This document shows positions 1 through 64,000 of a stretch of 64,000 bases of DNA, piece after piece. Position 1 is the first letter of the stretch; each line of letters starts with the position of its first letter. The DNA comes from Candidatus Latescibacterota bacterium (GTDB lineage: Bacteria > Latescibacterota > UBA2968): positions 1 to 64,000 of the forward strand of contig JAJDYX010000055.1 of the NCBI GenBank assembly GCA_022824945.1. Reading direction: 5' to 3'. A program made the position numbers and the translations under genes. The notes beneath the pieces were generated by a model that saw nothing but the letters and a program-made list of their open reading frames with translations, ran no database searches and had not been told where the DNA came from.

Positions 1-860
1 AGATGCCCTCTGCCCCGGAAACCAGATCGCTGACCATGTCCATGTCTGCCCCGCTCCCCACCATGCCCGCGCATTCCCCCTCGCGAGTGCTCGGGACGCT
101 CCACACCCCACTCCTCCAACTTCGCATCCACCGCCGCACGAATATCTGCCCGAGACGTATCCGACTCCTTCAAACCCTCTATCAGTGTCTTGAGTTCAGC
201 CTCCTGCTCCTCGGTCAACAGCGCATCTAAACCTCGCTCAGGGCGTTCAATACCCCATTCTGCAAGCTGTGCATCCACTGCTGCACGAATATCTGCCCGA
301 GACGTATCGGTTGCTTTCAAACCGTCAATTAAAGCCTTGAGTGCGGTTTCCTGCTCCTCGGTCAACAGCGCATCTAAACCTCGCTCAGGGCGTTCAATAC
401 CCCACGCCTCGAGCTGGGCATTCACCGCTGCGCGAATATCTTCCCAAGACGTATCGGTTGCTTTCAAACTTTCAATCAACGCCGTCAATACCGTCTGCTG
501 ATCGTCACTGAGCAAATTTGCCAGACCGGACGAAATTACGGGGCGTTCGGGGAATTCGATACCCCATTCTTCCAATTTGGATTCTACGGCTGCGCGAATG
601 TCTTCCTTAGACGCCTCTGCCGCTTTCAAACCGTCAACCAGTGTCTCTAATTCTGCGCGTTGTTCCTCGGTCAATTGCGAGGATGTACCGCGGTGTCCAA
701 AAACACCCCTGTGCCCGCGATGATACGATATTCGCACATTGTCATCAATGCCATCGGCATTTTCATCCACAAATACAGGTCCTGCCGCCTGTGCGTCCTG
801 ACCGCCCCACAGGGCACATGTCAGTGCCAACGCAATACTATAGGTCATCCACTTTTTCAT
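1..860 (-). CDS. Secreted 49-residue-repeat protein, C-terminus cut by window edge
   Basis: This frame reads open from an ATG at 860 to the left edge (at least 286 residues), so the true end lies outside the window. An AGGAG site precedes the ATG. The N-terminus is a clear signal peptide (MKKW, a hydrophobic stretch, then AQA-AG). Next comes a short calcium-loop-like stretch (DENADGIDD) and a His/Gly/Arg-rich linker. Four helical repeats follow, beginning LTEEQ/LSDDQ and ending near EEWGIERPER. After them comes an RG/HG-rich tail. The LTxxQ openings recall periplasmic Spy/CpxP-type helical proteins, but that is resemblance only. Function is unknown; a periplasmic or surface role is inferred. 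The plus-strand reading frames over this stretch are shadows of it. Confidence 0.8.
   Translation of the reverse strand, partial: MKKWMTYSIALALTCALWGGQDAQAAGPVFVDENADGIDDNVRISYHRGHRGVFGHRGTSSQLTEEQRAELETLVDGLKAAEASKEDIRAAVESKLEEWGIEFPERPVISSGLANLLSDDQQTVLTALIESLKATDTSWEDIRAAVNAQLEAWGIERPERGLDALLTEEQETALKALIDGLKATDTSRADIRAAVDAQLAEWGIERPERGLDALLTEEQEAELKTLIEGLKESDTSRADIRAAVDAKLEEWGVERPEHSRGGMRGHGGERGRHGHGQRSGFRGRGH
72..512 (-). repeat. Three in-frame 147-bp tandem units inside the secreted repeat protein
   Basis: The units run about 366-512, 219-365 and 72-218, each 147 bp (49 codons). Positions 202-257 and 349-404 are identical over 56 bp, so at least one duplication is recent or homogenised. 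A fourth, more diverged unit begins near 674 and is offset by 5 extra codons. Confidence 0.85.
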
Positions 861-1302
861 GGCCTTGCTCCTCACTGTTGAATATTTGTGAACCACTCTC
901 AAGCACCGATCTCATTTTGTCCGGCCGGAACCAAAATCCGATCTGCGCCATTCGCCGCACTTTGCGGCTACAGTATTTTAAACAATCAGAAGGTTACTTC
1001 GTTCCTATAAAAATTGTAATAAATTGTAAAATTATTACATTTGTACACTTAAAAAGACCGACAGAACCCGCTTTGCTACGTCCTGAAATGTGGCGAAATC
1101 TATACAGCAATCCTCCCACATCCCTGCGGAATTGATCCCCGGTCTTGTATCCTTAGATCAGAAAATGGCCGTGCGCGTTCCATACAGACCCAAAAAAAAC
1201 GACCTATTATTATTGATCCCTTTTCCGCTTGCGATAGTGGGAGTATGGCATTAGGTTAAGCACCGATATTTCGAGAACAACACTGAAATGAGAAAGGAGC
1301 AG
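861..1302. other. Divergent intergenic region, A/T-rich core
   Basis: This is a 440-bp gap between the leftward repeat-protein gene and the rightward catabolic cluster, so promoters in both directions are expected. The stretch from about 1005 to 1065 is strongly A/T-rich. I could not place a convincing -35/-10 pair on either strand, and no coding signal was seen. Confidence 0.5.
1015..1039. promoter_or_regulatory. 8-bp inverted repeat, possible operator
   Basis: TGTAATAA and TTATTACA are perfect inverted arms separated by 9 bp, inside the A/T-rich core of the divergent region. The dyad could bind a dimeric regulator. No regulator gene lies nearby, and A/T-rich DNA produces such dyads by chance. 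Confidence 0.25.
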
Positions 1303-1305
1303 ATG

Positions 1306-2124
1306 ATGATTCGGTTGGGAACAATGACGAGTGTGTGTCCAGATTGGTCTATCGAGCAGATTATCGATGGGATGCAGCGCCATGGATTTGAAGGATTGGA
1401 GCCTCGCGCGGGGTGGGGACACGCCTCGGGTTTTGAACTGGACATGCCTGCGGCTGCGCGAGATGCGGCCCGAGCAAAAATGGAAGATGCCGGACTAAAA
1501 ATATCCTGCGTGGCTACCGGGGCAAAATTTGCCGCAGAAGACCCCGCTGTTCTGGACCAGTCCATCGCCGAGGCCAACGCCGCAATAGATCTCGCTGCTG
1601 ATCTGGGTGCCGGATTGATCCGCACATTTGGCGGCGCGCGCGGTAAAGGCGAAATATTCTGGATGGTGAACCGCACGGCTGAGGCATACAAGCGCGTAAT
1701 GGATCACGCGGCAGAACGCGGCGTCATAGTCATGATGGAAACGCACGACGAGTGGTGTGTCTCGACACAAGTGCGCGCAGTGGTAGAAAAAGTAAATCAT
1801 CCCAACCTGGGTATCTTGTGGGACCTCATGCACCCGCAACGCCACATGGAACGCCCCGAAGAAACCATGCAGACGATTGGTGCGATGACCAAACATCTGC
1901 ACGCACACGACGGGCGTTATGACACCGAAAATGGAAAAATTACCACCGTCGCTCTGGGCGAAGGCGACCTGGACTATGTCACGCCCCTAAAATTATTGCA
2001 CGATGCCGGATTTGACGGGTTCTTTTCCGTGGAAGTCATCCACAAGCCAGGAAGCGATCACGATTCAGATGAAACTCTGAAAGCTTATGGCGATGGGTTC
2101 AGGAAAATTGTCGAAAATTTTTAA
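1306..2124 (+). CDS. Sugar phosphate isomerase/epimerase (TIM barrel)
   Basis: A 272-residue protein of the xylose-isomerase-like/AP-endonuclease-2 barrel superfamily, which typically isomerises or epimerises sugars with a divalent metal. Visible barrel features are the N-terminal beta strand IRLGTMTS, the metal-site region MMETHDEW, WDLMHP, LHAHDGR and the C-terminal FFSVEVIHK. Three ATGs lie close together (1288, 1303, 1306). The AAGGAG at 1294-1299 gives the best spacing to 1306. No signal peptide is seen, so it is probably cytoplasmic. It heads the rightward catabolic cluster, with the next gene 12 bp away. The substrate cannot be told from sequence. Confidence 0.8.
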   Translation: MIRLGTMTSVCPDWSIEQIIDGMQRHGFEGLEPRAGWGHASGFELDMPAAARDAARAKMEDAGLKISCVATGAKFAAEDPAVLDQSIAEANAAIDLAADLGAGLIRTFGGARGKGEIFWMVNRTAEAYKRVMDHAAERGVIVMMETHDEWCVSTQVRAVVEKVNHPNLGILWDLMHPQRHMERPEETMQTIGAMTKHLHAHDGRYDTENGKITTVALGEGDLDYVTPLKLLHDAGFDGFFSVEVIHKPGSDHDSDETLKAYGDGFRKIVENF

Positions 2125-2136
2125 TTGGAGAACAGC

Positions 2137-3561
2137 ATGGCAAAACAGAATGTAATTTTATTTGGAATCGACAGCCTGTGGTCCGATCACATGAGCTGTT
2201 ATGGTTATGACCGGCTCACGACGCCGCATATCGACAAATTTGCCACACAGGGCGTCTTGTTCGAAAACACATTTAGCGCGCATATCCCCACCACACCGGC
2301 CTATGCATCAATGCTCACGGGCATGGATTGTTTTTCCACCGATGTCGTGGCACTGCGCCATCGCGGCGGATTGACAGAAGACGTCACCACCTTGCCCGAA
2401 ATTTTGCGCGGAGAAGGCTATGAGACCGTGTGTGTGGGCTTTACGGGAAATCCGAGTTCTCGCGGCTTTGACGAATATGTGAACTTCCGAGCGTGGGGAA
2501 GTTGGGACGAGCGTCCGCTGCGCAAAGCCGAATTGCTCAATGAAGTGACATTGCCCGAACTGGAACGCCTGGCCGCTGGCGATAAACCGTTTTTCCTCTT
2601 CTTGCGACACATGGATCCGCACGCGCCCTATTTGCCGCCGCCACCGTACGATTCGATGTTCTACAGCAAAGATCCGTGCGACCCGTCCAAAACCACCATG
2701 GAACCGGTCAAAGCATTCAAGCCCTTCCGAGATTTCCATTTGAGCTGGATGCCGCCGGGCATTACCGACGCCGATTTTGTAGTGGCGCAATACGACGGTG
2801 AAGTCGCCTATATGGATGCGTGTATCCAGCACCTGCTCACCCGTATTGATGAACTGGGTCTGAGAGACAATACCCTCGTCGTAATCAACGGCGACCACGG
2901 CGAGACCCTCGACGAACACGATTGCTATTTTGATCACCACGGGATGTATGAGTGTACCTTAAAAGTACCCCTCGCAATGCGCCTGCCCGGGAGCTTGCCC
3001 GAAGGCGTGCGCGTAAAGGGCTACAATCAGCACAAAGATCTCACGCCCACGATTCTGGAACTCCTGAATGTAGAAACAGACATCGCGTTTGACGGACGCA
3101 GCTTGATTCCAATGGTTGAGGGAAAACGCCACACGCACGAATCGGAATTTTATATTACCGAGTGTACCTGGATGCGAAAACACGGCTGGCGCACCCCTGA
3201 GTGGAAGCTGATCGTGGCATTGGAACCCGACTTCCATTTTAAGCCCGAAGTAGAGCTTTACAATCTGATTCAAGACCCGGGCGAGACCACAAACCTCGCA
3301 GACAAAGAACCCGAAATGGTCGCCCTGTTGCGCGGACGAATGGAAGCCTATATTGCCAAACGCGAAAAAGAAGTGGGCCATACCAATCCGATGTACACAA
3401 ACCTGAACTGGCACGGCCGCAAGAATTACGACGGCCCCTTCAAATCCTCAGAAGACGCGTATAATTACATGCACATCGGCTCTGCCAGCCAGGCCGCACG
3501 GCTACAGGCGGGGAATAAGAAGGTGGAAGGCACGGTTGAAGAAAAGGCGAAAGACGAATAA
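2137..3561 (+). CDS. Sulfatase-fold hydrolase with threonine at the formylglycine position
   Basis: A 474-residue alkaline-phosphatase-superfamily protein with sulfatase layout: a metal-binding start (GIDSLWSDH), MDPHAPY in the middle, and NGDHGE followed by HHGMY and a K near residue 280. In sulfatases the nucleophile is C/S-x-P-x-R, converted to formylglycine. Here the aligned residues are T52-T-P-A-Y56 just before SMLTG, so both the convertible Cys/Ser and the Arg are absent. Superfamily phosphodiesterases and LtaS-type enzymes use a Thr nucleophile, so a phosphate or phosphodiester substrate is possible. The start is the ATG after GGAG at 2127-2130, not the upstream TTG. No signal peptide. 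Confidence 0.75.
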   Translation: MAKQNVILFGIDSLWSDHMSCYGYDRLTTPHIDKFATQGVLFENTFSAHIPTTPAYASMLTGMDCFSTDVVALRHRGGLTEDVTTLPEILRGEGYETVCVGFTGNPSSRGFDEYVNFRAWGSWDERPLRKAELLNEVTLPELERLAAGDKPFFLFLRHMDPHAPYLPPPPYDSMFYSKDPCDPSKTTMEPVKAFKPFRDFHLSWMPPGITDADFVVAQYDGEVAYMDACIQHLLTRIDELGLRDNTLVVINGDHGETLDEHDCYFDHHGMYECTLKVPLAMRLPGSLPEGVRVKGYNQHKDLTPTILELLNVETDIAFDGRSLIPMVEGKRHTHESEFYITECTWMRKHGWRTPEWKLIVALEPDFHFKPEVELYNLIQDPGETTNLADKEPEMVALLRGRMEAYIAKREKEVGHTNPMYTNLNWHGRKNYDGPFKSSEDAYNYMHIGSASQAARLQAGNKKVEGTVEEKAKDE

Positions 3562-3576
3562 AATAAAAGGAGCAAA

Positions 3577-3996
3577 GTGCCAACACAGGATGAATTGAAA
3601 GCATTGGCCTCTCTCCGATTACAGGAGGCAGAGACGCTGTACAATGCAGGCCAGTATAATGGTAGTGTCTATCTTGCAGGATATGCCGTAGAACTCGCTT
3701 TAAAAGCCAGAATCTGTAAGGTATTGGGGTTGCGCGATTACCCGGATCAAGGGAAATTAAAGCCTGTCTATGCTGTTCACGACCTTGATCAACTGCTACT
3801 CCTCGCAGGTCTTAAACCAGAATTGGATTCCAACAATACAACATTGTTCAATAACTGGTCAACAGCGGTTCCGTGGAATCCTCTGTGGCGATACGCAGCA
3901 ACAGGTACCTATTCTCAGCAGGATGCCATTGATATGTTGGATGCAATCAGAGATCAAACAGATGGGGTCTTACAATGGATCATGAAATACTGGTAA
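3577..3996 (+). CDS. HEPN-domain protein
   Basis: A 139-residue all-helical protein with the HEPN signature early on: a helix with LRLQEAETLYNAG, then YNGSVYLAGYAVELALKAR. HEPN proteins are often RNases, or partners of nucleotidyltransferases in toxin-antitoxin-like pairs. I do not see a clean Rx4-6H RNase motif. The start is GTG, with AAGGAG at 3567-3572. The next gene begins inside this one (22-bp overlap), which implies translational coupling. With the two following genes it forms a small A/T-richer islet between metabolic genes, which suggests acquisition. Confidence 0.75.
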   Translation: MPTQDELKALASLRLQEAETLYNAGQYNGSVYLAGYAVELALKARICKVLGLRDYPDQGKLKPVYAVHDLDQLLLLAGLKPELDSNNTTLFNNWSTAVPWNPLWRYAATGTYSQQDAIDMLDAIRDQTDGVLQWIMKYW

Positions 3997-4370
3997 ATCA
4001 ACTCCGCCTGCTTCTTGATAAGTTGAGCGATAAACGGGGTCCTGTGGCACTCTTTATGCTCAATACATTTGGGCCTGGCTTTGCACAACCCTGGCACTTA
4101 ATCGTCAGCGCCAAAAAATTTGACCAGCTTTCTCGCTCTGAAGCGATCAAGGAAATGACAACACTCGTGCGGAAACATGGCGACGAATCTTTTTGGCGAC
4201 CGCTTATTCGAATCACCGTTCTAAAAACCCAGGACCCATTTGTACGTTCTGTTAATGCCTCAATGCAGGTAAGCCCTAATGAGATGGAAACTATCTCTGA
4301 CGCCACCGTAGCGGGATTTGAGATTCCATACGCTCTGTTGGTTCGTTCGCAAAGCGTAGTGGCTGCTTAG
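3975..4370 (+). CDS. Hypothetical partner of the HEPN protein
   Basis: A 131-residue soluble protein, not recognised. Two predicted strands (GPVALFMLN and PWHLIVSAKKFD) and a helical segment (SRSEAIKEMTTLVRKHG) precede strand WRPLIRITVL, giving a mixed alpha/beta look that could be a divergent nucleotidyltransferase-like or antitoxin fold. However, the GS...D.D core motif of MNT antitoxins is not visible. Its 22-bp overlap with the HEPN gene is the strongest functional clue. Calling it the antitoxin or regulator is inference from this arrangement alone. Confidence 0.55.
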   Translation: MDHEILVNQLRLLLDKLSDKRGPVALFMLNTFGPGFAQPWHLIVSAKKFDQLSRSEAIKEMTTLVRKHGDESFWRPLIRITVLKTQDPFVRSVNASMQVSPNEMETISDATVAGFEIPYALLVRSQSVVAA

Positions 4371-4411
4371 TGTAGGGAGGAAGACACGTTTTCAGAAAAT
4401 AGAGGTGGTTC

Positions 4412-4966
4412 ATGCTTAGAGGCGTAATAAATCGGAGAGAAACAACGAGATACCAAAAGCTCCTTGAAGACACACTCTCAAAGGGATTGAACTTGGAAGT
4501 TTGTGTCAAAATTGGGCGGCGTGGTACAAGTGACATTCGTCCTGTAAAGCACAATCGGACAGTTTGGTTTACATCAGAAAAGCGCAATTGGAAAAAAAAG
4601 TTCTGGAATGTATTTGGCCTGAATCCGGATAAAAGTAAGCAAAACAATATTGTGGTCGAAATAAACATACCAACTGATGGAATAGATCTTCGTATTGGTG
4701 CAGGTATGTTTGCCGTTGATGAAAAGGATTCTGTATTTTTGTTACACAGTGGAAGGATTGGTGGTGGACGTCAAGGTATTAATAAGACAAACTTTCTCGC
4801 CTGGTATTCACAGTACGCCGCCCTAGTAGAGATAAAGAACGGTACAAAGGTTGTGGAAGGTATTCTGATTGGTAACATCTCCGAAAAAAAGGATTTAATC
4901 AAAGGCCTTACCAAATTTATTAAGGATGTCAATCGTTTCAAGATTGAATACGTTGGAGGTCTATAA
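4412..4966 (+). CDS. Uncharacterised protein of the HEPN islet
   Basis: A 184-residue, Lys-rich, basic protein with no recognised family. A basic N-terminal helix is followed by strands (VCVKIGR, VWFTSEK, NIVVEINIP). A glycine-rich motif, LLHSGRIGGGRQGI, precedes FLAWYSQY, and the C-terminus is helical and basic. The Gly/Arg motif suggests nucleic-acid or phosphate binding, which is speculative. The gene is A/T-richer than the metabolic genes on both sides. The ATG has a moderate upstream GAGGTGG. It ends 1 bp before the TolB-like gene starts. Confidence 0.5.
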   Translation: MLRGVINRRETTRYQKLLEDTLSKGLNLEVCVKIGRRGTSDIRPVKHNRTVWFTSEKRNWKKKFWNVFGLNPDKSKQNNIVVEINIPTDGIDLRIGAGMFAVDEKDSVFLLHSGRIGGGRQGINKTNFLAWYSQYAALVEIKNGTKVVEGILIGNISEKKDLIKGLTKFIKDVNRFKIEYVGGL

Positions 4967-4967
4967 C

Positions 4968-6101
4968 ATGGCAATTGATACCATCACATCCGAAGCCATT
5001 GAGCTAATAAATCCGACCGGAAGGCGCGTATTGCAACTGACGACAAATGCGCGACGGTCGGTGCATGGGTATTACGATCTGCCCCCGTGGTCACCTGTGG
5101 ATGGGCGCATTGCATTTAGCCGCATGGATGCCCCGGATTCAAAAACAGGTGATATTTGCGTCATGGATGCCGATGGAGGCAACTTGCACAAAGTCGCCGA
5201 ATCCCGTGCGATGTCCGCCAATGGCGGCGCGCTGGCGCAATGGGCATCGGATGGCTCGCGGATCTATTTTAAGGATCGGGACCGCGAAACCCGTTTGATC
5301 GGATGGGTCGATCCGGACACCGGTATGTCGGGCACGCACCCGGGGGACTTGCGGATGATTTCACCCGCTGGACACCTGCATGCCTATCACACCATGCATG
5401 GCGATTACGCCGAAGACGACGTTCCCAAAATGAAGGATGTACACGGCGTCTTCGCACAGGATTTAGAAACAGGGGAATCCAAACAACTCGCAACCCTTTC
5501 CGATTGTTTGGCACTGCATCCGCGTCGGGACGAAATTGCCGACTGGCACATGTTCGTCAAACACACCAAATGGTCCCCCGATGGCTCTCAGATGATGTTC
5601 GTATTCACCAACGAAATCCATTTTGACCGCAAATACGGCGAACTTCCCAGAGTAAAAGATGTGTACGTCATCAATGCCGACGGCTCCAATCTCAAACGCA
5701 TAGGCGAATTTGGCAATCACCCGCTGTGGCATCCCAATGGTCGAGAAATATTGACCAACAGCCCGTTTGAAGGCTCACCGGGCAATAAACTGGTACTGAC
5801 CGATGTGGAAACAGGTGAAGAGCGTCTGGCTGCAACCTGTGTAAAGGGATCGGGACATCCCTCCTTTTCCCCAGACGGCAAATACATTGTGATCGATGTG
5901 GTGAACAACACGACAAAAGAAGCCAAATTCCTGCTCGTAGATGTCGAAACCGACACATTTGAGACCCTGTTGGAACTCCCGGTCTTCGATCACTCTCATG
6001 CCGGAACCCATCTGCACCCGGTATGGCGGCAAGATAGCTCGCAGATTTTATACGCCAGCGACGCATCCGAAATTTGCCAATTGTGTGTGATTGACCTGTG
6101 A
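4968..6101 (+). CDS. TolB-like (PD40) beta-propeller protein
   Basis: A 377-residue protein built from PD40-type blades. Recurrent cores are PPWSPVDGRIAFSR, DICVMDADGGNL, TKWSPDGSQMMF, VYVINADGSNLKRI and PSFSPDGKYIVID. There is no signal peptide, unlike periplasmic TolB, so a cytoplasmic propeller is more likely. Oligogalacturonate-lyase-like propellers share this look and would suit a carbohydrate cluster, but no lyase residue can be assigned. The start is the ATG at 4968 preceded by TTGGAGG. The stop overlaps the GTG/ATG region of the following gene, so the two are probably co-translated. Confidence 0.7.
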   Translation: MAIDTITSEAIELINPTGRRVLQLTTNARRSVHGYYDLPPWSPVDGRIAFSRMDAPDSKTGDICVMDADGGNLHKVAESRAMSANGGALAQWASDGSRIYFKDRDRETRLIGWVDPDTGMSGTHPGDLRMISPAGHLHAYHTMHGDYAEDDVPKMKDVHGVFAQDLETGESKQLATLSDCLALHPRRDEIADWHMFVKHTKWSPDGSQMMFVFTNEIHFDRKYGELPRVKDVYVINADGSNLKRIGEFGNHPLWHPNGREILTNSPFEGSPGNKLVLTDVETGEERLAATCVKGSGHPSFSPDGKYIVIDVVNNTTKEAKFLLVDVETDTFETLLELPVFDHSHAGTHLHPVWRQDSSQILYASDASEICQLCVIDL

Positions 6102-6112
6102 TGGAGAACCCC

Positions 6113-6958
6113 ATGTCCGTAAAATCCGTTTACATGATGACCGATTTGGAAGGCTCAGCCGGAGTAGATGACTGGGACCCGAGACACCGGGAAGATGCGA
6201 CAACGGCAAAAGGCGTGTACGACCGCGCTGAAATGCAGCGATTGTTGACAGGTGAAGTCAACGCCGCGGCTGAAGGATTATTTGCAGCAGGCGTAGAAGA
6301 GATAATCATCAATGACGCACATGGGGCGGGACGCACAATATTGTCAGAAGAACTGATCTCAGGCGTGAAACTCGTACAGGGCGTCAACCGGCCCTGCTGG
6401 CTACCGGGATTATCCCCCAGATTCGACGCACTAATCCAATTGGGCATGCACGCGATGACCAACACACCCAACGGATGTCTCGCACATTCGATGAGTCGCA
6501 ATATGGTCTATCGCGTCAATGGTGCCGAAGTTGGCGAGATGGAAATGGCGGCTTATTTGTGTGGGGATCTGGGTATTCCCTGGGTCTTTACATCGGGCGA
6601 TTTGCACGCATGCACCGAATCCCAACGCTGGGTCAACGACATTGTCACAGCACCGGTAAAAGAAGGCCTGGGAGAATTATGCGCGCTCCATCTGGCGCCA
6701 GTAGATGCCCGCGCCCTCATCAAGACGCGCGTTTATGAAGCGATGGAGATCGTTGAAAATATCGAACCACTCATTGCAGAAAGCCCTGTAGTAATGGAGG
6801 TAACGCGCCCAGAACCTGGTCGTCTTTCAGTACCAGAAGGGGTTGAGCGCGTAGATGATTTTACAATTCGGTGTGAAGGCAAATCCTTCTGGCAGGTGTT
6901 TCACAACATTGTTTATGGCAAGCGCGATTATCCAGTTCCCAAAATCAGTGAGACGTAA
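6113..6958 (+). CDS. M55 (DppA-like) D-aminopeptidase family protein
   Basis: A 281-residue member of the M55 family, zinc peptidases that release N-terminal D-amino acids from peptides. The family opening YMxxDxEG appears as YMMTDLEGSAG, with zinc-ligand candidates D11 and E13. Further expected zones are NDAHGAGRT, the QLGMHAM histidine and the GEMEMAAYLCGDLGIP region. Start choice: GTG 6098 and ATG 6101 lie further upstream, but GGAG at 6103-6106 points to ATG 6113. It is cytoplasmic. Its substrate within a sugar-catabolic cluster is unclear; D-amino-acid-decorated glycans or cell-wall peptides are possible. Confidence 0.8.
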   Translation: MSVKSVYMMTDLEGSAGVDDWDPRHREDATTAKGVYDRAEMQRLLTGEVNAAAEGLFAAGVEEIIINDAHGAGRTILSEELISGVKLVQGVNRPCWLPGLSPRFDALIQLGMHAMTNTPNGCLAHSMSRNMVYRVNGAEVGEMEMAAYLCGDLGIPWVFTSGDLHACTESQRWVNDIVTAPVKEGLGELCALHLAPVDARALIKTRVYEAMEIVENIEPLIAESPVVMEVTRPEPGRLSVPEGVERVDDFTIRCEGKSFWQVFHNIVYGKRDYPVPKISET

Positions 6959-6984
6959 AAGGACCAACCCAACACCACCCCTGG

Positions 6985-7062
6985 ATCGCGGCTAACATCA
7001 TGCCGCGATGACGATTGTCTTTTACGTCTTGTATCTTTGTGCCTTCGTGTCTTTGTGTGAGG
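6985..7062. repeat. Intergenic hairpin followed by short-period degenerate repeat
   Basis: ATCGCGGC (6985-6992) pairs with GCCGCGAT (7002-7009), without a T-run. From about 7020 a degenerate repeat follows, with alternations such as CTTGTATCTTTGTGCCTTCGTGTCTTTGTG. No gene was seen in this 136-bp gap apart from the ribosome site of the next gene. Confidence 0.4.
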
Positions 7063-7094
7063 TCTTCTCACGCCTTTAAATCAGAGGAGGATGT

Positions 7095-7799
7095 ATGAAA
7101 GTCAAAATAGAGAATCAATTTCGAGCGCCTTATGGCGTGCCAAATGGTTTGCAACTCACAGACGATGGTTTGTGGATTGTAGATCAGGTGACGGACCGGG
7201 TGGCGTTAATGAGCATGACAGAGGATGCGGACGATTATTACGGCAATCGCCGCCTGTTGAGAGACATCCCATCGGAATCCTCAAACACCAGTGGCATGGC
7301 CGCAGGCGATGGGTCGCTGTGGTTGGCGGCAAATGGACCGGGGATTCGCTGGCGGCTGCCGCGCGAGACCGATGCACCTCAGGGTGAAGTTCTGCGCGTG
7401 GATCCCTGTAACGGAGAAACACAGGGACGCTGGGCACTGCCCACAGGCGGCGGCACGCACGGCATAGAATACGATTCAATTGAACCGGGCACATTGTGGC
7501 TGACCACATTAAAAGAGCAGACCATTACGCAGATGCGTATTAGTGATTGGTCCGTCATCCGCACATTAAAACTGCCTTTGCCTCGCGCACACGGCGTCGT
7601 GCGAACGGAAGAAGATTCGATCTGGGTCGTTCATACAGGTCATCGGGTAATAGTAAATCTCGATCTGGCGACCAATGCAGAACTCGACCGCATAGAAGTG
7701 CCCGAACCCCATCCCGAGCCACACGGACTCTCCATCTGCAATGGCGGATTCTTGTATTGCGACGCCACATCGGGGTGGGTTGCCAAAATTTCCTGGTGA
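7095..7799 (+). CDS. SMP-30/NHL-like beta-propeller protein
   Basis: A 234-residue propeller-type protein with repeated strand patterns such as GLWIVDQVTDRV, GSLWLAANGPG, GTLWLTTLKEQ, DSIWVVHTGHRVIV and GFLYCDATSGWV. SMP-30/gluconolactonase and Vgb-like lyases share this architecture. The size is smaller than typical SMP-30 (about 290 residues), and the metal-binding Glu/Asn/Asp set cannot be assigned with certainty. GAGGAGG precedes ATG 7095. The ATG at 7091 is in another frame. There is no signal peptide. A lactonase role on a sugar acid is a guess from context. Confidence 0.6.
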   Translation: MKVKIENQFRAPYGVPNGLQLTDDGLWIVDQVTDRVALMSMTEDADDYYGNRRLLRDIPSESSNTSGMAAGDGSLWLAANGPGIRWRLPRETDAPQGEVLRVDPCNGETQGRWALPTGGGTHGIEYDSIEPGTLWLTTLKEQTITQMRISDWSVIRTLKLPLPRAHGVVRTEEDSIWVVHTGHRVIVNLDLATNAELDRIEVPEPHPEPHGLSICNGGFLYCDATSGWVAKISW

Positions 7800-7833
7800 G
7801 ATGTATGTGGAACGCTTCTGTCATCTTCCAATT

Positions 7834-7861
7834 AGCCCCGGTCCTCCGGGGCTTTTCTTTC
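7834..7861 (+). terminator. Intrinsic terminator
   Basis: AGCCCCGG and CCGGGGCT form an 8-bp GC stem with a TCCT loop (7834-7853), followed by TTTCTTTC. It lies 34 bp after the propeller stop and before the kinase, so it splits the catabolic cluster into at least two transcription units. Confidence 0.85.
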
Positions 7862-7879
7862 TGACAACTGAGGTAAGTG

Positions 7880-9466
7880 ATGAGTAATCGAGCAGTAATC
7901 GGCGTCGATGTGGGCACAGGCAGTGTGCGGGCAGGCGTATTTGACCTGTACGGCACGATGTTGGGCACGGCATCGTCACCCATTCTGGAATTTAATCCCA
8001 AACCCGATTTTTACGAACAATCCTCGGAAAATATCTGGGCAGAAACCGGGAAAGTCGTTCGCCAGGCCATCGCCCAATCTGGCCTCTCGCCCGATGCCAT
8101 AATCGGCATGAGCTTTGACGCCACCTGTTCTCTCGTCGTCCTAAATGCTGCTGGACAGCCCCTGACCGTATCTGAAACGGGCGAAACCGAACGCAACATC
8201 ATCGTCTGGCGCGATCACCGCGCAATAGATCAGGTAAATCGCATCAATGCAGGCGGATATGATGTATTGCAATATGTCGGGGGCACAATGTCGCCCGAAC
8301 AAGAACCGCCAAAGCTGTTGTGGATCAAAGAAAACCTGTCCGAAACATGGCAAAAAGCGGGCAAATTTTTTGATCTGGCGGATTTTATGGTCTATAAAGC
8401 AACGGGGACCGATCGCCGCAGTTTGTGTACCAACGTATGCAAATGGACCTATCTGGGCCATGAATCGCGCTGGGACCGCACCTTCTTTGAAGCCATTGGT
8501 CTGGGCGATTTATTTAACGACGGAAAAGTGACAGAAGATGTCGCGCCCATGGGCGAAAACGCGGGCACCCTGAGTACAGAAGCCGCTGATTTGATGGGAT
8601 TGACAACGCAAACTGCCGTGGGTGTAGGCATCATCGATGCACATGCAGGGGGCATTGGCGTTGGCGTCAGCGAACCGATATTAGCATTGATCGGCGGCAC
8701 CTCGTCGTGCCACATGGCCGTGTCAAAAGAGGCGCGATTTATCCCCGGCGTATGGGGCCCCTACTTCGGTGCAATGCTGCCTGGCTCGTGGCTCAGCGAA
8801 GGCGGGCAAAGTGCGACCGGCGCATTGTTGGATCACACCATCGAGCGATTTGGCATGGTTAAAGAAGAAGATCACTACTGGCATGTACTCACCGGAAAAG
8901 AAATCAATGCCGTGTACGCCGAACTCAACGCGTACATTGCCTCAAAAGGCGTACGCTCAGATTGGACAGAGCGGCTGCATATCTTGCCCGATCACCACGG
9001 CAACCGATCTCCCAAAGCCGACCCCAACGCACGGGGAATGATGGATGGCTTAACCCTGGACATGTCGTACAACATACTGGCGCAAATTTATCACGCGACC
9101 ATCCAGGCAGTCGCTTATGGCACGCGCAATATCATCGACGAAATGGAAAAACAGGGCTACGCAATCGAACAGATCAATGCGTGTGGAGGCGGCACAAAAA
9201 ATGAACTGTGGATACGCGAACACGCCGACGCCACACAGCGTCCCATACACCTACCAAAAGAACCCGAAGCCGTATTACTCGGGTCAGCAATCCTCGGTGC
9301 CGTCGCCGCGGGTGCATACCCGTCAATCCAGGAAGCAATGGACGCGATGTGTCACGCGGGCGAGGTCATCGAACCCAATCGAGACACCGCAGATTATCAC
9401 GCCTGGAAATACGAGCAACAGTTGACCATGTACGACCAGCACGTTGACCGACGCAACACCGACTAA
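7880..9466 (+). CDS. FGGY-family pentulose kinase (ribulokinase-like)
   Basis: A 528-residue FGGY carbohydrate kinase, which phosphorylates a ketopentose or pentitol with ATP. The actin-like N-terminal nucleotide site is VDVGTGSVRAGVFD. The EQSSENIW stretch and IIVWRDHRA are typical of the D-ribulokinase/YpCarbK-like branch. The catalytic-Asp region is GIIDAHAGGIGVG, and the C-terminal adenine-binding loop is NACGGGTKNELW. Length fits the family. A GTG (7877) directly precedes ATG 7880; AGGTAAG lies upstream. It follows a terminator, so it likely has its own promoter. It probably acts on the product of the neighbouring isomerases. Confidence 0.88.
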   Translation: MSNRAVIGVDVGTGSVRAGVFDLYGTMLGTASSPILEFNPKPDFYEQSSENIWAETGKVVRQAIAQSGLSPDAIIGMSFDATCSLVVLNAAGQPLTVSETGETERNIIVWRDHRAIDQVNRINAGGYDVLQYVGGTMSPEQEPPKLLWIKENLSETWQKAGKFFDLADFMVYKATGTDRRSLCTNVCKWTYLGHESRWDRTFFEAIGLGDLFNDGKVTEDVAPMGENAGTLSTEAADLMGLTTQTAVGVGIIDAHAGGIGVGVSEPILALIGGTSSCHMAVSKEARFIPGVWGPYFGAMLPGSWLSEGGQSATGALLDHTIERFGMVKEEDHYWHVLTGKEINAVYAELNAYIASKGVRSDWTERLHILPDHHGNRSPKADPNARGMMDGLTLDMSYNILAQIYHATIQAVAYGTRNIIDEMEKQGYAIEQINACGGGTKNELWIREHADATQRPIHLPKEPEAVLLGSAILGAVAAGAYPSIQEAMDAMCHAGEVIEPNRDTADYHAWKYEQQLTMYDQHVDRRNTD

Positions 9467-9539
9467 TCAGAAATTCGGTTGTGTTTCGCGCCATATCGCA
9501 TTAGCATGGAGTTGTAATTATCAACTGAAGGAGGCAACT

Positions 9540-10373
9540 ATGAAAATCGGATACGGCACTTATGCAATGCAAACGGAAAACATCTTCGACGCGCTTCCGC
9601 GCCTGCGCGACACAGGTTACGAAGCCCTTGAAATCAACACGGGTGACGACTGGCCCACCGCCCCGCACAAACTCGACACCGCTTCTCGCGAAACACTCGC
9701 CAAAACCATCTATGACCTCGGCTTTGAATCCCCCGTCACCATGGCCTTGATGCCCATCTGTACACAGGGCGATGAACGCCCAGCCATCCTCGAAAAATTT
9801 GACGCCGCCTGTATCCTCGCCAGTGACCTCGCCTTTGGCGATGTGCCCGGTATCATCGTCAGCACACTCGGTGGACTGCACGGCACATGGGACGAGGTCA
9901 AACACACCTATTGCGATCAACTCGTCGAATTGGGCGACCGCGCCGCCAAATACAACGTCATCCTCGCAACCGAACCCCATGCGGGCCACCCGCTCGACAC
10001 CCCCCAAAAAGTCGATTGGCTCATGCGGCAAACCAATCACGACAACGTCAAAGTCAATTTCGACATGAGCCACTTTTACGTTGACGGTATCGACCTCCAG
10101 CCGAGCGTTGACCTGTGCGCCCCTTACACCGTCTCCACCCACATCAAAGACGGCCATCGCGTCAATGGACAGGTGCGCTACCTCCTGCCCGGCGAAGGCG
10201 ACTTCGACCTCGTCGCCTTCTTCAAAGCCGTCGCAGCCGCAGGCATCACCGTCCCAATCACCGTCGAGGTTACCGCGCAAATCTGGAGACAACCCGACTA
10301 CGACCCCTGGCCCGTCGCCGAACAATGCTTCAAAGCGCTCGACAATGCGCGAAAAGAAGCAGGTATTGCATAG
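9540..10373 (+). CDS. Sugar phosphate isomerase/epimerase (TIM barrel)
   Basis: A 277-residue barrel protein related in fold to the gene at 1306 but clearly divergent. Typical elements are the first strand KIGYGTYAM, EINTGDDW, the metal-site zone ILATEPHAGHP, VNFDMSHFY, VSTHIKDGH and the closing VPITVEVTAQIW. The start at 9540 has GAAGGAGG 6 bp upstream; the longer frame from 9444 lacks a ribosome site and overlaps the kinase end. It is cytoplasmic and sits directly between the kinase and a canonical sulfatase. The exact sugar is unknown. Confidence 0.82.
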   Translation: MKIGYGTYAMQTENIFDALPRLRDTGYEALEINTGDDWPTAPHKLDTASRETLAKTIYDLGFESPVTMALMPICTQGDERPAILEKFDAACILASDLAFGDVPGIIVSTLGGLHGTWDEVKHTYCDQLVELGDRAAKYNVILATEPHAGHPLDTPQKVDWLMRQTNHDNVKVNFDMSHFYVDGIDLQPSVDLCAPYTVSTHIKDGHRVNGQVRYLLPGEGDFDLVAFFKAVAAAGITVPITVEVTAQIWRQPDYDPWPVAEQCFKALDNARKEAGIA

Positions 10374-10391
10374 ATAAATCAGAAATCAACC

Positions 10392-11834
10392 ATGCCCTAC
10401 AACATCCTCCTCATCCTGACCGATCAACAGCGCTGGGACTCACTCGGTTGTTGCGGTGTAAGCGGCGTACACACCCCCAACCTCGACCGCCTCGCCAGTG
10501 AAGGCGTGCGCTACGACCAGTGCTATGTCAACAACCCGATATGCACACCCAGTCGCGCCAGCCTCTGGACCGGCAAACACCTGCCCGGTCATGGCGTCTA
10601 TCGCCTGCACGATGTCTTACCTCAAGACGAAATCCTCTTCCCCTATCACCTGCGCGAAGCCGGGTACGACACCGCGCTCTTTGGCAAACTCCACGTTGCC
10701 GGTCACATGTGGGAAATGCAATATCGCCACCGCTTCGACGGCTTCAACACCTATGAATGGGCACCCGATCCCAATGGGTATCGGGGCTGCGACACCGCGT
10801 ACTTCCGCTGGCTTGCGGTATATCACCCCGACATTCTCCAACGCTGGAAACGCGACGGCAACAGCATCGGCCATGTGCGCGCCGAGAGCCACTTCACCAC
10901 CTGGGCCGCCGACCGCACCATCGACTACCTCCACCGCATGCAGGGCACACACCAGCCCTTCTTCTGTTGCATGAGCGTCTTTGACCCGCACAGTCCCTAT
11001 ACAAATTATCCCAAAGAATACGCCGACTACCTCGATATTGACGCCCTGCCCGAACCCTTTGCCGTTGATGAATCCTTCGATCATCGCCCAATCGCACACT
11101 GGCGGGAACGCAGCAGAAGGTCTTTCCCCTCAACAGACACCCTGCGCGAAAGCCGCATCGGCTACCACGCAGCCATCACCCTCATCGACGAACAGGTTGG
11201 GCGCGTCTTGCAAACACTCGACGACACGAACTTTGCGGACAATACCATCGTCATCTTTGCCAGCGACCACGGCGACATGCTCGGTGACCACGGCCTCACC
11301 GTCAAAGGCGCGTACATGTACGACGCCTGCACCCGGGTGCCCATGATCATCCGCGTACCCGGCGAATCCGGCGGCAAAATCATCAACGCGCCCTGCCAAC
11401 TCCACGATATCGCTGCGACCGCACTCGCCATCGCTGGATGCGAACAACCCGACCTCATGCCCGACGCATGCGACCTTCTGGACACCAACGCCTTGCAACA
11501 ACGCGGCCATGCCGTCTGCATGCACCGCAACTCAAGCACCACGCGCGGGGGCTATCACAACCCGGAATTGCACATCACCATGTGGCGAGAAAACCGCTAC
11601 AAACTCAGCATCTACCACGCGCCACAACCCGGTCTCGACGATTGCCCCGGCGAACTCTTTGACATGGAAACAGACCCCGACGAAATGAACAACCTCTGGT
11701 TCGACGCCGACATGTCCGACACGCGCGACCAACTCATCCACAAACTCACGTCTTTTCTCGTACAACAAGACGCACAGGGACGCGCGAGAGGTAGCGAAGC
11801 CCTGCCACCGGGATTTTGGAAAGATAGCTCATGA
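10392..11834 (+). CDS. Type I sulfatase (formylglycine-dependent)
   Basis: A 480-residue arylsulfatase-family enzyme. The calcium-site opening is ILLILTDQQRWDSLG, and the modification motif is C51-T-P-S-R55-ASLWTG, with Cys51 the residue oxidised to formylglycine. FASDHGDMLGDHG supplies further metal ligands. No signal peptide is present, so it probably acts inside the cell on small imported sulfated sugars. Neither an FGE nor an anSME maturase is in the window. The stop overlaps the ATG of the E2 gene (ATGA), tying desulfation to the dehydrogenase complex in one message. Confidence 0.9.
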   Translation: MPYNILLILTDQQRWDSLGCCGVSGVHTPNLDRLASEGVRYDQCYVNNPICTPSRASLWTGKHLPGHGVYRLHDVLPQDEILFPYHLREAGYDTALFGKLHVAGHMWEMQYRHRFDGFNTYEWAPDPNGYRGCDTAYFRWLAVYHPDILQRWKRDGNSIGHVRAESHFTTWAADRTIDYLHRMQGTHQPFFCCMSVFDPHSPYTNYPKEYADYLDIDALPEPFAVDESFDHRPIAHWRERSRRSFPSTDTLRESRIGYHAAITLIDEQVGRVLQTLDDTNFADNTIVIFASDHGDMLGDHGLTVKGAYMYDACTRVPMIIRVPGESGGKIINAPCQLHDIAATALAIAGCEQPDLMPDACDLLDTNALQQRGHAVCMHRNSSTTRGGYHNPELHITMWRENRYKLSIYHAPQPGLDDCPGELFDMETDPDEMNNLWFDADMSDTRDQLIHKLTSFLVQQDAQGRARGSEALPPGFWKDSS

Positions 11835-12994
11835 CAAAAAATATCATCATGCCCAAATACGGGCTTCAGCAAGACAACGGCACCGTCGTTGAATGGCGCA
11901 TCAAAGAAGGCGACCACATCGACAAGGGCGACATCCTCCTCGACCTGGAAACAGACAAAGCCCTCTTCGAATACGAATCGCCCGAAAGCGGTTACGTCCG
12001 CAAACTCGTCGCCCAAAACGGCGAAGAAGTGCCCGTGCTCTCGGTCATTGCCATCATCACCGACGAAGCCGACGAAGCCATTGAAGATATAGCACCTGCC
12101 AGCGCTGGCACCCCCACAGAGGAAACGCGCCAAATAGCGGACACCGCAGAGCGAGAACCCGCGCTGGAAGCCTCTACCCAGCGCATCAAACGCTCTCCTG
12201 CCGCCCGTCACCGCGCCCGCGAACTCAATATTGACCTCGCAGCTATCGCAGGCACTGGTCCCGGTGGCCGCATCGTACTCGCCGATGTCGAACTCGCGGC
12301 ATCCGCGGCTCCATCCTCCACCACACTATCGCGCATGCGCCAGGCCATTGGCAGAACCATGGCCTACAGCAAAAGCACCATTCCACACTTCTACGTCGCC
12401 ACTGAAATCGACATGACCGACGCGGAAACCTGGCGCAAAAACCTCGCTGAGACCGACGCTATTAAGCTCTCTGTCACCGACCTCTTTGTCAAAGCCGCCG
12501 CCGATGCCCTCACCCAATACCCGGCGCTCAACGCCAGCCTTGACGGAGATACCGCCGTTATCGTACACGACACAGTCGATATCGGCCTTGCCGTTGGCAC
12601 CGACGACGGCCTCGTCGTCCCCGTCATCCCAAATGCCGATCGGGCATTCCTGACCGACCTCGCCGACGAACGCGGCCAGCGCGTCGAAGAAGCCAGACAG
12701 GGTAAATTGCGCGGCGATGCCAGTGCCACCTTCACCATCTCGAACCTGGGGATGTACGGCATTACATCCTTCACCGCCATTGTCAATCCCCCCGAAGCCG
12801 CAATATTAGCCGTCGGTGCAGCCATCGCTCGCGTTGTCCCCATCGGCGATCCCATGACCATCGCCGTTCGCCAGATCGCCGAAGTCACACTCTCCGCCGA
12901 CCACCGCCTCGTCGATGGCGTGGTTGCGGCTCAATTTTTACAGGCACTAAAACAAAACATAGAAGACACCGACAAATTGGAAAGCTGGTTGTGA
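11831..12994 (+). CDS. Dihydrolipoyllysine acyltransferase (E2) of a 2-oxoacid/acetoin dehydrogenase complex
   Basis: A 387-residue E2. The N-terminal lipoyl domain has lipoylated K43 in the ETDKALFE motif. A short acidic linker leads to the peripheral-subunit-binding domain (RSPAARHRARELNID...GTGPGGRI, about residues 120-155). The C-terminal catalytic domain contains the acyltransferase motif DHRLVDG near its end. There is a single lipoyl domain, as in many acetoin or branched-chain E2s. It overlaps the upstream sulfatase stop by 4 bp. E1 genes follow after 89 bp, and no E3 is encoded here, so E3 must come from elsewhere. Confidence 0.9.
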   Translation: MTKNIIMPKYGLQQDNGTVVEWRIKEGDHIDKGDILLDLETDKALFEYESPESGYVRKLVAQNGEEVPVLSVIAIITDEADEAIEDIAPASAGTPTEETRQIADTAEREPALEASTQRIKRSPAARHRARELNIDLAAIAGTGPGGRIVLADVELAASAAPSSTTLSRMRQAIGRTMAYSKSTIPHFYVATEIDMTDAETWRKNLAETDAIKLSVTDLFVKAAADALTQYPALNASLDGDTAVIVHDTVDIGLAVGTDDGLVVPVIPNADRAFLTDLADERGQRVEEARQGKLRGDASATFTISNLGMYGITSFTAIVNPPEAAILAVGAAIARVVPIGDPMTIAVRQIAEVTLSADHRLVDGVVAAQFLQALKQNIEDTDKLESWL

Positions 12995-13078
12995 TCCGCA
13001 GATGAACGCAGATAAAAGGCAAGAGATGAAAGGAAATTGGGACTTCTCACTCTTGCGTCTCACGTCTCACCTAAGGAG
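12993..13078. repeat. Short-period degenerate repeats between E2 and E1alpha
   Basis: The gap contains CCGCAGATGAACGCAGATAA and then CTTGCGTCTCACGTCTCACC. The first has the same motif, in reverse complement, as the repeat near 45670-45698. The second resembles the sequence near 50906-50930. Confidence 0.5.
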
Positions 13079-13083
13079 CCTTT

Positions 13084-14046
13084 ATGTCCCTACCCTCTGA
13101 AATCTTGATCAAAATGTACCGCGCCATGCTCCGCATCCGCCGTTTTGAAGAACAAATATGGGAAGTCTATACCGGCGGCCTCATGCACGGACTGGCGCAC
13201 CTCTACATCGGCGAAGAAGCCGTTGCCGTGGGCGTTTGCGCCGCGCTGCGCGACGACGACTTCATCACCAGCACTCACCGCGGGCACGGGCACTGCGTTG
13301 CCAAAGGCGGAAACCTCGAAGCCATGATGGCCGAAGTGATGGGTCGCGTCACGGGCCACTGTCGCGGCAAAGGCGGCTCCATGCACATCGCCGACATGTC
13401 CGTTGGCATCCTCGGCGCAAATGGTATTGTCGGCGGCGGATTTGGCATTGCCACAGGCGCGGCACTCTCAGCCCAAAAACGCGGCACCGACCAGGTTGCC
13501 GTCTGTTTCTTTGGCGATGGTGCCTCCAATCAGGGCATCTTCTTCGAAGTCATGAACTTCGCCGCAATATGGAAACTCCCGGTTATCTACGTCTGTGAAA
13601 ACAACCACTACGGCGAATACACCCCCACGGAAAACGTCACCGCGGGCAAAAGCATCGCGGATCGCTCTCTCCCTTTCGGCATTCCCAGCACAACCGTAGA
13701 TGGCAGCGACGCCATCGCCGTGTACGAAGCCACTGCTGAAGCAGTCGAACGCGCCAGAAAGGGCGACGGCGCGACACTCATCGAATGCGACACGTATCGC
13801 TATCGCGGGCACCACGTTGGCGATCCCGGGGAAGGCTATCGCTCAAAAGAAGAAATCGAATCCTGGATGGCCAAAGACCCCATTCAGCTGCTTCGCACAA
13901 AAATATTAGACGACAACATCGCCTCCGGAGCCGAACTCGATGCGGAAGAGCGCGAAGTTGAAAAAGAAATGGAAAACGCGCTCGAAGCTGCCAAAGCCGC
14001 GCCTTATCCCGATGTTGAGGAGGTCAATCAACATGTCTATGCGTGA
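13084..14046 (+). CDS. TPP-dependent dehydrogenase E1 alpha subunit (acetoin/pyruvate type)
   Basis: A 320-residue E1 alpha. Characteristic features are the YIGEEAVAVG motif, the HRGHGH active-site loop, GKGGSMH and the thiamine-diphosphate motif beginning GDGASNQG and ending CENN. The HRGHGH and MGRVTGHCRGKGGSMHIAD stretches most resemble AcoA of acetoin dehydrogenase. Pyruvate E1 alpha is close enough that substrate should stay open. AAGGAG precedes the ATG. Its end overlaps the E1 beta start by 14 bp, so subunits are made in coupled fashion. Confidence 0.9.
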   Translation: MSLPSEILIKMYRAMLRIRRFEEQIWEVYTGGLMHGLAHLYIGEEAVAVGVCAALRDDDFITSTHRGHGHCVAKGGNLEAMMAEVMGRVTGHCRGKGGSMHIADMSVGILGANGIVGGGFGIATGAALSAQKRGTDQVAVCFFGDGASNQGIFFEVMNFAAIWKLPVIYVCENNHYGEYTPTENVTAGKSIADRSLPFGIPSTTVDGSDAIAVYEATAEAVERARKGDGATLIECDTYRYRGHHVGDPGEGYRSKEEIESWMAKDPIQLLRTKILDDNIASGAELDAEEREVEKEMENALEAAKAAPYPDVEEVNQHVYA

Positions 14047-15019
14047 AATGACTTATGGCGAAGCCGTCAAAGAAGCTATGGCGGAAGAAATGCGCCGCGA
14101 TCCCACAGTCTTTCTCATGGGTGAAGACGTCGGCAAAGCGGGCACGGTCTTCAAAGTACTCCTCGGTTTGCACGACGAATTTGGCGACGACCGCGTCATC
14201 GACACACCCATTGCAGAAGCGGGCCTCGTCGGTCTCGGCGTTGGTGCAGCACTTACCGGCTCGCGTCCCATTGTCGATATCATGTTTGGCGACTTCATCG
14301 CCCTGGCAATGGACCAGATCGTAAACCAGGCCGCCAAACTGCGCTACATGTCCGGCGGTCAGGCCATTGTACCCATCACCATCCGCTCCACAATGGGCGC
14401 GGGACGCTCCTCTGCCGCACAGCATTCGCAGAGCTTACACGCCTGGCTCGCGCACATCCCCGGCCTCAAAGTCGCCATTCCCTCCACACCCGCCGACGCC
14501 AAGGGCCTCTTCAAAACCGCCGTTAGAGATGACAATCCCGTCGTCATTTACGAAGACAAAATGATGTACGCCCTCAAAGGCATGGTCCCCACCGAAGAAG
14601 ACTACACCATACCCTTTGGACAGGCCCACATCAAACGCGAAGGCGACGATGTCACCCTCATCGCCACATCGAGCATGGTACACGTCGCTCTCGACGCTGC
14701 CGACGCACTTGCCGAACAGGGCATCAGCACCGAAGTCGTTGACCCGCGCACCCTCGTTCCACTCGACAGCGAAACCCTCATCGAATCCGTGGTCAAAACC
14801 ACCCGTGCCGTTATCATCGACGAAGGCTACAAAAGTTTTGGTATCACAGGGGAAATCGCATCCACCGTCTATAACGGTGCCTTTGACTACATCGACGCGC
14901 CCATCGTCCGCCTCGGTGCAATGGACGTACCCGTTCCGTTTAGCAAACCCCTCGAAGACGCCACAATTCCCACGCCCGAAGATGTGATCAAAGCGGTGCA
15001 GGACATGAAAATCAGATAG
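14033..15019 (+). CDS. TPP-dependent dehydrogenase E1 beta subunit (acetoin/pyruvate type)
   Basis: A 328-residue transketolase-like E1 beta. Family blocks visible are VFLMGEDVG, DTPIAEAGLVGLGVGAA, DFIALAMDQIVNQAAK, YMSGGQ, AQHSQSLHAW, HIPGLKVAIPSTPADAKGL and VDPRTLVPLD. ATG 14033 has GAGGAGG at 14017-14023 inside the end of E1 alpha; the longer upstream frame is not needed. It is the last gene of the cluster and is followed by a strong terminator. Together with E2 and E1 alpha it would convert a C3/C4 keto compound to acyl-CoA. Confidence 0.9.
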   Translation: MSMREMTYGEAVKEAMAEEMRRDPTVFLMGEDVGKAGTVFKVLLGLHDEFGDDRVIDTPIAEAGLVGLGVGAALTGSRPIVDIMFGDFIALAMDQIVNQAAKLRYMSGGQAIVPITIRSTMGAGRSSAAQHSQSLHAWLAHIPGLKVAIPSTPADAKGLFKTAVRDDNPVVIYEDKMMYALKGMVPTEEDYTIPFGQAHIKREGDDVTLIATSSMVHVALDAADALAEQGISTEVVDPRTLVPLDSETLIESVVKTTRAVIIDEGYKSFGITGEIASTVYNGAFDYIDAPIVRLGAMDVPVPFSKPLEDATIPTPEDVIKAVQDMKIR

Positions 15020-15030
15020 TACAAAAAATA

Positions 15031-15055
15031 AGCCCGGCGCTCTGCCGGGCTTTTG
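15031..15055. terminator. Bidirectional intrinsic terminator
   Basis: AGCCCGGC and GCCGGGCT enclose a GCTCT loop (15031-15051). A T-run follows on the plus strand (TTTT), and the run AAAAAATA just upstream gives a T-run on the minus strand. It ends the E1 beta transcript and also tRNA-Leu read from the other strand. Confidence 0.85.
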
Positions 15056-15072
15056 CATTATAAAATAAAAAA

Positions 15073-15157
15073 TGCCGAGGACGGGACTCGAACCCGTACG
15101 GGCGATTAGCCCAAGGGATTTTAAGTCCCTCGTGTCTACCAGTTCCACCACCTCGGC
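15073..15157 (-). tRNA. tRNA-Leu (anticodon UAA)
   Basis: The 85-nt minus-strand cloverleaf has acceptor GCCGAGG/CCTCGGC with discriminator A. It has a long class II variable arm, anticodon loop CTTAAAA giving UAA, and a GGTTCGAGTCC T-arm. The 3' CCA is not encoded. Confidence 0.95.
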
Positions 15158-15216
15158 ACAATATGGCAAAAAATAGACAAAGACGCCATGCTTGTCAAAC
15201 ACACAATTTTAAATTA

Positions 15217-15257
15217 CAAAAAAAACCGGTCAATCTCATCATCGAAATTGACCGGTT
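15217..15257 (-). terminator. Intrinsic terminator after tRNA-Cys
   Basis: Read on the minus strand, AACCGGTCAAT (15257-15247) pairs with ATTGACCGGTT (15234-15224) and is followed by a run of eight T. It lies just 3' of tRNA-Cys and before tRNA-Leu, so the two tRNAs may be partly or wholly separate transcripts. Confidence 0.85.
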
Positions 15258-15263
15258 GATCTT

Positions 15264-15337
15264 TGGAGGTGCCGGGCGGATTCGAACCGCCGATAAAGGC
15301 TTTGCAGGCCTCTGCCTTACCGCTTGGCCACGGCACC
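15264..15337 (-). tRNA. tRNA-Cys (anticodon GCA)
   Basis: The 74-nt minus-strand tRNA has acceptor GGTGCCG/CGGCACC, discriminator T (U), anticodon loop CTGCAAA giving GCA, and a GGTTCGAATCC T-arm. The 3' CCA is encoded, unlike in the neighbouring tRNA-Leu. Confidence 0.95.
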
Positions 15338-15367
15338 CAATACACTGTTTTTAATCCGCGAAGCGTT

Positions 15368-15396
15368 AAAATACCGAACTTTATATCGAATGTCAA
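15368..15396 (-). promoter_or_regulatory. Sigma70-type promoter of tRNA-Cys
   Basis: On the minus strand TTGACA (15396-15391), a 17-bp spacer and TATTTT (15373-15368) lie about 31 bp upstream of the tRNA-Cys 5' end. The -35 is perfect. Confidence 0.75.
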
Positions 15397-15405
15397 GGGG
15401 GGTTA

Positions 15406-16059
15406 TTAACGAGCAGCCCAGTTAATACCGCGCCGCTGGATCTCCTTTGCCTCTGGCACATCAAAATCCACGGCTTTGTGCCCCAGGGAAGAGTAAAACA
15501 CCCGTCCTGCACCCCACATACGCTTCCAAACCACCGGCATCACACAGCCATTGACCCAGGGAGCCACATCGGTCTCAAACGCCGTCGTCACCAGCACTTC
15601 ATTCCCCGGATCGGTATGCATATAATACTGCTCGGAATGCATCGCAAAATCGCTCAAACCCGCCACAATCGGATCATCCGCTTTTTCCGGCACAATATTG
15701 ACTTCATAATCCTTCACCCCACCCGGATGCGACACAAACTGCCCGCCCGTCATCCACTGATAGCTCGTATTATTGCGAAACGCATCGCACATCCCCCCGT
15801 GCCACCCGGCCAGTCCGACCCCACTCTTAACCGCTCCTTGAAGCCCCTGTTCCTGTTCTTTCTCAATATTGCCCATCGTCCAGCACGGCACAACCACGCT
15901 CAGTTCCGACATGTAATCCGCATCCGTATAAACATCCATTGAATCGCGAACATCCACGTCAAACCCATCTGCTTCCAGCAATGGTGCGAAAACATCCACA
16001 CATTCTTTTGGCTCGTGCCCGGCCCAACCACCCCATACCATCAAAGCTTTCTTGCTCAT
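15406..16059 (-). CDS. ThuA-domain protein
   Basis: A 217-residue ThuA (trehalose-utilisation-like) protein with a glutamine-amidotransferase-like fold. Typical stretches are [15 protein letters not shown] at the N-terminus, [55 protein letters not shown] and the final [15 protein letters not shown]. ThuA-type proteins have been linked to oxidation of disaccharides to 3-keto sugars. The start is ATG 16059 with AAGGAG upstream; the longer frame to 16101 is unlikely. It is the last gene of a three-gene leftward unit with Ldh and PhyH genes, 25 bp after the Ldh stop. Confidence 0.87.
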
Positions 16060-16084
16060 CTTTGTCTCCTTTTTGGAAAATCTA

Positions 16085-17140
16085 TCAACTGCCCAACGCA
16101 AAAGCCAGACCTCGTTCTTCTGCTGTTTTCTTCAGATCATTCAACGTAACGGCATTCAAGGGTATGCCCTGTGTGCGATACGCGTTGCGCCGCAGAGCTT
16201 CGGGTTCACCAGGAGCAAATAGCCGATCCACCCCAGGCGCCATTTTGCAGGCGTGAATCTGCTGAATCGCTTTGTCAACCCGCGCCTTGAATCGCGCCAC
16301 ATCTTCAAAAGCACCCACCCGAATAGCCGCTACAAAATGACCATCTTCACCAGCCTGTGGTCCCTCTTCCATATTGCCCAATTCGGTCCCATAGCTCGCC
16401 CCAGACAGCATAGAAGACAAAATCCCCATCACCATGGCCAGAGCCACACCCTTAAATTGCCCAATCGGCATCAGCAAGCCATCTATCGCCTTTACGGGAT
16501 CGGTCGTCGGCACTCCGTCCGCATCCAGTGCCCATCCTTCTGGCAAGGTCAGCCCTTTTTGTTCATATACGCGAATTTTCCCATGTGCAGAGCCTGAAAA
16601 TGCCGCGTCAAAAACGATGGGAAATTCCCCACCAGCGGGAATCGCCACGCTCAGAGGATTGATACCCAGGATACGCTCGGCACCTCCCCACGGAGCCATT
16701 GTGGGCAAAGCATTCGTAGTCGCAACCCCAATCATATCGCAATCCAGGGCCATACGCGCAAAATACCCCACGGCACCGCAGTGATTACTGCCCCGAATAC
16801 CCGCTGCTGCTACACCAGTATCCCGAGCGCGAGCAATCACCTGCTGCATCGCAAACGCGGTCCCAATCTGCCCCATAGAATTGCCCCCATCCACCACAAG
16901 ACACGCCCCACTATCCTTCACCACTTCGGGTTTGCCATTTGGGTCCACGCCATCAACCGTCAACTTCCCCACGTATTCGGGAACGCGCAATACCCCGTGC
17001 GAATGTACGCCACCGAGGTCGGCATCCACCAGCGAATCCGCCAACAGATGGGCATCCCCATCATGCATCCCACACGTTTCAAAAATTGCCCGCACCAAAT
17101 CCAACAGCACCCCAGCGGGTACACGCCCTTCGTTCTCCAT
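16085..17140 (-). CDS. Ldh2/malate-lactate dehydrogenase family oxidoreductase
   Basis: A 351-residue NAD(P)-dependent dehydrogenase of the Ldh family, distinct from Rossmann-fold lactate dehydrogenases. It includes ureidoglycolate, sulfolactate and delta-piperideine-2-carboxylate members. Family features are the [12 protein letters not shown] motif with its catalytic His, [12 protein letters not shown] and the [13 protein letters not shown] segment. The [12 protein letters not shown] stretch lies in the second half. ATG 17140 follows TTGAGGAA; the TTG itself is part of the ribosome site. The substrate is unknown, a 2-hydroxy acid being likely. Confidence 0.85.
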
Positions 17141-17151
17141 TGCGCTATTCC

Positions 17152-17889
17152 TCAATGCTTACACGCCACATGCCGATCTTCGTATTTCCCTTTCAAAAAC
17201 TTCTCTGGATTGAGTTCTTCCGGCAAATAATGCCATGCCGTGCTATAGCGCGTGCGATCGCTGTGGTTATCATAGGAACCGTGCAGAAGATTAGCGGAAA
17301 ATAGAACAACAGTACCAGCGGGAATGATCAGATCCACAGCCTGTGATTCATCGACCTCTGTCCAACTGCCGTGCCTGCCTATATTTTTGCGATGCTCCAT
17401 AATCTCGCCCATCCGGTGGCTACCGGGCACCACCCGCAAACACCCATTCTCCAGATCGGAATCTTCCAGATAAATCCCACAACTGATAATGCGATCCGTA
17501 TCGGTCCCAAAATAAAAATTATCCTGATGCCAGCCCGTTGACGTGCCGCCATTGGGCAACTTGGGAAAAAACTTGGTACCAAACAAATCGATATTTTCAC
17601 CAATCAATGCCGCCACGCGGTCTAAAATTGCCGGCTCGCGCGCCAGTTCCAACACGCGGGAATCGACCACACAAACGCCCTGAATTTTGTGCAACAAACC
17701 CGCCCGGGGCACACCGCGATCGTCTAACTCGAGCGTCCAGTGCGGCACCTGCTCGGTCAGCTTGCGTCCCTCTGCGACCAGTTCATCAAACACCTGCTTG
17801 TAATAGGCCAATCGCTCGCCTTGAATCAGGGCTTTAAAAACGAGATACCCATCTTCTCGAAACTGCTGCACCTGTTCGCCAGTCAACAT
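17152..17889 (-). CDS. Phytanoyl-CoA dioxygenase (PhyH) family protein
   Basis: A 245-residue Fe(II)/2-oxoglutarate oxygenase. The iron motif H-x-D is seen in TGWHQDNFYF, the distal His is in NLLHGSYDNH, and the 2-oxoglutarate-binding Arg follows in RTRYS. Bacterial PhyH proteins hydroxylate varied small molecules, so the name does not imply phytanate. The ATG at 17889 follows GGAGG; an upstream in-frame ATG at 17901 is less well placed. It leads the leftward unit with Ldh and ThuA genes, which suggests stepwise oxidation of one compound. Another PhyH lies at 52869. Confidence 0.88.
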   Translation of the reverse strand: MLTGEQVQQFREDGYLVFKALIQGERLAYYKQVFDELVAEGRKLTEQVPHWTLELDDRGVPRAGLLHKIQGVCVVDSRVLELAREPAILDRVAALIGENIDLFGTKFFPKLPNGGTSTGWHQDNFYFGTDTDRIISCGIYLEDSDLENGCLRVVPGSHRMGEIMEHRKNIGRHGSWTEVDESQAVDLIIPAGTVVLFSANLLHGSYDNHSDRTRYSTAWHYLPEELNPEKFLKGKYEDRHVACKH

Positions 17890-17926
17890 AAAACCCTCCA
17901 TCTTGTATCTTAAAACGGGCACCACG

Positions 17927-17951
17927 AGGTGGCGGTTTCAAACCGCCACCT
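17927..17951. repeat. Perfect 12-bp-arm palindrome
   Basis: AGGTGGCGGTTT and AAACCGCCACCT are exact inverted arms around a single C. No T-run follows on either strand, so it is not an ordinary terminator. CCCCTACG follows on the right at 17955, and degenerate CTTCGTG repeats lie beyond it to 17995. It resembles a REP-like or miniature palindromic element. Confidence 0.7.
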
Positions 17952-17998
17952 ACCGCCCCTACGTTCTATCCCTTCGTGTCCTTCGTGGATTTTACATC

Positions 17999-18943
17999 TC
18001 ATTTCTCACCGCGAATTTCCCGATTCAACCGTGCGGCTTTCACCAACTCGCGCTCCAACAATTTATAATAAGCCGCAGAATCCATTGTCGATTTTTTTTT
18101 CACCAGAGCCTGCACCTCGTCAATCGCCTTGCCATAAGCGGCAACAAGCGCGGGCGAAGCACCTTTGGGAACGCGAAAATTGAGCAAAAAACAACGGTCT
18201 GCCAACACCCCATCACCCTCGCCAATATCGGACAGACGCGTACCCAACCCATCGCCATTATCATCCAAAATCGCGTTCTCTGTCGCGATCAGCCCCTCAC
18301 TCAAAAACCAGGCATCTGTCAGTGAAGATGCTTGTGTGCAAATCTCCAGAACCGAAATGCGATCATCGCGATTCTGATCGGCACTCCCATCCTCCAGTGC
18401 CTGAACAAAAAAACGCATAAATTGCGTGGCATTGCGCTGATCTGTACTGCGCGTACTCGCGCATATAATGCGCCCATCTCGACTCAGAGCATTGACAAAA
18501 GGCGCACTCATCGACGCACCATTAACAACAATAATGCGCCGCGCAGATAACGTCTTCAAAAATCCGTCCAGATCGTCCGCTGTCAAATCCGCACCGGGAA
18601 TATTCAGCTTGCCAACCTGACGTCGATAACTCCCGTGCCCAATCAAAAAAATAAACACATCGTCGTCCGGCGTTACCCGCTCTGACAAACTGCGGAATGT
18701 ATTGCGAAGGCCCGCTATTGACGACCTGCCATCGGCATTCTCACCCGTCTCATTTACCAATTGCACATTTGCTGCGGGATGATCGCATTGATCAATCAGC
18801 ACCCGGCGCAAACGCTGCCCCCAATCGTCAAACCGCTTGGAATACTCATCCTCTCCACCGCTACCGCTGATAATCACATCAAAAACAGCGGCATTCGCCT
18901 GTGCCAACATCAACACCCAAATCGAGAACACCCATAATTTCAC
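17999..18943 (-). CDS. Secreted caspase-like (C13/C14 fold) protein lacking the catalytic cysteine
   Basis: A 314-residue protein with a signal peptide. A caspase-hemoglobinase-like core includes FIFLIGHGSY, where H103 sits at the catalytic His position. The next core strand, IIVV, should be followed by the D-A-C-x-S-G cysteine loop but reads N141-G-A-S-M-S. The Cys is therefore missing and it is probably a pseudoenzyme. Residues 189-200 form a textbook EF-hand loop (D189, N191, D193, R195, S197, E200), and DDNGDGLG follows later. GTG 18943 overlaps the preceding stop as GTGA, which fixes the start. It is the last gene of the eight-gene operon. Confidence 0.75.
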   Translation of the reverse strand: MKLWVFSIWVLMLAQANAAVFDVIISGSGGEDEYSKRFDDWGQRLRRVLIDQCDHPAANVQLVNETGENADGRSSIAGLRNTFRSLSERVTPDDDVFIFLIGHGSYRRQVGKLNIPGADLTADDLDGFLKTLSARRIIVVNGASMSAPFVNALSRDGRIICASTRSTDQRNATQFMRFFVQALEDGSADQNRDDRISVLEICTQASSLTDAWFLSEGLIATENAILDDNGDGLGTRLSDIGEGDGVLADRCFLLNFRVPKGASPALVAAYGKAIDEVQALVKKKSTMDSAAYYKLLERELVKAARLNREIRGEK

Positions 18944-21297
18944 GGCTCTCCTCGCTTCCGTCTCAAATACCATTCAAGGCCGAGCAACAACACAAGTACT
19001 ATATAAAAAGGCGGAAAATGCCACAACGGAAAACGATCCAATCGCGCATGGGCCTGATCGGTATATGGAATCTGCTCGGCCAATTCGTCCAGCGCGTCCA
19101 ACTCGATAAATTTGCCCCCCGTATGTGCAGACAGGCGTTTCAAAAAGTCGGGATTATAACGCGCAGATAAAAACTCGAGATTATCCGGACGCGCCAGCAC
19201 AGCTGCGTCCAGATGCCCAACATCTGCGCCATCGGTATCGCGTGCAGTAAGTTTTACGCGGTGCAACCCCGCTTCTGTAGCCTCAAAAATCGCAGAATAC
19301 GCACCCACCTCGGCAATAGATTCAGAAACCGGCAATCTAACTGTCCCACCATTCGGTAACTCGACCAACACATCAACGGACAGCCCTTCGCGGGATTCAA
19401 AAAGAGAATCGCGCACCACAAACTTCAAATCGCGCAGGTCCCCCACCACAACATCCTCGCCGCTATCAATCATCGTCACAGGCTCTGGCACCCGCATCGC
19501 CAGCAAACGCGCCAACTGCCGCCAAAAGCGTTCGTGGGCGGCATTGTCAACATTCTGCATCATCTGCCACTGCCACGTCTCGCCCGTTCCCAGTGCCGCA
19601 CTCAAACCCTCTCCATACCGCTGCCAGGCAAACAGCGGCTGTGCATCCACAGCTTCAGACTCGGCATCCACCGTCGCCATCACCGTTGCACCAGCGCGCA
19701 CAGATGCAAACGCATTGACCCCGTAAAGCGCGGATAAATTCGCCCACTGCTCGGCATTGACTTCGGCATCTTCGCTCAAAGACCAGACCCCTGACAATAA
19801 GCCTTCAATCGTCGGCTTAGCGCGAAAAGCCACATCGTCATAATCGCCTGCAGGACCCAACACAACGGGTAACATCGGTTCAATAGTCGAATGCGCCCAC
19901 CCGCCCTCTGAGTATGCACGCGGACCGCCCAGCATCAAAAAACTGCCTCCGCGTTTGGACACAAATTCCCGCGTCAAATTTAGTTGTGCAAGAGAAAAGA
20001 AATCGCGCTCAATATCCCCCCAGATCACCAGATGGTAGCGAAAAAGTTCTGAAACATCTGAGGGATACCCACTTGCCAACTCCGATTTTGACACGCCAAT
20101 GCGGATAAAAACCGCTTCGTCATAACGCGGCGCATTCAACGCCTGATCGTCAAAGCCCTCAAAAAGGGGATTCGCCATCGTCGCATCGCGCCCCCGAAAT
20201 ACAAACTTGCGCTCGGCACCAGAAATGCGAACCAGACTCGATAGAACAAGTTGCGGTGCCCCATCTAAGGCACGTCTCAAAAACTTGCCCTCCCAATTGG
20301 GCCGCCCGCTAAAATACAAAATGCGAAAAACGCGCTCGCGATTATCCACCATAATATCCCGCGCATTATTCGCAGCAATGCGATCTTTGATCGCAACACC
20401 CGTAGTATCTGCCAAACGCGTTCGCACGCGATGTGATAGCCAGCCCTCTCTTTGCGGGTCAAAATGGAGCCGGACATAATTCTCTTCCTGCGGTCCCACA
20501 ATAGAGAGCGGTGACGACGCCACCACCCGCGTGCCGTCCAGCACCTCAACCATTACATCTTCACCACCCAACCCCTCGGCCACCACCCGCGCTGTAATCG
20601 CTACCTCATCGGACCGCACGCGCGACACCGACACATCGGCCAATGCCAGATCGCGCCAGAGATCATCGCGACCTACCCCCACCGTAAAAACGGGCACATC
20701 GCCAGGCAAATCCGTTATCGGAACAGGCGCAGCACTTTGCTGCACCCCATCGCTAAACACCACCACAGCCGACACCGCAGCACCCGACATTTGCTTGAGC
20801 ACCCCGCGAACTGCACCGACAATATCTGATCGCCCCTGATCAAACACCAGGTCTTCAACCTCATTTATGCGCGCTGTTGTGCTGCCAAACCGAAACCGCG
20901 CCACCTGGTGAGACTGCGTCAACACGCGCTCAAAATCCGACGTCTGGTACACCTGCACAAATCGTTCTGCCCGCGTCTCTCCACCATTTTCAGGCACCGT
21001 CATACTGCGAGAATCATCAAACAAAACAGGCACAAAATGTGTACCAGGCTCCAATCTCTGCGCCACCAGCGCAGGCCCCAATAACAAAAACAGCACCAGC
21101 GTCAATGCCAGCGCACGCAACCCAATCAACACCTTTGAAAGCGCAGGGCGCCGCCTGTGCCAGAAAACCATACTCACACAAAAAACAACGCCGAGCAAGA
21201 CCAGCGCCACAGGCCATGCGACATCCAGTGCAAACCGCACATCGCGATACGCAACGGTGCGCTCCCCTGCCAATAAGTGTAATAACCAGTCAGTCAC
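18940..21297 (-). CDS. Membrane VWA / amidotransferase-like protein
   Basis: A 785-residue membrane protein. Two N-terminal membrane segments (about residues 26-46 and 57-79) precede a von Willebrand A-like domain whose metal site is D94-D-S-R-S98, with VVVFSDGV later. A middle beta-rich part is followed by a class-I-amidotransferase-like region (RILYFSGRPNWEGKFLRRAL ... FLMLGGPRAYSEGGW). A further membrane helix and an RRKR tail end the protein. Large BatA-neighbour proteins with this layout are known from many FCB and planctomycete genomes, without defined function. Start and stop both overlap neighbours by 4 bp. Confidence 0.8.
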   Translation of the reverse strand: MTDWLLHLLAGERTVAYRDVRFALDVAWPVALVLLGVVFCVSMVFWHRRRPALSKVLIGLRALALTLVLFLLLGPALVAQRLEPGTHFVPVLFDDSRSMTVPENGGETRAERFVQVYQTSDFERVLTQSHQVARFRFGSTTARINEVEDLVFDQGRSDIVGAVRGVLKQMSGAAVSAVVVFSDGVQQSAAPVPITDLPGDVPVFTVGVGRDDLWRDLALADVSVSRVRSDEVAITARVVAEGLGGEDVMVEVLDGTRVVASSPLSIVGPQEENYVRLHFDPQREGWLSHRVRTRLADTTGVAIKDRIAANNARDIMVDNRERVFRILYFSGRPNWEGKFLRRALDGAPQLVLSSLVRISGAERKFVFRGRDATMANPLFEGFDDQALNAPRYDEAVFIRIGVSKSELASGYPSDVSELFRYHLVIWGDIERDFFSLAQLNLTREFVSKRGGSFLMLGGPRAYSEGGWAHSTIEPMLPVVLGPAGDYDDVAFRAKPTIEGLLSGVWSLSEDAEVNAEQWANLSALYGVNAFASVRAGATVMATVDAESEAVDAQPLFAWQRYGEGLSAALGTGETWQWQMMQNVDNAAHERFWRQLARLLAMRVPEPVTMIDSGEDVVVGDLRDLKFVVRDSLFESREGLSVDVLVELPNGGTVRLPVSESIAEVGAYSAIFEATEAGLHRVKLTARDTDGADVGHLDAAVLARPDNLEFLSARYNPDFLKRLSAHTGGKFIELDALDELAEQIPYTDQAHARLDRFPLWHFPPFYIVLVLLLGLEWYLRRKRGEP

Positions 21298-24200
21298 TTC
21301 TCACGTTCCGTCAATGCCTTAAAATACTCGGCAACACGGGTGCGGTATTGCTCGGGAATTTCATCTGACTTGCCAGCGGAAAGGCCATAGTCTCCTTTTC
21401 GCTCGCGAATCAGATCCGACAATTCTTCGGCAGACAGCGTCAAAGGCTTAATCGCGCGATCAAAAATCAAATCGTATTGCGGCACCGCCCCCTCGCGATA
21501 ATAATCGCGCCCAATACCCGCCAGATCTTCGCGGATACCCGTCAAACGCTGTCGCACACCCAAATCAGCCGGCAAAAGCGACTCGGCCTCGCGCAAGCGA
21601 TTCATCCAATCGCGAAAACCGCTTTCGGCAAAACGCCGCAACTCGTCGGGGTTTCGCGGACCCCATCCAAATCGCCCGTCGCCGCCATCCCTTTCTCCTC
21701 CCATCACACTCTCCAAACGCTCCTGCGCCCGCTCCAGCGCTTCCAGATCATCGCGCACCAGAAGTTGCGCGACACCATCGAGTTTTTCAGCCGCCTGATC
21801 CAACTTCTCCGCCACAGCGCGCTCGTGTGTTTCCGACGCACGCCACGCCCCCAATCGCACAAAACGCTCGCCCGCTTGCATATCTTCAAAAATGCCTTCG
21901 CGACTCGTCTCGCGCAGCCAGTCATTGAGCTTTTGCGACATCAAACCCTGGCTTTCGGCGGCCTTCTCTGCCAATGCACTCGCCTCCTCCATCATATCCC
22001 GGAACTCATCGGCCGTGCGTTGCTTCCCCTCGAGCATCTCTCTCAACCCGCGCTCCGCATCAGACAGCGTTCCGCGCTGCGCCTGCTGCTCCTGTGCCTG
22101 TGCGACCAAACCCTGCTGTTGGGCGCGCAAACTGTCCATCTTGTCTTGTAACATCTTCATGCGTTCAGCAGCTGCCCCGCGCGATAAATTGCCCAATTGC
22201 TCCTGTACATCGCGCAATGCGTCTAAAGCGCGATTGCCCGCAGCCCGTGCCCGTTGCAACTGATCGTTCTCCAGATTTTGCGCGCTGCGACTCATTTGCC
22301 GCCGCGCACCTTCCAATTGCTCCCGCGCCTGCCGCGCCTGTTGTGGGTCCATATCTCCAGACGCAATCTCACCATTGACCGCATCGAGCGCATCCATTGT
22401 CTGACGCTGCGCCTCGCGCAACTGCTCCAGGCGACGTTTGGCCTCCTCGCGCGCTTCGCCATCCAGCTTTTCCACCTCTGAAATCAACTGCGCCACATCT
22501 TCGTTAATCGCCGCCTGCCGCCTCGTCAATTCCTCAATTTTATTTTGTGCCTCTGCCGTCTCGGCGAGTTGCTGTTGCAGGGTAGATGCCTCTTCCCGAA
22601 AATCTCGTCGCTGCGCCAGTTCCAGACCATCTAACTCGCGTTGTTGTGCCTGGCCCCCACCGCCACCGCGTTGCCGCTGCCTGCCTTGCACAACCTCCGC
22701 CTCTCTCGGTCTCCTCTGCAACAGGTATCGATACGCGCGCTGAGCATGCCCCCATGCCCTTGCCAATGCCGCATCCGGATCGTCAAAAGACGCCTCGCTC
22801 AGTGCCCCGATGACACCCGCAAACTCAGCTTCCAAATCCGCTGCCGGATTCCTTACAGAACCCTGAACATTTTCTTGCGCTTCAATAATAGCGTGCTTCT
22901 GCTCATCGTATTCTTCCCAATCCATTCCCGACGCGCCTTTGCGCAAATTCCAGATCGCAATAATCACCTGCTTCTGGCCCTCTGCACCACCCCGCTGTCC
23001 CCTGCCCTGTCCTTGCTGGCCGCCCTCGTTACTCACAGCCTGACGATAGAGCCGTTCAAAAGGCCGAATTTCCAAAAAATAGGGATCGCCCAGATTCTCC
23101 ACCTCAGACCGTCCCGGCTTGCCATCTTCTGCCCAAATCGTCCAGGTGATAAAATCGCCCGCCGCGAGACCCAAATCTTCCAATGCCATCGGATACTCAC
23201 CCTCTGCGCTTTCTATCCGCGCTGTCTCCGTCACAAGAGAAATCCGCACGGGATCGCGCCCTGCCACCTCGTATTGCAAACCGTAATCCATAAGCCCGTA
23301 ATCGTCTTTTATCGAAAACCCAAAAGCCACTTCCTCTATTGCCGTAGCCTCGTCATCCCCGCGTGGAAAACGAACCTGTATGCGCGGCGGCTGATCCACT
23401 TTGGCCGTAATTTTATACGCGCGTGCATACTCATTTTTCTCGCCATCGGCATCCCGCAAACCCACCTCATAAGCACCGTTCTCTACAATAGACAGCTTAC
23501 CTTCCCAAACGGAATCGTCCGATTTTTCCAACGCCATTTCTTCTCCGCCATCCAATACCAGCGCTGCCTTCTCCAACACTTTATTCACCGTTACCGACAC
23601 CACCACCTCCGTGCCTTCGGGCGCCGTGATATCGCCCCCATAAGGCACATCCCGGTCTTCCATTTCCAAATAGTCGGGATAGCGATATAGAAGTCCAATT
23701 GACACGACTTCGGGCGGTGTCCACACCGAAAGCCGATACACTTTTGAACGATAAGACCCAACCTGCACCTGATATTCTGTATCGGCGTACAAATCGCGCA
23801 ATTGATGAGCAAAAACATCGCCAGTCTCTCCAGGCTCTAAAGGCGCAGTTTGCCAGTCCCCGCCCGATGCTCGCCACTGAATCGCCTTACTCGCCCCTGA
23901 GAGATCTGTCGTCACCCACACCATCTGATGCGCCCCGCGCCGCACCCGTGCATCACCCGGTTCAACCGTATAGGGCAATGGCAAAGTCGGTACAGAAAAC
24001 AACCGCCCTGCAATATCGCCCAGATCAACCTGCCACAGTGCCAGGAGCAACACAACAGTCCCCAACCCCCACACCCCAACAACCGCGCGGCGCACGCGCT
24101 TCAAAACGCGCAGATCAATCACAGGAGGAGCCTGTATCGCCGACAACTCGCGCACCTGCTGAAACACCTGCTCGGTCATCCACTCGGAAACCGGCGTTGC

Positions 24201-24530
24201 CCCGTGCAGCGACACACTGCTCACAATCAGATCCTCAAGCTCGGGATGATGTGCATCGAGAAACAACGCGATCTGCTCTCGCGTCACCACAGCCCGCTGT
24301 GGTACATACAACCACCTGTAACCCGCGCCAAAGACCAGAAAGAGAAATGTCAGAACCGGCACAATCACAGGCACGCGATCGACAAAAGCCACCACAGCGC
24401 ACACCCCAATCAGCAAACCTAAAAACACGGCACCAAATATCAACCGCCCCTGCAAACGCCGCCGCCTTTCAAACTGCGCGGCCACTTCGCGGATCGCGTG
24501 TTCCAATTTAAGTGGTAGCAATGGTATCAT
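21294..24530 (-). CDS. DUF4175-type giant membrane/coiled-coil protein
   Basis: A 1078-residue protein. It begins with two membrane helices (about residues 30-50 and 54-75), and a third lies near residue 155. A beta-sandwich region follows (strands such as YRLSVWTPPEVVSIGLLY). Next comes a very long Gln/Glu/Arg-rich helical part with a Gly/Gln low-complexity spacer (QRQRGGGGGQAQQ). Many heptad-like stretches such as EEAKRRLEQLREAQRQ suggest extended coiled coils. The size and layout match DUF4175 proteins. Role unknown; scaffolding across the periplasm is a guess. Its ATGA overlaps tie it to genes on both sides. Confidence 0.75.
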   Translation of the reverse strand: MIPLLPLKLEHAIREVAAQFERRRRLQGRLIFGAVFLGLLIGVCAVVAFVDRVPVIVPVLTFLFLVFGAGYRWLYVPQRAVVTREQIALFLDAHHPELEDLIVSSVSLHGATPVSEWMTEQVFQQVRELSAIQAPPVIDLRVLKRVRRAVVGVWGLGTVVLLLALWQVDLGDIAGRLFSVPTLPLPYTVEPGDARVRRGAHQMVWVTTDLSGASKAIQWRASGGDWQTAPLEPGETGDVFAHQLRDLYADTEYQVQVGSYRSKVYRLSVWTPPEVVSIGLLYRYPDYLEMEDRDVPYGGDITAPEGTEVVVSVTVNKVLEKAALVLDGGEEMALEKSDDSVWEGKLSIVENGAYEVGLRDADGEKNEYARAYKITAKVDQPPRIQVRFPRGDDEATAIEEVAFGFSIKDDYGLMDYGLQYEVAGRDPVRISLVTETARIESAEGEYPMALEDLGLAAGDFITWTIWAEDGKPGRSEVENLGDPYFLEIRPFERLYRQAVSNEGGQQGQGRGQRGGAEGQKQVIIAIWNLRKGASGMDWEEYDEQKHAIIEAQENVQGSVRNPAADLEAEFAGVIGALSEASFDDPDAALARAWGHAQRAYRYLLQRRPREAEVVQGRQRQRGGGGGQAQQRELDGLELAQRRDFREEASTLQQQLAETAEAQNKIEELTRRQAAINEDVAQLISEVEKLDGEAREEAKRRLEQLREAQRQTMDALDAVNGEIASGDMDPQQARQAREQLEGARRQMSRSAQNLENDQLQRARAAGNRALDALRDVQEQLGNLSRGAAAERMKMLQDKMDSLRAQQQGLVAQAQEQQAQRGTLSDAERGLREMLEGKQRTADEFRDMMEEASALAEKAAESQGLMSQKLNDWLRETSREGIFEDMQAGERFVRLGAWRASETHERAVAEKLDQAAEKLDGVAQLLVRDDLEALERAQERLESVMGGERDGGDGRFGWGPRNPDELRRFAESGFRDWMNRLREAESLLPADLGVRQRLTGIREDLAGIGRDYYREGAVPQYDLIFDRAIKPLTLSAEELSDLIRERKGDYGLSAGKSDEIPEQYRTRVAEYFKALTEREK

Positions 24531-26440
24531 GTCCGTACCTCCCGCACACTCAAATACGCGGCATAAAAATGTTCGAGCAAAAGCAAGGCGAGCAAAAATC
24601 CAAGCACCCAGCGACCGTATTCATACACAATCGAAAGATCTGTCGATGATTTGCCATCTTTCTGAAATAACACGGGCGTATCGCACAGCCGAATCTCAAA
24701 TTCCGCGGGCGTTATCCGCGCCAAATCGCTCTCTCGATCCGCAACATTGACCGATGCGATCTGCGTCCCCCACTGATATACGCCTGGCGCATGGAATATG
24801 CGGGCATCGCCAACTATAGAATCCGATCCCTCTGGTCCCATAACCCGTTCCACTGTATCAGAAGTACTTATGGCATCACCCACCAGGTAATCTGTCTCGA
24901 TCTCTCGATCACCTGATAAATAGCGCAACGTCTCGTGTAACAAAGGCACAAACCGCGGCGTCCGCGCCAGATTTGACCGATCAAACCCCATTCCACCACC
25001 CCAGACCACGATGCGCCCCTCTCCTATTTTACCTTCGACAATAGCGGGCATAAGATCGTCGTATTTTGCCAGCACCGCGGCTGAACTGTCGGCGTTAATA
25101 ACGTGGTAATTCTCATATCGCACAGATGAAAAATCGTTAAACCGCGCGCCCCTGAAAGGACGAAAAATCGGGTGTTCCAAATCGACCCACGCCAGCGCGG
25201 CATAACCCGCATCCTCCACCCCTGAAACCCGGATATTCGCGCGCGCGAGCAAGGCATTCACAGACTGAATATCGGCATCTCTGCGAAGCGGCAAAAACAG
25301 CGCACCGCCATTCTCAACATAGTCTGCAAACTCACTTACAGAAACCACATCTTCGGCAATCACCACCGACCCCATAAGTTCCCCAGACCAGATCAAACGC
25401 CAGTCCGCGCCTTCGGGCACAGCAGCTTTGAGCATAAACTGCGTGACCTCCGAAGTGTTCAACACCGCGATGGGATGTTGCGGTTTGGCAATCCACGCAA
25501 AAAAACGCCGATCATCTCGCTGTAATCCATCGCCACCGGCAAGTGAGACATATCCGTTTATCCCATCCTCCAGAGGTACGGAGAAAGCCACCTGTGTGGC
25601 ATTGCCCTGCAACACTGTCACATCGCGCGTTTCTACCACTTCGCCACCGGCCATTAGTTGCACAGCAAGCGCGTCCTGTCCAGACCAATTTCTCACCCGA
25701 GCGCGAACCCGCAATACATCGTCTTTTCCAGCCCGCACAGCGAGCGCGTCAACCGACGCATTAGACACCTGAGAGGTCCCCACATCCACCGCTTGAAGCT
25801 CAATCGCACCCGGCAGTCGCCATCCCATATCGGACACCGGCATACCACTCGCCTGAAAATCGCTAATCACATGAACCACGCGCCGCACCTGAGCGGTATC
25901 GACCGCAAAAACATGTTCAACCGCCTGAAGTGCCAAAGCATAATCGGTATGTGCCCACGTCACATCGGCGATCTCAATAGCGCGTTGCACATCTGCCACA
26001 TCGCCAGGTGGCACATCCACCACAGCCTGCTGTGCAAATCGCACAAACCCGACTCGGTCTCCTGGCGCCACAGTCTCCAGAACGGATTTCGCCTCCATTT
26101 TCGCACGCTCCCACGCTCCGTCATATCCCATACTCAACGAAACATCCATCGCAATCACATGATCAGTCGTTCCCGAAGACACCGCTTCAGCATCCAACAT
26201 CATCTCTTGAAAAGGCCGCGCAAACACAAGTGCCAGGGCAACCAACGCAGCCATTCGCAACAACATCAACACAACGTGTTGAACGCGCCTGCGCTCAATC
26301 ACCTCGCGCTTAACATCGGGCACAAACATCAAACTGCTAAACCGCACAGTCTCGCGCTCCGGGCGACGAATGCGATGCACAAAATAGGGAATGCCAATCA
26401 GCGCAACCCCAAATGCAAAAAGCGGAGCCAGCAACCCCAT
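24527..26440 (-). CDS. BatA-like aerotolerance-regulator VWA protein
   Basis: A 637-residue membrane protein. The N-terminal BatA-type helices (GLLAPLFAFGVALIGIPYFVHRIRRP, then a second helix near residues 57-75) lead to a von Willebrand A domain with intact metal site D99-V-S-L-S103 and HVISDF. A C-terminal amidotransferase-like part and a last membrane helix (WVLGFLLALLLLEHFYAAYL) follow. BatA proteins work with MoxR ATPases. A GTG directly precedes ATG 26440, and AGGAGG at a proper distance supports the ATG. It starts at the upstream DUF58 stop. Confidence 0.85.
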   Translation of the reverse strand: MGLLAPLFAFGVALIGIPYFVHRIRRPERETVRFSSLMFVPDVKREVIERRRVQHVVLMLLRMAALVALALVFARPFQEMMLDAEAVSSGTTDHVIAMDVSLSMGYDGAWERAKMEAKSVLETVAPGDRVGFVRFAQQAVVDVPPGDVADVQRAIEIADVTWAHTDYALALQAVEHVFAVDTAQVRRVVHVISDFQASGMPVSDMGWRLPGAIELQAVDVGTSQVSNASVDALAVRAGKDDVLRVRARVRNWSGQDALAVQLMAGGEVVETRDVTVLQGNATQVAFSVPLEDGINGYVSLAGGDGLQRDDRRFFAWIAKPQHPIAVLNTSEVTQFMLKAAVPEGADWRLIWSGELMGSVVIAEDVVSVSEFADYVENGGALFLPLRRDADIQSVNALLARANIRVSGVEDAGYAALAWVDLEHPIFRPFRGARFNDFSSVRYENYHVINADSSAAVLAKYDDLMPAIVEGKIGEGRIVVWGGGMGFDRSNLARTPRFVPLLHETLRYLSGDREIETDYLVGDAISTSDTVERVMGPEGSDSIVGDARIFHAPGVYQWGTQIASVNVADRESDLARITPAEFEIRLCDTPVLFQKDGKSSTDLSIVYEYGRWVLGFLLALLLLEHFYAAYLSVREVRT

Positions 26441-27369
26441 CACGCGCCTCCTGACCGCCTGCTCGGCGCGATCAGCCCATCGTTGCGCCGATGTAAAAAC
26501 CGATGCAACGCCATATCCAGAGGCTCAGAACACACAAACTCCTCGATATCGATTTCCGCTGACAAACACGCTTCTCTTATCGCGCCAAAATGTCGCCTGC
26601 GATTTTCCAAATAAGCCTCGCGCACCTCTTCTGGCACGGCAAATTGCTCGCGACTGTCCTCGGCATCCACCAGCGTCACCGACCGATCAAAAGGAAACGT
26701 CTGCTCAGCCGGATCGCTCACCTGCAACACCAGCACATCGTGACGCTGCGCTCGCAGAGAACGCAAATGCACAATCATCTCATCTGCCGGATGCAACAAA
26801 TCGCCGATCAACACCACCATCCCTCGCGCAGGCAACACATCGCCCATCACCCGCAACGTCCCCGCCGTATCCGTCTCTTCACCCGCGGGCCTCAAATTGT
26901 CGATCTCCATCAAAATGCGATGGCGCTGCCCATCCCGACGACGCGCTGGCACATGCGCAATCAACTCCCGATGATAAGCGGCAAAACCCACGGCATCTCC
27001 CTGACCGGAAGCCAGCATCACCAGACACGCCGCCAGCATCTGTGCATACCGAAACTTGCTCACTTCTCCCGAACCATAATCCATAGACGCACTGCAATCC
27101 AGCAAAATAGTAGAACGCAAATTGCGCTCATCCTGAAACTGCTTCACGTGCAACCGATCACTCCGCCCGTACAGCCGCCAATCCACAAAGCGCAAATCAT
27201 CACCCCACGCATAAGGGCGATATTGGGCAAACTCAACCGACGCCCCATGGTGAATACTGCGATGCGCCCCACCCTGCAACCCGGAAATCACAGTACGCGC
27301 CAGAAGTTCCAGATCGGCAATACGCGCCAACTCAGCCGGGTCGAGATATGTGTAAATAGAATTTTGCAT
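26440..27369 (-). CDS. DUF58 (VWA-like) protein
   Basis: A 309-residue soluble protein. The DUF58 hallmark is EFAQYRPYAWGDDLRFVDWR (residues 46-65), followed by a von Willebrand-like metal site D91-C-S-A-S95 and later VVLIGDLLHP. DUF58 proteins are the usual partners of MoxR-type AAA+ ATPases, thought to be adaptors or substrates for remodelling. It lies 10 bp downstream of the MoxR gene. The start at 27369 has only a weak ribosome site, which fits translational coupling with the upstream gene. Confidence 0.88.
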   Translation of the reverse strand: MQNSIYTYLDPAELARIADLELLARTVISGLQGGAHRSIHHGASVEFAQYRPYAWGDDLRFVDWRLYGRSDRLHVKQFQDERNLRSTILLDCSASMDYGSGEVSKFRYAQMLAACLVMLASGQGDAVGFAAYHRELIAHVPARRRDGQRHRILMEIDNLRPAGEETDTAGTLRVMGDVLPARGMVVLIGDLLHPADEMIVHLRSLRAQRHDVLVLQVSDPAEQTFPFDRSVTLVDAEDSREQFAVPEEVREAYLENRRRHFGAIREACLSAEIDIEEFVCSEPLDMALHRFLHRRNDGLIAPSRRSGGA

Positions 27370-27379
27370 AGCGATTAGC

Positions 27380-28408
27380 CTATACCAAATCCGCTTCTGG
27401 CGGCTGAACGGTCTCTAACAACCGATTGATAACATCCTCGGCATTAACGCGATCAGCCTCAGCTCTAAAATTGGTCAAAATGCGGTGGCGCAACACATTG
27501 GGTGCAACAGCTCGTACATCACCAAAAGAAACGTGGTATCGCCCCTTGAGCAACGCCCGCGCCTTTGCCCCCAGCAACAACCCCTGAACGCCGCGTGTAC
27601 CCGCGCCCCAACTCACCCATGAATTCACAAAATCCGGTGCCATATCCCCCGGGCGGCTCGCCTGCACCAGTTGCACCGCATAACGCGCCACAGGCTCGGC
27701 AACCGGAACCATCCGCACCAGCCTGGAAAAATCGAGCATATCTGCACCCGAAAACACAGACTCGACCTCTTCGGCCTCAATCGACGTCGTGCGCGTCGCC
27801 ACATCCAACTCCTCATCCTCCGCCAAATAATCGATCCAGATATTCATCATAAAGCGATCCAACTGCGCCTCGGGCAGTGGATAGGTCCCCTCCAATTCAA
27901 TGGGATTCTGCGTTGCCAGAACGTAAAACGGTTGCTCCAGCGCGTGCAAATTACCCCCTATTGTCACCTGCTTCTCCTCCATCGCCTCCAGCAGTGCAGC
28001 CTGTGTCTTGGGCGGCGTGCGATTAATCTCATCAGCCAGCAAAATATGCGTAAAAATAGGACCCGGAATAAACCGCAACTCGCGATGCCCGCCCACGCGA
28101 TCCTCGTCGATAATCTCTGTACCCGTTATATCCGAAGGCATTAGATCCGGCGTAAACTGAACGCGCTTAAAATCCAAATCCAAAATTTTCGCAATCGTAC
28201 GCACCAGCAGCGTCTTCGCCAAACCCGGCGCCCCCGTCAACAAACAATGACCACCGCTAAACAACACAATCAGCAACGACTCAATAACCTCATCCTGCCC
28301 GACGATCACTTTGCGAACCTGCTCCATCATCCGCGCGCGACCATCGCGCAACTTGTCTATCGCCTCAGCCTCAAATGGCATTTCCTGTACTTGAATGGTT
28401 TCTCCCAA
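27380..28408 (-). CDS. MoxR-family AAA+ ATPase
   Basis: A 342-residue AAA+ ATPase. Walker A is G59-A-P-G-L-A-K65-T66, Walker B is ILLADEINR (D126, E127), and the MoxR motif NPIELEGTYPLPEAQLDRF is intact. MoxR ATPases act as chaperone-like remodelers with VWA proteins. The start used here is TTG at 28408 with GAGGTGAT just upstream. An in-frame ATG at 28381 has a poorer ribosome site but cannot be excluded. It is followed by DUF58, BatA, DUF4175 and VWA genes, the usual order in FCB-type genomes. Confidence 0.9.
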   Translation of the reverse strand: MGETIQVQEMPFEAEAIDKLRDGRARMMEQVRKVIVGQDEVIESLLIVLFSGGHCLLTGAPGLAKTLLVRTIAKILDLDFKRVQFTPDLMPSDITGTEIIDEDRVGGHRELRFIPGPIFTHILLADEINRTPPKTQAALLEAMEEKQVTIGGNLHALEQPFYVLATQNPIELEGTYPLPEAQLDRFMMNIWIDYLAEDEELDVATRTTSIEAEEVESVFSGADMLDFSRLVRMVPVAEPVARYAVQLVQASRPGDMAPDFVNSWVSWGAGTRGVQGLLLGAKARALLKGRYHVSFGDVRAVAPNVLRHRILTNFRAEADRVNAEDVINRLLETVQPPEADLV

Positions 28409-28425
28409 AAATCACCTCTATTATT

Positions 28426-29280
28426 TTAATGCGTCATCGCATACACCACGATATTAATACCCATCGGATACGCCTTGGGCGCGGAAAAATTGCGAAAATA
28501 CTCGTAATTCTCGCCCTCGCGCTCCCAGCCATCACCCAAATCCGTATTGTGCATCACCACCACCATCAACCGCCCGTCCCGATCAAAAATGCCTTTGCAG
28601 TGCGCCTCAGAACCGTATTCGTCATAACGCCCTGCCCAGCCCTCATAAGTAATCCCCGTCGATTGCCAGTCCCAGAAACTGCCCAGACCCGGCACCTGCG
28701 GCACCTCCTTAATATCAAACACAATGTGAAACAACTCGTGATCCAGCGGAATATCCACCAGGGGAAATTCATCGGGCGGCAACACCTGAGAAATCTCGTA
28801 CACCCAATTTCGCCATGCATCATCCCCCCAGAAATCATCCACCAGCAAAAAACCACCGCGCAACAAATACTCGCGCAATCCCTCCTGCTCGGACACACTC
28901 AAAGCCATACGCCCCACTTCGAGCATATAAACAAAAGGATACTTAAATACCTCGGGATCATCCAGGCGCACAATCACATGCTTAAACTGCCCGTCTTCTG
29001 TGCGATTCACATTGAGCGTTGTAATTTGAGACAAACGCAGAGAAAAATTCTCATCCGACTCGGGATAATCCACCGCCCAACTGCCCCTTCGCCGCCGATA
29101 TCCCCAATCATCATCGCCCGTATAATTCGAATACTCGATACGACAAAACGTAAACGTATTGCCCGGAAAAATATCGCGTTCCATCCGCTCGAAAGGGCCT
29201 CGCCGTCTGCGCCCGAACTGTGCATCGACATCCCACTCGGGCATCAACAACACCAACAAACACGCCAACAAAATTCGCAT
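28426..29280 (-). CDS. Secreted DUF4159 protein
   Basis: A 284-residue exported protein. The signal peptide MRILLACLLVLLMPEWDVDA is followed by an Arg/Gly segment, then the DUF4159 region (TFCRIEYSNYTGDDDWGY, NLNVNRTEDGQF-like strand, LREYLLRGGFLLVDDFWGDDAW, PLDHELFHIVFDIKEVPQ). It ends with YPMGINIVVYAMTH. DUF4159 domains resemble amidotransferase-like folds. The start ATG 29280 overlaps the preceding stop (TGATG) with GGAGGTG upstream. It is a constant companion of MoxR/BatA operons; molecular role unknown. Confidence 0.85.
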   Translation of the reverse strand: MRILLACLLVLLMPEWDVDAQFGRRRRGPFERMERDIFPGNTFTFCRIEYSNYTGDDDWGYRRRRGSWAVDYPESDENFSLRLSQITTLNVNRTEDGQFKHVIVRLDDPEVFKYPFVYMLEVGRMALSVSEQEGLREYLLRGGFLLVDDFWGDDAWRNWVYEISQVLPPDEFPLVDIPLDHELFHIVFDIKEVPQVPGLGSFWDWQSTGITYEGWAGRYDEYGSEAHCKGIFDRDGRLMVVVMHNTDLGDGWEREGENYEYFRNFSAPKAYPMGINIVVYAMTH

Positions 29281-31703
29281 CACTGCACCTCCACCAATTC
29301 CAACAACAACTGTTGTGCATCCCAAAAATGCGGCATTGTTTCCAACAGCGCGAGCACCTCGGCTTTTGCAGCCACAACCTCACCCTTTTTTGCCAGAGCC
29401 TCCGCCAGATTGAGCCGATGCGCTGCTCGACCCGGTACATCCAGATAAATCAACCGACGCCAATCCGCAATAGCCGCATCCCAATCTGCCAGCATCTCGT
29501 GTACCTCTGCTCTTCGCGCCAGTACCTCAACCTGAAACGGACGCACCGCCAATGCCCGCTCCAGCACCGTAAGTGCAGCCGTCCAGTCTTTATCCTCCAT
29601 ATAAAATCCACTCAACGCCAGACAGGCTTCAGGCGCTGTCGCATCCCATTCAACGAGCTTTTTCAAGGCTTTGCGGTGCCACTTTGGGTCCCCACGCACC
29701 ATCCCGGCATCCACCCATAGCCTCAAAGGCGCATCTTCCGCAACATAGTCTGGATACAGAGCATACGCTTTCAGAAAAAACCGCTCTGCATCCGCCCAGT
29801 TCTTTGCCTCAACTGCCTCTTTCCCCGCATTTAATTTCTGGCGAAACTCCGAATTTTTGGACAGCGCCCTGAGGGGCGCGCATCGATTCCCCAGATATTC
29901 CATAAACCGCTCATCCATGAGACGGGCAGAAACACCACTGGCCGAAATCAACGCCTCAACAGCCTCCATACCATCGCCAATGCGGTCGAGTGCCGTCACC
30001 AATGCATCGTGGCCGTAGTGATTCACGTAAAATGCCACAAACTCGCCCGATACAAAATACCCATACATCAGATGCATCGGCGTTTCTGGATCCGTAAAAA
30101 ACCGCCCGAGATCGCCTACAGCCGGAAACCCCTCGCCATCTACAATATGCTTAAATTCAGGATTCAGCCGCTGCCCCCACGACACATCCTTTTGCGTCTC
30201 TTCATAGACCGAAATCCCCTCCGACAACCAGCGCGGCATGCGATTATGGGTCTTTTGCAGCGTAATCACATGCACAAACTCGTGCCACAACACCTGTTGC
30301 CAGTTCATCGTGCCAGGTGGTCGCGCCCGAGGAGAATCCATCGTGACCAACCGTCCAAAACAAATGCCCAAATGCCCCGCATTGCCCGGCAACCCAACCG
30401 ACCGCACCATAAACACATCGTGATCGTCAAACACCTGCACCACCACGGGCGTGTGCAATTCAATATTGTATTTTCTCTGATAGTACAAAGCCGCTTCATT
30501 GAGCAGTCCCAACAGTCCATCGGACATCACCTCGGCTTCTTGCCTGGGCAATTGCAACTTGAAAATACCGCGCGATATCGTCACAAAACCATCAATCGCA
30601 TCGGCAGCCTCGAGCAAATTATATGCCCGCACGCTATATGGATCAGCCGCAAAAACACGCTCCAACTCGCTTCGCGCCTCGGCATCTTTGCCCAACCGCA
30701 ACAAATCATACGCCAACAGCAAACGCGCCTCAACATCTTTTGCATCAATTTCCAACGCACGCGCTTGAAAAGCACGCCCTTCTTCAAACCGGTATTGCCG
30801 AGACGCAATGCGCCCGGGAATGCGAAAAGCACCTGAAAAATACCCATTAAAAGCCAATGCCCGTTCCTGCATTTTTGCCATCGTTGCTGAATCGTCCAAT
30901 AAAAAAAACGCCGCTGCCTTTAACCCCAGCGCTTTCAGGTGGTTTGGATTAACAGACAGGATAGAATCCAGCATCGCAAGCGCGGCATGTGCTTCATTGC
31001 GACCCAACAATTGCTCGGCTTGCAACCGCCGGACCTCCAGATGATTCGGATTGAGGGCGAAAAGTTGCGCCATCACTTCCAAAACCCGATCATCGCCCGC
31101 GTGATAATAACACCACATCAACCCCGCCAAAGCCTCCTGATTTTCGGGATCCAACGCAAGCGCTGCACCGTATTTCTCCGCCGCTACATCAAAAGCGCGT
31201 TTGTCCAGAGATAGCTTCCCCGCCGCAATAAACACAGACACGCTATTGGGAAATGCCTGAGCCATCAAATTGTAAAATCGCAACAGCGATTTTGGATCTT
31301 CGCCCTTCAACTCGCGCAGCCGCGCAGCCGCGAGAAAATCATCGACATCAGGGCGATATTCCGACAACAATTGCACCTGGCGCTCGGCCTGCATCAATGC
31401 CGTGGCATAATCGCCCATCCGACCGCGCATGCGATACAACTCGGCCAATCGCACAGCCACATCGGGCCCACTTCCAACCCCTTCCAGTTGCTCAATCGCT
31501 TCGTCAACGCGACCCGTCAACACCAGCAACTCGGCATAATCCCGCCGCGTTGACCACGGGTGATAAGACGCGCGCTCGAGCACTTTCACCGCCTCGGCAT
31601 AATCGCCCTGCGCCCACAACGCGCGATAATCCGTCTCCTGCGCAGAAACGCTTTCCGCGCTAAAGAAGATTGCGCAGACTAAATATATGATTCGAGAAAG
31701 CAT
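29280..31703 (-). CDS. Secreted TPR protein with HExxH (peptidase MA-like) domain
   Basis: An 807-residue exported protein opening the eight-gene operon. A signal peptide (LSRIIYLVCAIFFSAESVSA-QE) precedes many tetratricopeptide-type helical pairs. Around residue 473 lies H-E-F-V-H, followed by the WLSEGISVYEE segment, which supplies the third (Glu) ligand of a gluzincin. This is the pattern of peptidase-MA-like domains. A second TPR block fills the C-terminus. ATG 31703 is chosen because it directly begins the signal peptide. Upstream ribosome sites are weak for both it and the ATG at 31739. Confidence 0.8.
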   Translation of the reverse strand: MLSRIIYLVCAIFFSAESVSAQETDYRALWAQGDYAEAVKVLERASYHPWSTRRDYAELLVLTGRVDEAIEQLEGVGSGPDVAVRLAELYRMRGRMGDYATALMQAERQVQLLSEYRPDVDDFLAAARLRELKGEDPKSLLRFYNLMAQAFPNSVSVFIAAGKLSLDKRAFDVAAEKYGAALALDPENQEALAGLMWCYYHAGDDRVLEVMAQLFALNPNHLEVRRLQAEQLLGRNEAHAALAMLDSILSVNPNHLKALGLKAAAFFLLDDSATMAKMQERALAFNGYFSGAFRIPGRIASRQYRFEEGRAFQARALEIDAKDVEARLLLAYDLLRLGKDAEARSELERVFAADPYSVRAYNLLEAADAIDGFVTISRGIFKLQLPRQEAEVMSDGLLGLLNEAALYYQRKYNIELHTPVVVQVFDDHDVFMVRSVGLPGNAGHLGICFGRLVTMDSPRARPPGTMNWQQVLWHEFVHVITLQKTHNRMPRWLSEGISVYEETQKDVSWGQRLNPEFKHIVDGEGFPAVGDLGRFFTDPETPMHLMYGYFVSGEFVAFYVNHYGHDALVTALDRIGDGMEAVEALISASGVSARLMDERFMEYLGNRCAPLRALSKNSEFRQKLNAGKEAVEAKNWADAERFFLKAYALYPDYVAEDAPLRLWVDAGMVRGDPKWHRKALKKLVEWDATAPEACLALSGFYMEDKDWTAALTVLERALAVRPFQVEVLARRAEVHEMLADWDAAIADWRRLIYLDVPGRAAHRLNLAEALAKKGEVVAAKAEVLALLETMPHFWDAQQLLLELVEVQ

Positions 31704-31779
31704 AGGAATACGCTGTACCCTGCATTTTAAAAGATGCATAACTTACTATATGAATTTCGACCTTGATATCATCTGGTTT

Positions 31780-31828
31780 GTTCCCTTCACACTTCATACT
31801 TCACACTTCATACTTCTTATCTCTCACC
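31780..31828. repeat. Degenerate CACTTCATACTT repeat
   Basis: CACACTTCATACTTCACACTTCATACTTC is a nearly perfect 10-bp-period repeat in the short gap between the operon start and the aldo/keto reductase end. Confidence 0.6.
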
Positions 31829-32795
31829 TATTATACGGAAAATGACCCCCGCGCACTTCGCGCCACACCGCATCGCAAGCCTGTAGCACATCCTCATCCA
31901 AACGCCCATCTGCGGCCTGAATATTGTGCGTCAGATACTCCAGCTTGCTCGCGCCCAAAATCATCGAATCGATAATCGACTGAGACATCAGCCATTGCAA
32001 AGACAATTCAATCATCGTCTTGCCCGCAGTATGTGCAATCTGCTTCAACGCATCAAGCGCGTCAAAATTGCGATCGTGCCAGAACCTGCCGTAATAATCC
32101 CGATTCAAATCAAAACGCGTACCCACTGCGGGTTCGGTATCCCGCGTGTGTTTGCCCGTCAGCATGCCCGCTGCAAGCGGATTATATACAGCCATCCCAA
32201 TATTCATCTCACGACTAAACGCAACGCACTCCTCATCGATACTCCGCGTAATCAAATTATAGGGTACCTGCAACACCACAGGCGGCGCCCAATTATTCAC
32301 ATCGCATTTCCAAAGCGCTTTCATCACCTGCCATGAAGCGAAATTCGACATCCCCACATATATAATCTTGCCCTGTTGTACCAAAGTGTCAAACGCCGCC
32401 ATCGTCTCCTCAAGAGGCGTATTCCAATCGGGCTTGTGCAAATACAAAATATCCAGACAATCGGTCTGCAATCGCTTCAAACACGCTTCCACCCCTCGAA
32501 TCACATGCCAGCGGTGCAACCCCTGATCCTTAATCTCGTCCTCCCCGACAAAATTGGCTATCTTGCTCGCCAAAATCACCCGATCGCGTTTGCCCTTGAG
32601 CGCCTTGCCCACAATTTCTTCGGACACACCATTGACATAAGTATCTGCCGTATCGATAAAATTCACACCGGCATCCAGAGCCGTATCCACCATGCGAATA
32701 GACGTAGCCTCATCGGCCTGATCTCCAAATGTCATAGCTCCCAAACATATACGCGACACGCGAATACCCGTCCCTCTCAAAACGCGATACTCCAT
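31824..32795 (-). CDS. Aldo/keto reductase
   Basis: A 323-residue NADPH-type aldo/keto reductase with the catalytic tetrad visible: D48 and Y53 (FIDTADTYVNG), K78 (LASKI) and H120 (LYLH). The N-terminal strand VLRGTGIRVSRICLGAMTFG and the cofactor-binding C-terminal part are typical of the AKR11/12/YhdN-like branch. AAGGAGG lies just before the ATG. It is transcribed separately from the large operon and diverges from the small membrane gene at 32916. The substrate cannot be deduced. Confidence 0.9.
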   Translation of the reverse strand: MEYRVLRGTGIRVSRICLGAMTFGDQADEATSIRMVDTALDAGVNFIDTADTYVNGVSEEIVGKALKGKRDRVILASKIANFVGEDEIKDQGLHRWHVIRGVEACLKRLQTDCLDILYLHKPDWNTPLEETMAAFDTLVQQGKIIYVGMSNFASWQVMKALWKCDVNNWAPPVVLQVPYNLITRSIDEECVAFSREMNIGMAVYNPLAAGMLTGKHTRDTEPAVGTRFDLNRDYYGRFWHDRNFDALDALKQIAHTAGKTMIELSLQWLMSQSIIDSMILGASKLEYLTHNIQAADGRLDEDVLQACDAVWREVRGGHFPYNR

Positions 32796-32915
32796 CTTTC
32801 CTCCTTATAAGCTGTCTTAAACAGTGAACAACACAACTGTTGCTTGTACAATCTTTTTCCTTATCTTTACCTTGTCGCTATAACATAACACTGTTTCGTG
32901 ACTTCGCAATATACT

Positions 32916-33089
32916 ATGATCTGGCTCTTCATCTTTATTTTTATCGCATTTTGGGTCTATATGGGTATTGAACTCTACCTGTATTTTCGCAAACCCAAAA
33001 ATACCGAAAACTGGGACGACATGTCCGAATGGGCATGGCGGCGCACAGTACGCAAAGCCATTGACGAAATGTTAAATGAGAAGCGGTAG
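32916..33089 (+). CDS. Small single-span membrane protein
   Basis: A 57-residue protein with one N-terminal transmembrane helix (IWLFIFIFIAFWVYMGIELYLYF) and a charged cytoplasmic tail with two Trp residues (WAWRR). GTG 32898 would add six residues; neither start has a clear ribosome site. It ends 12 bp before the heme A synthase-like gene and may be a small helper of it. Function unknown. Confidence 0.5.
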   Translation: MIWLFIFIFIAFWVYMGIELYLYFRKPKNTENWDDMSEWAWRRTVRKAIDEMLNEKR

Positions 33090-33101
33090 TCAGCAGGTTT
33101 T

Positions 33102-34043
33102 ATGAACGCATTCCAAAAAACCGCCATCACCACCCTCGTTGCGATCCTCTTGCTCATCGGCGTTGGCAGTCTCGTGCGCGTTTCGGGCGCGGGCCTGGGG
33201 TGTCCAGACTGGCCCCGGTGCTGGGGCTGCTGGTTCCCACCCTCGAGTATCGACGACATTGACCGGGCCTATCTCGCAGAACGCGGGCTAAACATCGAAG
33301 ACTTCAACCCGGTCAAAATGTGGATCGAATACATCAACCGCCTCATCGGCATGATCATCGGCCTGCTGGTCATCGCCACCTTTTTGCGCGCCATCCCATA
33401 TCGGAAAACACATCCCGCCATCTTCTATGGATCGCTAATAGCCGTCTTCCTCGTTGGCTTTGAAGGCTGGCTCGGCGGGCAAGTCGTAAAATCCGGTCTC
33501 AAACCCGGCATGATCACCCTGCACATGGCAGGCGCAATGGTACTCTTATGCCTGTTGCTCTACGTCACATTTTGCGCCGTTGACATCCGCCTTCCCGCCA
33601 CATTGCCCACCCCCAAATTACTCGCCCGCCTCTCGGCCATGCTCTTTATCATCGTATGCCTTCAAATGCTACTCGGCACACAGGTGCGCGAAGCCATCGA
33701 TCCCTACATCAAAAACAGCGAAGGCGTCGCTCGCAGTGCATGGATCGCCAATATAGGTCTTATGGATCACATCCACCGATCCTTCACCTGGGTGGTAATT
33801 GCCGTTGCTGCTTATCTCGTCTATATCATACGCAAAAATGCAATAGATGGCTTGCTCAAAGTGAGCAGCTACCTCTCATTCGCACTCATCCTGTTCCAGG
33901 CAGCCACTGGCATAGCTCTGGCTTATGGCGGGCTACCCCGCGTTTTTCAAGTACTCCATCTCGTAACCTCGGCCCTGCTCATCTGCGCGGTCTATACCCT
34001 GTGGCTCACACTGAGAGCTACCAACACAAGGAGGTCTTCATGA
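33102..34043 (+). CDS. ctaA: Heme A synthase-like (CtaA/COX15) membrane protein
   Basis: A 313-residue, roughly eight-helix protein. COX15/CtaA enzymes oxidise heme O to heme A for cytochrome oxidase. Heme-ligand candidates are H141 (TLHMAG), H225 (DHIHRSF) and H286 (VLHLVT). The first ligand motif, normally E-x-x-H-R, reads E76-Y-I-N79-R80. An extracellular loop has C34, C40 and C43 (CPDWPRCWGC). No oxidase subunit or heme O synthase lies nearby. The ATGA overlap with the next gene links it to a sugar-acid enzyme, probably by chance. Confidence 0.8.
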   Translation: MNAFQKTAITTLVAILLLIGVGSLVRVSGAGLGCPDWPRCWGCWFPPSSIDDIDRAYLAERGLNIEDFNPVKMWIEYINRLIGMIIGLLVIATFLRAIPYRKTHPAIFYGSLIAVFLVGFEGWLGGQVVKSGLKPGMITLHMAGAMVLLCLLLYVTFCAVDIRLPATLPTPKLLARLSAMLFIIVCLQMLLGTQVREAIDPYIKNSEGVARSAWIANIGLMDHIHRSFTWVVIAVAAYLVYIIRKNAIDGLLKVSSYLSFALILFQAATGIALAYGGLPRVFQVLHLVTSALLICAVYTLWLTLRATNTRRSS

Positions 34044-34999
34044 AAATTTCCGTCTGGCACCGCGAACTCTCCGATTCGTATCTTCGATTTGTCACCCAAC
34101 TCGGCGCTGACGCCCTCGATTTTGGGACTGATACGGACATTCCCGGCGTTGTAGAGCAGGGGTATCCCGACCTGGATGAACTTCTAAAAATGAAGAAAAA
34201 AATCCAGTCCTGGGGCCTGTCGATCAACCGCGTCAGCCTGCCAAATATCACGGAAAAATTTATGACCGATCAGCCCGGCGGCGAAAAAGAACTCGAAAAT
34301 ACATGTACGGCACTGCGCATACTTGGCGAAGCAGGCGTACCCATTGCCCGACAGCGATTCTGGGGCGATACATTTAACGAACTCATGTTTCGCTACCGAT
34401 CTGAACACCGCGGCGGATACCTCTCGCGCGGCGAAAGTCAAGCACTGACCAACCCCGTGCCCGAAACACCCGATTACGAAGCTCTGCAAGACTGGTGGAA
34501 ACACTTCTGCATCGTCTATGAAAACCTCGTGCCCATAGCCGAAGAAACCGGGATTAAGCTCGCCATTCACCCATCCGACTCTCCCAACCCGGACACCCCA
34601 TTCGGCGGCCTGGGATTTCACCGCGTCATCGACGCTTTTCCCAGCGCACAAGTGGGCTACCTCTACTGCTGTGGCACCCGCGCCGAAGCGGGCGGTTCAC
34701 CGCTCGTCCTCGACGAAATTAACAACTACGGCCGCAAAGATCGCATCTTTATGGTACACTTCCGCAATGTGCGCGGCTCATTCGCCACAGCGCGCGGCTT
34801 TGAAGAAACCCTGCTCGACGACGGCGACATGAACATGTTCAAGCTCTTGCTGGAACTCAACCGCGTGGGCTTTGATGGCTGCCTGAATCCCGACCACATT
34901 CCCGGACTCGAAGGTGACAACGCACCCATCACCGGTGGGTTGGCTTACTCCGTGGGCTATATCAAAGCGCTATTCGCCGCCCTCGCTGCACTGCCATGA
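34040..34999 (+). CDS. Mannonate dehydratase (UxuA)-like TIM-barrel protein
   Basis: A 319-residue barrel protein resembling UxuA, which dehydrates D-mannonate to 2-keto-3-deoxygluconate. Matching zones are KLAIHPSDSPNPDTPFGGLGF, the CCGT metal-Cys region, MVHFRNVRG and GCLNPDHIPG near the C-terminus. Full UxuA is nearer 390 residues, so this is a shorter relative and the reaction is uncertain. The true start is ATG 34040 with GGAGG 6 bp upstream, inside the end of the heme A synthase-like gene (4-bp overlap). It is followed by a tRNA transcription unit. Confidence 0.75.
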   Translation: MKISVWHRELSDSYLRFVTQLGADALDFGTDTDIPGVVEQGYPDLDELLKMKKKIQSWGLSINRVSLPNITEKFMTDQPGGEKELENTCTALRILGEAGVPIARQRFWGDTFNELMFRYRSEHRGGYLSRGESQALTNPVPETPDYEALQDWWKHFCIVYENLVPIAEETGIKLAIHPSDSPNPDTPFGGLGFHRVIDAFPSAQVGYLYCCGTRAEAGGSPLVLDEINNYGRKDRIFMVHFRNVRGSFATARGFEETLLDDGDMNMFKLLLELNRVGFDGCLNPDHIPGLEGDNAPITGGLAYSVGYIKALFAALAALP

Positions 35000-35017
35000 T
35001 GCGACGCACTCACCGTC

Positions 35018-35046
35018 TTGACAACCCATAGGCGATTTGATATATT
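35018..35046 (+). promoter_or_regulatory. Sigma70-type promoter of tRNA-Leu(CAG)
   Basis: TTGACA at 35018-35023, a 17-bp spacer and TATATT at 35041-35046. It lies 21 bp upstream of the tRNA 5' end. Confidence 0.85.
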
Positions 35047-35067
35047 TGCCTTCGCACGGGATCAGGT

Positions 35068-35154
35068 GCCGAAGTGATGGAATTGGTAGACGTGCGGCGT
35101 TCAGGGCGCCGTGGGCTTAGGCCCGTGTGGGTTCGAATCCCACCTTCGGCACCA
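35068..35154 (+). tRNA. tRNA-Leu (anticodon CAG)
   Basis: This 87-nt class II tRNA has acceptor GCCGAAG/CTTCGGC, discriminator A and encoded CCA. The anticodon loop TTCAGGG gives CAG, and a long variable arm and a GGTTCGAATCC T-arm are present. Confidence 0.95.
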
Positions 35155-35178
35155 TAAATTTTCACACAATGATACAAA

Positions 35179-35208
35179 GGGTTATGTCGCTTGGCATAAC
35201 CCTTTTTT
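35179..35208 (+). terminator. Intrinsic terminator after tRNA-Leu
   Basis: GGGTTATG and CATAACCC form an 8-bp stem around an 8-nt loop, followed by six T. It lies 24 bp after the tRNA and before the EamA gene. Confidence 0.9.
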
Positions 35209-35228
35209 ATACGCAATGGAGCGCGAGA

Positions 35229-36116
35229 GTGATCAGTTACGGCGAAGGGGTTGCACTCGGGGCGTCACTGGTTTGGGCATCTACCAGCCTCGTCTTAAGA
35301 ACGCTATCCCAGCACCAGCCATCGGCACTCATCACGGCCATCCGCTGTGGGATTTCCGGGCCTTTCTTTTGGATGCTATTGCCTTTTGGTCCCCCCTTAT
35401 CCACACTGCTCAACGTGCCGCTGCACGAATGGGGACTTTTGATCGGCTCCGTATTCATCGGCATTGTCATTGGCGACCAACTCTATTTACACGCCATGAA
35501 AGAAATTGGCGTATCGCGCACAATGGCTCTGGTTGGCACCCTCCCGATTACCACGCTAATTTGGGAGCAATTTTTGCTCGATGTACCCGTCACCCATACC
35601 TTTATTTTTGGCTGTGTGTTGGCGGCATCTGGCGTTATTTTACTCTCTCAGCGACCGCGTCAAAATCCCACAGACGCACAAGAACAACCCATTCGCCTCA
35701 AACGCGGGATAGCCTTTGCCCTTATCACATCTTTACTCTGGGGTTTGAGCACCACCATGCTCAAACCTGCGATGGCACATCTCACCAGTATTCAGGCCAA
35801 CAGCGTGCGAATGCCGCTCGTAGCTCTGGCATTATTTGGCATTTGGCGGCTCAATCAAGGACGCGGCAACCTGCGCGACATCGGATGGCGTACATTTATT
35901 CTGATTGCTATAACCGGACTTTTGGGCATGGGCTTCGGGTCTTTCTTCTACGTTGAAGCCGTTCTGTTCATCGGCCCCGCCAAAACAGCAACACTGACAA
36001 CGGCAACCCCCGTCCTCTCACTCATCCTGGCCGTGATCTTCCTCAAAGAACAAATTACGCTCCGCCTCCTCACAGGCGTTGCGCTCTGCGTAGCTGGCGT
36101 TCTGCTCGTGCTTTGA
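35229..36116 (+). CDS. EamA/DMT-family transporter
   Basis: A 295-residue inner-membrane protein with two EamA halves of about five helices each. The repeat is visible as YGEGVALGASLVWASTSLV in the first half and LKRGIAFALITSLLWGLSTTML in the second. The final helix LLTGVALCVAGVLLVL is typical. These drug/metabolite transporters mostly export small molecules. GTG 35229, with GGAG at 35218-35221, is chosen because the longer upstream frame runs through the tRNA and its terminator. Confidence 0.85.
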   Translation: MISYGEGVALGASLVWASTSLVLRTLSQHQPSALITAIRCGISGPFFWMLLPFGPPLSTLLNVPLHEWGLLIGSVFIGIVIGDQLYLHAMKEIGVSRTMALVGTLPITTLIWEQFLLDVPVTHTFIFGCVLAASGVILLSQRPRQNPTDAQEQPIRLKRGIAFALITSLLWGLSTTMLKPAMAHLTSIQANSVRMPLVALALFGIWRLNQGRGNLRDIGWRTFILIAITGLLGMGFGSFFYVEAVLFIGPAKTATLTTATPVLSLILAVIFLKEQITLRLLTGVALCVAGVLLVL

Positions 36117-36141
36117 TTTCCACTGACCAGAGGAGCCTTAT

Positions 36142-38778
36142 ATGTCTTTTGCCATCAGATCATGTATCGCAGGACTGGTTTTCCTAATTTTTATTCAGGA
36201 TGTCGAAGGAAAAACCTCCGAACCCGTACTTCAGAAAAGCTATGGTCACAGCGAGGACATCACTGCAAGCCAACTAATTGAGGAAATCGCAGGTACTGAT
36301 TCTGCGACGATTTATCGGAATCTACCACGCGCGCAAAAGGGGAAATTCTTAGACACATTCTGGCAAGCGCATAATCCGCTCGTACTCAAATACTACTATG
36401 GCTACCATCTCGGTCAGCGCAGGTTTTCTGTTTCAGATGCTTATTTTGAACAAAAAAAATTACTTCCAAAAGTCTATTGGACAGGTGCTGTGTCACTCGA
36501 TTCCACGCACGTCGCGGAAGCCATACAAATTTGTACACGCCTGCTAACGCACAATCCCGAAGATGCAGTCGCCCTGTGCGCGCTCGGCTATCTCAATCTG
36601 GAACAGAATCGGGAAAGCGAGGCAGAAAAATTATTTATACAGGCACTTGAACGCGACAAACGCCTATTCGAAGCCAGAAATGGCAGGGCACTATCACTTT
36701 TGCGCGTACCAAAACAGCGGTGGCGCGCGAGAAAACTATTCCTGGAGGCAATGGCCTGGGACCGCAAATACAGTGCCGCCTATTACAGCCTATCAATGTG
36801 CGATTTGATAATGAAAAGCGTAGAGGCAGAAAACAGCCTCAAAAAATTGATCAAACGGTCTCCAGAATATTCAGACACGTATTTTAAGCTGGGTGTTTTT
36901 TACGAATCCAGAGGCAAATTCGAAAAAGCCGAAGACGCTTATGAAAAGCAATTGGAAGCTGATCCCTCTCACACCACCGCGCAATTTCGCCTGGGCATCA
37001 CAGCATTCAAAATAGGTCAACCTGCACGCGCGGTTGAAATCCTACAGCCCGTCCTGAAAAAACGAACGGACCTCCAAAAACCCGTTTTGCCAATGCTCTT
37101 TGAAGCCTATATCCAGCTCAAAAATACGCCAATGGCAGAACAGACCGCAGTCGCCTATCTCAAGGGATTAGATGAACACAATCGGGCGATGTTTGAGGAC
37201 ATTCGCATCGTCGCTTCACCCGAAGAAATTCACACCTTTAATGCCTTGCCAATCGAAGAACGCGCAGCTTATGTCAGAGCATTCTGGCAGCGCCGCGATC
37301 CCACTCCCGCAACCCCTGAAAACGAGTGGTTGGTCGAACACATCCGCAGAATCATGTATGCGCGCCGTCACTTCTTCTCGTCCCACGCGCCCTGGGATCG
37401 CCGCGGTGAAATCTATATCCGGTATGGTCACCCAGCGCACTGGAGCCGATCTGACAACATACGATTTGAGGTTGACCCCGCAGCAGTACGCGTAAAGGAA
37501 CGCCTGCTGATGTCGCTGACCGATGATGCGCGAAAAGAACTGACCGCCAATATTCAGCGCATCCGAACATCGGCGAGAGAACCGTACGCAAATGTGGATC
37601 CCACGACAGGCGTTATGCAGGACAGGATTGAACTCTCGGATTTTGAAAATGTTGAATACGGATCAAGGGTAGTACGCGATCGCGGTGCTCATATCGTCCG
37701 CGATAGACTTTTGACCGACATGCCGTTATCCAACCGGGATGCGGGAATAAGTGCAGAACATCTTCGCGGATATCCACTTTTTCCAGTGGATGGGAATACA
37801 CCCTGGGAATATTGGATCTATCCAGAAGTCAACGGGGGCATTGAGATCGTATTTACATCGCTGACACGAGGCGGCGATTTCGACTATCCAACACCTTTAT
37901 CCATACGAGCCGAATCCAGGGCCAATGCCGTGGTCTGGAACCAGCGGAAACCAGAAGATATTGTCAATCGTGCTATTGGCCGCGAACCCTCTCTATTTGA
38001 GCTACGCAGAGGAACCCTGAACTTCTATTCTGCCCTGGCAGATTTTCGCGGGGAACAAGGACAGACCCGTCTCGAAATTTATTACGGCTTGCCAGTTCCC
38101 GAACAGACTGAAACAACGCGATTTGAACGCGGTCTCGCGCTCTTTGACACGACCTGGACGCCAGTTTTTCAAAAAGTTGAACCCTTCTCCAATATATCTG
38201 ACCATACAGATAAAATCGTAGATCGACTAACCGTGAATATTCCCCCAGGCCGTTATTATCTGGGTATTCAGGTACACGATATAGAAGGCAACAAATTGGG
38301 TGTCCAAAAGCAGGCTATTGACGTAGAATCCTACGAAGGAGACGGATTAATGCTCAGCGATATTGAACTGGCAAATCGAATTGAAGAACAGGAAGCTGAC
38401 TCTCTGAACATCATACCCCAACCTTCCAGATCTTTCTCAGCCGGGCAACCTGTTGTGATTTACTACGAGATTTACGGACTCAAAAAAGACACATTTGGAC
38501 AGACGCGCTACCAGATGCACTATCGGATTGCACCAGCGCAAGGACAAGTACCGGCTGTACGCGTGTTGAAATCTGTGGGAAAACTACTGGGGGTCATCAG
38601 CGAAAAAGAATTTACAGTTTCTTATGAACAGGTAGGTGAAACAGAATCTGAATTGAGCTATTTGGAGATTGACGTCACTGACTCCGCACAGGGCCTGTAC
38701 GAATTGGAAGTGAAAATTTCGGACTTAAATGCAAATGCACAAGTTGCCAAATCCACTACATTTAAGATCATTGATTAA
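36142..38778 (+). CDS. Exported TPR and GWxTD-domain protein
   Basis: An 878-residue exported protein. A signal peptide (FAIRSCIAGLVFLIFIQDVEG) is followed by several TPR pairs (for example YFKLGVFYESRGKFEKAEDAYEKQLEADP). Then comes a GWxTD-type domain, whose core here reads APWDRRGEIYIRYGHP, close to residue 420. The last 350 residues are beta-rich, ending in a helix-poor domain. GWxTD proteins are common in FCB genomes, are cell-envelope associated, and remain of unknown function. GAGGAG precedes ATG 36142. It probably forms its own unit, since a promoter lies between it and the nitrile hydratase genes. Confidence 0.8.
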   Translation: MSFAIRSCIAGLVFLIFIQDVEGKTSEPVLQKSYGHSEDITASQLIEEIAGTDSATIYRNLPRAQKGKFLDTFWQAHNPLVLKYYYGYHLGQRRFSVSDAYFEQKKLLPKVYWTGAVSLDSTHVAEAIQICTRLLTHNPEDAVALCALGYLNLEQNRESEAEKLFIQALERDKRLFEARNGRALSLLRVPKQRWRARKLFLEAMAWDRKYSAAYYSLSMCDLIMKSVEAENSLKKLIKRSPEYSDTYFKLGVFYESRGKFEKAEDAYEKQLEADPSHTTAQFRLGITAFKIGQPARAVEILQPVLKKRTDLQKPVLPMLFEAYIQLKNTPMAEQTAVAYLKGLDEHNRAMFEDIRIVASPEEIHTFNALPIEERAAYVRAFWQRRDPTPATPENEWLVEHIRRIMYARRHFFSSHAPWDRRGEIYIRYGHPAHWSRSDNIRFEVDPAAVRVKERLLMSLTDDARKELTANIQRIRTSAREPYANVDPTTGVMQDRIELSDFENVEYGSRVVRDRGAHIVRDRLLTDMPLSNRDAGISAEHLRGYPLFPVDGNTPWEYWIYPEVNGGIEIVFTSLTRGGDFDYPTPLSIRAESRANAVVWNQRKPEDIVNRAIGREPSLFELRRGTLNFYSALADFRGEQGQTRLEIYYGLPVPEQTETTRFERGLALFDTTWTPVFQKVEPFSNISDHTDKIVDRLTVNIPPGRYYLGIQVHDIEGNKLGVQKQAIDVESYEGDGLMLSDIELANRIEEQEADSLNIIPQPSRSFSAGQPVVIYYEIYGLKKDTFGQTRYQMHYRIAPAQGQVPAVRVLKSVGKLLGVISEKEFTVSYEQVGETESELSYLEIDVTDSAQGLYELEVKISDLNANAQVAKSTTFKIID

Positions 38779-38793
38779 AGCGATATGTATTAT

Positions 38794-38822
38794 TTGACAA
38801 AATCTCAAGTACAAATTAAACT
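38794..38822 (+). promoter_or_regulatory. Sigma70-type promoter of the nitrile hydratase operon
   Basis: TTGACA (38794-38799), a 17-bp spacer and TAAACT (38817-38822) lie 56 bp upstream of the beta-subunit ATG. The -35 is perfect and the -10 matches four of six. Confidence 0.7.
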
Positions 38823-38878
38823 ATGCCCCCTCTCGAAAACCCAATAAACATACACAACAGCTAACCACAGGAGCAAAC

Positions 38879-39550
38879 ATGGACGGCATTCACGACATGG
38901 GCGGGATGCACGGATTTGGTCCCATAGAGCGCGAAGAAAACGAACCCCTATTTCACCACCCCTGGGAAAGCCGGGTACTCGCCATATCCGTAGCCACACC
39001 TGTACCGATCCCCGGAGGCTCCCGCAACAATATCGAAAACATGGATCCCGCGCACTATCTCTCATCCAGCTACTACGAAAAATGGCTGTACTCCCGTATC
39101 AAAGGACTGATCGACGCTGGCGTGCTAACCCCGGAAGAAATGGAAAAGCGGATGGCACTCTTCCGTAACGACCCCAATGCCGAAACCCCGGTACATCCCG
39201 ACCCCGATGCCGTCCGAGCGGAACTCGTGCGATCGCGTCCTGCTACCCCTCCCCAACAGAAAATGGACATCCAGCCGCAATTTTCCAACGGCGACCGCGT
39301 AAAAGCACGCAATATCCACCCCAAAGGTCATACCCGGCTCCCTCGATACGTGCGGGGCAAATACGGCACAATCACCAATTACTACGGCATCTACAATCTC
39401 CAGGACGCCGAACTGCCCACAGAGTGTACAAACCGCCAGCAACCTTTATACGCCGTGCGCTTTGAAGCCTCGGAACTTTGGGGTAGTGACGCCGAAACAA
39501 AAAGTGCCGTCTATCTGGATATGTGGGAAAGCTATCTGGAACCCATTTAA
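38879..39550 (+). CDS. nthB: Nitrile hydratase beta subunit
   Basis: A 223-residue beta subunit opening with the family signature MDGIHDMGGMHGFG. It has the HPWESRVLAI segment containing a conserved active-site Arg, and the C-terminal SH3-like barrel (FSNGDRVKARN, RLPRYVRGKYGTI, LYAVRFEASELWG). With the alpha subunit it hydrates nitriles to amides. Beta preceding alpha is the order typical of cobalt-type enzymes. AGGAG lies before the ATG. The enzyme is probably cytoplasmic. Confidence 0.93.
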   Translation: MDGIHDMGGMHGFGPIEREENEPLFHHPWESRVLAISVATPVPIPGGSRNNIENMDPAHYLSSSYYEKWLYSRIKGLIDAGVLTPEEMEKRMALFRNDPNAETPVHPDPDAVRAELVRSRPATPPQQKMDIQPQFSNGDRVKARNIHPKGHTRLPRYVRGKYGTITNYYGIYNLQDAELPTECTNRQQPLYAVRFEASELWGSDAETKSAVYLDMWESYLEPI

Positions 39551-39579
39551 CCGTCTCCAACCATTAAAGGATTCTTGTT

Positions 39580-40173
39580 ATGAACACAACTGCCCAAACC
39601 GACACTGCCCTGCGCACCAGAGCACTCGAATCGCTCCTCATCGAAAAAGGATTGCTTACAACGGAGATTATAGACGAAATCGTAGAAAAATACGAAAAAG
39701 ACGTAGGTCCTCTCAACGGCGCCAAAGTGGTTGCCCGTGCCTGGACTGACCCGAACTACAAACGACGGCTACTGGAGGATGGCAGAGCGGCCATTGCCGA
39801 ACTCGGTTTTGACAGCGCGCACGGTGCCAAAATCGTCGTACTGGAAAACACATCAAACGTCCACCACCTCGTCGTCTGCACCCTGTGCTCCTGTTATCCC
39901 TGGTCTGTACTCGGCTTGCCTCCGAACTGGTATAAATCCTACGCGTACCGATCTCGAGCCGTGCGAGAGCCGAGAGCCGTCTTGCTGGAATTTGACCTTA
40001 ACCTGCCCGATACCGTAGAAATCCGCGTCTGGGACAGCAACTCGGACCTCCGCTACATGGTCTTGCCTGAACGCCCTGCTGGCACGGAGGACTACACCGA
40101 AGAACAACTCATCTCACTTGTCACGCGCGACTCAATGATCGGCGTCGCCAAAATCGAACCGCCCGCAAAGTGA
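39580..40173 (+). CDS. nthA: Nitrile hydratase alpha subunit, cobalt type
   Basis: A 197-residue alpha subunit. The metal-binding claw is V-C100-T-L-C103-S-C105, followed by [14 protein letters not shown]. Threonine at the second place marks the cobalt type; iron enzymes have serine. Two of the cysteines are normally oxidised to sulfinic and sulfenic acids. The extra families sharing this claw include thiocyanate hydrolase gamma. The separate beta subunit and accessory gene favour nitrile hydratase. It starts 29 bp after nthB. Confidence 0.93.
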
Positions 40174-40180
40174 GGCCGGA

Positions 40181-40531
40181 ATGACGCAAAAAACCGACAA
40201 AAAAATCGCCACCATGGACGCACAAATCGCCCTGCCCAGAGAAAATGGAGAACTCGTTTTTCAGGCACCCTGGGAAGCACGCGCTTTCGGCCTTGCCGTT
40301 GCACTCAACGAAAAAGACCTCTACGAATGGCGTGAGTTCAGTTCCCAATTGGCTTCGGAAATCGCGGCAGCAGAACAAAACAACGACCCATCGAGCTACT
40401 ATACCCGATGGGTCGCTTCCCTCGAAGAATTGGTCATTGACAGAGGCTTGATCAGCCGAGAACAACTGGACGCCAAAACAGCGGAATACGCCTCTGGCAT
40501 TCACGATCATCACGATCATCACGATCACTAA
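40181..40531 (+). CDS. Nitrile hydratase accessory protein with His-rich tail
   Basis: A 116-residue activator of the P14K/beta-like accessory type. The core aligns with the beta-subunit N-terminal region (ENGELVFQAPWEARAFGLAVAL, then SYYTRWVASLEELVIDRGLI). These proteins assist metal insertion and cysteine oxidation. Unusual here is the C-terminus: the last 14 residues include eight His and four Asp in an H-D-H-H pattern. This is a ready-made metal-binding tail that could store or deliver cobalt. The gene follows nthA after 7 bp. The tail is encoded by a CATCACGAT-type microrepeat. Confidence 0.88.
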   Translation: MTQKTDKKIATMDAQIALPRENGELVFQAPWEARAFGLAVALNEKDLYEWREFSSQLASEIAAAEQNNDPSSYYTRWVASLEELVIDRGLISREQLDAKTAEYASGIHDHHDHHDH

Positions 40532-40590
40532 AAATTTACGTCTCTTCGCCTTTCATCCTCTCATCCTGAAAATCCTGATTCTGACTTTTT
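40532..40590. repeat. Convergent intergenic degenerate repeat
   Basis: The gap between the convergent accessory-protein and sulfatase genes has CATCCTCTCATCCTGAAAATCCTGATTCTGAC, a loose 9-bp-period repeat, then a T-run of seven that could serve the rightward transcript. Confidence 0.45.
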
Positions 40591-42027
40591 TTATCGCTCT
40601 CGCCCCGACACAAACAAATCGTAAGAATTTGACTGCCAGCCGCCATCATTTACAATCCCATCATTCGTATCTCTCAGCCATTTGACCATGCGATCCTTCA
40701 TGCGCCTGAGCACATGTTTGTACCCCAACTTAGGAGCTAAATTGTGCAACTCCCCGGGATCACTCTCCAGGTCGTAGAGTTCATCTTCACTACACGGATT
40801 GTAGATATACTTCCACTTTCTGGTCTGCACCATCCGAATCGTACACAGTGCAGGCTCGTACCCGTGATGCTCTGCAAAAATATCCTCTCGCCAATCCGAT
40901 GGCGTCTCCCCGCGCAGTAAGGGCAGCAAAGAACACCCATCGACCCTATCGGGAATATCCGCACCCGCCATCTCGAGAAACGTCGGCATAATATCGACCA
41001 GACTCACAAAATCATCGCAAACACGATTGGGTTCAACAACACCCGGCCAACGGATCGCCAATGGAATCTGGTGCGTCTCGTTGTACATATTCATCATCTT
41101 ATTGAACAAGCGGTGACTGCCCAACATATCGCCGTGATCCGAACTGTACAAAATCACCGTATTATCCAATTGCCCCGTTTTCTCTAAAGCATCTAAAACG
41201 CGCTTCACCTGATCATCAATAAACGTGCAATATCCCCAATACGTCGCGATCACCTTCTGCCAATCGGGCCAGGTCAAATGGCTGGCATTCCACCTGAGCA
41301 TTTCCTTTTGCTGAACACTTGGTTTATCGACAAACTGCTCGTCGAAATTGATCCAGCGTTCCACAGTATCGGGATCGTACATTTCATCGTAAGGCTCCGG
41401 CACACTATAGGGAAAATGCGGTCCAAAAAAGCTGCTGCAAATCATAAAAGGTTTATCGCCCTCACAAAATCCTTCAATCAGATCAATCGTCCTATCCGCA
41501 GTCCAGTGCTCCTGCATATACTCGGCGGGCAACTGCGACCGCCCGCAAAAAGGCGCGTCACCTCCCCATTCCATGCGCTGAACTTCCTGTACATATCCCC
41601 AATCAAAACCCGCATCGCGCACACTCTGGTTCCAATCGCGCGTCCTATGCCACGGATCAAACCCCCAAAATTCGCTATCGCCCTCCCTGGGCAAATGCCA
41701 CTTCCCCACATAACCGACATTATAACCTGCGTCAGATAAAATCTGCGGATATGCCGCCTTATCCAGAATATTCAAATCAAAAGCCCGATTGAAATTGCCC
41801 ATATTCGACAACTGCCCGTGATTGTGCGGAAACATCCCCGTAAGCAGTGACCCCCGCGCGGGAGAACAAAGCGCGATGGGCGTATAAGCCCGGCAAAAAC
41901 GCATGCCCTCTCTGGCAATGCGATCAATCGCTGGCGTCTTGCACACCGCATTGCCATTAAATCCCAGCGCATCGTAACGCTGCATATCGGTAAGCAAAAA
42001 AAGGATATTGGGTCTCTCAGTATTCAT
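40591..42027 (-). CDS. Type I sulfatase (formylglycine-dependent)
   Basis: A 478-residue sulfatase. The calcium-site opening is NILFLLTDMQRYDALG, and the modification motif is C54-S-P-A-R58-GSLLTG. YSSDHGDMLGSHRLFNK follows, with the metal and sulfate-binding residues. No signal peptide is seen. It is the last gene of a leftward group that also has an MFS transporter. AGGAGG lies before the ATG. Its sequence is clearly different from the sulfatase at 10392, so the two probably have different substrates. Confidence 0.9.
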   Translation of the reverse strand: MNTERPNILFLLTDMQRYDALGFNGNAVCKTPAIDRIAREGMRFCRAYTPIALCSPARGSLLTGMFPHNHGQLSNMGNFNRAFDLNILDKAAYPQILSDAGYNVGYVGKWHLPREGDSEFWGFDPWHRTRDWNQSVRDAGFDWGYVQEVQRMEWGGDAPFCGRSQLPAEYMQEHWTADRTIDLIEGFCEGDKPFMICSSFFGPHFPYSVPEPYDEMYDPDTVERWINFDEQFVDKPSVQQKEMLRWNASHLTWPDWQKVIATYWGYCTFIDDQVKRVLDALEKTGQLDNTVILYSSDHGDMLGSHRLFNKMMNMYNETHQIPLAIRWPGVVEPNRVCDDFVSLVDIMPTFLEMAGADIPDRVDGCSLLPLLRGETPSDWREDIFAEHHGYEPALCTIRMVQTRKWKYIYNPCSEDELYDLESDPGELHNLAPKLGYKHVLRRMKDRMVKWLRDTNDGIVNDGGWQSNSYDLFVSGRER

Positions 42028-42041
42028 ATCGGCCTCCTGTG

Positions 42042-43292
42042 TCAGCGGTCCGTTTTATCTCCCCGAAAACAAATCCAAAACAAAAACGCCCCCATTCCCG
42101 TGAACACTGCCCCGGTTAGAAAAAGACTCGAATACCCCGCAACCGGAATCATATACCCACCGCCCAGTGCCATTGCCGAATAGCCCGCCCCAGACATCAT
42201 AGCAGTCGCACCCGACATCGCTGTACGCCAGCGCACTGGCACCAATTCCTGGTGAAAAATGGCAAACGCCGAACGGCGCAGCGAAGCCATCGCCATAATC
42301 CCCACCAGGCACAAACCAGCAACAATCCAATTTGAAACCAACGCCATAAAAAACAAAAAAAGAGCTGTAACAACCGTTACCAGAACCACCGTGCGCCGAA
42401 TGCCAAAACGAGCAGAAAAAAACGGAAGGGACAGCGCAGCCGGAACAGCGAGCAACTGTCCCGCTGCGAGTTGCACACTAATCAGAGAAAGACTGATATT
42501 GAGTCCCTCATCCATATAAACATTAAAAAATGTTCGCGCAGCTGCTTCGCCTGCAACGTGGAGAACAGAAATCAGCGAAGTAATCACAATAGCCGCAAGA
42601 GGAAGCGCAGGCGCATCGGACACATCGCCATTACCCCCCTCTTCCCGCCGGCGTTCAACCCGAACATCCTGCGTCGCGAGCAGCGCGAAAACCGCCGGAA
42701 TTAGACAGAGCACCCCGATGAACAGCGTATAGCGGTAAACAACCGGCTGCGCGAGTGAAACATTGAGCACACCTGCCAAATAATCCGGAACAACGCCCCC
42801 CAACACACTCCCGACAAAACCCGAAAATGGCATCAGCGCGGCCTGCACGGCAAAAACCGGATCGCGCTCAACTGGACCGGTAATACCCATCAGATAAGGC
42901 GTACCATTCACAATAAATAGCGCAATACCCATCACGCCGAGCGAATAAGATATTAAAATAAAATAATCGCGCGGGCTGCCAGCAGAAATCAACTCTGCCT
43001 GTGAAAGCAATCCAAAACCCACCACAGATACACAAATCCCAACAACCATCGTAAACCGACTGCCCCAGCGCCCGCCCAGCATCCCGCTGGGCAAACTGGA
43101 CAGAGCAAAACAAAGTGCTCCCGTCGCATTTGCCAACCCCACAAACTCGGTATTATACCCCAGGCGCAACAAATAGAGATTGTACAAAAGGGGATAAATA
43201 CCACCAAAAAGGACAAAACCAACCAGCGCATTAGCCATTAAATAGAGGCGCACATCGCGGGAAAAATGCACATTTGAAAAAAGGATCGGCAT
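42042..43292 (-). CDS. MFS transporter
   Basis: A 416-residue inner-membrane protein with about twelve helices in the two six-helix halves typical of the major facilitator family. Examples are LMANALVGFVLFGGIYPLLY at the start and GTPYLMGITG mid-way; the SLPSGMLGGRWGSRF loop matches the family loop 2-3 motif. It lies 6 bp from the carboxypeptidase-regulatory-like gene and 14 bp from the sulfatase. A substrate such as a sulfated or amino compound is a context-based guess. AGGTGAG precedes the ATG. Confidence 0.85.
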   Translation of the reverse strand: MPILFSNVHFSRDVRLYLMANALVGFVLFGGIYPLLYNLYLLRLGYNTEFVGLANATGALCFALSSLPSGMLGGRWGSRFTMVVGICVSVVGFGLLSQAELISAGSPRDYFILISYSLGVMGIALFIVNGTPYLMGITGPVERDPVFAVQAALMPFSGFVGSVLGGVVPDYLAGVLNVSLAQPVVYRYTLFIGVLCLIPAVFALLATQDVRVERRREEGGNGDVSDAPALPLAAIVITSLISVLHVAGEAAARTFFNVYMDEGLNISLSLISVQLAAGQLLAVPAALSLPFFSARFGIRRTVVLVTVVTALFLFFMALVSNWIVAGLCLVGIMAMASLRRSAFAIFHQELVPVRWRTAMSGATAMMSGAGYSAMALGGGYMIPVAGYSSLFLTGAVFTGMGAFLFWICFRGDKTDR

Positions 43293-43298
43293 CGGTGC

Positions 43299-44516
43299 TC
43301 ACCTGTTTCTACCCAAACCGTGCTTTTTCCATGCTGCGGGCAGGTCGCCTTGCAGGAGTTCGCTTTGTATGCGGATATGTGCCGTATCTCGGTCCGCTGT
43401 GTGTGCGGCCCAAAAAGTGCTATCTCGCGTGGTTGCCTCTGGCAGAATCACAATTTCCGGCGCTTCAAAAATTGCGGGTGGCAAATCCATATTGAGATCA
43501 TAGCGATAGCAACGCGTTGTCGCTTGCGCGGTATAATCGCGTGTTTTAACCGTGCAAATTTGACGCTCGGGCAACCAGTATTCATTGAGATATCGCGTAT
43601 TTTGCTGATAAACCTGCCAGTGATCTATGCCGCGCAATTGCAAGAGCGCGGGAAAATTGAGACGCAGATCATAGCCCACAAGTGAAAAATCGTCGCGGGC
43701 GATCCATATATCGCCGAGCAACCCCGGCTCATTCCCGTGCCGCGGCGACACACCAATGCGCGAAACGTGAAGATCGCCCACATGCACTGTGGAAATGCGT
43801 TCATAGTGGTAGTATTCAAGCGCGTCTGGCGACAGCGGATGCGGCGCAATTTCAAAGGCTTTATCATCTACAATACCCCGCGCAGGATTTTGCGTGAGAC
43901 CCGGGGAAACACTCAACCGCCACTTGCCCCAATTGCGTATGCCTGTAATATGCTGCGCGATACTATCTGGGGATTGGTGATAGCCTTTGATCGTGTATTC
44001 AATACCCGCAACAATTTCTTCTGTTCTGCGGTTAATCACCTTCTGACTGCTGTACGCATCAAATGCGTACGTAGCCATATTTGCGTAACCAGTGTGGAGA
44101 TATTCAAAGCGGGTATTTGCGATCAAATGACGGACCAGATCGGTCGCAGAGTGCTCCTGCACCGCAGTTTCCTCGCGCAGGAGTATAGGGACGGGTAAAA
44201 GTGAAAGTTGCAGCGTGGATATCAGACCGAGCGAAAGCACAAGCGTTGTATCCGATGGGGCATACCCCTGGCGACGCGCCTGAACCTGTACGATCCCCGG
44301 CGCGAGTCCTTCTATCTCAATGCGCCCGTGTAGATCGGTAATGTAAACGCGGGGAAATTCGCTCGCTCGTCGGATAACAACGGTGACATAAGGCAGGCTT
44401 GCATCGGTATCGGCATCGCGGCACTGCGCGTGAAGAACAGATGTTGAGTCAGTCTGGGCAGACGAGATTGAGGGCCAGAGAAAAGCAGAAAAAAAAAGCG
44501 GCAAAAAGCGGATCAT
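43299..44516 (-). CDS. Exported protein with carboxypeptidase-regulatory-like domain
   Basis: A 405-residue exported protein. A signal peptide (IRFLPLFFSAFLWPSISSA) is followed by a carboxypeptidase-D-regulatory-like beta sandwich (LPYVTVVIRRASEFPRVYITDLHGRIEIEGLAPG). The rest is beta-rich. The layout resembles the N-terminal part of DUF5686-type outer-membrane proteins of Bacteroidetes, without their full barrel, so it may be short or diverged. ATG 44516 overlaps the preceding stop (ATGA), which fixes the start. No enzymatic role is evident. Confidence 0.6.
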   Translation of the reverse strand: MIRFLPLFFSAFLWPSISSAQTDSTSVLHAQCRDADTDASLPYVTVVIRRASEFPRVYITDLHGRIEIEGLAPGIVQVQARRQGYAPSDTTLVLSLGLISTLQLSLLPVPILLREETAVQEHSATDLVRHLIANTRFEYLHTGYANMATYAFDAYSSQKVINRRTEEIVAGIEYTIKGYHQSPDSIAQHITGIRNWGKWRLSVSPGLTQNPARGIVDDKAFEIAPHPLSPDALEYYHYERISTVHVGDLHVSRIGVSPRHGNEPGLLGDIWIARDDFSLVGYDLRLNFPALLQLRGIDHWQVYQQNTRYLNEYWLPERQICTVKTRDYTAQATTRCYRYDLNMDLPPAIFEAPEIVILPEATTRDSTFWAAHTADRDTAHIRIQSELLQGDLPAAWKKHGLGRNR

Positions 44517-45604
44517 TGTTTTTTGCCGCGCGCGAGAATATCCCACACGACTTCGACGCGGTCATTGCGCGTGCCGTAGATCTGATCGTGTAAAAATACG
44601 GTCATGTCGGAATACCCTGAAATAAATTGAATTTTATCGCCAATTTTGAGATCGCTATTCGTCAGGCTGAGCAAAGCGTGTTCTGCCGCCAGGCCCGTTA
44701 CGACAACATCTGTACGGTCTTTGACCTCGGGCAATGAAGGATGGCTACTCGTCGTCTTGCGACCAGCATCGGCGACTGCGCGGTCGGGAGCCGCGCGACT
44801 GATCACCGTGGTCAACACGGAAAGTGCGTGTTCCAAACCGCGAACATGGAGCCCATCGCGATAATAAGTATCCATAAAAATGCCCCCGCCTGCCTGTATC
44901 TCAGTAATACCGGGAAAATCGGGCGTAAAAGCAAGTGTACCCGTGCCGCCCGCACTGACAATACCAACGCGCAATCCCGCATTCTCGATGAGAGTGCGCG
45001 TCTTTGACAATTCTCCCACAGCCTTCCTGCATGCGGCTTCTTTGGCGGTATCATCCAGAGACATTGCATGGCCTTCGTAACCCATAATCCCCGCAAAAAC
45101 CACACCGGGCGCGGCATCAGCCTCCTGTGCCAGCGCGAGAGTTGGATCACCCGGCGGCACCCCACAGCGTTTCATGCCAACATCTACTTCAATAAGCACG
45201 CGCACATCGACGCCAACATCTGTAGCCGCGTCACTTATCGCGCGGATATGAACGGAATCGTCAACCGCCACCATAACATCTGCACGACGGCACAGATTGA
45301 CCAGACGCGCGACTTTTTCTCGCCCAACAACTTGATTGGCGACGAGTATGTCCGAAATCCCGGCGTCTGCCAGCACTTCGGCTTCACCGAGTTTGGCACA
45401 GGTAATGCCAATAGCACCTGCGCGCAGTTGTTTGTGAGCAATAGCGGGCGTTTTATGACCCTTCGCATGGGGCCGCCAGTGCAACCCGCTGTCTCGACAT
45501 CGAGCCGCCATCTTCTGGATGTTATTTTCCATCTTATCCAGATCAATGAGCAGCGCGGGCGTGTCGAGTACCTGTATGGATTGACCAATAGGAGAATAGG
45601 GCAT
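44513..45604 (-). CDS. Alanine-racemase-N-type PLP enzyme (D-threonine aldolase/DSD-like)
   Basis: A 363-residue fold-type III PLP enzyme. The PLP-lysine motif is R-P-H-A-K48-G-H-K, the shape found in D-threonine aldolases and D-serine dehydratases. Other family stretches are DTPALLIDLDKMENNI, ITCAKLGEAEVLADAGI, RVLIEVDVGMKRCG, VSAGGTGTLAF and EIQAGGGIFMD. Members use a metal as well as PLP. The exact amino acid is unknown. A few bases upstream is a tandem GTTAGAAGGAAGAA repeat. It starts the leftward group ending in the sulfatase. Confidence 0.82.
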   Translation of the reverse strand: MPYSPIGQSIQVLDTPALLIDLDKMENNIQKMAARCRDSGLHWRPHAKGHKTPAIAHKQLRAGAIGITCAKLGEAEVLADAGISDILVANQVVGREKVARLVNLCRRADVMVAVDDSVHIRAISDAATDVGVDVRVLIEVDVGMKRCGVPPGDPTLALAQEADAAPGVVFAGIMGYEGHAMSLDDTAKEAACRKAVGELSKTRTLIENAGLRVGIVSAGGTGTLAFTPDFPGITEIQAGGGIFMDTYYRDGLHVRGLEHALSVLTTVISRAAPDRAVADAGRKTTSSHPSLPEVKDRTDVVVTGLAAEHALLSLTNSDLKIGDKIQFISGYSDMTVFLHDQIYGTRNDRVEVVWDILARGKKQ

Positions 45605-45706
45605 AATAAAAGTTAGAAGGAAGAAGTTAGAAGGAAGAAGGCCCAGCCCAGCCCCCCAGATACTCTTTTTTATCTGCGTTCATCTGCGTCATCTGCGGAT
45701 CGCGCT
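45603..45706. repeat. Degenerate short-period repeats upstream of the PLP enzyme
   Basis: GTTAGAAGGAAGAA occurs twice in tandem at 45611-45638, and ATCTGCGTTCATCTGCGTCATCTGCGGAT lies near 45670-45698. The latter shares its ATCTGCG unit (reverse complement) with the E2-E1alpha gap near 13000. No gene seen. Confidence 0.65.
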
Positions 45707-46720
45707 TCACCCAAGATGAACATTGCTATCCCGCCAATCAGAAAGCGGAGGCAAGATGCCATCGTCAATAGTCTGGTCTCGCAGAGCAGTCAGATGGGCG
45801 TAGGATTCGCGTAGAGCATTGATATCGTCTTCGGTACCTTCGGGCATGGACCAACTCACACCCGACGCAGACAGGGCCACAGGCATAGCCATCATAATAT
45901 TGTTAAATCCCTCGGCATTGAGATATGCACCGCAGGGCCAATCATAAGACTCGCCCACCAGAACGCCGCGCAGCATAAAAACGCTTTGTTGTGCCGGCGA
46001 TTGAAACGAAGAACGTCCGCGCAGATCGATAATACGAGCACCTCCCCCGCGCACATGTTCCTGAACACCTGTCCATTCATCGGCACTCATACCAACACCA
46101 TTGACGGTCTCTCCATCGAGAATATCGGTGAGAGGCGTACCGTCAATCTGAATACCGCCGATAAACACGGCCATCTGTTCGCCGTGCCCTCCATACGTGC
46201 GGCAACCAGTGACTTTGCTTTGCAAAATGTCGAAATGTTGTGCCAATCGGGTTTGCAAGCGCGTGCTATCGAGTGCAGCAAGCGTCGTCACACGACCGGG
46301 TTCGAGTCCCGAATGTACCAGCGTGGTCAGCCCCGTGATGTCGGCGGGATTAAAAATAATGATGACAAACTTACAATTTGGACAATAATGTTTGATATCG
46401 AGACCGAGTTGTTTGGCAATTTCTGCATTATCGCGTCTTAAGTCCTCGCGTGTCATACCTTCTTTGCGCGGCGCGCCCCCGGAACTGATGACATAAGATG
46501 CGCCTTCAAGTGCTTCGGCAACATCGGTTGTCCACGTAACATCGGCATTGGGGAAACCACAGTGATAGACCTCCTCAGCCGCGCCTTCAAGCCCCGGCGC
46601 AAAAGGATCGTACATAGCCACACGAGACGCCGTGCCCGAAGACAAGAGCGTTTGCGCAAGATTGGAACCAATGGCGCCTGCCGCGCCCATCACTGCAACT
46701 TTTTCATCTGTCAGGTACAT
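45707..46720 (-). CDS. mdh: Malate/lactate dehydrogenase family protein
   Basis: A 337-residue Rossmann NAD-dependent 2-hydroxyacid dehydrogenase. The nucleotide motif is GAAGAIGSNLAQ. GGAPRKEGMTREDLRRDN carries the substrate-binding Arg of malate dehydrogenases, NPADI and LDSTRLQTRLA follow, and GGHGEQM holds the catalytic His. Oxaloacetate/malate is the likely substrate; lactate dehydrogenases lack the APRK-type Arg pattern. AGAGGAG precedes the ATG. A terminator separates it from the upstream TPR gene, so it has its own promoter, which I could not place. Confidence 0.88.
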   Translation of the reverse strand: MYLTDEKVAVMGAAGAIGSNLAQTLLSSGTASRVAMYDPFAPGLEGAAEEVYHCGFPNADVTWTTDVAEALEGASYVISSGGAPRKEGMTREDLRRDNAEIAKQLGLDIKHYCPNCKFVIIIFNPADITGLTTLVHSGLEPGRVTTLAALDSTRLQTRLAQHFDILQSKVTGCRTYGGHGEQMAVFIGGIQIDGTPLTDILDGETVNGVGMSADEWTGVQEHVRGGGARIIDLRGRSSFQSPAQQSVFMLRGVLVGESYDWPCGAYLNAEGFNNIMMAMPVALSASGVSWSMPEGTEDDINALRESYAHLTALRDQTIDDGILPPLSDWRDSNVHLG

Positions 46721-46749
46721 CGATACTCCTCTTTATGGTGAAGATTGAG

Positions 46750-46777
46750 AAAACCCCGCACTTTTGTACGGGGTTTT
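46750..46777. terminator. Bidirectional terminator before mdh
   Basis: AAAACCCCG and CGGGGTTTT are 9-bp inverted arms (46750-46758 and 46769-46777), giving a T-rich end in both directions. It ends the leftward TPR gene, 58 bp after its stop. Confidence 0.8.
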
Positions 46778-46835
46778 CGGATTTGAATTATCTATCTAAA
46801 TACTCACTGTGGTAAACCGAGACGCGATGGATCTT

Positions 46836-48023
46836 CTACTCTGGATTTTGATTCTGAAGGGCTTCATACATCTGAAATGCCTCAGTCGCTTTTTTCACAC
46901 ATTCTGCGGCAACATCGCCTTCCGATACTTCGGACTTGCGCGCATAAACGCGAGACAACGCAGCCCATGCTCTGGAATTACTCGCCTGCAGTTCGGTCAC
47001 TTTTGAAAAAGCTTCAATAGCCTTGTCATAAGCATCTATTTTATCTGCGAGCAGGCCAAGCTGGTACCACGCATCGGCGTCAGTCGGATTTGCTTCAACG
47101 CTTTTTCCAAACAGATCGAGTGCTTTATCGCCCTTATCGAGTTGCTTATACGCAATAGCGAGGTTGAACAGCGCATCCATATTATCGGGTTGAACCTCAA
47201 CCACTTTTTCGAGAATTTCGGCAGATTTTTCGTAATTTTCAGCCTGCAAATAAATGCTTGCGGCAATATTCAAAATTTTTGGATCATCGCCAGCAACAGC
47301 CAGTGCCTTTTCCGCTGATTCCGCCGCGCCTTCTTTGTCGTCCAGTCGATATTGGGCAATCGCCATTTGCTGCAAAATATTTATTTCTTCGGGATCAATC
47401 ACATGGCCTTTTTTGAACGTTTCAAGTGCTTCTTCAAATCGACCAACATTCATAAGCGCGCCACCCAGATTGAAAAAGGACTGAGCTTTTTTGGGATTGA
47501 GTTCAATCGCTTTTTGATACATCTCAATACCCGCTTCTGAATTGCCCGAATTGAGATGCGTAATAGCCAGCCCCTCATAAGCGTCGGCTTCATTGGGATT
47601 AATCGTAATGGCGAGATCGAATTGCTCCATGGCAAAATCAAATCTCTGGGCATTCATCCCCTTGACCGCCATATTGTAATACCGCGTCCAGAGTTCTTTG
47701 CGATCACTATCGACTTTCTTTTTCCACTTTCTGTCCGTTGCCAGATTATAGTGCTCATTCATCTCTTCAAAAAGCTCTTTCTGGCCGTAAAGCCACCCCA
47801 AATAATACTGCACCTCGGAATCGTCGGGGCGTCCTTCTACCGCGATCATATATTGTTCCAGTGCCTTGTCGTATTGGCGCTGGTTGATATACAATTTGCC
47901 CGAGCGTTTGGCTACAGAAGCCTGTCCTTTGGTCACTTTTGCCTCAGTAGATTGTACGAACAGTGGCGTCGCAGCAAAGGCCAGTGCAAAGGCAACAATA
48001 AGTCCGCACTTAAAAAATTTCAT
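46836..48023 (-). CDS. Exported TPR protein
   Basis: A 395-residue protein with a signal peptide (MKFFKCGLIVAFALAFAATPLFVQSTEA) followed by about nine tetratricopeptide repeats, clearest as AFEGLAITHLNSGNSEAGIEMY-like and QSFFNLGGALMNVGRFEEAL-type helices. TPR proteins are scaffolds, so a periplasmic or outer-membrane-bound assembly role is likely. Start ATG 48023 has AAAGGAAGA upstream. It is driven by a strong promoter and closed by a terminator, so it is a single-gene unit. Confidence 0.85.
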   Translation of the reverse strand: MKFFKCGLIVAFALAFAATPLFVQSTEAKVTKGQASVAKRSGKLYINQRQYDKALEQYMIAVEGRPDDSEVQYYLGWLYGQKELFEEMNEHYNLATDRKWKKKVDSDRKELWTRYYNMAVKGMNAQRFDFAMEQFDLAITINPNEADAYEGLAITHLNSGNSEAGIEMYQKAIELNPKKAQSFFNLGGALMNVGRFEEALETFKKGHVIDPEEINILQQMAIAQYRLDDKEGAAESAEKALAVAGDDPKILNIAASIYLQAENYEKSAEILEKVVEVQPDNMDALFNLAIAYKQLDKGDKALDLFGKSVEANPTDADAWYQLGLLADKIDAYDKAIEAFSKVTELQASNSRAWAALSRVYARKSEVSEGDVAAECVKKATEAFQMYEALQNQNPE

Positions 48024-48096
48024 GGGGAGTCTTCCTTTCTCAATGCAACCGGCGCGTTCCGGTAGCAGGTTAAACGATCTCAAAATGAACAGTGCC

Positions 48097-48125
48097 AATA
48101 TAGGGAGTGTGCAAAATCATGTCAA
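48097..48125 (-). promoter_or_regulatory. Sigma70-type promoter of the exported TPR gene
   Basis: On the minus strand TTGACA (48125-48120), a 17-bp spacer and TATATT (48102-48097). It overlaps the stop of the DUF2281-like gene. Confidence 0.85.
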
Positions 48126-48398
48126 GTGTCTGGAAAAATCAACAAATTGACCGCGCCCTGTATTGCGAAGTTGGTTGGTATATTTTATGCCATCAATTTC
48201 ATCTTTCCAGCGTCCAAAACAATCGTCTAACAGTGTTTCAAATTCCTGATCGGAAACTTGCAATGTATCTTCGCGTACTCGTAGAGTCTCTTGTTCTTCA
48301 ATAAATGTAACGAAATCCAGGACTTCGATAATTTTCTCAGATGGTAGATTACCTACTTTCTCCAGGATTTGTTTTGTATAAGTCTCTTGCGTGTCCAT
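48117..48398 (-). CDS. DUF2281-like small protein
   Basis: A 93-residue protein. The first half resembles DUF2281 domains (ILEKVGNLPSEKIIEVLDFVTFIEEQE), a helical family often encoded next to toxin genes, but no toxin partner follows here. The gene is A/T-richer than its neighbours. A GGGAG lies about 10 bp before the ATG. It may be an orphan antitoxin-like remnant, or simply a co-transcribed helper of the tautomerase, which lies 14 bp away. Confidence 0.6.
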   Translation of the reverse strand: MDTQETYTKQILEKVGNLPSEKIIEVLDFVTFIEEQETLRVREDTLQVSDQEFETLLDDCFGRWKDEIDGIKYTNQLRNTGRGQFVDFSRHLT

Positions 48399-48412
48399 TT
48401 GTATCTATCTCC

Positions 48413-48598
48413 CTATTGCTCCGAAAGAAGCGTGCCGCCTCTCGCCCAGTGATCGCGGGGAATATCCTCAATAACGACCATCGTGCCATCGGCTTTGGCA
48501 TCGCAAATATTGACCATCGCATCGGTAATAGCTCTGGCGAGTTCGCGTTTTTGCTCGTGCGTGCGGCCTTCGAGCATTTTGACATTGACAAAAGGCAT
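48413..48598 (-). CDS. 4-oxalocrotonate tautomerase family protein
   Basis: A 61-residue protein, the usual length of 4-oxalocrotonate tautomerases, which use an N-terminal proline as catalytic base. The start reads M-P2-F-V-N-V, with Pro2 exposed after Met removal, then a helix (EQKRELARAITDAMVNI) and a strand (TMVVIEDIPRDHW). It converts enol/keto forms of 2-oxo acids; the substrate is unknown. AAAGGAG precedes the ATG. It follows the propeller gene by 11 bp. Confidence 0.9.
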   Translation of the reverse strand: MPFVNVKMLEGRTHEQKRELARAITDAMVNICDAKADGTMVVIEDIPRDHWARGGTLLSEQ

Positions 48599-48609
48599 GG
48601 TGTCTCCTT

Positions 48610-49941
48610 TTAGAAAATAACGAGTTCTGGACTTTGCAATCTGGGAATCGCGGGTTTGGATGCGCCAAATGAAAAAGCAACCGGCAAGCTAACGCCGCGG
48701 ATGGTACCCAGGGTTCTATTATTCTCGAGATCGACAATAAAAACCTGCAAATTGCCCGTTGTAGCAAATTCATCGAATCTTTGGACACCGGCGACATACA
48801 CGGTTTTACCATTGGGCATGAGGCCGATATTGGCCACAGTTTCACCGACAAAAATTTCGGCAGTTTGCCTCCAGGTTTGCGTATCAATAACCACAATACC
48901 TCCCCAGAACGCAGGCACGGTATTGCCCAGCGCATCAAAACCCAAAAAGAGGCGACTGAGAGATACGACAAGGCGCGTGCCATCGGCGGAAAGCGCGATA
49001 TCGCGAACTTCAATGCCCAGATCATTGGCCTGACCGAGCGTGAGGCTATCGGCAATCGCTTTGGCTCCCGCATTGACTTTGAGCACGCGGCCCCCGATGG
49101 TGTTGTTGAGATAAAGGGTTTGTCCGTCGGGCGAGATAGCCAATCGACTGATGGTTTGATCTACAGAGATACTGTCGATCAGCGCTGGAATCCCCGTGTC
49201 AATAACAGACACGGCATTTGTCGCAAAGCCATGCCCAACATAGAGGCGCGTGCCATCGGGTGAGATGACAATACCACTGGGAGTAGGCGGAACATCAATG
49301 ATGTCCAGAGATTGACCTGCAAGCACATCAAAAACCTCGACGGCTGCACCGGATTCTTCAGTCAGGTATGCAAACTGGTGATTGGGTGAAAGTGCTATGC
49401 GAAATCCGCCCCGACTCGTGAATGCTCCGCCGGGTGAGACTGGCACTTCGAGAGAAAGTTGAAATTCGGCGGTTCCATCTTCAGTAAATGCGTGAAAAGT
49501 ATCGATAGCTGCTACATAAAGCCGCTTGTTGATATTGGAAAACGCGACACCTCGGGGGAGAGAGACAGCAAGCCTTCGGCTGGGGTCGAGCAAATTGGTC
49601 GAGATATCGAGAACCTGGATATTGTCACCGACAAAATCACTGATATAAAGAAAACGAGGCTCAGGTTCTGCGGGTGGCGTCGTCGGACTTGAAGACTTGC
49701 CGAAAGCATTGACAAAAATCAGGAAGTCTGAAAAGTCGATTGTGCCATTGCCGTCGAGGTCGAGATTTGCGTTGAAACCAGCCTGATCAGCGGACTTGCC
49801 AAAACCCTGGACGAACGTCAGAAAATCCGTGAAATCGACTGTGCCATTACCATCAAAATCTGCCGATTTTGTTTCCTGGGCATCGAGCAATGGGGCTGCT
49901 AAAAACAGTGTGAGGGATAACGCAATCGCGGTATATTTCAT
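48610..49941 (-). CDS. Exported YVTN-type beta-propeller with two EF-hand/dockerin-like loops
   Basis: A 443-residue exported protein. After the signal peptide (KYTAIALSLTLFLAAPLLDA), two near-identical calcium loops lie at residues 28-39 and 61-72 (D-x-D-G-N-G-T-x-D-F-x-D), each followed by FLxFxxxFGK. This is the pattern of dockerin type I or EF-hand repeats common in FCB surface proteins. A Pro-rich linker leads to a seven-bladed-type propeller (VLDISTNLLDPSRR, IVISPDGTRLYVGHG, LAISPDGQTLYLNNT, LMPNGKTVYVAG). A cell-surface role is likely. ATG 49941 has AAAGGAA. Confidence 0.8.
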   Translation of the reverse strand: MKYTAIALSLTLFLAAPLLDAQETKSADFDGNGTVDFTDFLTFVQGFGKSADQAGFNANLDLDGNGTIDFSDFLIFVNAFGKSSSPTTPPAEPEPRFLYISDFVGDNIQVLDISTNLLDPSRRLAVSLPRGVAFSNINKRLYVAAIDTFHAFTEDGTAEFQLSLEVPVSPGGAFTSRGGFRIALSPNHQFAYLTEESGAAVEVFDVLAGQSLDIIDVPPTPSGIVISPDGTRLYVGHGFATNAVSVIDTGIPALIDSISVDQTISRLAISPDGQTLYLNNTIGGRVLKVNAGAKAIADSLTLGQANDLGIEVRDIALSADGTRLVVSLSRLFLGFDALGNTVPAFWGGIVVIDTQTWRQTAEIFVGETVANIGLMPNGKTVYVAGVQRFDEFATTGNLQVFIVDLENNRTLGTIRGVSLPVAFSFGASKPAIPRLQSPELVIF

Positions 49942-49966
49942 AACATTTCCTTTTTGAAGGGTACTT

Positions 49967-49995
49967 ATGATACACTTGACCGTTGAGGCTGTCAA
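49967..49995 (-). promoter_or_regulatory. Sigma70-type promoter of the propeller/tautomerase unit
   Basis: On the minus strand TTGACA (49995-49990), a 17-bp spacer and TATCAT (49972-49967), about 26 bp upstream of the ATG. Confidence 0.85.
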
Positions 49996-50068
49996 TCTGA
50001 TTTAATTACATTTTGGGACGCTTTCCATTTGCCTATAGTTCCAGGTTCCAAATAAAAAAGGAGATACT

Positions 50069-50854
50069 GTGTTACCTGATTATCCGATGGTTTTCTGGAT
50101 TTTGGCTGTCATTTCTGTAATTTTTGTCGGGATAGCCAAAGCCGGATTTGGCGGGGGCGTCGGCATTTTGGCAACGCCACTCATGGCACTCGTCATTCCC
50201 GTGGCAGACTCGGCAGCGATTTTATTGCCACTCTTAATTATCTGCGACGTATTTTCCGTTGCACACTACCGCAAGCATTTTCATCGACGCAGTGTAAAAT
50301 TGCTCTTACCCGGTGCCGCAATCGGGATTGGTATAGGGGCATTATTCTTTGGGTACTTTAGCACAAATGAGCGCGTGTTGCAAATCGGTTTGGGAATTTT
50401 GAGTTTGTTTTTTGTCGTATTCCAGGCTTTGCGTGCAGTAATTACAGGCGCACTTACAAAGCGGCATCCAAACAGCGCAGAAGGCATTCTCATGGGCGCA
50501 GTATCGGGCTTTACATCGACCATCGCACATGCTGGCGGTCCCCCCACAACCATCTATTTGCTTCCCCAACAATTGCCCCGCGACCTCTTTGTGGGAACGA
50601 CCGTGATTCTTTTTGCCGCGATTAATCAAATGAAACTAATTCCCTATTTGGGATTGGATATTTTGCGAGCCGAACATCTCGGCGCAATTGCAATCCTATC
50701 ACCATTGGGTTACGCGGGCGTGAGATTGGGCATTTTTTTTAACAAGCGTTTTACAGACCACTGGTTTAATATAGTCGTCTATTCAATTCTATTTGTCGCA
50801 GGCGTGCAGTTGATTGCGGGCCAAAATCTGATTCAATTGTTAGGGATTGTGTAA
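50069..50854 (+). CDS. TauE/SafE (TSUP) family permease
   Basis: A 261-residue inner-membrane protein with about eight helices, beginning MVFWILAVISVIFVGIAKAGFGGGVGILATPLMAL. The GIAKAGFGGG motif and the second-half GFTSTIAHAGGPPTTIYLLP motif are hallmarks of TSUP/TauE/SafE proteins. Some of these export sulfite or sulfoacetate. Three sulfatase-like genes in the window make sulfur-anion export attractive but unproven. GTG start 50069 has AAGGAG. It is probably monocistronic. Confidence 0.88.
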   Translation: MLPDYPMVFWILAVISVIFVGIAKAGFGGGVGILATPLMALVIPVADSAAILLPLLIICDVFSVAHYRKHFHRRSVKLLLPGAAIGIGIGALFFGYFSTNERVLQIGLGILSLFFVVFQALRAVITGALTKRHPNSAEGILMGAVSGFTSTIAHAGGPPTTIYLLPQQLPRDLFVGTTVILFAAINQMKLIPYLGLDILRAEHLGAIAILSPLGYAGVRLGIFFNKRFTDHWFNIVVYSILFVAGVQLIAGQNLIQLLGIV

Positions 50855-50936
50855 ACTGAAAAATTGTCCTATTTTTAAAAAATAAAGGGCTGGGGACCGG
50901 TGTGATCCTCTCACGTCTCACCTCTGGAGGTTAGCC

Positions 50937-51575
50937 ATGGCATCGCGCATCTGTTTTATACTGACCTGTCTCATCGTTTTTGCCGGGTGTTATACGCAGC
51001 TTCGGGCACCGCGCGTTCATCAAAAACAACGCGCTGAATCTCCTGTCAAGCCTTCTGATAAGTCTGTGCAACGGTTTGAATATTACTACTACAATTACTG
51101 CAATCCCTCCGATGGGTTTTACAGTCCATACAGATCATACAGACCGTATCGGCGACATCCGGTCTGGAACACGCTCAGCCTCATCTGGCAATATTCGTCC
51201 TGGGCAAGTGTGTACGATCCTTGGTGGCGAGGGTGGTCGCCGAGGATTTTGGTGCCTCATATTGTATATGCGCCAGTGCCAGCAGTAAGACCTCAGATAG
51301 AACGCGAACAGGTCAACCCGCGTCCCCGTATCAGGTACACAGGCGTGCGTGGCGAACCCGTATCGGCCAGCGCAATTCGGTCGGGCAGCACCACAACGGA
51401 AAGCACACAACAGACGGGAAACTCGCGCAGCACCACAACGGAAAGCACTCAGCAAACGGGAAACTCGCGCAGCACCAAAACACAATCAGCAGAAAAATCA
51501 GAAAAAAAAGAAGAACAGTCTGAAAAGCGCGAAGAGAAACGCTCAACACAGCGCCGCAGAGGGGGAATGAGATAA
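50937..51575 (+). CDS. Lipoprotein with low-complexity repeat tail
   Basis: A 212-residue protein with a lipoprotein signal (CFILTCLIVFAGC, lipobox before Cys18). A Tyr/Arg/Pro-rich part (YRSYRPYRRHP) follows. A 14-residue repeat (STTTESTQQTGNSR) occurs twice plus a partial copy, and the C-terminus is a Lys/Glu/Arg-rich tail ending RRRGGMR. It is probably anchored in the outer membrane. It overlaps the outer-membrane protein gene by 1 bp. Function unknown. Confidence 0.75.
   Translation: MASRICFILTCLIVFAGCYTQLRAPRVHQKQRAESPVKPSDKSVQRFEYYYYNYCNPSDGFYSPYRSYRPYRRHPVWNTLSLIWQYSSWASVYDPWWRGWSPRILVPHIVYAPVPAVRPQIEREQVNPRPRIRYTGVRGEPVSASAIRSGSTTTESTQQTGNSRSTTTESTQQTGNSRSTKTQSAEKSEKKEEQSEKREEKRSTQRRRGGMR
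51385..51474 (+). repeat. 42-bp direct repeats within the lipoprotein gene
   Basis: Units start at 51385 and 51427, with a partial third at 51469; each begins GCAGCACCACAACGG. The units differ by only a few bases and preserve the reading frame. Confidence 0.85.
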
Positions 51576-52849
51576 TGCGAAAACATCTCTATATCCCGAC
51601 ATTTGTGATTTGCGCCTTTGCAGTGTCTATCCATGCACAAGAAGTCGTTCTCGATAGCTTCTCTGGCATAGGTGCCCGCGCCATGGGCATGGGCGGTGCT
51701 TATATTTCCATATCCGATGATTTTTCTGGTCTGTTCTGGAACCCCGCGGGATTGGCGCGAATCGAGCGCGGAACCGTAAACTGGGGCGTTTCGCACGACC
51801 GTTTTCGCAACATATCGCAATTTTTTGACCGCTCTTCAACCTTTGAATTGCGCAGTACGCGCATTGCATCTCTGGGCTTTGTCTATCCCGTTCCCGTGTA
51901 TCGCGGAAGTCTGGTCTTTGCCGGAGGCTTTGGGCGCAATCAAAATTTTGACGGGGGATTGCAGATCGATGCGTACGATACCAGCGTCAATTTTGATAAA
52001 GCGGGATTTTCAGAAGACAAAGGTGCTCTCGGCGCGTGGACATTCGGGGCTGCAATTGATCTGATGCCGCGTTTGTCGGCAGGGATCTCGTTGTTTCGCT
52101 GGGGTGGAACCAACCGCTTTATGCAGGAATTGACCCTTGAGGATGTGCAACAAGTACATGCCGACACCGTCCGCATCTTCCAGCGTTTTGAATCTGAGGA
52201 ACGCTATTCCGCCTGGGGTATCCAGGGCGGCATTCGGTATTGGCATCCCACGGGTTTCCGGTTTGGCATTGTGGCAACAGCAGCCACGCCTTTGCGCGTA
52301 TCGGCCGAGCTGGCGGATGAATTTGAAGACGAGTTTGAAAACCGCACAGATACCTATCCACGCGAATCTTTTTCGGACGCATATGAAATTCGTCAACCCC
52401 TGACTTTTGGACTGGGAATCGGATGGTCGGCGGGCGGATTGACGGTGAGCGGCGACGTGCATTACGGCGATTTGCAAGAAGTAACCTACGAAGTTTTACC
52501 AGTAAATATTGCACCTAATGTCGATGATTTCCGGCGGCAATATCGCAGCGAAGCACGGTTGAATTTGGGATGTGAATATGCTATTTCGCGTTGGGGCATC
52601 GCGTTCAGAGGTGGATACTACCGAGACCCGGTTCGCTATGTGGGGGGCGGCAGTGTCCCAGAAATTCAAATTGAGACAGACCGCAATGCGTGGACACTCG
52701 GTTTTGGCACCGAATTGGAAAAGGCTATAACCCTGGATTTTGCCGCTGTTATTGGCGGCTACAAAGCCATTGAAGGCAATCGCTCAGATCGCGTACGTGC
52801 GGTGCGGGTACTCGCTTCGGCGCGTTTTTATTTCTTTACAGGACTTTAG
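51575..52849 (+). CDS. Outer-membrane protein (OmpP1/FadL or PorV/UPF0164-like)
   Basis: A 424-residue outer-membrane beta-barrel-type protein. A signal peptide (LYIPTFVICAFAVSIHA) precedes the family start GIGARAMGMGGAYISISDDFSGLFWNPAGLA. Strands alternate aromatic and polar residues up to a C-terminal RVLASARFYFFTGL, ending as barrels do. Proteins of this shape include long-chain fatty-acid channels (FadL) and gliding/secretion-system PorV. The ATG overlaps the lipoprotein stop by one base. The two are therefore probably made together. Confidence 0.8.
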   Translation: MRKHLYIPTFVICAFAVSIHAQEVVLDSFSGIGARAMGMGGAYISISDDFSGLFWNPAGLARIERGTVNWGVSHDRFRNISQFFDRSSTFELRSTRIASLGFVYPVPVYRGSLVFAGGFGRNQNFDGGLQIDAYDTSVNFDKAGFSEDKGALGAWTFGAAIDLMPRLSAGISLFRWGGTNRFMQELTLEDVQQVHADTVRIFQRFESEERYSAWGIQGGIRYWHPTGFRFGIVATAATPLRVSAELADEFEDEFENRTDTYPRESFSDAYEIRQPLTFGLGIGWSAGGLTVSGDVHYGDLQEVTYEVLPVNIAPNVDDFRRQYRSEARLNLGCEYAISRWGIAFRGGYYRDPVRYVGGGSVPEIQIETDRNAWTLGFGTELEKAITLDFAAVIGGYKAIEGNRSDRVRAVRVLASARFYFFTGL

Positions 52850-52868
52850 GGATCACAAAGGAGTTAGC

Positions 52869-53654
52869 ATGGGGCAGTATATTTCTCAAGCCCAGTGGGC
52901 AACATTTGAAGCGCAGGGGTATCTTCACCTCGGCAACGTAATGGACGATGGCGAACTGGAGGTATTACAGCAACGAATTGATGAAATCATGCTGGGCACG
53001 GCGTCTATCGACTACGACCATGTAATGATGCAACTGGATTCCGACCCCGAGAACGATGGAAAACCCGGCCCACAGAGCAAAGGACATAAATACGCAACCC
53101 TCGGATATCGCAAAATTCAAAATTTGGAATTGGACCCCCTCTTTCTCTCCTTTTTGCAAAAACCGCAGTTTCGAGAAATCTGCGAACACATCTATGGCAA
53201 AAATACGCCCGTAGATTGTTTTCGGGCGATGTTTATGAACAAACCCGCGCACGACGGCACCCCACTGGTGTGGCATCAGGACCGCTGGACCGATCTAACT
53301 CTCGATCCCCAAATCACGATATGGACGGCTCTGGATCCCACATTCGTTGAAAATGGCTGTGTAAAAATTATTCCCGGATCGCATAACAAGTTGATAAATC
53401 CCGAACACGGGTCTGGATTTTTGACTGAAGAACACATCGAGACCCTTGTATCCCAATACGAGCCAATAGATTTAATATTAGAAGCCGGCGACTCGATTTT
53501 GCTACACAACTGGATGCTGCACAGTTCGGGCGTGAATAAGACAGATATAGCGCGACGTGCATTCAGCGTGTGTTATATGCACGGTGACACGCGCTCATTG
53601 CGCGGCAGCACCTTCACCCGTGTCTTTGGCAAAAGCGCAGTGGTTCCCAAATAG
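52869..53654 (+). CDS. Phytanoyl-CoA dioxygenase (PhyH) family protein
   Basis: A 261-residue Fe(II)/2-oxoglutarate oxygenase. The iron-binding H-x-D is in LVWHQDRWTD, the distal His in WMLHSSGVN, and an Arg follows in ARRAFSV. ATG 52869 has AAAGGAG; the longer upstream frame overlaps the outer-membrane gene end. It is followed after 9 bp by a DegT aminotransferase. The pair suggests modification of an amino sugar or a small amine, but the substrate is unknown. Confidence 0.87.
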   Translation: MGQYISQAQWATFEAQGYLHLGNVMDDGELEVLQQRIDEIMLGTASIDYDHVMMQLDSDPENDGKPGPQSKGHKYATLGYRKIQNLELDPLFLSFLQKPQFREICEHIYGKNTPVDCFRAMFMNKPAHDGTPLVWHQDRWTDLTLDPQITIWTALDPTFVENGCVKIIPGSHNKLINPEHGSGFLTEEHIETLVSQYEPIDLILEAGDSILLHNWMLHSSGVNKTDIARRAFSVCYMHGDTRSLRGSTFTRVFGKSAVVPK

Positions 53655-53663
53655 GAGATCTTT

Positions 53664-54869
53664 ATGTACCGCATCGGACAACCCGAAAGCAAGCGCGTGG
53701 AAACCCTTCTGGAAAGCGGTGAAATATTTCGCTATGGCAAGGCCGGAGAATGCGATCAATTTGAAGCAGATTGGGGAAAGCGATTGGGCGATGTGCAGGT
53801 GCGAATGACCACAAGTGGCACGGCGGCGCTTTATTGTGCCCTAATTGGCCTGAAAGTTGGGCCGGGCGATTCGGTCATTGTGCCATCGTGTACCTATATG
53901 GCGACCGCACTTGCCGTTGTTGCCGCAGGTGCCATGCCCATTATAGCCGAAGTAGATGAATCAATCACCCTCTCGCCCGAAGACGTCGAGCGAAAAATTG
54001 CTCCGCACACAAAAGCCATCATTCCCGTGCATATGTGGGGATTGCCCTGTAATATGGATGCGCTGATGGACATAGCAGAAAAACGCGGAGTAAAAGTATT
54101 AGAAGATGCATGCCAGGCCGTGGGCGGTGGATACAAAGGGCGCGAACTCGGATCCATCGGGCATGCCGGGGCATTCAGCTTTAACTATTTCAAAAACATG
54201 ACCAGCGGCGAAGGCGGCGCATTTGTCTCTGCCGATGAATCTGTGTTTCGGCGTGGATCAGTGGCTGCAGATTGTTGTTCTTATTACTGGAATCCCGACG
54301 AGCACCGTCCAGATGAACAATTTGCCGGATTGAATTTCAGAGCCACGGAAATCTCAGGTGCCATTCTCAACGCACAACTCGAGCGCATCGACGAAATGCT
54401 CGATCGCATGCGCGGCCACAAACGGACTCTGACAAAAGTGGGCGAAGACGCTGGCTTGACATCCATTACAAACAACTGTCTGGATTGCGAATGCGGTACC
54501 CATGTCGGCTTTATTTTCGATTCTGAAAAAAATGCACGCGCCTTTGCCAAACGAATATCGGAATTGAAAGGCCGCGCTTTTTTGCCCATCGATACCGGGC
54601 GACACGTTTACACGCGATGGGATCCCATTATGCGGAAGCAAGGCGCACACCATCCCGCGCTGGACCCATTTAATCTGCCGCAAAATAAGGCACTAAATAT
54701 CGAATATTCAATGGACATGTGCCCTGAGTCACTGGATATATTGAGCCGCGCAGTACTCATTGGCATGCACCCGGACAACGACCGAGAAAAGATAGATGAA
54801 CTTGCAGATGCCATCCGGGAATCTGCACATGTTGTAAATTCACCCCACGCACAACCTACCACAAAATAA
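53664..54869 (+). CDS. DegT/DnrJ/EryC1/StrS-type aminotransferase
   Basis: A 401-residue PLP aminotransferase. The PLP lysine is K177 (NYFKNMTSGEGG), preceded by the pyridine-binding D148 (LEDACQAVGG) and the family zone TSGTAALYCALIGLKVG. Such enzymes form amino sugars of O-antigen or antibiotics from keto sugars. A plain ribosome site (AGGAG) precedes the ATG. Its partner, the PhyH gene, is 9 bp upstream; the substrate cannot be named from sequence. Confidence 0.9.
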   Translation: MYRIGQPESKRVETLLESGEIFRYGKAGECDQFEADWGKRLGDVQVRMTTSGTAALYCALIGLKVGPGDSVIVPSCTYMATALAVVAAGAMPIIAEVDESITLSPEDVERKIAPHTKAIIPVHMWGLPCNMDALMDIAEKRGVKVLEDACQAVGGGYKGRELGSIGHAGAFSFNYFKNMTSGEGGAFVSADESVFRRGSVAADCCSYYWNPDEHRPDEQFAGLNFRATEISGAILNAQLERIDEMLDRMRGHKRTLTKVGEDAGLTSITNNCLDCECGTHVGFIFDSEKNARAFAKRISELKGRAFLPIDTGRHVYTRWDPIMRKQGAHHPALDPFNLPQNKALNIEYSMDMCPESLDILSRAVLIGMHPDNDREKIDELADAIRESAHVVNSPHAQPTTK

Positions 54870-54905
54870 TCCGTGAAATCCGCGTAATCCGTATAATCCG
54901 CGATC
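54870..54905. repeat. Degenerate AATCCGCG repeat
   Basis: GAAATCCGCGTAATCCGTATAATCCGCG has a period near 10 bp, in the 54-bp gap before the TPR gene. Confidence 0.6.
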
Positions 54906-54923
54906 AACAAAGGAGATTTTGGC

Positions 54924-55550
54924 ATGAAAATACAATGGATGTTAATTCTAATTTTGACTCTGAGTAACAGTGTATTGGCTGCACCGAGTAAACCCGCACC
55001 TCGCAAACCCAAAGAAGGTCAAAACGAAGCCGCGATCCGTCACCACAAAGAAGGCTTGCGCCACCGGGATGCGGCCTGGGTCTATGAAGAAAAAATGTCG
55101 GGCACAGAAGGCGAAGAGCGAAAAACGTACGCGCGGTTTATCCAGGACCTGTACAATCGCGCACTGGGAGAATTTGCGAAAGCGACCGAGCAGGACTCGA
55201 CGTATTACCAGGCATTTAGCAGTTTGGGATATGTCAAGCGCAAAACCGGAGATATGGACGGAGCAATGGCAGCGTACAATCGCGCTTTGACATTAAATCC
55301 AAACTACGCAGAAGCCATTGAATATCGCGCAGAAGCGTATTTGATCATGGGACAGGTGGAAAAAATGAAAAAAGCGTATGGGGTATTGGCCGCACTGAAC
55401 CGCCCTCACGCAGCGCGATTGTTGACCTTTGTAACACAATGGGCAGATAGCGAAGGGAGCGATGCAGATATGGCGACCTCTTTGCGCGCGTGGGCATCTG
55501 AACAAAAAGAAAAACTCGGCGAAGTAAAAACATTTGTCGAGAAGTGGTGA
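54924..55550 (+). CDS. Exported small TPR protein
   Basis: A 208-residue protein with a signal peptide (KIQWMLILILTLSNSVLA-AP) and a basic, Pro/Lys-rich linker. At least two tetratricopeptide-type pairs follow, clearest at YYQAFSSLGYVKRKTGDMDGAMAAYNRALTLNP and YAEAIEYRAEAYLIMGQ. AAAGGAG precedes the ATG. It lies at the end of the rightward run and faces the leftward DUF445 gene with a 16-bp gap. Confidence 0.85.
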   Translation: MKIQWMLILILTLSNSVLAAPSKPAPRKPKEGQNEAAIRHHKEGLRHRDAAWVYEEKMSGTEGEERKTYARFIQDLYNRALGEFAKATEQDSTYYQAFSSLGYVKRKTGDMDGAMAAYNRALTLNPNYAEAIEYRAEAYLIMGQVEKMKKAYGVLAALNRPHAARLLTFVTQWADSEGSDADMATSLRAWASEQKEKLGEVKTFVEKW

Positions 55551-55566
55551 TACGCCATCATACTGT

Positions 55567-56274
55567 CTAATAAAAAAAACTGGTGATCAAACCAATAAAA
55601 CCACCAAAAACCCCGCCCCAAACAACCAGCCAGCCCAGATGTTTGTGAATCATATCCTGGACAATGGTCTTAACCATTTCGGGCGTCAACTCGTTTAGAC
55701 GCTGCATAACAATGGCATCAACCCTGTCAATCATTTCGTCCGTATGACTCGCAGTATTTAATCCCCTCTGGATGGCATCGAGAAAGTTGGGTGAGGATAG
55801 CAAGAGGCGAATTTCTTCCTGAACTTTTTCGACAAAAGGATCTCTGAGAGGTTGTAACACCGCCGCACCGCCGAACATATTGATCATGCTGCCAAAAGGA
55901 GAAGCCATAACGGCCTCCATCAGACGGCTGAAGATGCGGTCGTAGTCAACGGCCTCAATAACTGGATCGGCATCGAATTTATCTGGAATTTTTTGTTCGG
56001 CGAGAAATTTTTTAATATTTTCAGCGGTGAAAAACTGGTTCATAATCAAAGCGTGGATACCCGTCTTAAATTCTTCAAACCGACTCGGTACAACGCCCGA
56101 ACCGTAAAGCCCCGGTACTTTCTCAAAAAGCATGTGAACCGCCAACCAGTTGGTCAGAGCACCCGACGTTGCAAAAAGCCCAACCGCGAATAAATGATCG
56201 GAATAAACAGGACTGACATAACCTGCACCGATCACGCCGACCGCGAGCAGATTTGTCACAAGGCTTTTATTCAT
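55567..56274 (-). CDS. DUF445-family membrane protein
   Basis: A 235-residue protein with two N-terminal hydrophobic stretches, the DUF445 start LLAVGVIGAGYVSPVYSDHLFAVGLFATSGALTNWLAVHMLFEKVPGLYGSGVVP, a helical middle and a C-terminal helix (WLVVWGGVFGGFIGLITSFFY). DUF445 proteins are inner-membrane proteins of unknown function. ATG 56274 with AAGGACG is the likely start. It lies 22 bp after the M42 peptidase and is probably in one transcript with it. Confidence 0.8.
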   Translation of the reverse strand: MNKSLVTNLLAVGVIGAGYVSPVYSDHLFAVGLFATSGALTNWLAVHMLFEKVPGLYGSGVVPSRFEEFKTGIHALIMNQFFTAENIKKFLAEQKIPDKFDADPVIEAVDYDRIFSRLMEAVMASPFGSMINMFGGAAVLQPLRDPFVEKVQEEIRLLLSSPNFLDAIQRGLNTASHTDEMIDRVDAIVMQRLNELTPEMVKTIVQDMIHKHLGWLVVWGGVFGGFIGLITSFFY

Positions 56275-56296
56275 ACTGGCGTCCTTACAGGGAATC

Positions 56297-57373
56297 TCAA
56301 GCGTGGAGATAACAGAACAAAGTGGCAATCAGATTGTCAAAAACGCTCAGACGGCAGACCTCATAACCGTGGGAATTTTCTCGCGGATACCCAATAGTTG
56401 CAGCCCGGGGCGCGTGGCCCGCCTGAAGAACGCCCGAGGCATCGGACGCAGCGCGATCGTACACGGCGTATTGCAACTGTGTGCCCGCGCGTTGCGCCGC
56501 TGCTGCAAGATCGGCAATCAGGCCCTGATCGAAATGCATCTGGCTATCTCTTGACCAGACCGCCGGACGACCATCGAGCTGAAGTTGTTGGTTCCGCGGC
56601 ATTGGGGCAGAATCTACTGCGATAAAAATCTCGACCGGATTTCGCGCGGTCCAACCGCGTGCCCCAATCAATCCAGTTTCTTCCTGAACGAGAAAACACA
56701 AACAGGTAGTGCGACTGGGTTGTGTCTTTTCTTCTGAAATGCGCTGAAGCAGGCGCAGAAGGGTGAGACTCCCGCCCCGGTTGTCAAATAGCCACGCTGA
56801 AACGAGGGGATCGTCGGGTGGCCCGAAAAAATGAGGTCCGCGCACACTGGCCACTGGTACAGCAGTCGATCCAACGCGCACACCTGCGCTGGAGAGTTGT
56901 TCGGGGGTCAAACCAGTGAGCAACTGACAGTAGGGCCAGGTAATGCCGCTTTGCCCCGTTGCAAATTGCGTGTTGGGATCCGATGGATCAGTCGTATGTG
57001 TAGAACCAAAACAGAGGTGTGCTGCAACCGTCTCTGCGCCATCTGAAACGATTTCAACAGGACATTCACCGAGTTTCCAGGGATGCAACCCACCGCTCGG
57101 ACGCACCTGCAACGTACCATCGGCATTAATCGCGGTAATCACCATAGCGAGTTCATCCATGTGACTCGCAAGCGCAACACGCCCCAGATCGGGATTTTGT
57201 CCGGGAACTTCTACCCAAACATTGCCCTGTTGATCTTGTTTCGGTGCATGCCCCAAATCGGCAATGCGATCCGTAATAACCCGGGCCATAAGTTCTTCGC
57301 GTCCCGATGGCGCGGGAACGCGCAAAAGGTCTGACAGCAGAAGTACATTGGGATCATCTTGAGGATAAGACAT
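56297..57373 (-). CDS. M42-family glutamyl aminopeptidase-like protein
   Basis: A 358-residue M42 zinc peptidase/glycosidase-like enzyme (FrvX/YsdC type). Expected metal and catalytic zones are LASHMDELAMVI, FDNRGG, FLVQEETGLIGARG, VDSAPMP and GYPRENSHGYE. These enzymes form large tetrahedral assemblies and trim peptides; some act on beta-glycosides. ATG 57373 has AAGGTGAC. A good promoter lies just upstream at 57415-57443, so it begins the leftward M42-DUF445 unit. Confidence 0.88.
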   Translation of the reverse strand: MSYPQDDPNVLLLSDLLRVPAPSGREELMARVITDRIADLGHAPKQDQQGNVWVEVPGQNPDLGRVALASHMDELAMVITAINADGTLQVRPSGGLHPWKLGECPVEIVSDGAETVAAHLCFGSTHTTDPSDPNTQFATGQSGITWPYCQLLTGLTPEQLSSAGVRVGSTAVPVASVRGPHFFGPPDDPLVSAWLFDNRGGSLTLLRLLQRISEEKTQPSRTTCLCFLVQEETGLIGARGWTARNPVEIFIAVDSAPMPRNQQLQLDGRPAVWSRDSQMHFDQGLIADLAAAAQRAGTQLQYAVYDRAASDASGVLQAGHAPRAATIGYPRENSHGYEVCRLSVFDNLIATLFCYLHA

Positions 57374-57414
57374 AAAGTGTCACCTTTTCGTTTCAGGATT
57401 ATTATCGACCACTA

Positions 57415-57443
57415 AGAATACGCTGGCGCGTACAATTTATCAA
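57415..57443 (-). promoter_or_regulatory. Sigma70-type promoter of the M42/DUF445 unit
   Basis: On the minus strand TTGATA (57443-57438), a 17-bp spacer and TATTCT (57420-57415), about 42 bp upstream of the ATG. Confidence 0.65.
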
Positions 57444-57476
57444 GTGCTTTCAAAATTCATGAAGCCTTTTAGTGAT

Positions 57477-57505
57477 TTGACCGTCTAATGAAGCGCGAAT
57501 AGACT
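57477..57505 (+). promoter_or_regulatory. Sigma70-type promoter of the RND gene
   Basis: TTGACC (57477-57482), a 17-bp spacer and TAGACT (57500-57505). The leader to the ATG at 57578 contains the 8-bp tandem repeat. Confidence 0.6.
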
Positions 57506-57513
57506 AATAGACT

Positions 57514-57545
57514 AATCAACGAATCAACGAATCAACGAATCAACG
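57514..57545. repeat. Four tandem AATCAACG units in the RND leader
   Basis: AATCAACG repeats exactly four times; two copies of AGACTAAT precede it at 57501-57516. Such a tract can change length by slippage. Confidence 0.85.
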
Positions 57546-57577
57546 AACTCCGTTCATTGATTCCCTGTGAGAAAACC

Positions 57578-60500
57578 ATGAACCGCCAATCCTCCCTGTT
57601 ACCGCGCATTTCAGTGAATCGCCCCGTCACGGTTGCGATGTGCCTGGTCGCGTTGCTCCTGGTGGGTATTGTGGCCTATTTTCGCGTACCGGTAAAGTTC
57701 TTCCCCTCGGGATTTACACCGGCTTTTTTGTATGTGGATATTGAATACAATCACCGCAACGCCTCGCCCCAGGAAGCCGAACAACAAATCGCCCGACCCC
57801 TGGAAGAACAATTGCGCGCGGTAAAAGGCATAAAGAAAATTCGCACGTACAGCGCGTCTTATGGCGTGGATGCGCCCATTGAGTTTCAGCCCGATACAGA
57901 TATGGTCCTGGCTTATAATCAGGTCGTTGACCGCCTCGAGCGTCTCAAATTAGAATTGCCTGAGGAAGTGCGCGATCAAGTCTATGTATATAAATTTAAT
58001 GCCGATAGCTGGGAAATTATGTGGGCGGGCGTCTCTCTGGATCCATCCATTGTCGATCCCTATAAGTTCTTAAACCTGCATGTGAAACGGCGTTTAGAAC
58101 GGATTGAAGGCGTGGGCAGAGTTAGCTTTTGGGGTGTGGATGAAAAAGAAGTCATGATTGAACTCAGCCACGAGCGATTGATGACCCGGGGGGTAGATTT
58201 GGGAACGGTGGTGCAATCGCTGCGATCAGACAACTTCGCGCTCTCGGTCGGGCATGTGCGCGAAGGCGGCAAACAATTTTTCGTGCGATCACTCGCCAAA
58301 TATCAAAGTGTAGATGAAATCAAAAATATCCTCATCCGCACGCCCCAGGGCGAAGTGCGCCTTGGAGATATATCAGACATAGTTTACGATGTTCCCGGGC
58401 GGTCGTGGTATCAGCGCATTGATGGCCAGGCAGCCGCGTCAATCGGGATTTTTCAAGAATCGGGTGCCAATATCGTAGAAGTATGCGAGCGCGTGGTGAC
58501 GGCTTTACAGGAGATTGAAAACGATCCGATAGTGGGAGAACAGATCGTTTTTAATGTGTTTTTTAATCAGGGCGAATACATCAACGATTCGATTCGCAAT
58601 TTGGAAACCACAGGGCTTTGGGGTGGGTTGTTTGCCGCGATGGTTTTGCTATTCTTTTTGCGGACAGTGCGAATGACGGCAATTATCACCCTATCTATTC
58701 CCCTGTGTGTGATGATTACGATTACAGCACTTTATTTTCTTGGCTGGTCACTCAATGTACTGACTATGATGGGACTGATGGTGGGCGTGGGGATGGTGGT
58801 CGATAATGCCATCGTAATCCTGGAAAATATCTATCGCATGCGCGGCAAGGGACTGCCCGGCAAAGATGCAGCCATCGCAGGTGCCGGCGAAGTCGGGTTG
58901 GCGATCACCATGGCAACGTTGACAACCGTTGTGGTATTTTTGCCGTTGATGCTGATGAGTGGCAATGTAGAACTGACCTTTTTTCTCGCACGCATTGGTG
59001 TACCGGTTGTGGTCGCACTTGTTGGATCGCTATTCGTAGCTCTCATTTTTATTCCTCAGGCGGCATTGCGCTTTGGCAGTTCCCGGGTAAAAGCCGATCC
59101 CGCGATAATTCAACGCGCGCGCCATTATTACGCGCGCATGCTAAACTGGACACTCGCACATCGGCGCGATGCATTTTTGATCGCCCTCGTCCTACTCGGA
59201 AGCATCAGCTATCCAATGAACGAACTCAAGCGCGGCGATTCAGACGGCAGCATGCTCAACGATTTTCGCATCTATTTCAGTTTTCCAAAGGATTTTGGCA
59301 TTCGAGAGGCCAGCGACACAATCGCAGAAGTCGAGGATTTTTTAGAGGCTCGCCGCGAGAAATACGGGATTGAAACCATGCGCGTGTGGTTCAGATCTAC
59401 GTATGGCTCTATTCACGTCTTTCTGAAAAAGACCGATGAGGCGTGGTGGCAAACAACTTACAAATCCGTACGCGCATTGATCGGTATTCCCGTACAACAG
59501 CACTTACCTCGCAACGCCGTCATCGAAGACATGAAAAAGCACGCGCCCCAATTTGTAGGCGTCAAAGTGGTTGTACAGGGGCAAAGCAGGAGCAGCGGCG
59601 ATGGCGGCGATTCCTCCATATCACTAATGCTCTATGGGGATAATGTCGATGTGCTCGCGGAACTGGTGCAAGAAGTTGAACGACGGCTAAAAGAAATCCC
59701 ATCGGTCATAAGCGTAGATTCTGATCTGGAACGCGCCAATGATGAGGTACAGGTCATTATCGACCGGGAACGCGCACAAAAACTTGGACTCGTAGCTCGG
59801 GACGTGGGGCGCAGCATTGGTTTCGCGCTTCAGGGCGTACAATTGCCCTATCTCCAGTCTGACAACCACGAAATCAGGGTGCGATTGTATTTGGAAAAAT
59901 TGAATCAGCAAACACTGCAACGCCTGAAGCGTTTGACTTTTCCGTCTGAAACGGGCGCACAGGTTTCATTGCTGGACTTTGCCGTATTGCGCATAAATCA
60001 AGGACGCGGCACCATCAGACGAGAAGATGGCAAAACGCGGTTGCGGGTGCAGGCTTTCACAACCGAAGAAGATGTCAAAGAACTATATGGAGAAATTGAC
60101 CGCGCAATGGAAGGATTTGAAATGCCGCGCGGTTATACCTGGGACAAAGGGGAAAGATATTCCAAGCTCCGGGAAGAAGATTATACCATGTATTTCGCCG
60201 CGATTATGGCCGTGACCTGCGTATTCCTTTTAATGGGCGTTTTGTTCGAGTCCTTTGTACTGCCATTTTCTGTTTTGTTTTCCATCCCCTTTGCCTTTCT
60301 GGGAGTTTACTGGACGCTATTTGCGACCCAAACACCTATGGCTGGATTGGCGATGGTGGGCATCATTGTGCTCATCGGTGTGGTCGTCAACAATGCGATT
60401 GTACTGGTCGATATGGTAAATCGCCTGCGCGCAGAGGGCATGCATCGAACCGCTGCGATCATGGAGGCGGGTGCAAATCGCTTTCGCCCCATCATGATGA

Positions 60501-60751
60501 CGACATTTACAACCGTCTGCGGCCTTTTGCCAATGGCACTGGGAAGCAGTAAAGTTTTGGGACAGCCCTACGCACCTATGGGATTCACCATGATCGGCGG
60601 CCTGCTTTCTTCCACCTTACTCACCCTCCTCCTCGTGCCTTTGTTTTACACATTTTTGGATGACTTGCGCTCAGCCCTCAAAAGGTTGACAAACAGTGCC
60701 TTCAACGCGCTGAAAATTGGCGACACACAGGCAGCAGATATGGCGGATTAA
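57578..60751 (+). CDS. RND-family efflux permease (AcrB/HAE-like)
   Basis: A 1057-residue inner-membrane permease with the RND duplicated plan: helix 1 (PVTVAMCLVALLLVGIVAYF), a large porter loop, GVGMVVDNAIVILENIYRMR in helix 4 (proton-relay Asp), a second loop, and VGIIVLIGVVVNNAIVLVDMVNRL in the second half. Length fits. No membrane-fusion or outer-membrane partner is adjacent, so partners lie elsewhere or it works alone. ATG 57578 is used; an upstream in-frame ATG at 57557 lacks a better ribosome site. Confidence 0.9.
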   Translation: MNRQSSLLPRISVNRPVTVAMCLVALLLVGIVAYFRVPVKFFPSGFTPAFLYVDIEYNHRNASPQEAEQQIARPLEEQLRAVKGIKKIRTYSASYGVDAPIEFQPDTDMVLAYNQVVDRLERLKLELPEEVRDQVYVYKFNADSWEIMWAGVSLDPSIVDPYKFLNLHVKRRLERIEGVGRVSFWGVDEKEVMIELSHERLMTRGVDLGTVVQSLRSDNFALSVGHVREGGKQFFVRSLAKYQSVDEIKNILIRTPQGEVRLGDISDIVYDVPGRSWYQRIDGQAAASIGIFQESGANIVEVCERVVTALQEIENDPIVGEQIVFNVFFNQGEYINDSIRNLETTGLWGGLFAAMVLLFFLRTVRMTAIITLSIPLCVMITITALYFLGWSLNVLTMMGLMVGVGMVVDNAIVILENIYRMRGKGLPGKDAAIAGAGEVGLAITMATLTTVVVFLPLMLMSGNVELTFFLARIGVPVVVALVGSLFVALIFIPQAALRFGSSRVKADPAIIQRARHYYARMLNWTLAHRRDAFLIALVLLGSISYPMNELKRGDSDGSMLNDFRIYFSFPKDFGIREASDTIAEVEDFLEARREKYGIETMRVWFRSTYGSIHVFLKKTDEAWWQTTYKSVRALIGIPVQQHLPRNAVIEDMKKHAPQFVGVKVVVQGQSRSSGDGGDSSISLMLYGDNVDVLAELVQEVERRLKEIPSVISVDSDLERANDEVQVIIDRERAQKLGLVARDVGRSIGFALQGVQLPYLQSDNHEIRVRLYLEKLNQQTLQRLKRLTFPSETGAQVSLLDFAVLRINQGRGTIRREDGKTRLRVQAFTTEEDVKELYGEIDRAMEGFEMPRGYTWDKGERYSKLREEDYTMYFAAIMAVTCVFLLMGVLFESFVLPFSVLFSIPFAFLGVYWTLFATQTPMAGLAMVGIIVLIGVVVNNAIVLVDMVNRLRAEGMHRTAAIMEAGANRFRPIMMTTFTTVCGLLPMALGSSKVLGQPYAPMGFTMIGGLLSSTLLTLLLVPLFYTFLDDLRSALKRLTNSAFNALKIGDTQAADMAD

Positions 60752-60801
60752 TTTTATCCTGCCTCCCCCTCAAATCCCTGCCCATCCGGATTCTGACAGT
60801 T

Positions 60802-62127
60802 TCACTCAATCAAACTCTGCCAACTCTGTTCATGTACCTCAGCTTCCGGCCAGTGTGTATTCAGAATATCTTTAATATTATCCTTCGGTCCCCGAAAGAC
60901 CATGATCATTTTATCCGACACAAAAAATTTTTCAAGAAATGAACGCACATCCTCATCAGTAACCGAATCATAACCGCCTTTGCGGCTCGGTCTGTTGTAA
61001 ATAGTACTATTTACTTCACGGTTAAGGCTTCTCTGTGGTGTCTGGTTGTGGACATCTGACACCTTTAGAATTTCACGCCGCTCTTTGAGCGCTTCCCAAA
61101 AGCGCGGATTGTTGGGCAACTCTTGGATAAAGTCTGACATTTTCTGTATCAACTCCTCGCTATTGTGAAGTTGCGGATCGGCGAAAATTTCAAGATACCT
61201 AATCTCTCCTGATGTCCTCAACCTGCAAGAAGGACTATAGGTCAATCCCAATTCTTCTCTAAAATATTTGGGAATTAGACCATGAATATCACCTCTGAGC
61301 GCACTCGATATAAGTGCCGGGACATAGGTTTCTTCACCGAGGCTTCCAAAAGGGATCAACCAGTAACTGAAAACACTCTTCATATTTGAATTAAACACAA
61401 AAGCCGCAGGACCAATTTTAGAATCAGTTTTTAGATCCGCCAATGAATGCACAAACCCGCCTGTCTCTCGTTCTTCTGTAATCGGACGAAGCAACTTCGC
61501 AACCTCAGTAGAATCGAGGTCTGAGATAACCTTAAAAAATACCACCTGTGTTTTTAGTAATCGAGACTGATATTGCCTGATATCCTCAAGTGAGAGATTC
61601 TTGAGCGTTTTTAAGGACCTTTGTTTCTGTATGCCGGTTGTTTGTAAAAGTGCAAAGCTTTTCATATGCGTAGAGGCCCTATTCCGCAGGTCATTCTGGT
61701 AAATAGTCATTAGTTGTCTTTTCGCCTCTTTCAAGTCGAGATCGGAAAATTCTAAATTCTGTATCAAATCCACGACTATTTTTATAGACTCGCCGCAGTT
61801 TTTGGACAGACCATAAATGGATATTGTCTGGTATAGCGTACTGGTGGTGATATTCAACCTCGTGCCCAATGCCAACAATTGATCCATGTACCCTCGCCTT
61901 TTTGCTCCATCCCAAATCAATCTTGAGACTGTTCTTGCAAGCCCAATCTGAGAAGGCTGATCCCGATTTCTTCCTGCACCAAGAAAGACAATATCAATTT
62001 TAGTCAAGGGCGCGCGTGTGTCCTGGCGATAAAAAATATGATGGTTGGGAATCTCTGCAAAAGCAGGTAGAACACCAACCACGTAACACAGAGCGAAACT
62101 AAATATCACTTTCAGGAACATAAACAT
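60802..62127 (-). CDS. M16-family peptidase-like protein without zinc motif
   Basis: A 441-residue exported protein. A hydrophobic N-terminal stretch (LKVIFSFALCYVVGVLPAFA) starts the mature part, which follows the M16 two-domain layout but has no HxxEH, as in the inactive subunit of two-chain M16 peptidases. ATG 62127 is chosen because AAAGG is 9 bp away; ATG 62133 and 62121 are alternatives. Its start overlaps the end of the active M16 gene. The pair is A/T-richer than most neighbours. Confidence 0.8.
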   Translation of the reverse strand: MFMFLKVIFSFALCYVVGVLPAFAEIPNHHIFYRQDTRAPLTKIDIVFLGAGRNRDQPSQIGLARTVSRLIWDGAKRRGYMDQLLALGTRLNITTSTLYQTISIYGLSKNCGESIKIVVDLIQNLEFSDLDLKEAKRQLMTIYQNDLRNRASTHMKSFALLQTTGIQKQRSLKTLKNLSLEDIRQYQSRLLKTQVVFFKVISDLDSTEVAKLLRPITEERETGGFVHSLADLKTDSKIGPAAFVFNSNMKSVFSYWLIPFGSLGEETYVPALISSALRGDIHGLIPKYFREELGLTYSPSCRLRTSGEIRYLEIFADPQLHNSEELIQKMSDFIQELPNNPRFWEALKERREILKVSDVHNQTPQRSLNREVNSTIYNRPSRKGGYDSVTDEDVRSFLEKFFVSDKMIMVFRGPKDNIKDILNTHWPEAEVHEQSWQSLIE

Positions 62128-63580
62128 ATTCATCTGCCTTTCGAGAGAATTTCCCATGCAATTTTCTGATAACCCATATCAACGCAAGTAGAACCGTAGC
62201 AACAGTCCAAATAATAAGAGCAATCCCCAATATAATCTTGCTTGGAGACCGGCTTGTATCCTGTTTTGAAGTTGTTGTATCCTGTATTAATCTCAAGGAA
62301 AGGGTTATGGAATTGTCATCTGCCATGTATTGGTCTATGATGCGCCGGAGGTCTTCAGTACTAACGGATTCTATATCCTTGATCAATTTCGGATATAGCA
62401 TGGGGTCATTGGTATGGGCAAATGCCCGCCCGAATGAAGAAGCCATGCTCGAGCGGTTGTAAAATGCGGAATACATGCTGTGCAATTGTTCATTGCGGGC
62501 TGCATTGAGTTTATCTTCAGAGATCGATTTCATCTTCTCTAACTCGACACGAATAATATCATGAACAGCATCTGAGGATGTAGTATGGGGCAGGTCTGCA
62601 GTGCAATTCATAAGACTGAATCCTCTATAATGGCTGAGTCCTATACTGAAAACCTTTGCAAGTCCAGAATCAACTATATAAGACTTCAATGAATTCGAAT
62701 TTTTATTCATAATGCGAGAAAGAATGAGCAATCCCGCATAGTCGCGATGGTCTAAGCCTGGTGTGTACCAGCTTTTCCTGAATTTGGCAATACTGAGACC
62801 TTTTGTAGTAATCCTGAACTTTTTGCCCAATACTCTGGGCTTAGAAAATTGAGTAGATGGCAATTCGTCTGGTATTTGCTCATTGCCATAAGCTTCGTCC
62901 AATTTTGTCAGGACATAGTCAACATCCACATCGCCGATCACGACAATCAATCTCTTTTGGCGGCGCAGAAAATCCTCATAGTACGCTTGTAAACCAACGG
63001 GTTCGAGTTGTTTGATAAAATCCTCTGCCCCAACACCACTAAAATTTTTCCTTCCATATACATAGTTCGAAAATCGATTGGAGAATTGTATATTTAAGTT
63101 TGCAGCTCTGCCGCTTCTTTCCGTCAGTACAATTTTCTTTTCCTTTTCAACGACTTCTTCATTGATCACTGTGTTGTAATATGTTTCTGAATCTATATCA
63201 ACTGCAAGATCAAACTTATCCTTTGGAAATCTCAGTATAAAGTGCGTATAATGATGAGAAGTAATAGCGTGTTTTTGGCCTCCATTCTTGCTAACGACTT
63301 CGGCATGATTTCTAGTGCCAGACATGATATGCTCTAAGAAGTGTATCCGTCCCTGTTTACCTTCTTCCTCATCTGCCGAACCAGCACTGTAGAAGGTCTG
63401 GTATTCAAAGGTCGGGATTGTCCGATCCACGACAATCACGGCGTCAAGATTGGGATTGATGGTATAGTGTTGCGCGGTGAGTTCTTTGGACAACACCTCC
63501 GTCCCAACAAGCTCATAAGCCAGACAGTTATTCGACAAGCCCCATACGAGAAATAAAATAATAGCATAAATTTTCTTCAT
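62099..63580 (-). CDS. M16-family zinc peptidase with C-terminal membrane anchor
   Basis: A 493-residue M16 peptidase. The zinc motif is H80-F-L-E83-H84, with a downstream Glu (E147 or E154) as the likely third ligand. A signal peptide (KKIYAIILFLVWGLSNNCLA) precedes it. Near residues 447-470 a transmembrane helix (IILGIALIIWTVATVLLALIWVI) and a charged tail follow, an uncommon addition for M16 peptidases. The catalytic domain would face the periplasm. The inactive partner overlaps its end, so both are made in one unit. Confidence 0.85.
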   Translation of the reverse strand: MKKIYAIILFLVWGLSNNCLAYELVGTEVLSKELTAQHYTINPNLDAVIVVDRTIPTFEYQTFYSAGSADEEEGKQGRIHFLEHIMSGTRNHAEVVSKNGGQKHAITSHHYTHFILRFPKDKFDLAVDIDSETYYNTVINEEVVEKEKKIVLTERSGRAANLNIQFSNRFSNYVYGRKNFSGVGAEDFIKQLEPVGLQAYYEDFLRRQKRLIVVIGDVDVDYVLTKLDEAYGNEQIPDELPSTQFSKPRVLGKKFRITTKGLSIAKFRKSWYTPGLDHRDYAGLLILSRIMNKNSNSLKSYIVDSGLAKVFSIGLSHYRGFSLMNCTADLPHTTSSDAVHDIIRVELEKMKSISEDKLNAARNEQLHSMYSAFYNRSSMASSFGRAFAHTNDPMLYPKLIKDIESVSTEDLRRIIDQYMADDNSITLSLRLIQDTTTSKQDTSRSPSKIILGIALIIWTVATVLLALIWVIRKLHGKFSRKADEYVYVPESDI

Positions 63581-63589
63581 GTTTAAACC

Positions 63590-64000
63590 TCACGAAAGTT
63601 CGACATCTACCGGAGCTTTTCGCTCAATACTATCGCAAATCGCCTCGCATACCACCATCGCCTGACACGCATCTCGCAGGGTTGGTGAACCTGCCTCCCC
63701 TTTTTGTACAGCCCGCGCAAAAGCCTGCATTTGCCCCCAGTATCCACCTCGTTTTTCCGCATTGTCCCGCACCGCGGGTGAATAAGACTGGGATGGAATA
63801 CCGGGCGAGGGTTGGTACCCCCCTTCGGGCGAGTGGGGTTCAAAATCCAACGTGTGTAAATTCACCAAACGCAAATGCGCCCGTGCATCGCCCGCCGCTT
63901 CAATCTTACACGTCCAATTTGGGGTACAACCTGTCAGCGTAATCATTCCGGTAGCACCACTATCAAAATGCGCGGTACAGGCAATTGCAAATCGCCCGCC
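63590..64000 (-). CDS. Gfo/Idh/MocA-family oxidoreductase, N-terminal part outside window
   Basis: The frame stays open to the right edge. It covers about 136 residues of the C-terminal half of a Gfo/Idh/MocA-type sugar oxidoreductase (GRFAIACTAHFDSGATGMITLTG, then the final helix LRDACQAMVVCEAICDSIERKAPVDV). The dinucleotide-binding half is not in view. It ends 9 bp before the M16 gene, so the M16 pair may be transcribed with it. Confidence 0.7.
   Translation of the reverse strand, partial: GGRFAIACTAHFDSGATGMITLTGCTPNWTCKIEAAGDARAHLRLVNLHTLDFEPHSPEGGYQPSPGIPSQSYSPAVRDNAEKRGGYWGQMQAFARAVQKGEAGSPTLRDACQAMVVCEAICDSIERKAPVDVELS

Follow-up and report, generated by a model that had tools for sequence, protein, structure and literature searches.

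An eight-gene set on the minus strand of the window (the whole 64,000-nucleotide stretch of Candidatus Latescibacterota DNA that was analysed) is, judged by sequence comparison, a conserved block whose eight parts evolve together. Because the same gene order occurs in several distant phyla, the block looks like one cell-envelope machine. Our tentative proposal, to which we give a little less than an even chance, is that this machine spans the inner membrane and is inherited as a block, and that ATP-driven remodelling of membrane VWA proteins controls periplasmic proteolysis. MoxR–DUF58–VWA operons are widespread; this one has eight fixed parts, including an apparently intact peptidase and a peptidase fold devoid of its Cys.

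All eight open reading frames predicted at 17999–31703 were found, and their Pfam domains agree with the prediction: Peptidase_MA_2 plus TPR, DUF4159, AAA_3/MoxR, DUF58, BatA plus VWA, DUF4175, GATase1_like and Peptidase_C13 for P1 to P8, respectively. In the same order, the products are a TPR/metallopeptidase, a DUF4159 protein, a MoxR ATPase, a DUF58 protein, a BatA-like VWA protein, a DUF4175 protein, a VWA/GATase-like protein and a legumain-like protein. The features are as follows.

29280..31703, minus strand: P1, TPR and Peptidase MA domain, signal-like N-terminus (Pfam Peptidase_MA_2 E 6e-10, TPR; HEFVH, WLSEGISVYEE; alternative start 31739)
30270..30284, minus strand: P1 HEFVH zinc-site codons, residues 486–490 counted from the 31739 start (aligned P1)
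28426..29280, minus strand: P2, DUF4159, signal-like N-terminus (Pfam DUF4159 E 3e-42; TGATG junction; alternative start 29325)
27380..28408, minus strand: P3, MoxR AAA+ ATPase, probably cytosolic (Pfam AAA_3 E 5e-63)
26440..27369, minus strand: P4, DUF58 with a VWA-type metal site, no TM segment (Pfam DUF58 E 2e-50, VWA_2)
24527..26443, minus strand: P5, BatA-like membrane protein with VWA (Pfam BatA PF07584 E 7e-16, VWA_2 E 3e-12)
21294..24530, minus strand: P6, membrane-anchored DUF4175 protein (Pfam DUF4175 E 6e-10; two TM segments)
18940..21297, minus strand: P7, membrane protein with VWA, beta-sandwich, GATase1-like domain, beta-sandwich and C-terminal TM (AlphaFold model, pLDDT 80)
17999..18943, minus strand: P8, legumain (C13)-fold protein, signal-like N-terminus, no catalytic Cys (Pfam C13 E 3e-5; alternative start 18973)
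18635..18637, minus strand: P8 His113 codon (GHG), catalytic-His position (His in 49/49 P8 counted)
18512..18514, minus strand: P8 Ser154 codon, position of the legumain nucleophile Cys (profile alignment to legumain, weak E-values of 0.01–0.03)

The five tight junctions and two short gaps of the original prediction were likewise recovered, with P2 starting at 29280 and P8 at 18943; a mechanical ORF caller chose longer starts for P1 (31739), P2 (29325) and P8 (18973). P1 and P2 overlap by 1 bp (TGATG), 4 bp overlaps join P4/P5, P5/P6, P6/P7 and P7/P8 (the last as GTGA), and the gaps are 17 bp (P2/P3) and 10 bp (P3/P4). Within the genus, purifying selection acts on all eight genes, with dN/dS of 0.04–0.23 in 47 of 48 gene pairs; the sole exception, P8 against that of locus L045 (0.35), rests on a dS of 0.03. 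A promoter scan gave 10 promoter-like sites versus 11.6 expected, and a terminator scan gave 29 terminator-like sites, mostly intragenic, versus 20.1 expected (sd 4.5). The flanking genes also lie on the minus strand.

MoxR/DUF58 genes follow DUF4159 in 49 of the 80 named loci with the closest DUF4159 proteins. P1 stands directly upstream in 40 of the 46 loci that have MoxR/DUF58 and enough upstream sequence, and is missing in six. For P8, 46 genomes hand-picked from the 80 loci were searched, namely 44 of the 49 with MoxR/DUF58 (all except L093, L094, L106, L140 and L156) plus L085 and L100, two of the loci (L123 and L160) being already known to show P8; it was present in 45, and in 41 of 46 loci it was the next profile hit behind P7. 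The full order P1 to P8 was found in 21 of 46 loci (45 genomes), at 28–44% identity, in Planctomycetota, Verrucomicrobiota, Acidobacteriota, Hydrogenedentota and Omnitrophota, phylum names being those in the titles of public genome records, most of them MAGs. Gene order here is that of successive profile hits, with at most 795 bases between hit ends and other ORFs ignored, and the loci annotated with the iterative profiles had also served to build them. Named strains with the block include Roseiconus nitratireducens JC645, Tautonia sociabilis GM2012 and Verrucomicrobiae bacterium DG1235, which makes the targets of the MoxR ATPases directly testable.

Evolutionary distances point the same way. 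Those of P1 track the other genes with r of 0.80–0.97 and those of P8 with r of 0.76–0.94, values reached by none of 999 permutations in either case. With these matched distances and the linkage counts, the peptidase at the front and the caspase-fold protein at the back, which had been proposed as members of the unit, prove to be true ones. The comparison of neighbourhoods did not find most homologous operons of this type to lack the protease and the caspase-like gene; the extended unit thus stands for this operon type, but not for DUF4159/MoxR sets at large, which do not as a rule include P8.

Strong P1, P2 and P8 homologues share the same 8 of 149 evenly drawn Planctomycetota genomes (E<1e-280, E<1e-65 and E<1e-69, respectively, cut-offs set post hoc at gaps in the score lists), with P8 also in genome G243; this co-occurrence has a Fisher p of 2e-12, relatedness being ignored. 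In G133 and G245, searched for P1, P2, P7 and P8, all four are present at three separate places (P1, P2 and P7–P8). P8 is not bound strictly to P1: G243 carries P6–P7–P8 on a 5,965-base contig, with no strong P1 or P2. Seven more Planctomycetota genomes have P8-like matches of 1e-26 to 1e-54 with no strong P1 or P2, and 27 of 149 have a P8 match at E<=0.001. Few genomes of the host phyla carry the complete unit (8 of 149 and 2 of 145, the centre genome counted in each), and this rarity argues against a housekeeping role there.

In the window's own phylum, DUF4159 occurs in 63 of 64 genomes and P8 matches at E<=0.001 in 17; at E<1e-80, P8 is found in 13 of 64, all from family f1. A unit special to the window's lineage was rejected, as the block is restricted within its own phylum yet recurs in others. 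In the stretches examined, the phylum's own set consists of DUF4159–DUF4175 pairs, partly with MoxR–DUF58, and its VWA/GATase gene lies in a separate tsaD-like/FtsK-like locus. The window P2 shares 28–35% identity with five DUF4159 proteins of the phylum's own kind versus 49–55% with those of Hydrogenedentota, Omnitrophota and Sumerlaeota, which indicates that the window set is no recent local copy; the reading as a simple duplicate of the set native to the phylum was rejected on these identities.

From its sequence, P1 looks like an intact secreted metal protease. It has both features of a gluzincin-type Peptidase MA protein, HExxH and a downstream Glu. H486, E487, H490 and E507 are invariant in the eight aligned P1 sequences, and we take E507 to be the third zinc ligand. 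HExxH is kept in 21/21 complete operons and a pattern of the type WLSEG.S.YEE, by a strict regular expression, in 17/21. TPR makes up most of the protein. For the DUF4159 family of P2, a literature search found nothing; a solved relative, 4i66, exists and is uncharacterised.

Walker A and B motifs are present in P3 in all 21 operons, and the DxSxS metal site in 20 of 21 for P4 and 21 of 21 for P5. MoxR adjoins DUF58 across the 10 bp gap, in a putative operon. Topology rests on hydropathy: P3 and P4 carry no export signals, which probably places them in the cytosol, P5, P6 and P7 are predicted to be membrane-anchored, and P1, P2 and P8 have N-terminal signal-like segments. Searches against solved structures gave no match for P6 or P4 and one chance-level match for P7. 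The VWA domain of P7, uncalled by Pfam, is visible in the AlphaFold model. Among the listed folds to which the searches for P7 and P8 were confined, the P7 model matches GATase1-like (Z 23.4 over 205 aa) and VWA (Z about 15–18), the latter resembling the Bacteroides fragilis aerotolerance protein 4jdu (Z 17.7 over 172 aa). Strict DxSxS occurs in P7 of only 15/21 operons, and D94 and S96 are invariant in 19/19 aligned sequences.

P8 had been described as a caspase-like pseudoenzyme. The loss of the catalytic Cys holds, this residue being found in 0/65 aligned P8 and P8-like sequences; the fold, on the other hand, is that of legumain/C13, with the Cys replaced by a mostly conserved Ser. The model, of moderate confidence (pLDDT 60), matches legumain with Z 16.8 over 182 aa at 2.6 A. 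Pfam C13 scores 24.2 bits on the window P8 against a cut-off of 22.8; among eight orthologues scanned, four match below the cut-off and four do not match. His occupies the catalytic position in 64/65 of all aligned P8 and P8-like sequences, and the following Gly is kept in 48/49 P8. At the nucleophile position, the 49 P8 have Ser (45), Ala (3) or Pro (1), and seven divergent P8-like proteins, set aside, have Pro (4), Ala (2) or Ser (1). Further P7-linked copies carry Ser (L248, L255) or Ala (L258), and L236, which follows P7 as well, lacks both His and Ser. A relative in locus L251 keeps an intact Cys aligned with Ser154, by our count back from a shared GR motif. A shifted catalytic Cys was rejected: Cys occurs at 152 in 8/21 complete operons and at 155 in 1/21, and neither is conserved. 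A literature search on legumain-type pseudoenzymes found nothing. It is unusual in itself for a legumain fold to show, across phyla, a mostly conserved exchange of Cys for Ser.

In the machine that we propose, MoxR hexamers and the DUF58 VWA adaptor would spend ATP on remodelling or loading two membrane VWA proteins, P5 and P7, with P6 bridging the two; the VWA, beta-sandwich and GATase-like domains of P5 and P7 would face the periplasm. This remodelling or loading would gate the metallopeptidase P1 outside the inner membrane. P8, most tightly linked to P7, may serve as a substrate-recognising subunit that binds peptides but does not cleave them, and P2 may be another binding subunit. Envelope proteins would thereby undergo controlled processing or quality control.

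An envelope-assembly chaperone like other MoxR–DUF58–BatA clusters, working without proteolysis, with P1 acting through its TPR superhelix and P8 as a structural scaffold, is unlikely but keeps an appreciable share of probability. It fits the predominance of TPR in P1, the catalytic Cys missing from 65/65 P8 and P8-like sequences and the part of MoxR proteins as assembly chaperones elsewhere (PMC3893208, as far as its available text goes); HExxH in 21/21 operons and the downstream Glu, by contrast, would be needless in a pure scaffold. We regard it as distinctly unlikely that P8 is instead an active legumain-fold hydrolase or transacylase using Ser, giving an operon with two proteolytic enzymes. 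The alignment of Ser154 with both the legumain nucleophile and the intact Cys of the L251 relative argues for such activity, as do Ser in 45/49, His in 49/49 and Gly in 48/49 P8. However, Ser is not absolute (Ala 3 and Pro 1 of 49, Ala again in L258), the P7-linked L236 lacks both residues, the legumain profile alignment is weak (E 0.01–0.03), and confidence in the model is moderate (pLDDT 60). Cys-to-Ser mutants of clan CD peptidases serve as dead enzymes, and we know of no clan CD serine peptidase, both of which count against an active Ser. An ATP-gated, membrane-spanning proteolysis machine that pairs a serine-nucleophile P8 with a MoxR-controlled zinc metallopeptidase is a long shot; if true, P8 would be the first natural serine hydrolase/transacylase of the caspase/legumain fold, and the machine would be new to envelope biology.

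It is very improbable that the block is a biological-conflict or cell-suicide system akin to the MoxR–vWA ternary systems, its caspase-like effector being inactive. Its patchy distribution, a P3 score over the bpMoxR cut-off (42.6 bits, versus 211 for AAA_3) and the inactive caspase domains of VMAP systems, described in part of PMC7159879, are compatible with one. However, the same parts recur under purifying selection instead of being swapped; the putative effector P8 looks exported by hydropathy; Pfam reported no VMAP, iSTAND, FtsH or beta-propeller families among the eight proteins; and a defence system was rejected, the sole padloc hit, to IetA, being weak and falling on the ATP-binding site of P3. 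A chance local arrangement of neighbouring genes, for which the shared strand of the flanking genes and the split of the operon between P6 and P7 in genome G038 might speak, has a practically negligible probability and was rejected, given the same order in five further phyla, the unlinked co-occurrence in G133 and G245, and the matched distances.

The proposed envelope machine has published relatives in its core. MoxR–DUF58–BatA had been called a known core, correctly: it is already described, and in Rhizobium it has been linked to envelope integrity (PMC5700661, available part). Mutants in the related Rhizobium leguminosarum operon cmdABCD (RL3499–RL3502; Vanderlinde et al. 2011), a conserved MoxR/DUF58/VWA region, have cell-shape, morphology and envelope defects (cited in the available part of PMC5700661). 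For the eight-gene form, a literature search of the accessible papers found no description, substrate, interaction or phenotype. MoxR adjoining DUF58 is common to cmd and the block, Rhizobium being from another phylum. Presumably, RL3501/RL3502 hold DUF4159 and GATase-like domains, and cmd is a four-gene operon with neither a TPR metallopeptidase nor a legumain-like gene.

The Bat clusters of Bacteroides, Leptospira and Borrelia share MoxR, DUF58 and a BatA-type VWA membrane protein with the block. They couple VWA proteins with BatD/TPR/SH3 proteins (PMC5700661, available part); the block instead has DUF4159, DUF4175, GATase-like, metallopeptidase and legumain-like genes, and no BatD match was found among its eight proteins by Pfam or NCBIfam at E up to 0.1. 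MoxR ATPases are chaperone-like in the maturation of protein complexes (PMC3893208, available part). Leptospira biflexa with all bat genes deleted showed no phenotype in growth, morphology or oxidative stress response in the available text of PMC3557215, which suggests that an envelope function is not general for BatA–MoxR clusters. With the MoxR–vWA ternary conflict systems (Kaur et al. 2020, PMC7159879, available part) the block has in common the MoxR–VWA couple and often-inactive peptidase-fold partners; it differs in the families reported, its exported partners and its fixed gene set. Relative to legumain/C13 (clan CD), P8 retains the fold, the catalytic His and the Gly, but has mostly Ser in place of the nucleophile Cys, and its gene follows a MoxR operon. 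P6 shares the DUF4175 label with AdvA, a cell-division protein of Acinetobacter baumannii; the available part of the AdvA paper (PMC7481262) has no mention of MoxR or DUF4159. Other homologues of the core genes sit elsewhere in the window's genome.

The eight genes, numbered P1 to P8 from the front of the operon to its rear, follow one another in the same direction on the window's minus strand, which is also the strand of the flanking genes:

29280-31703, minus strand: P1, Peptidase MA domain flanked by TPR repeats
28426-29280, minus strand: P2, DUF4159
27380-28408, minus strand: P3, MoxR
26440-27369, minus strand: P4, DUF58
24527-26443, minus strand: P5, BatA-like VWA
21294-24530, minus strand: P6, DUF4175
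18940-21297, minus strand: P7, VWA with a GATase1-like part
17999-18943, minus strand: P8, C13-like protein

The tight junctions described in the original prediction were borne out, with TGATG at P1/P2, GTGA at P7/P8, three overlaps of 4 bp and two gaps, one of 17 and one of 10 bp.

Named genomes were scanned with a DUF4159 alignment and the best 80 of 560 confirmed loci were analysed. MoxR or DUF58 follows DUF4159 in 49 of these 80 (core loci), and P1 is directly upstream in 40 of the 46 that were testable and not there in six, three contigs being too short. Because P8 lay outside the fetched stretch in most loci, it was searched for genome-wide in 46 of the 80 genomes, a set made up of L085, L100 and 44 of the 49 core loci. 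It was found at E ≤ 0.001 in 45 of the 46 (43 of 44 when two already showing P8 are subtracted). Around these matches (46 loci from 45 genomes, many on contigs too short for all eight genes), P7 and P8 are consecutive matches in 41 loci and the complete P1–P8 order is present in 21: by record title, 14 Planctomycetota, 4 Verrucomicrobiota and one each of Acidobacteriota, Hydrogenedentota and Omnitrophota. As for the five loci without P7–P8, two are contig ends with P8 alone (L212, L221), two have P8 after other genes behind a MoxR set (L196, L198) and in L235 P8 stands alone. Outside the phylum the joined P3–P7 proteins share 28–44% identity with those of the window, and the ORFs neighbouring complete operons vary in size and strand, the properties compared in place of sequence. 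Judged by gene order, the P1–P8 unit is not local to the window. In a tree of the joined proteins, an Acidobacteriota locus groups with Omnitrophota and one Verrucomicrobiota locus falls inside Planctomycetota, placements that suggest transfer of the operon as a block, subject to MAG labelling.

Co-occurrence was examined in 149 Planctomycetota genomes drawn evenly, the centre G070 included. With cut-offs placed at gaps in the lists after the scores were seen, P1 scores form two groups (8 of 149 at E < 1e-280, next best 1.6e-118), DUF4159 at E < 1e-65 marks the same eight genomes, and P8 at E < 1e-69 marks these eight plus G243 (Fisher p 2e-12, relatedness ignored). The G243 contig carries P6-P7-P8 and then ends; in G133 and G245, P1, P2 and P7–P8 are all present, at three separate places. 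Among 145 Verrucomicrobiota genomes, the same two have both a strong P1 and a strong P8, one of them being the search centre, and three more have weak P8-like matches. Both samples indicate that the unit is rare and mostly complete where found. Weaker P8-like matches (1e-26 to 1e-54) occur in seven further Planctomycetota genomes, and any match at E ≤ 0.001 in 27 of 149. Four of the weaker genes stand behind P7-like genes (L249, L250, L252, L254), so the P7–P8 link extends past the eight-gene form. Distances correlate in all 28 gene pairs (r 0.64–0.98), the observed value being reached by 0 of 999 permutations for any pair, and the fit is no worse for P1 and P8 than for the core genes.

In six of the 11 genus genomes sampled (the window and L041–L045) one contig carries the whole block. 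In four others it is spread over more than one contig (L046/L047, L048 with small contigs, L049/L050, L051/L052), and some of the copies show breaks or in-frame fusions. Extra DNA lies between MoxR and DUF58 in L041 (3.2 kb, 7242-10444) and L042 (0.76 kb, 6176-6937). In the eleventh genome, G038, the operon is split between P6 and P7 (L023, L024), and the similar short ORF at both breaks (L023:7904-8350, L024:9836-10429), also seen at L023:5608-5940 and L024:6445-6801, suggests rearrangement mediated by a repeat. Within the genus, purifying selection acts on all eight genes. P7–P8 of the window (17999-21297) and of G031 (L045:486-3781) are almost identical (dS 0.03), whereas P1–P6 have diverged (dS 0.18–0.36), which points to recent recombination of the operon rear. 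Across the phylum, 13 of 64 genomes, all of one family, have a strong P8 match (E < 1e-80), and 17 have any match at E ≤ 0.001. G026 apparently has at least two DUF4159 genes in tandem, placed between P1 and MoxR (L026:1-1159, L030:2070-3603).

The P1 HExxH motif is present in all 21 complete operons, and H486, E487, H490 and E507 are invariant in an eight-sequence alignment; in gluzincins such a downstream Glu, here E507, is the third zinc ligand. The P8 model, based on three sequences (mean pLDDT 60, pTM 0.66), matches legumain with Z 16.8 over 182 residues at 2.6 Å, followed by metacaspases, caspases and a GPI transamidase subunit. By sequence the family is remote from C13: the window P8 is narrowly above the Pfam C13 cut-off, and of eight orthologues four match below it and four have no match. 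In a profile search with weak E-values (0.01–0.03), His113 and Ser154 align with the catalytic His and Cys of legumain, and a relative that retains an intact PCHSGGF site (L251) aligns likewise, counted by hand. From the 65 aligned sequences, 16 were left out of the count (seven genus members, one representative being kept, the repeats L123 and L160, and seven divergent sequences, L236–L242). The remaining 49 all have His113 and Ser156, and at position 154 they carry Ser (45), Ala (three) or Pro (one); Cys occurs there in none of the 65. The divergent seven have Pro (four), Ala (two) or Ser (one), and L236, which lies behind P7, has also lost the His; counting it would give His in 49 and Ser in 45 of 50. 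Three later P7-linked copies have Ser (L248, L255) or Ala (L258). Longer proteins (about 880 aa) that contain a degenerate P8-like domain lie directly before MoxR-DUF58-BatA at three loci:

L243:5708-8332
L245:7416-10064
L261:6927-9557

This fold is thus linked with MoxR systems beyond the operon as well, the longer proteins forming a second architecture that joins the two.

The P7 model (pLDDT 80) comprises two TM helices, a VWA domain, a beta-sandwich, a GATase1-like domain, a second beta-sandwich and a TM segment. Its GATase-like part matches GATase-like proteins with Z 23.4, and its VWA part resembles a Bacteroides aerotolerance protein (Z 17.7). Strict DxSxS is found in 15 of 21 operons, with D94 and S96 invariant in 19 of 19 aligned sequences. 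Simple hydropathy and charge computations, in place of a dedicated predictor, locate the domains of P5 and P7 on the outer side of the inner membrane and point to signal-like N-termini in P1, P2 and P8; by hydropathy P4 has no TM segment, and the sole hydrophobic window of P3 extends into the ATP-site loop.

With the parts P1–P8 and their conservation established, the simplest reading would be that ATP drives the control of processing or quality control in the periplasm. The cytosolic ATPase couple P3 and P4 would act on the membrane VWA proteins P5 and P7, alongside the long membrane-anchored DUF4175 protein P6. P1, P2 and P8 would be three exported partners, one likely a protease; P8, linked to P7, would serve in recognition without cleaving. 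The MoxR-DUF58-VWA core is already known. Published work lends indirect support: MoxR ATPases are characterised as chaperones of maturation (PMC3893208) and Rhizobium MoxR/DUF58 operon mutants have envelope defects (PMC5700661), but a Leptospira bat deletion gave no phenotype (PMC3557215). The literature searched, with subscription papers mostly outside it, makes no mention of DUF4159 and has DUF4175 in a single paper, on AdvA (PMC7481262). Within the same limits, searches on MoxR with DUF58, VWA, caspase, planctomycetes, operon or peptidase, and on legumain pseudoenzymes, returned no description of the eight-gene form, which appears new within that literature, though this is not proof.

Homologues of single genes are widespread in the phylum: DUF4159 in 63, DUF4175 in 59 and VWA/GATase in 60 of 64 genomes, counts that take in window-type copies and DUF4159 genes of other contexts. 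Among the stretches examined, DUF4159 adjoins DUF4175 outside the operon in L021, L031, L040, L056, L073, L075 and L079, with MoxR-DUF58 near the pair in L031, L040 and L056 and a TPR-like gene after some pairs. A VWA/GATase gene lies behind a tsaD-like and near an FtsK-like gene in L022, L074, L076, L077 and L080 (the tsaD, FtsK, LolA and TPR labels are read from translated starts, in place of a family search). P8 was not seen in these non-operon stretches. Besides the operon, the window's genome itself has DUF4159, DUF4175 and VWA/GATase genes at two more sites (L021:9079-14933, L022:7877-10018), one of them between tsaD-like and FtsK-like genes. Some phylum genomes (G007, G008 and others) have 10–15 DUF4159 copies, L068 has four in a row, and elsewhere, as in L061 and L071, DUF4159 adjoins genes that look like ExbB/ExbD from their translations.

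Follow-up and report, generated by a model that had tools for sequence, protein, structure and literature searches.

A His/Asp-rich tail on a cobalt-type nitrile hydratase accessory protein and the shifting position of such tracts among its relatives

The window analyzed here is the whole 64,000-nucleotide stretch (positions 1 to 64,000) of contig JAJDYX010000055.1 from a Candidatus Latescibacterota bacterium. On its forward strand it carries a nitrile hydratase (NHase) operon in the order beta-alpha-accessory. The first gene encodes the beta subunit (38879..39550, 223 aa; TIGR03888 212 bits against a cut-off of 152, with matches to PF02211 and PF21006) and the second the alpha subunit (39580..40173, 197 aa; TIGR01323 300 bits, cut-off 250; PF02979 293 bits). 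In translation, the alpha subunit has no His tract at its N-terminus and contains the metal-binding motif VCTLCSC (39874..39894), so that the first-pass annotation was right to call the enzyme cobalt-type. Seven bases separate the alpha stop codon from the start of the gene for an NHase accessory (activator) protein (40181..40531, also on the + strand, 116 aa; TIGR03889 nitrile_acc 76.7 bits, cut-off 46; PF21006 52.7 bits), which was also recovered, at 77.3 bits, in a TIGR03889 model search of the organism's own genome. The downstream neighbor (40591-42027) lies on the opposite strand, and the genome holds one NHase alpha gene.

Judged by its sequence, the gene at 40181-40531 is that of a genuine Co-type NHase accessory protein of the P14K/NhlE type; proteins of this type are the self-subunit-swapping chaperones of Co-type NHase. 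The likeness to P14K, NhlE and NhhG lies in the TIGR03889 score, the position after alpha and beta, the Co-type enzyme (CTLCSC) and a predicted fold like that of the beta N-domain. The window protein differs in ending in a His/Asp tail and in lacking the TPHGxPIxL of the alpha-first forms: the TPHG motif of that P14K subtype, seen in 55 surveyed accessory proteins, is absent from its C-terminus. A domain search of the protein found no G3E GTPase domain with CXCC (CobW/COG0523), and the genome has no clear COG0523 member, its three PF02492 matches looking UreG-like, Era-like and SRP-like by eye.

The tail, HDHHDHHDH (40502..40528, + strand), is made of two full CATCACGAT units with partial flanks. 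The reading frame ends in EYASGIHDHHDHHDH followed by the stop codon, and its last nine residues are six His and three Asp, fewer than the eight His and four Asp that had been counted in the last 14. At the His frequency of the organism's own genome (0.0258), the probability of at least six His in nine positions is ~2e-8. The background was taken from 427 kb of own-genome stretches with 319 gene-like ORFs, none of which has more than three His in its last 12 residues and four of which have three. The His codons of the tail are a mix of CAT and CAC, with no single pure repeat. An origin of the tail by chance or low complexity was ruled out by this genome background together with the codon differences among relatives described below.

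The named relatives are Latescibacterota MAGs, some of them labeled Gemmatimonadota. All eight same-genus genomes that have the gene carry the tail, counting the window's own genome, six more and a single contig fragment; those of the relatives take the forms HDHHDHHHGH, HDHHDH, HDHHHDH, HDDHDHHDH and HDHHDHHHDH. The tail is therefore neither missing from all close relatives, a possibility that the first-pass annotation had named, nor unique to this genome. Further off in the class the tails read HDDHDH, HDEHGH, EDDHHHHH, DDHSHDDDHHHP and DDHHHH, and the feature is kept across the rest of this class of Latescibacterota down to a minimal DDHAH-type end, with two members having just two His (L013, DDEHRH; L016, HEDHDRV). 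His/Asp ends persist in the class down to ~50% accessory identity. Tail lengths vary between species by whole codons, in frame, and within the genus the aligned tail codons have 38 third-position differences against 8 at first or second positions, the codon pairs dividing into 36 synonymous and 8 non-synonymous. These in-frame length changes and the third-position excess make a read error or a neutral microsatellite unlikely, and the independent genomes with their differing in-frame tails rule out the sequencing or assembly error that had been suspected in the microrepeat.

Two further observations concern the C-terminal region. In one locus (L025; G043:C95, ~323073-323405) no stop codon follows the His tail of the accessory protein, DDHGHDHDHPHEHHHHY, which continues in frame into a lipoprotein-like ORF, giving an open frame of 286 codons in all; a fusion, a lost stop and a frameshift are each possible. 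Separately, a C-terminal His corresponding to H113 of the window protein (alignment A3) aligns in at least 90% of 29 accessory proteins, in a part of the alignment that is loose, and is found as TPHG in Proteobacteria and DDHxH in Latescibacterota; it is possibly a shared functional residue.

An AlphaFold (AF2) model of the window accessory protein, built with an alignment of 29 natural relatives, contains four helices at residues 30-107, with a pLDDT mostly of 81-91 over the block. The tail is modeled with low confidence (mean pLDDT 48 for residues 111-116). The top 29 Foldseek matches are all subunits of NHase or thiocyanate hydrolase (SCNase), the best being NHase beta subunits and thiocyanate hydrolase, with probabilities mostly near 1.00 and TM scores of 0.45-0.62, and E values of only 0.05-0.5. 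The PF21006 match, the model and Foldseek all point to a fold like that of the NHase beta N-terminal domain, and the tail is most likely, on the model, an unstructured extension on this beta-like domain.

To place the tail in the wider family, we read the alpha N-terminus and the accessory C-terminus at 118 NHase-type alpha-subunit loci from Latescibacterota, Pseudomonadota and Cyanobacteriota and from named plasmids, including those of Actinomycetota, Bacillota and Haloarchaea. A tract was scored when 12 residues reached the threshold of 3 His; start sites were set by rule, with a hand list for ~20 loci, so that individual assignments may be wrong. Of the 118 loci, 103 have an accessory gene but lack a gene for a CobW-type GTPase, and in these operons a His/Asp tract is nearly universal: it lies on the alpha N-terminus only in 58, on the accessory C-terminus only in 28, on both in 8 and on neither in 9. 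The last two counts rule out strict mutual exclusion of the two positions. The accessory tail is thus no oddity of one protein, as had been implied; what stands of that description is a His/Asp, and probably metal-binding, tail on a Co-NHase activator.

The usual accessory C-terminus in proteobacterial alpha-first operons is TPHGxPIxL with no tract, and the alpha subunit there starts with MSHDHDHHHHDHDHSELSE or similar. The statement that typical P14K-type activators lack such a tail therefore holds for most alpha-first activators, but it misses the tract that is usually on the alpha N-terminus there. The P. putida alpha subunit in PDB 3qxe has an N-terminal SHTHDHHHDG, and the gamma subunit of a thiocyanate hydrolase begins with MAKKQKNDGHDHQHGGHDHS. 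Beta-first operons often carry the tract at the C-terminus of the accessory protein, as in Latescibacterota, Streptomyces (GHDHRHDHDHPHSH), Haloarchaea and Stutzerimonas. This arrangement is seen in 25 of the 39 non-CobW beta-first operons, so that an accessory tail as the rule for beta-first operons is only partly true. Gene order and tract location correlate, with exceptions in Halalkalicoccus, Parageobacillus and genus g14. In the majority of Rhodococcus operons the tract is slight or lacking (none that is clear in L190, L200, L202 and L204). Two plasmid loci, from R. leguminosarum (L203) and Planktothrix (L196), have split beta genes without an accessory gene in the vicinity, and both of their alpha subunits have a His-rich N-terminus (MSEHEHGDHDHGDDDDH and MQDPSPHNHHEHE).

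Two loci of the survey stand somewhat apart. A divergent cyanobacterial relative (L149; G596:C111) has CTVCSC in place of CTLCSC; its accessory protein contains a stretch very rich in His, DDNHDHHDHSHHHRHHHHHHSDK. At L136 (G081:C1:3152100-3152327) the accessory match spans an in-frame TGA, and the protein is cut short after ETVLQRKGLA.

One beta-first Co-type clade, whose beta subunits start MKLQHxLGG, has no tract on either alpha or accessory protein. Just upstream, all 12 of its sampled operons have a gene for a CobW/COG0523 GTPase with CXCC (Pfam check on four). The association amounts to about one event, because this is essentially one clade (L132, L142/L235, L143, L147, L148, L150, L151, L205 and L207-L210). 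Several of its operons adjoin CbtAB, NiCoT or ECF-type metal transporter genes, and its row L151m has the motif VCSLCSC. In three cyanobacterial genomes (L147, L148 and L151) two NHase operons lie on opposite strands at a distance of ~10 kb, of which one is alpha-first with a split beta and short His tracts, the other beta-first with the CobW GTPase. A COG0523 activator, Nha3, has been described for Fe-type NHase (PMC2770081); the MKLQHxLGG clade, in contrast, is Co-type and yet has a CobW/COG0523 gene. The one Fe-type operon examined (L211) has the COG0523 gene and no alpha tract.

The negative association between the alpha and accessory tracts in the 103 operons is strong when taken at face value (Fisher p 1e-10), a figure that ignores descent and is inflated by relatedness. 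We therefore examined it on a tree inferred with IQ-TREE from alpha cores, the tract itself being left out; this is a quick tree with a midpoint root. It requires no fewer than 10 changes of state for the alpha tract and no fewer than 14 for the accessory tract, and the starred branches alone force 4 changes for the alpha-only class and 5 for the accessory-only class. An independent-pairs test, underpowered with just 4-5 pairs, gave no support either way. Independent contrasts gave r -0.20 (p 0.006), and in a Pagel-type test the dependent model beat the independent one with LR 13.3 at threshold 3 and 16.0 at threshold 4, values reached in 0 of 60 simulated nulls at each of the two thresholds; results were similar without long branches. 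When the CobW clade was left out of the contrasts and the Pagel-type test, L142 was left out too. In the fitted model, the rate of gain of the accessory tract is ~3 when alpha lacks a tract, against almost zero when alpha carries one, and the alpha tract is lost faster where the accessory protein carries one. The two positions evolve non-independently, though more weakly than the raw association suggests, and we regard the evidence as good but not final because the tree is quick and midpoint-rooted. The clearest local switches are in the window's own class, where the alpha subunit of genus g14 has MSHPHHDHHHDHESP and its accessory protein a short DDHAH end, the window's genus showing the reverse, and in Haloarchaea, where the tract is on the accessory protein in L191 and L193 and on alpha in L199.

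Several known systems bear on these tracts. The alpha N-terminus of alpha-first Co-NHases (P. putida, 3qxe) and the thiocyanate hydrolase gamma subunit have a similar repeated H/D tract in the same enzyme family; being part of the catalytic subunit, the alpha-borne tract is retained in the mature enzyme, whereas that of the window is on the chaperone. The fused beta-alpha NHases of Monosiga, Thecamonas and Sphaeroforma likewise combine a His-rich tract with a Co-type enzyme, with the difference that the tract lies between subunits of one polypeptide. No activator is known for the fused eukaryotic NHase. The His stretch between beta and alpha in Monosiga, to which the first-pass annotation had pointed, is real, and the His-rich linker of opisthokont NHases was already known (PMC3323583). 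The convergent built-in metal supply read into it is weakened, because metal is reportedly incorporated without any need for the (His)17 linker (Yang 2018, as cited in PMC7193024).

Terminal or internal His tracts are also found on the metal-maturation proteins HypB, UreG, UreE and CobW (the G3E family and partners; COG0523), which are GTPases or dedicated metal binders, whereas the window protein has no GTPase domain. In the absence of UreE, UreG acquires a His stretch (PMC2770081), a documented compensation to which the alternation between alpha and accessory protein can be likened. The window's own genome encodes a UreG-like protein (L232; G000:C36:73595-74110) with a His/Asp N-terminal extension, MHNHHDDHHDHDHSHEP, that resembles the UreE-compensating UreG forms of that study. 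His tracts on metallochaperones, UreG/UreE compensation and the opisthokont linker are thus already known, and His-rich metallochaperone tails are a known kind of feature; in the open literature, subscription papers being outside the search, we found no earlier description of the accessory tail, of a general alpha N-terminal tract or of their alternation.

In P. putida and R. rhodochrous, activator and alpha subunit form an alpha(activator)2 complex with subunit swapping (PMC3511329). It is this complex that receives the cobalt, not the apo-enzyme, and the loaded alpha subunit is then exchanged (PMC3511329; summarized in PMC7329996); the cobalt-loaded complex of P. putida is alpha(P14K)2, with an alpha subunit that starts GQSHTHD (PMC3511329). 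The composition of the tail on a Co-NHase activator suggests that it is probably metal-binding. The reading we favor, with some confidence, is that it serves the alpha(accessory)2 maturation complex as a metal-holding arm, one that either partner can carry. On the established route of maturation, alpha(chaperone)2 takes up Co2+ first and the loaded alpha is swapped into the enzyme afterwards; on the favored reading, the disordered HDHHDHHDH tail would hold metal as a flexible arm; and a His/Asp arm on either partner would raise the local Co2+ concentration beside the CTLCSC site. Cobalt binding by the tract, and its action within alpha(chaperone)2, are inferred from the sequences. Both alternative tract positions lie in that complex, and which partner carries the tract would therefore matter little; such an arm would account for a tract that sits on alpha in most lineages, on the accessory protein in this one and several more, seldom on both, and that is missing in the clade with a CobW/COG0523 gene. 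The three arrangements (alpha arm, accessory arm and CobW gene) may be functionally equivalent.

Some reports run against this reading. That the Monosiga (His)17 is reported as dispensable, and that most Rhodococcus operons have no clear tract, speaks against the tract being essential. The window tail is acidic or neutral, whereas positive charge, along with flexibility, matters at the P. putida P14K C-terminus according to the title of Liu 2014 (cited in PMC4709657). B. petrii P14K with a C-terminal His tag had comparable activity (PMC4761151), which indicates that a tail is tolerated in that protein and is no proof of benefit.

Unlikely, but the most serious of the alternatives, is that the tail binds metal (Ni, Co or Zn) as a general store or buffer, or as a guard against the wrong metal, with no role as a delivery arm and with a location that is incidental, both termini being flexible. 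His-rich extensions occur on many metal proteins, including L232; deletion of the His-rich region of CbiX-L left cobalt insertion unaffected (PMC7689651), and the reported dispensability of the Monosiga linker points the same way. For a pure store, however, there would be no need to occur in nearly all Co-NHase operons or to switch between the partners of one complex. We consider rather improbable a structural or assembly role, for instance in docking the chaperone to alpha in a pH- or metal-dependent way or in its release on swapping, in place of metal supply: the nearby aligned His and the reported importance of P14K C-terminal flexibility and charge (Liu 2014) would fit such a role, which leaves unexplained why an alpha His/Asp tract should replace the accessory one. 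Whole-codon length variation between species would fit slippage of the CATCACGAT unit, but a functionless, slippage-prone CAY/GAY repeat at a permissive C-terminus is very improbable given the third-position bias, the persistence of His/Asp ends across the class, the mixed His codons and the absence of comparable ends among the other ORFs of the genome.

Beyond the metal-holding arm, we suggest only tentatively that each Co-NHase system depends for its maturation on one metal-acquisition element, which has moved repeatedly in evolution, appearing as an alpha arm, a chaperone arm, a eukaryotic His linker or a CobW GTPase, the window representing the chaperone-borne form. Co-NHases are industrial makers of acrylamide and nicotinamide. 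Self-subunit swapping covers the exchange of the loaded subunit and leaves unsettled where the cobalt comes from and how it is chosen over other metals. The tract may have stayed in the background since the much-studied Rhodococcus enzymes are among the exceptions; being near-universal, switching polypeptide and absent beside a CobW GTPase gene, it points to a missing step in the maturation of these enzymes.
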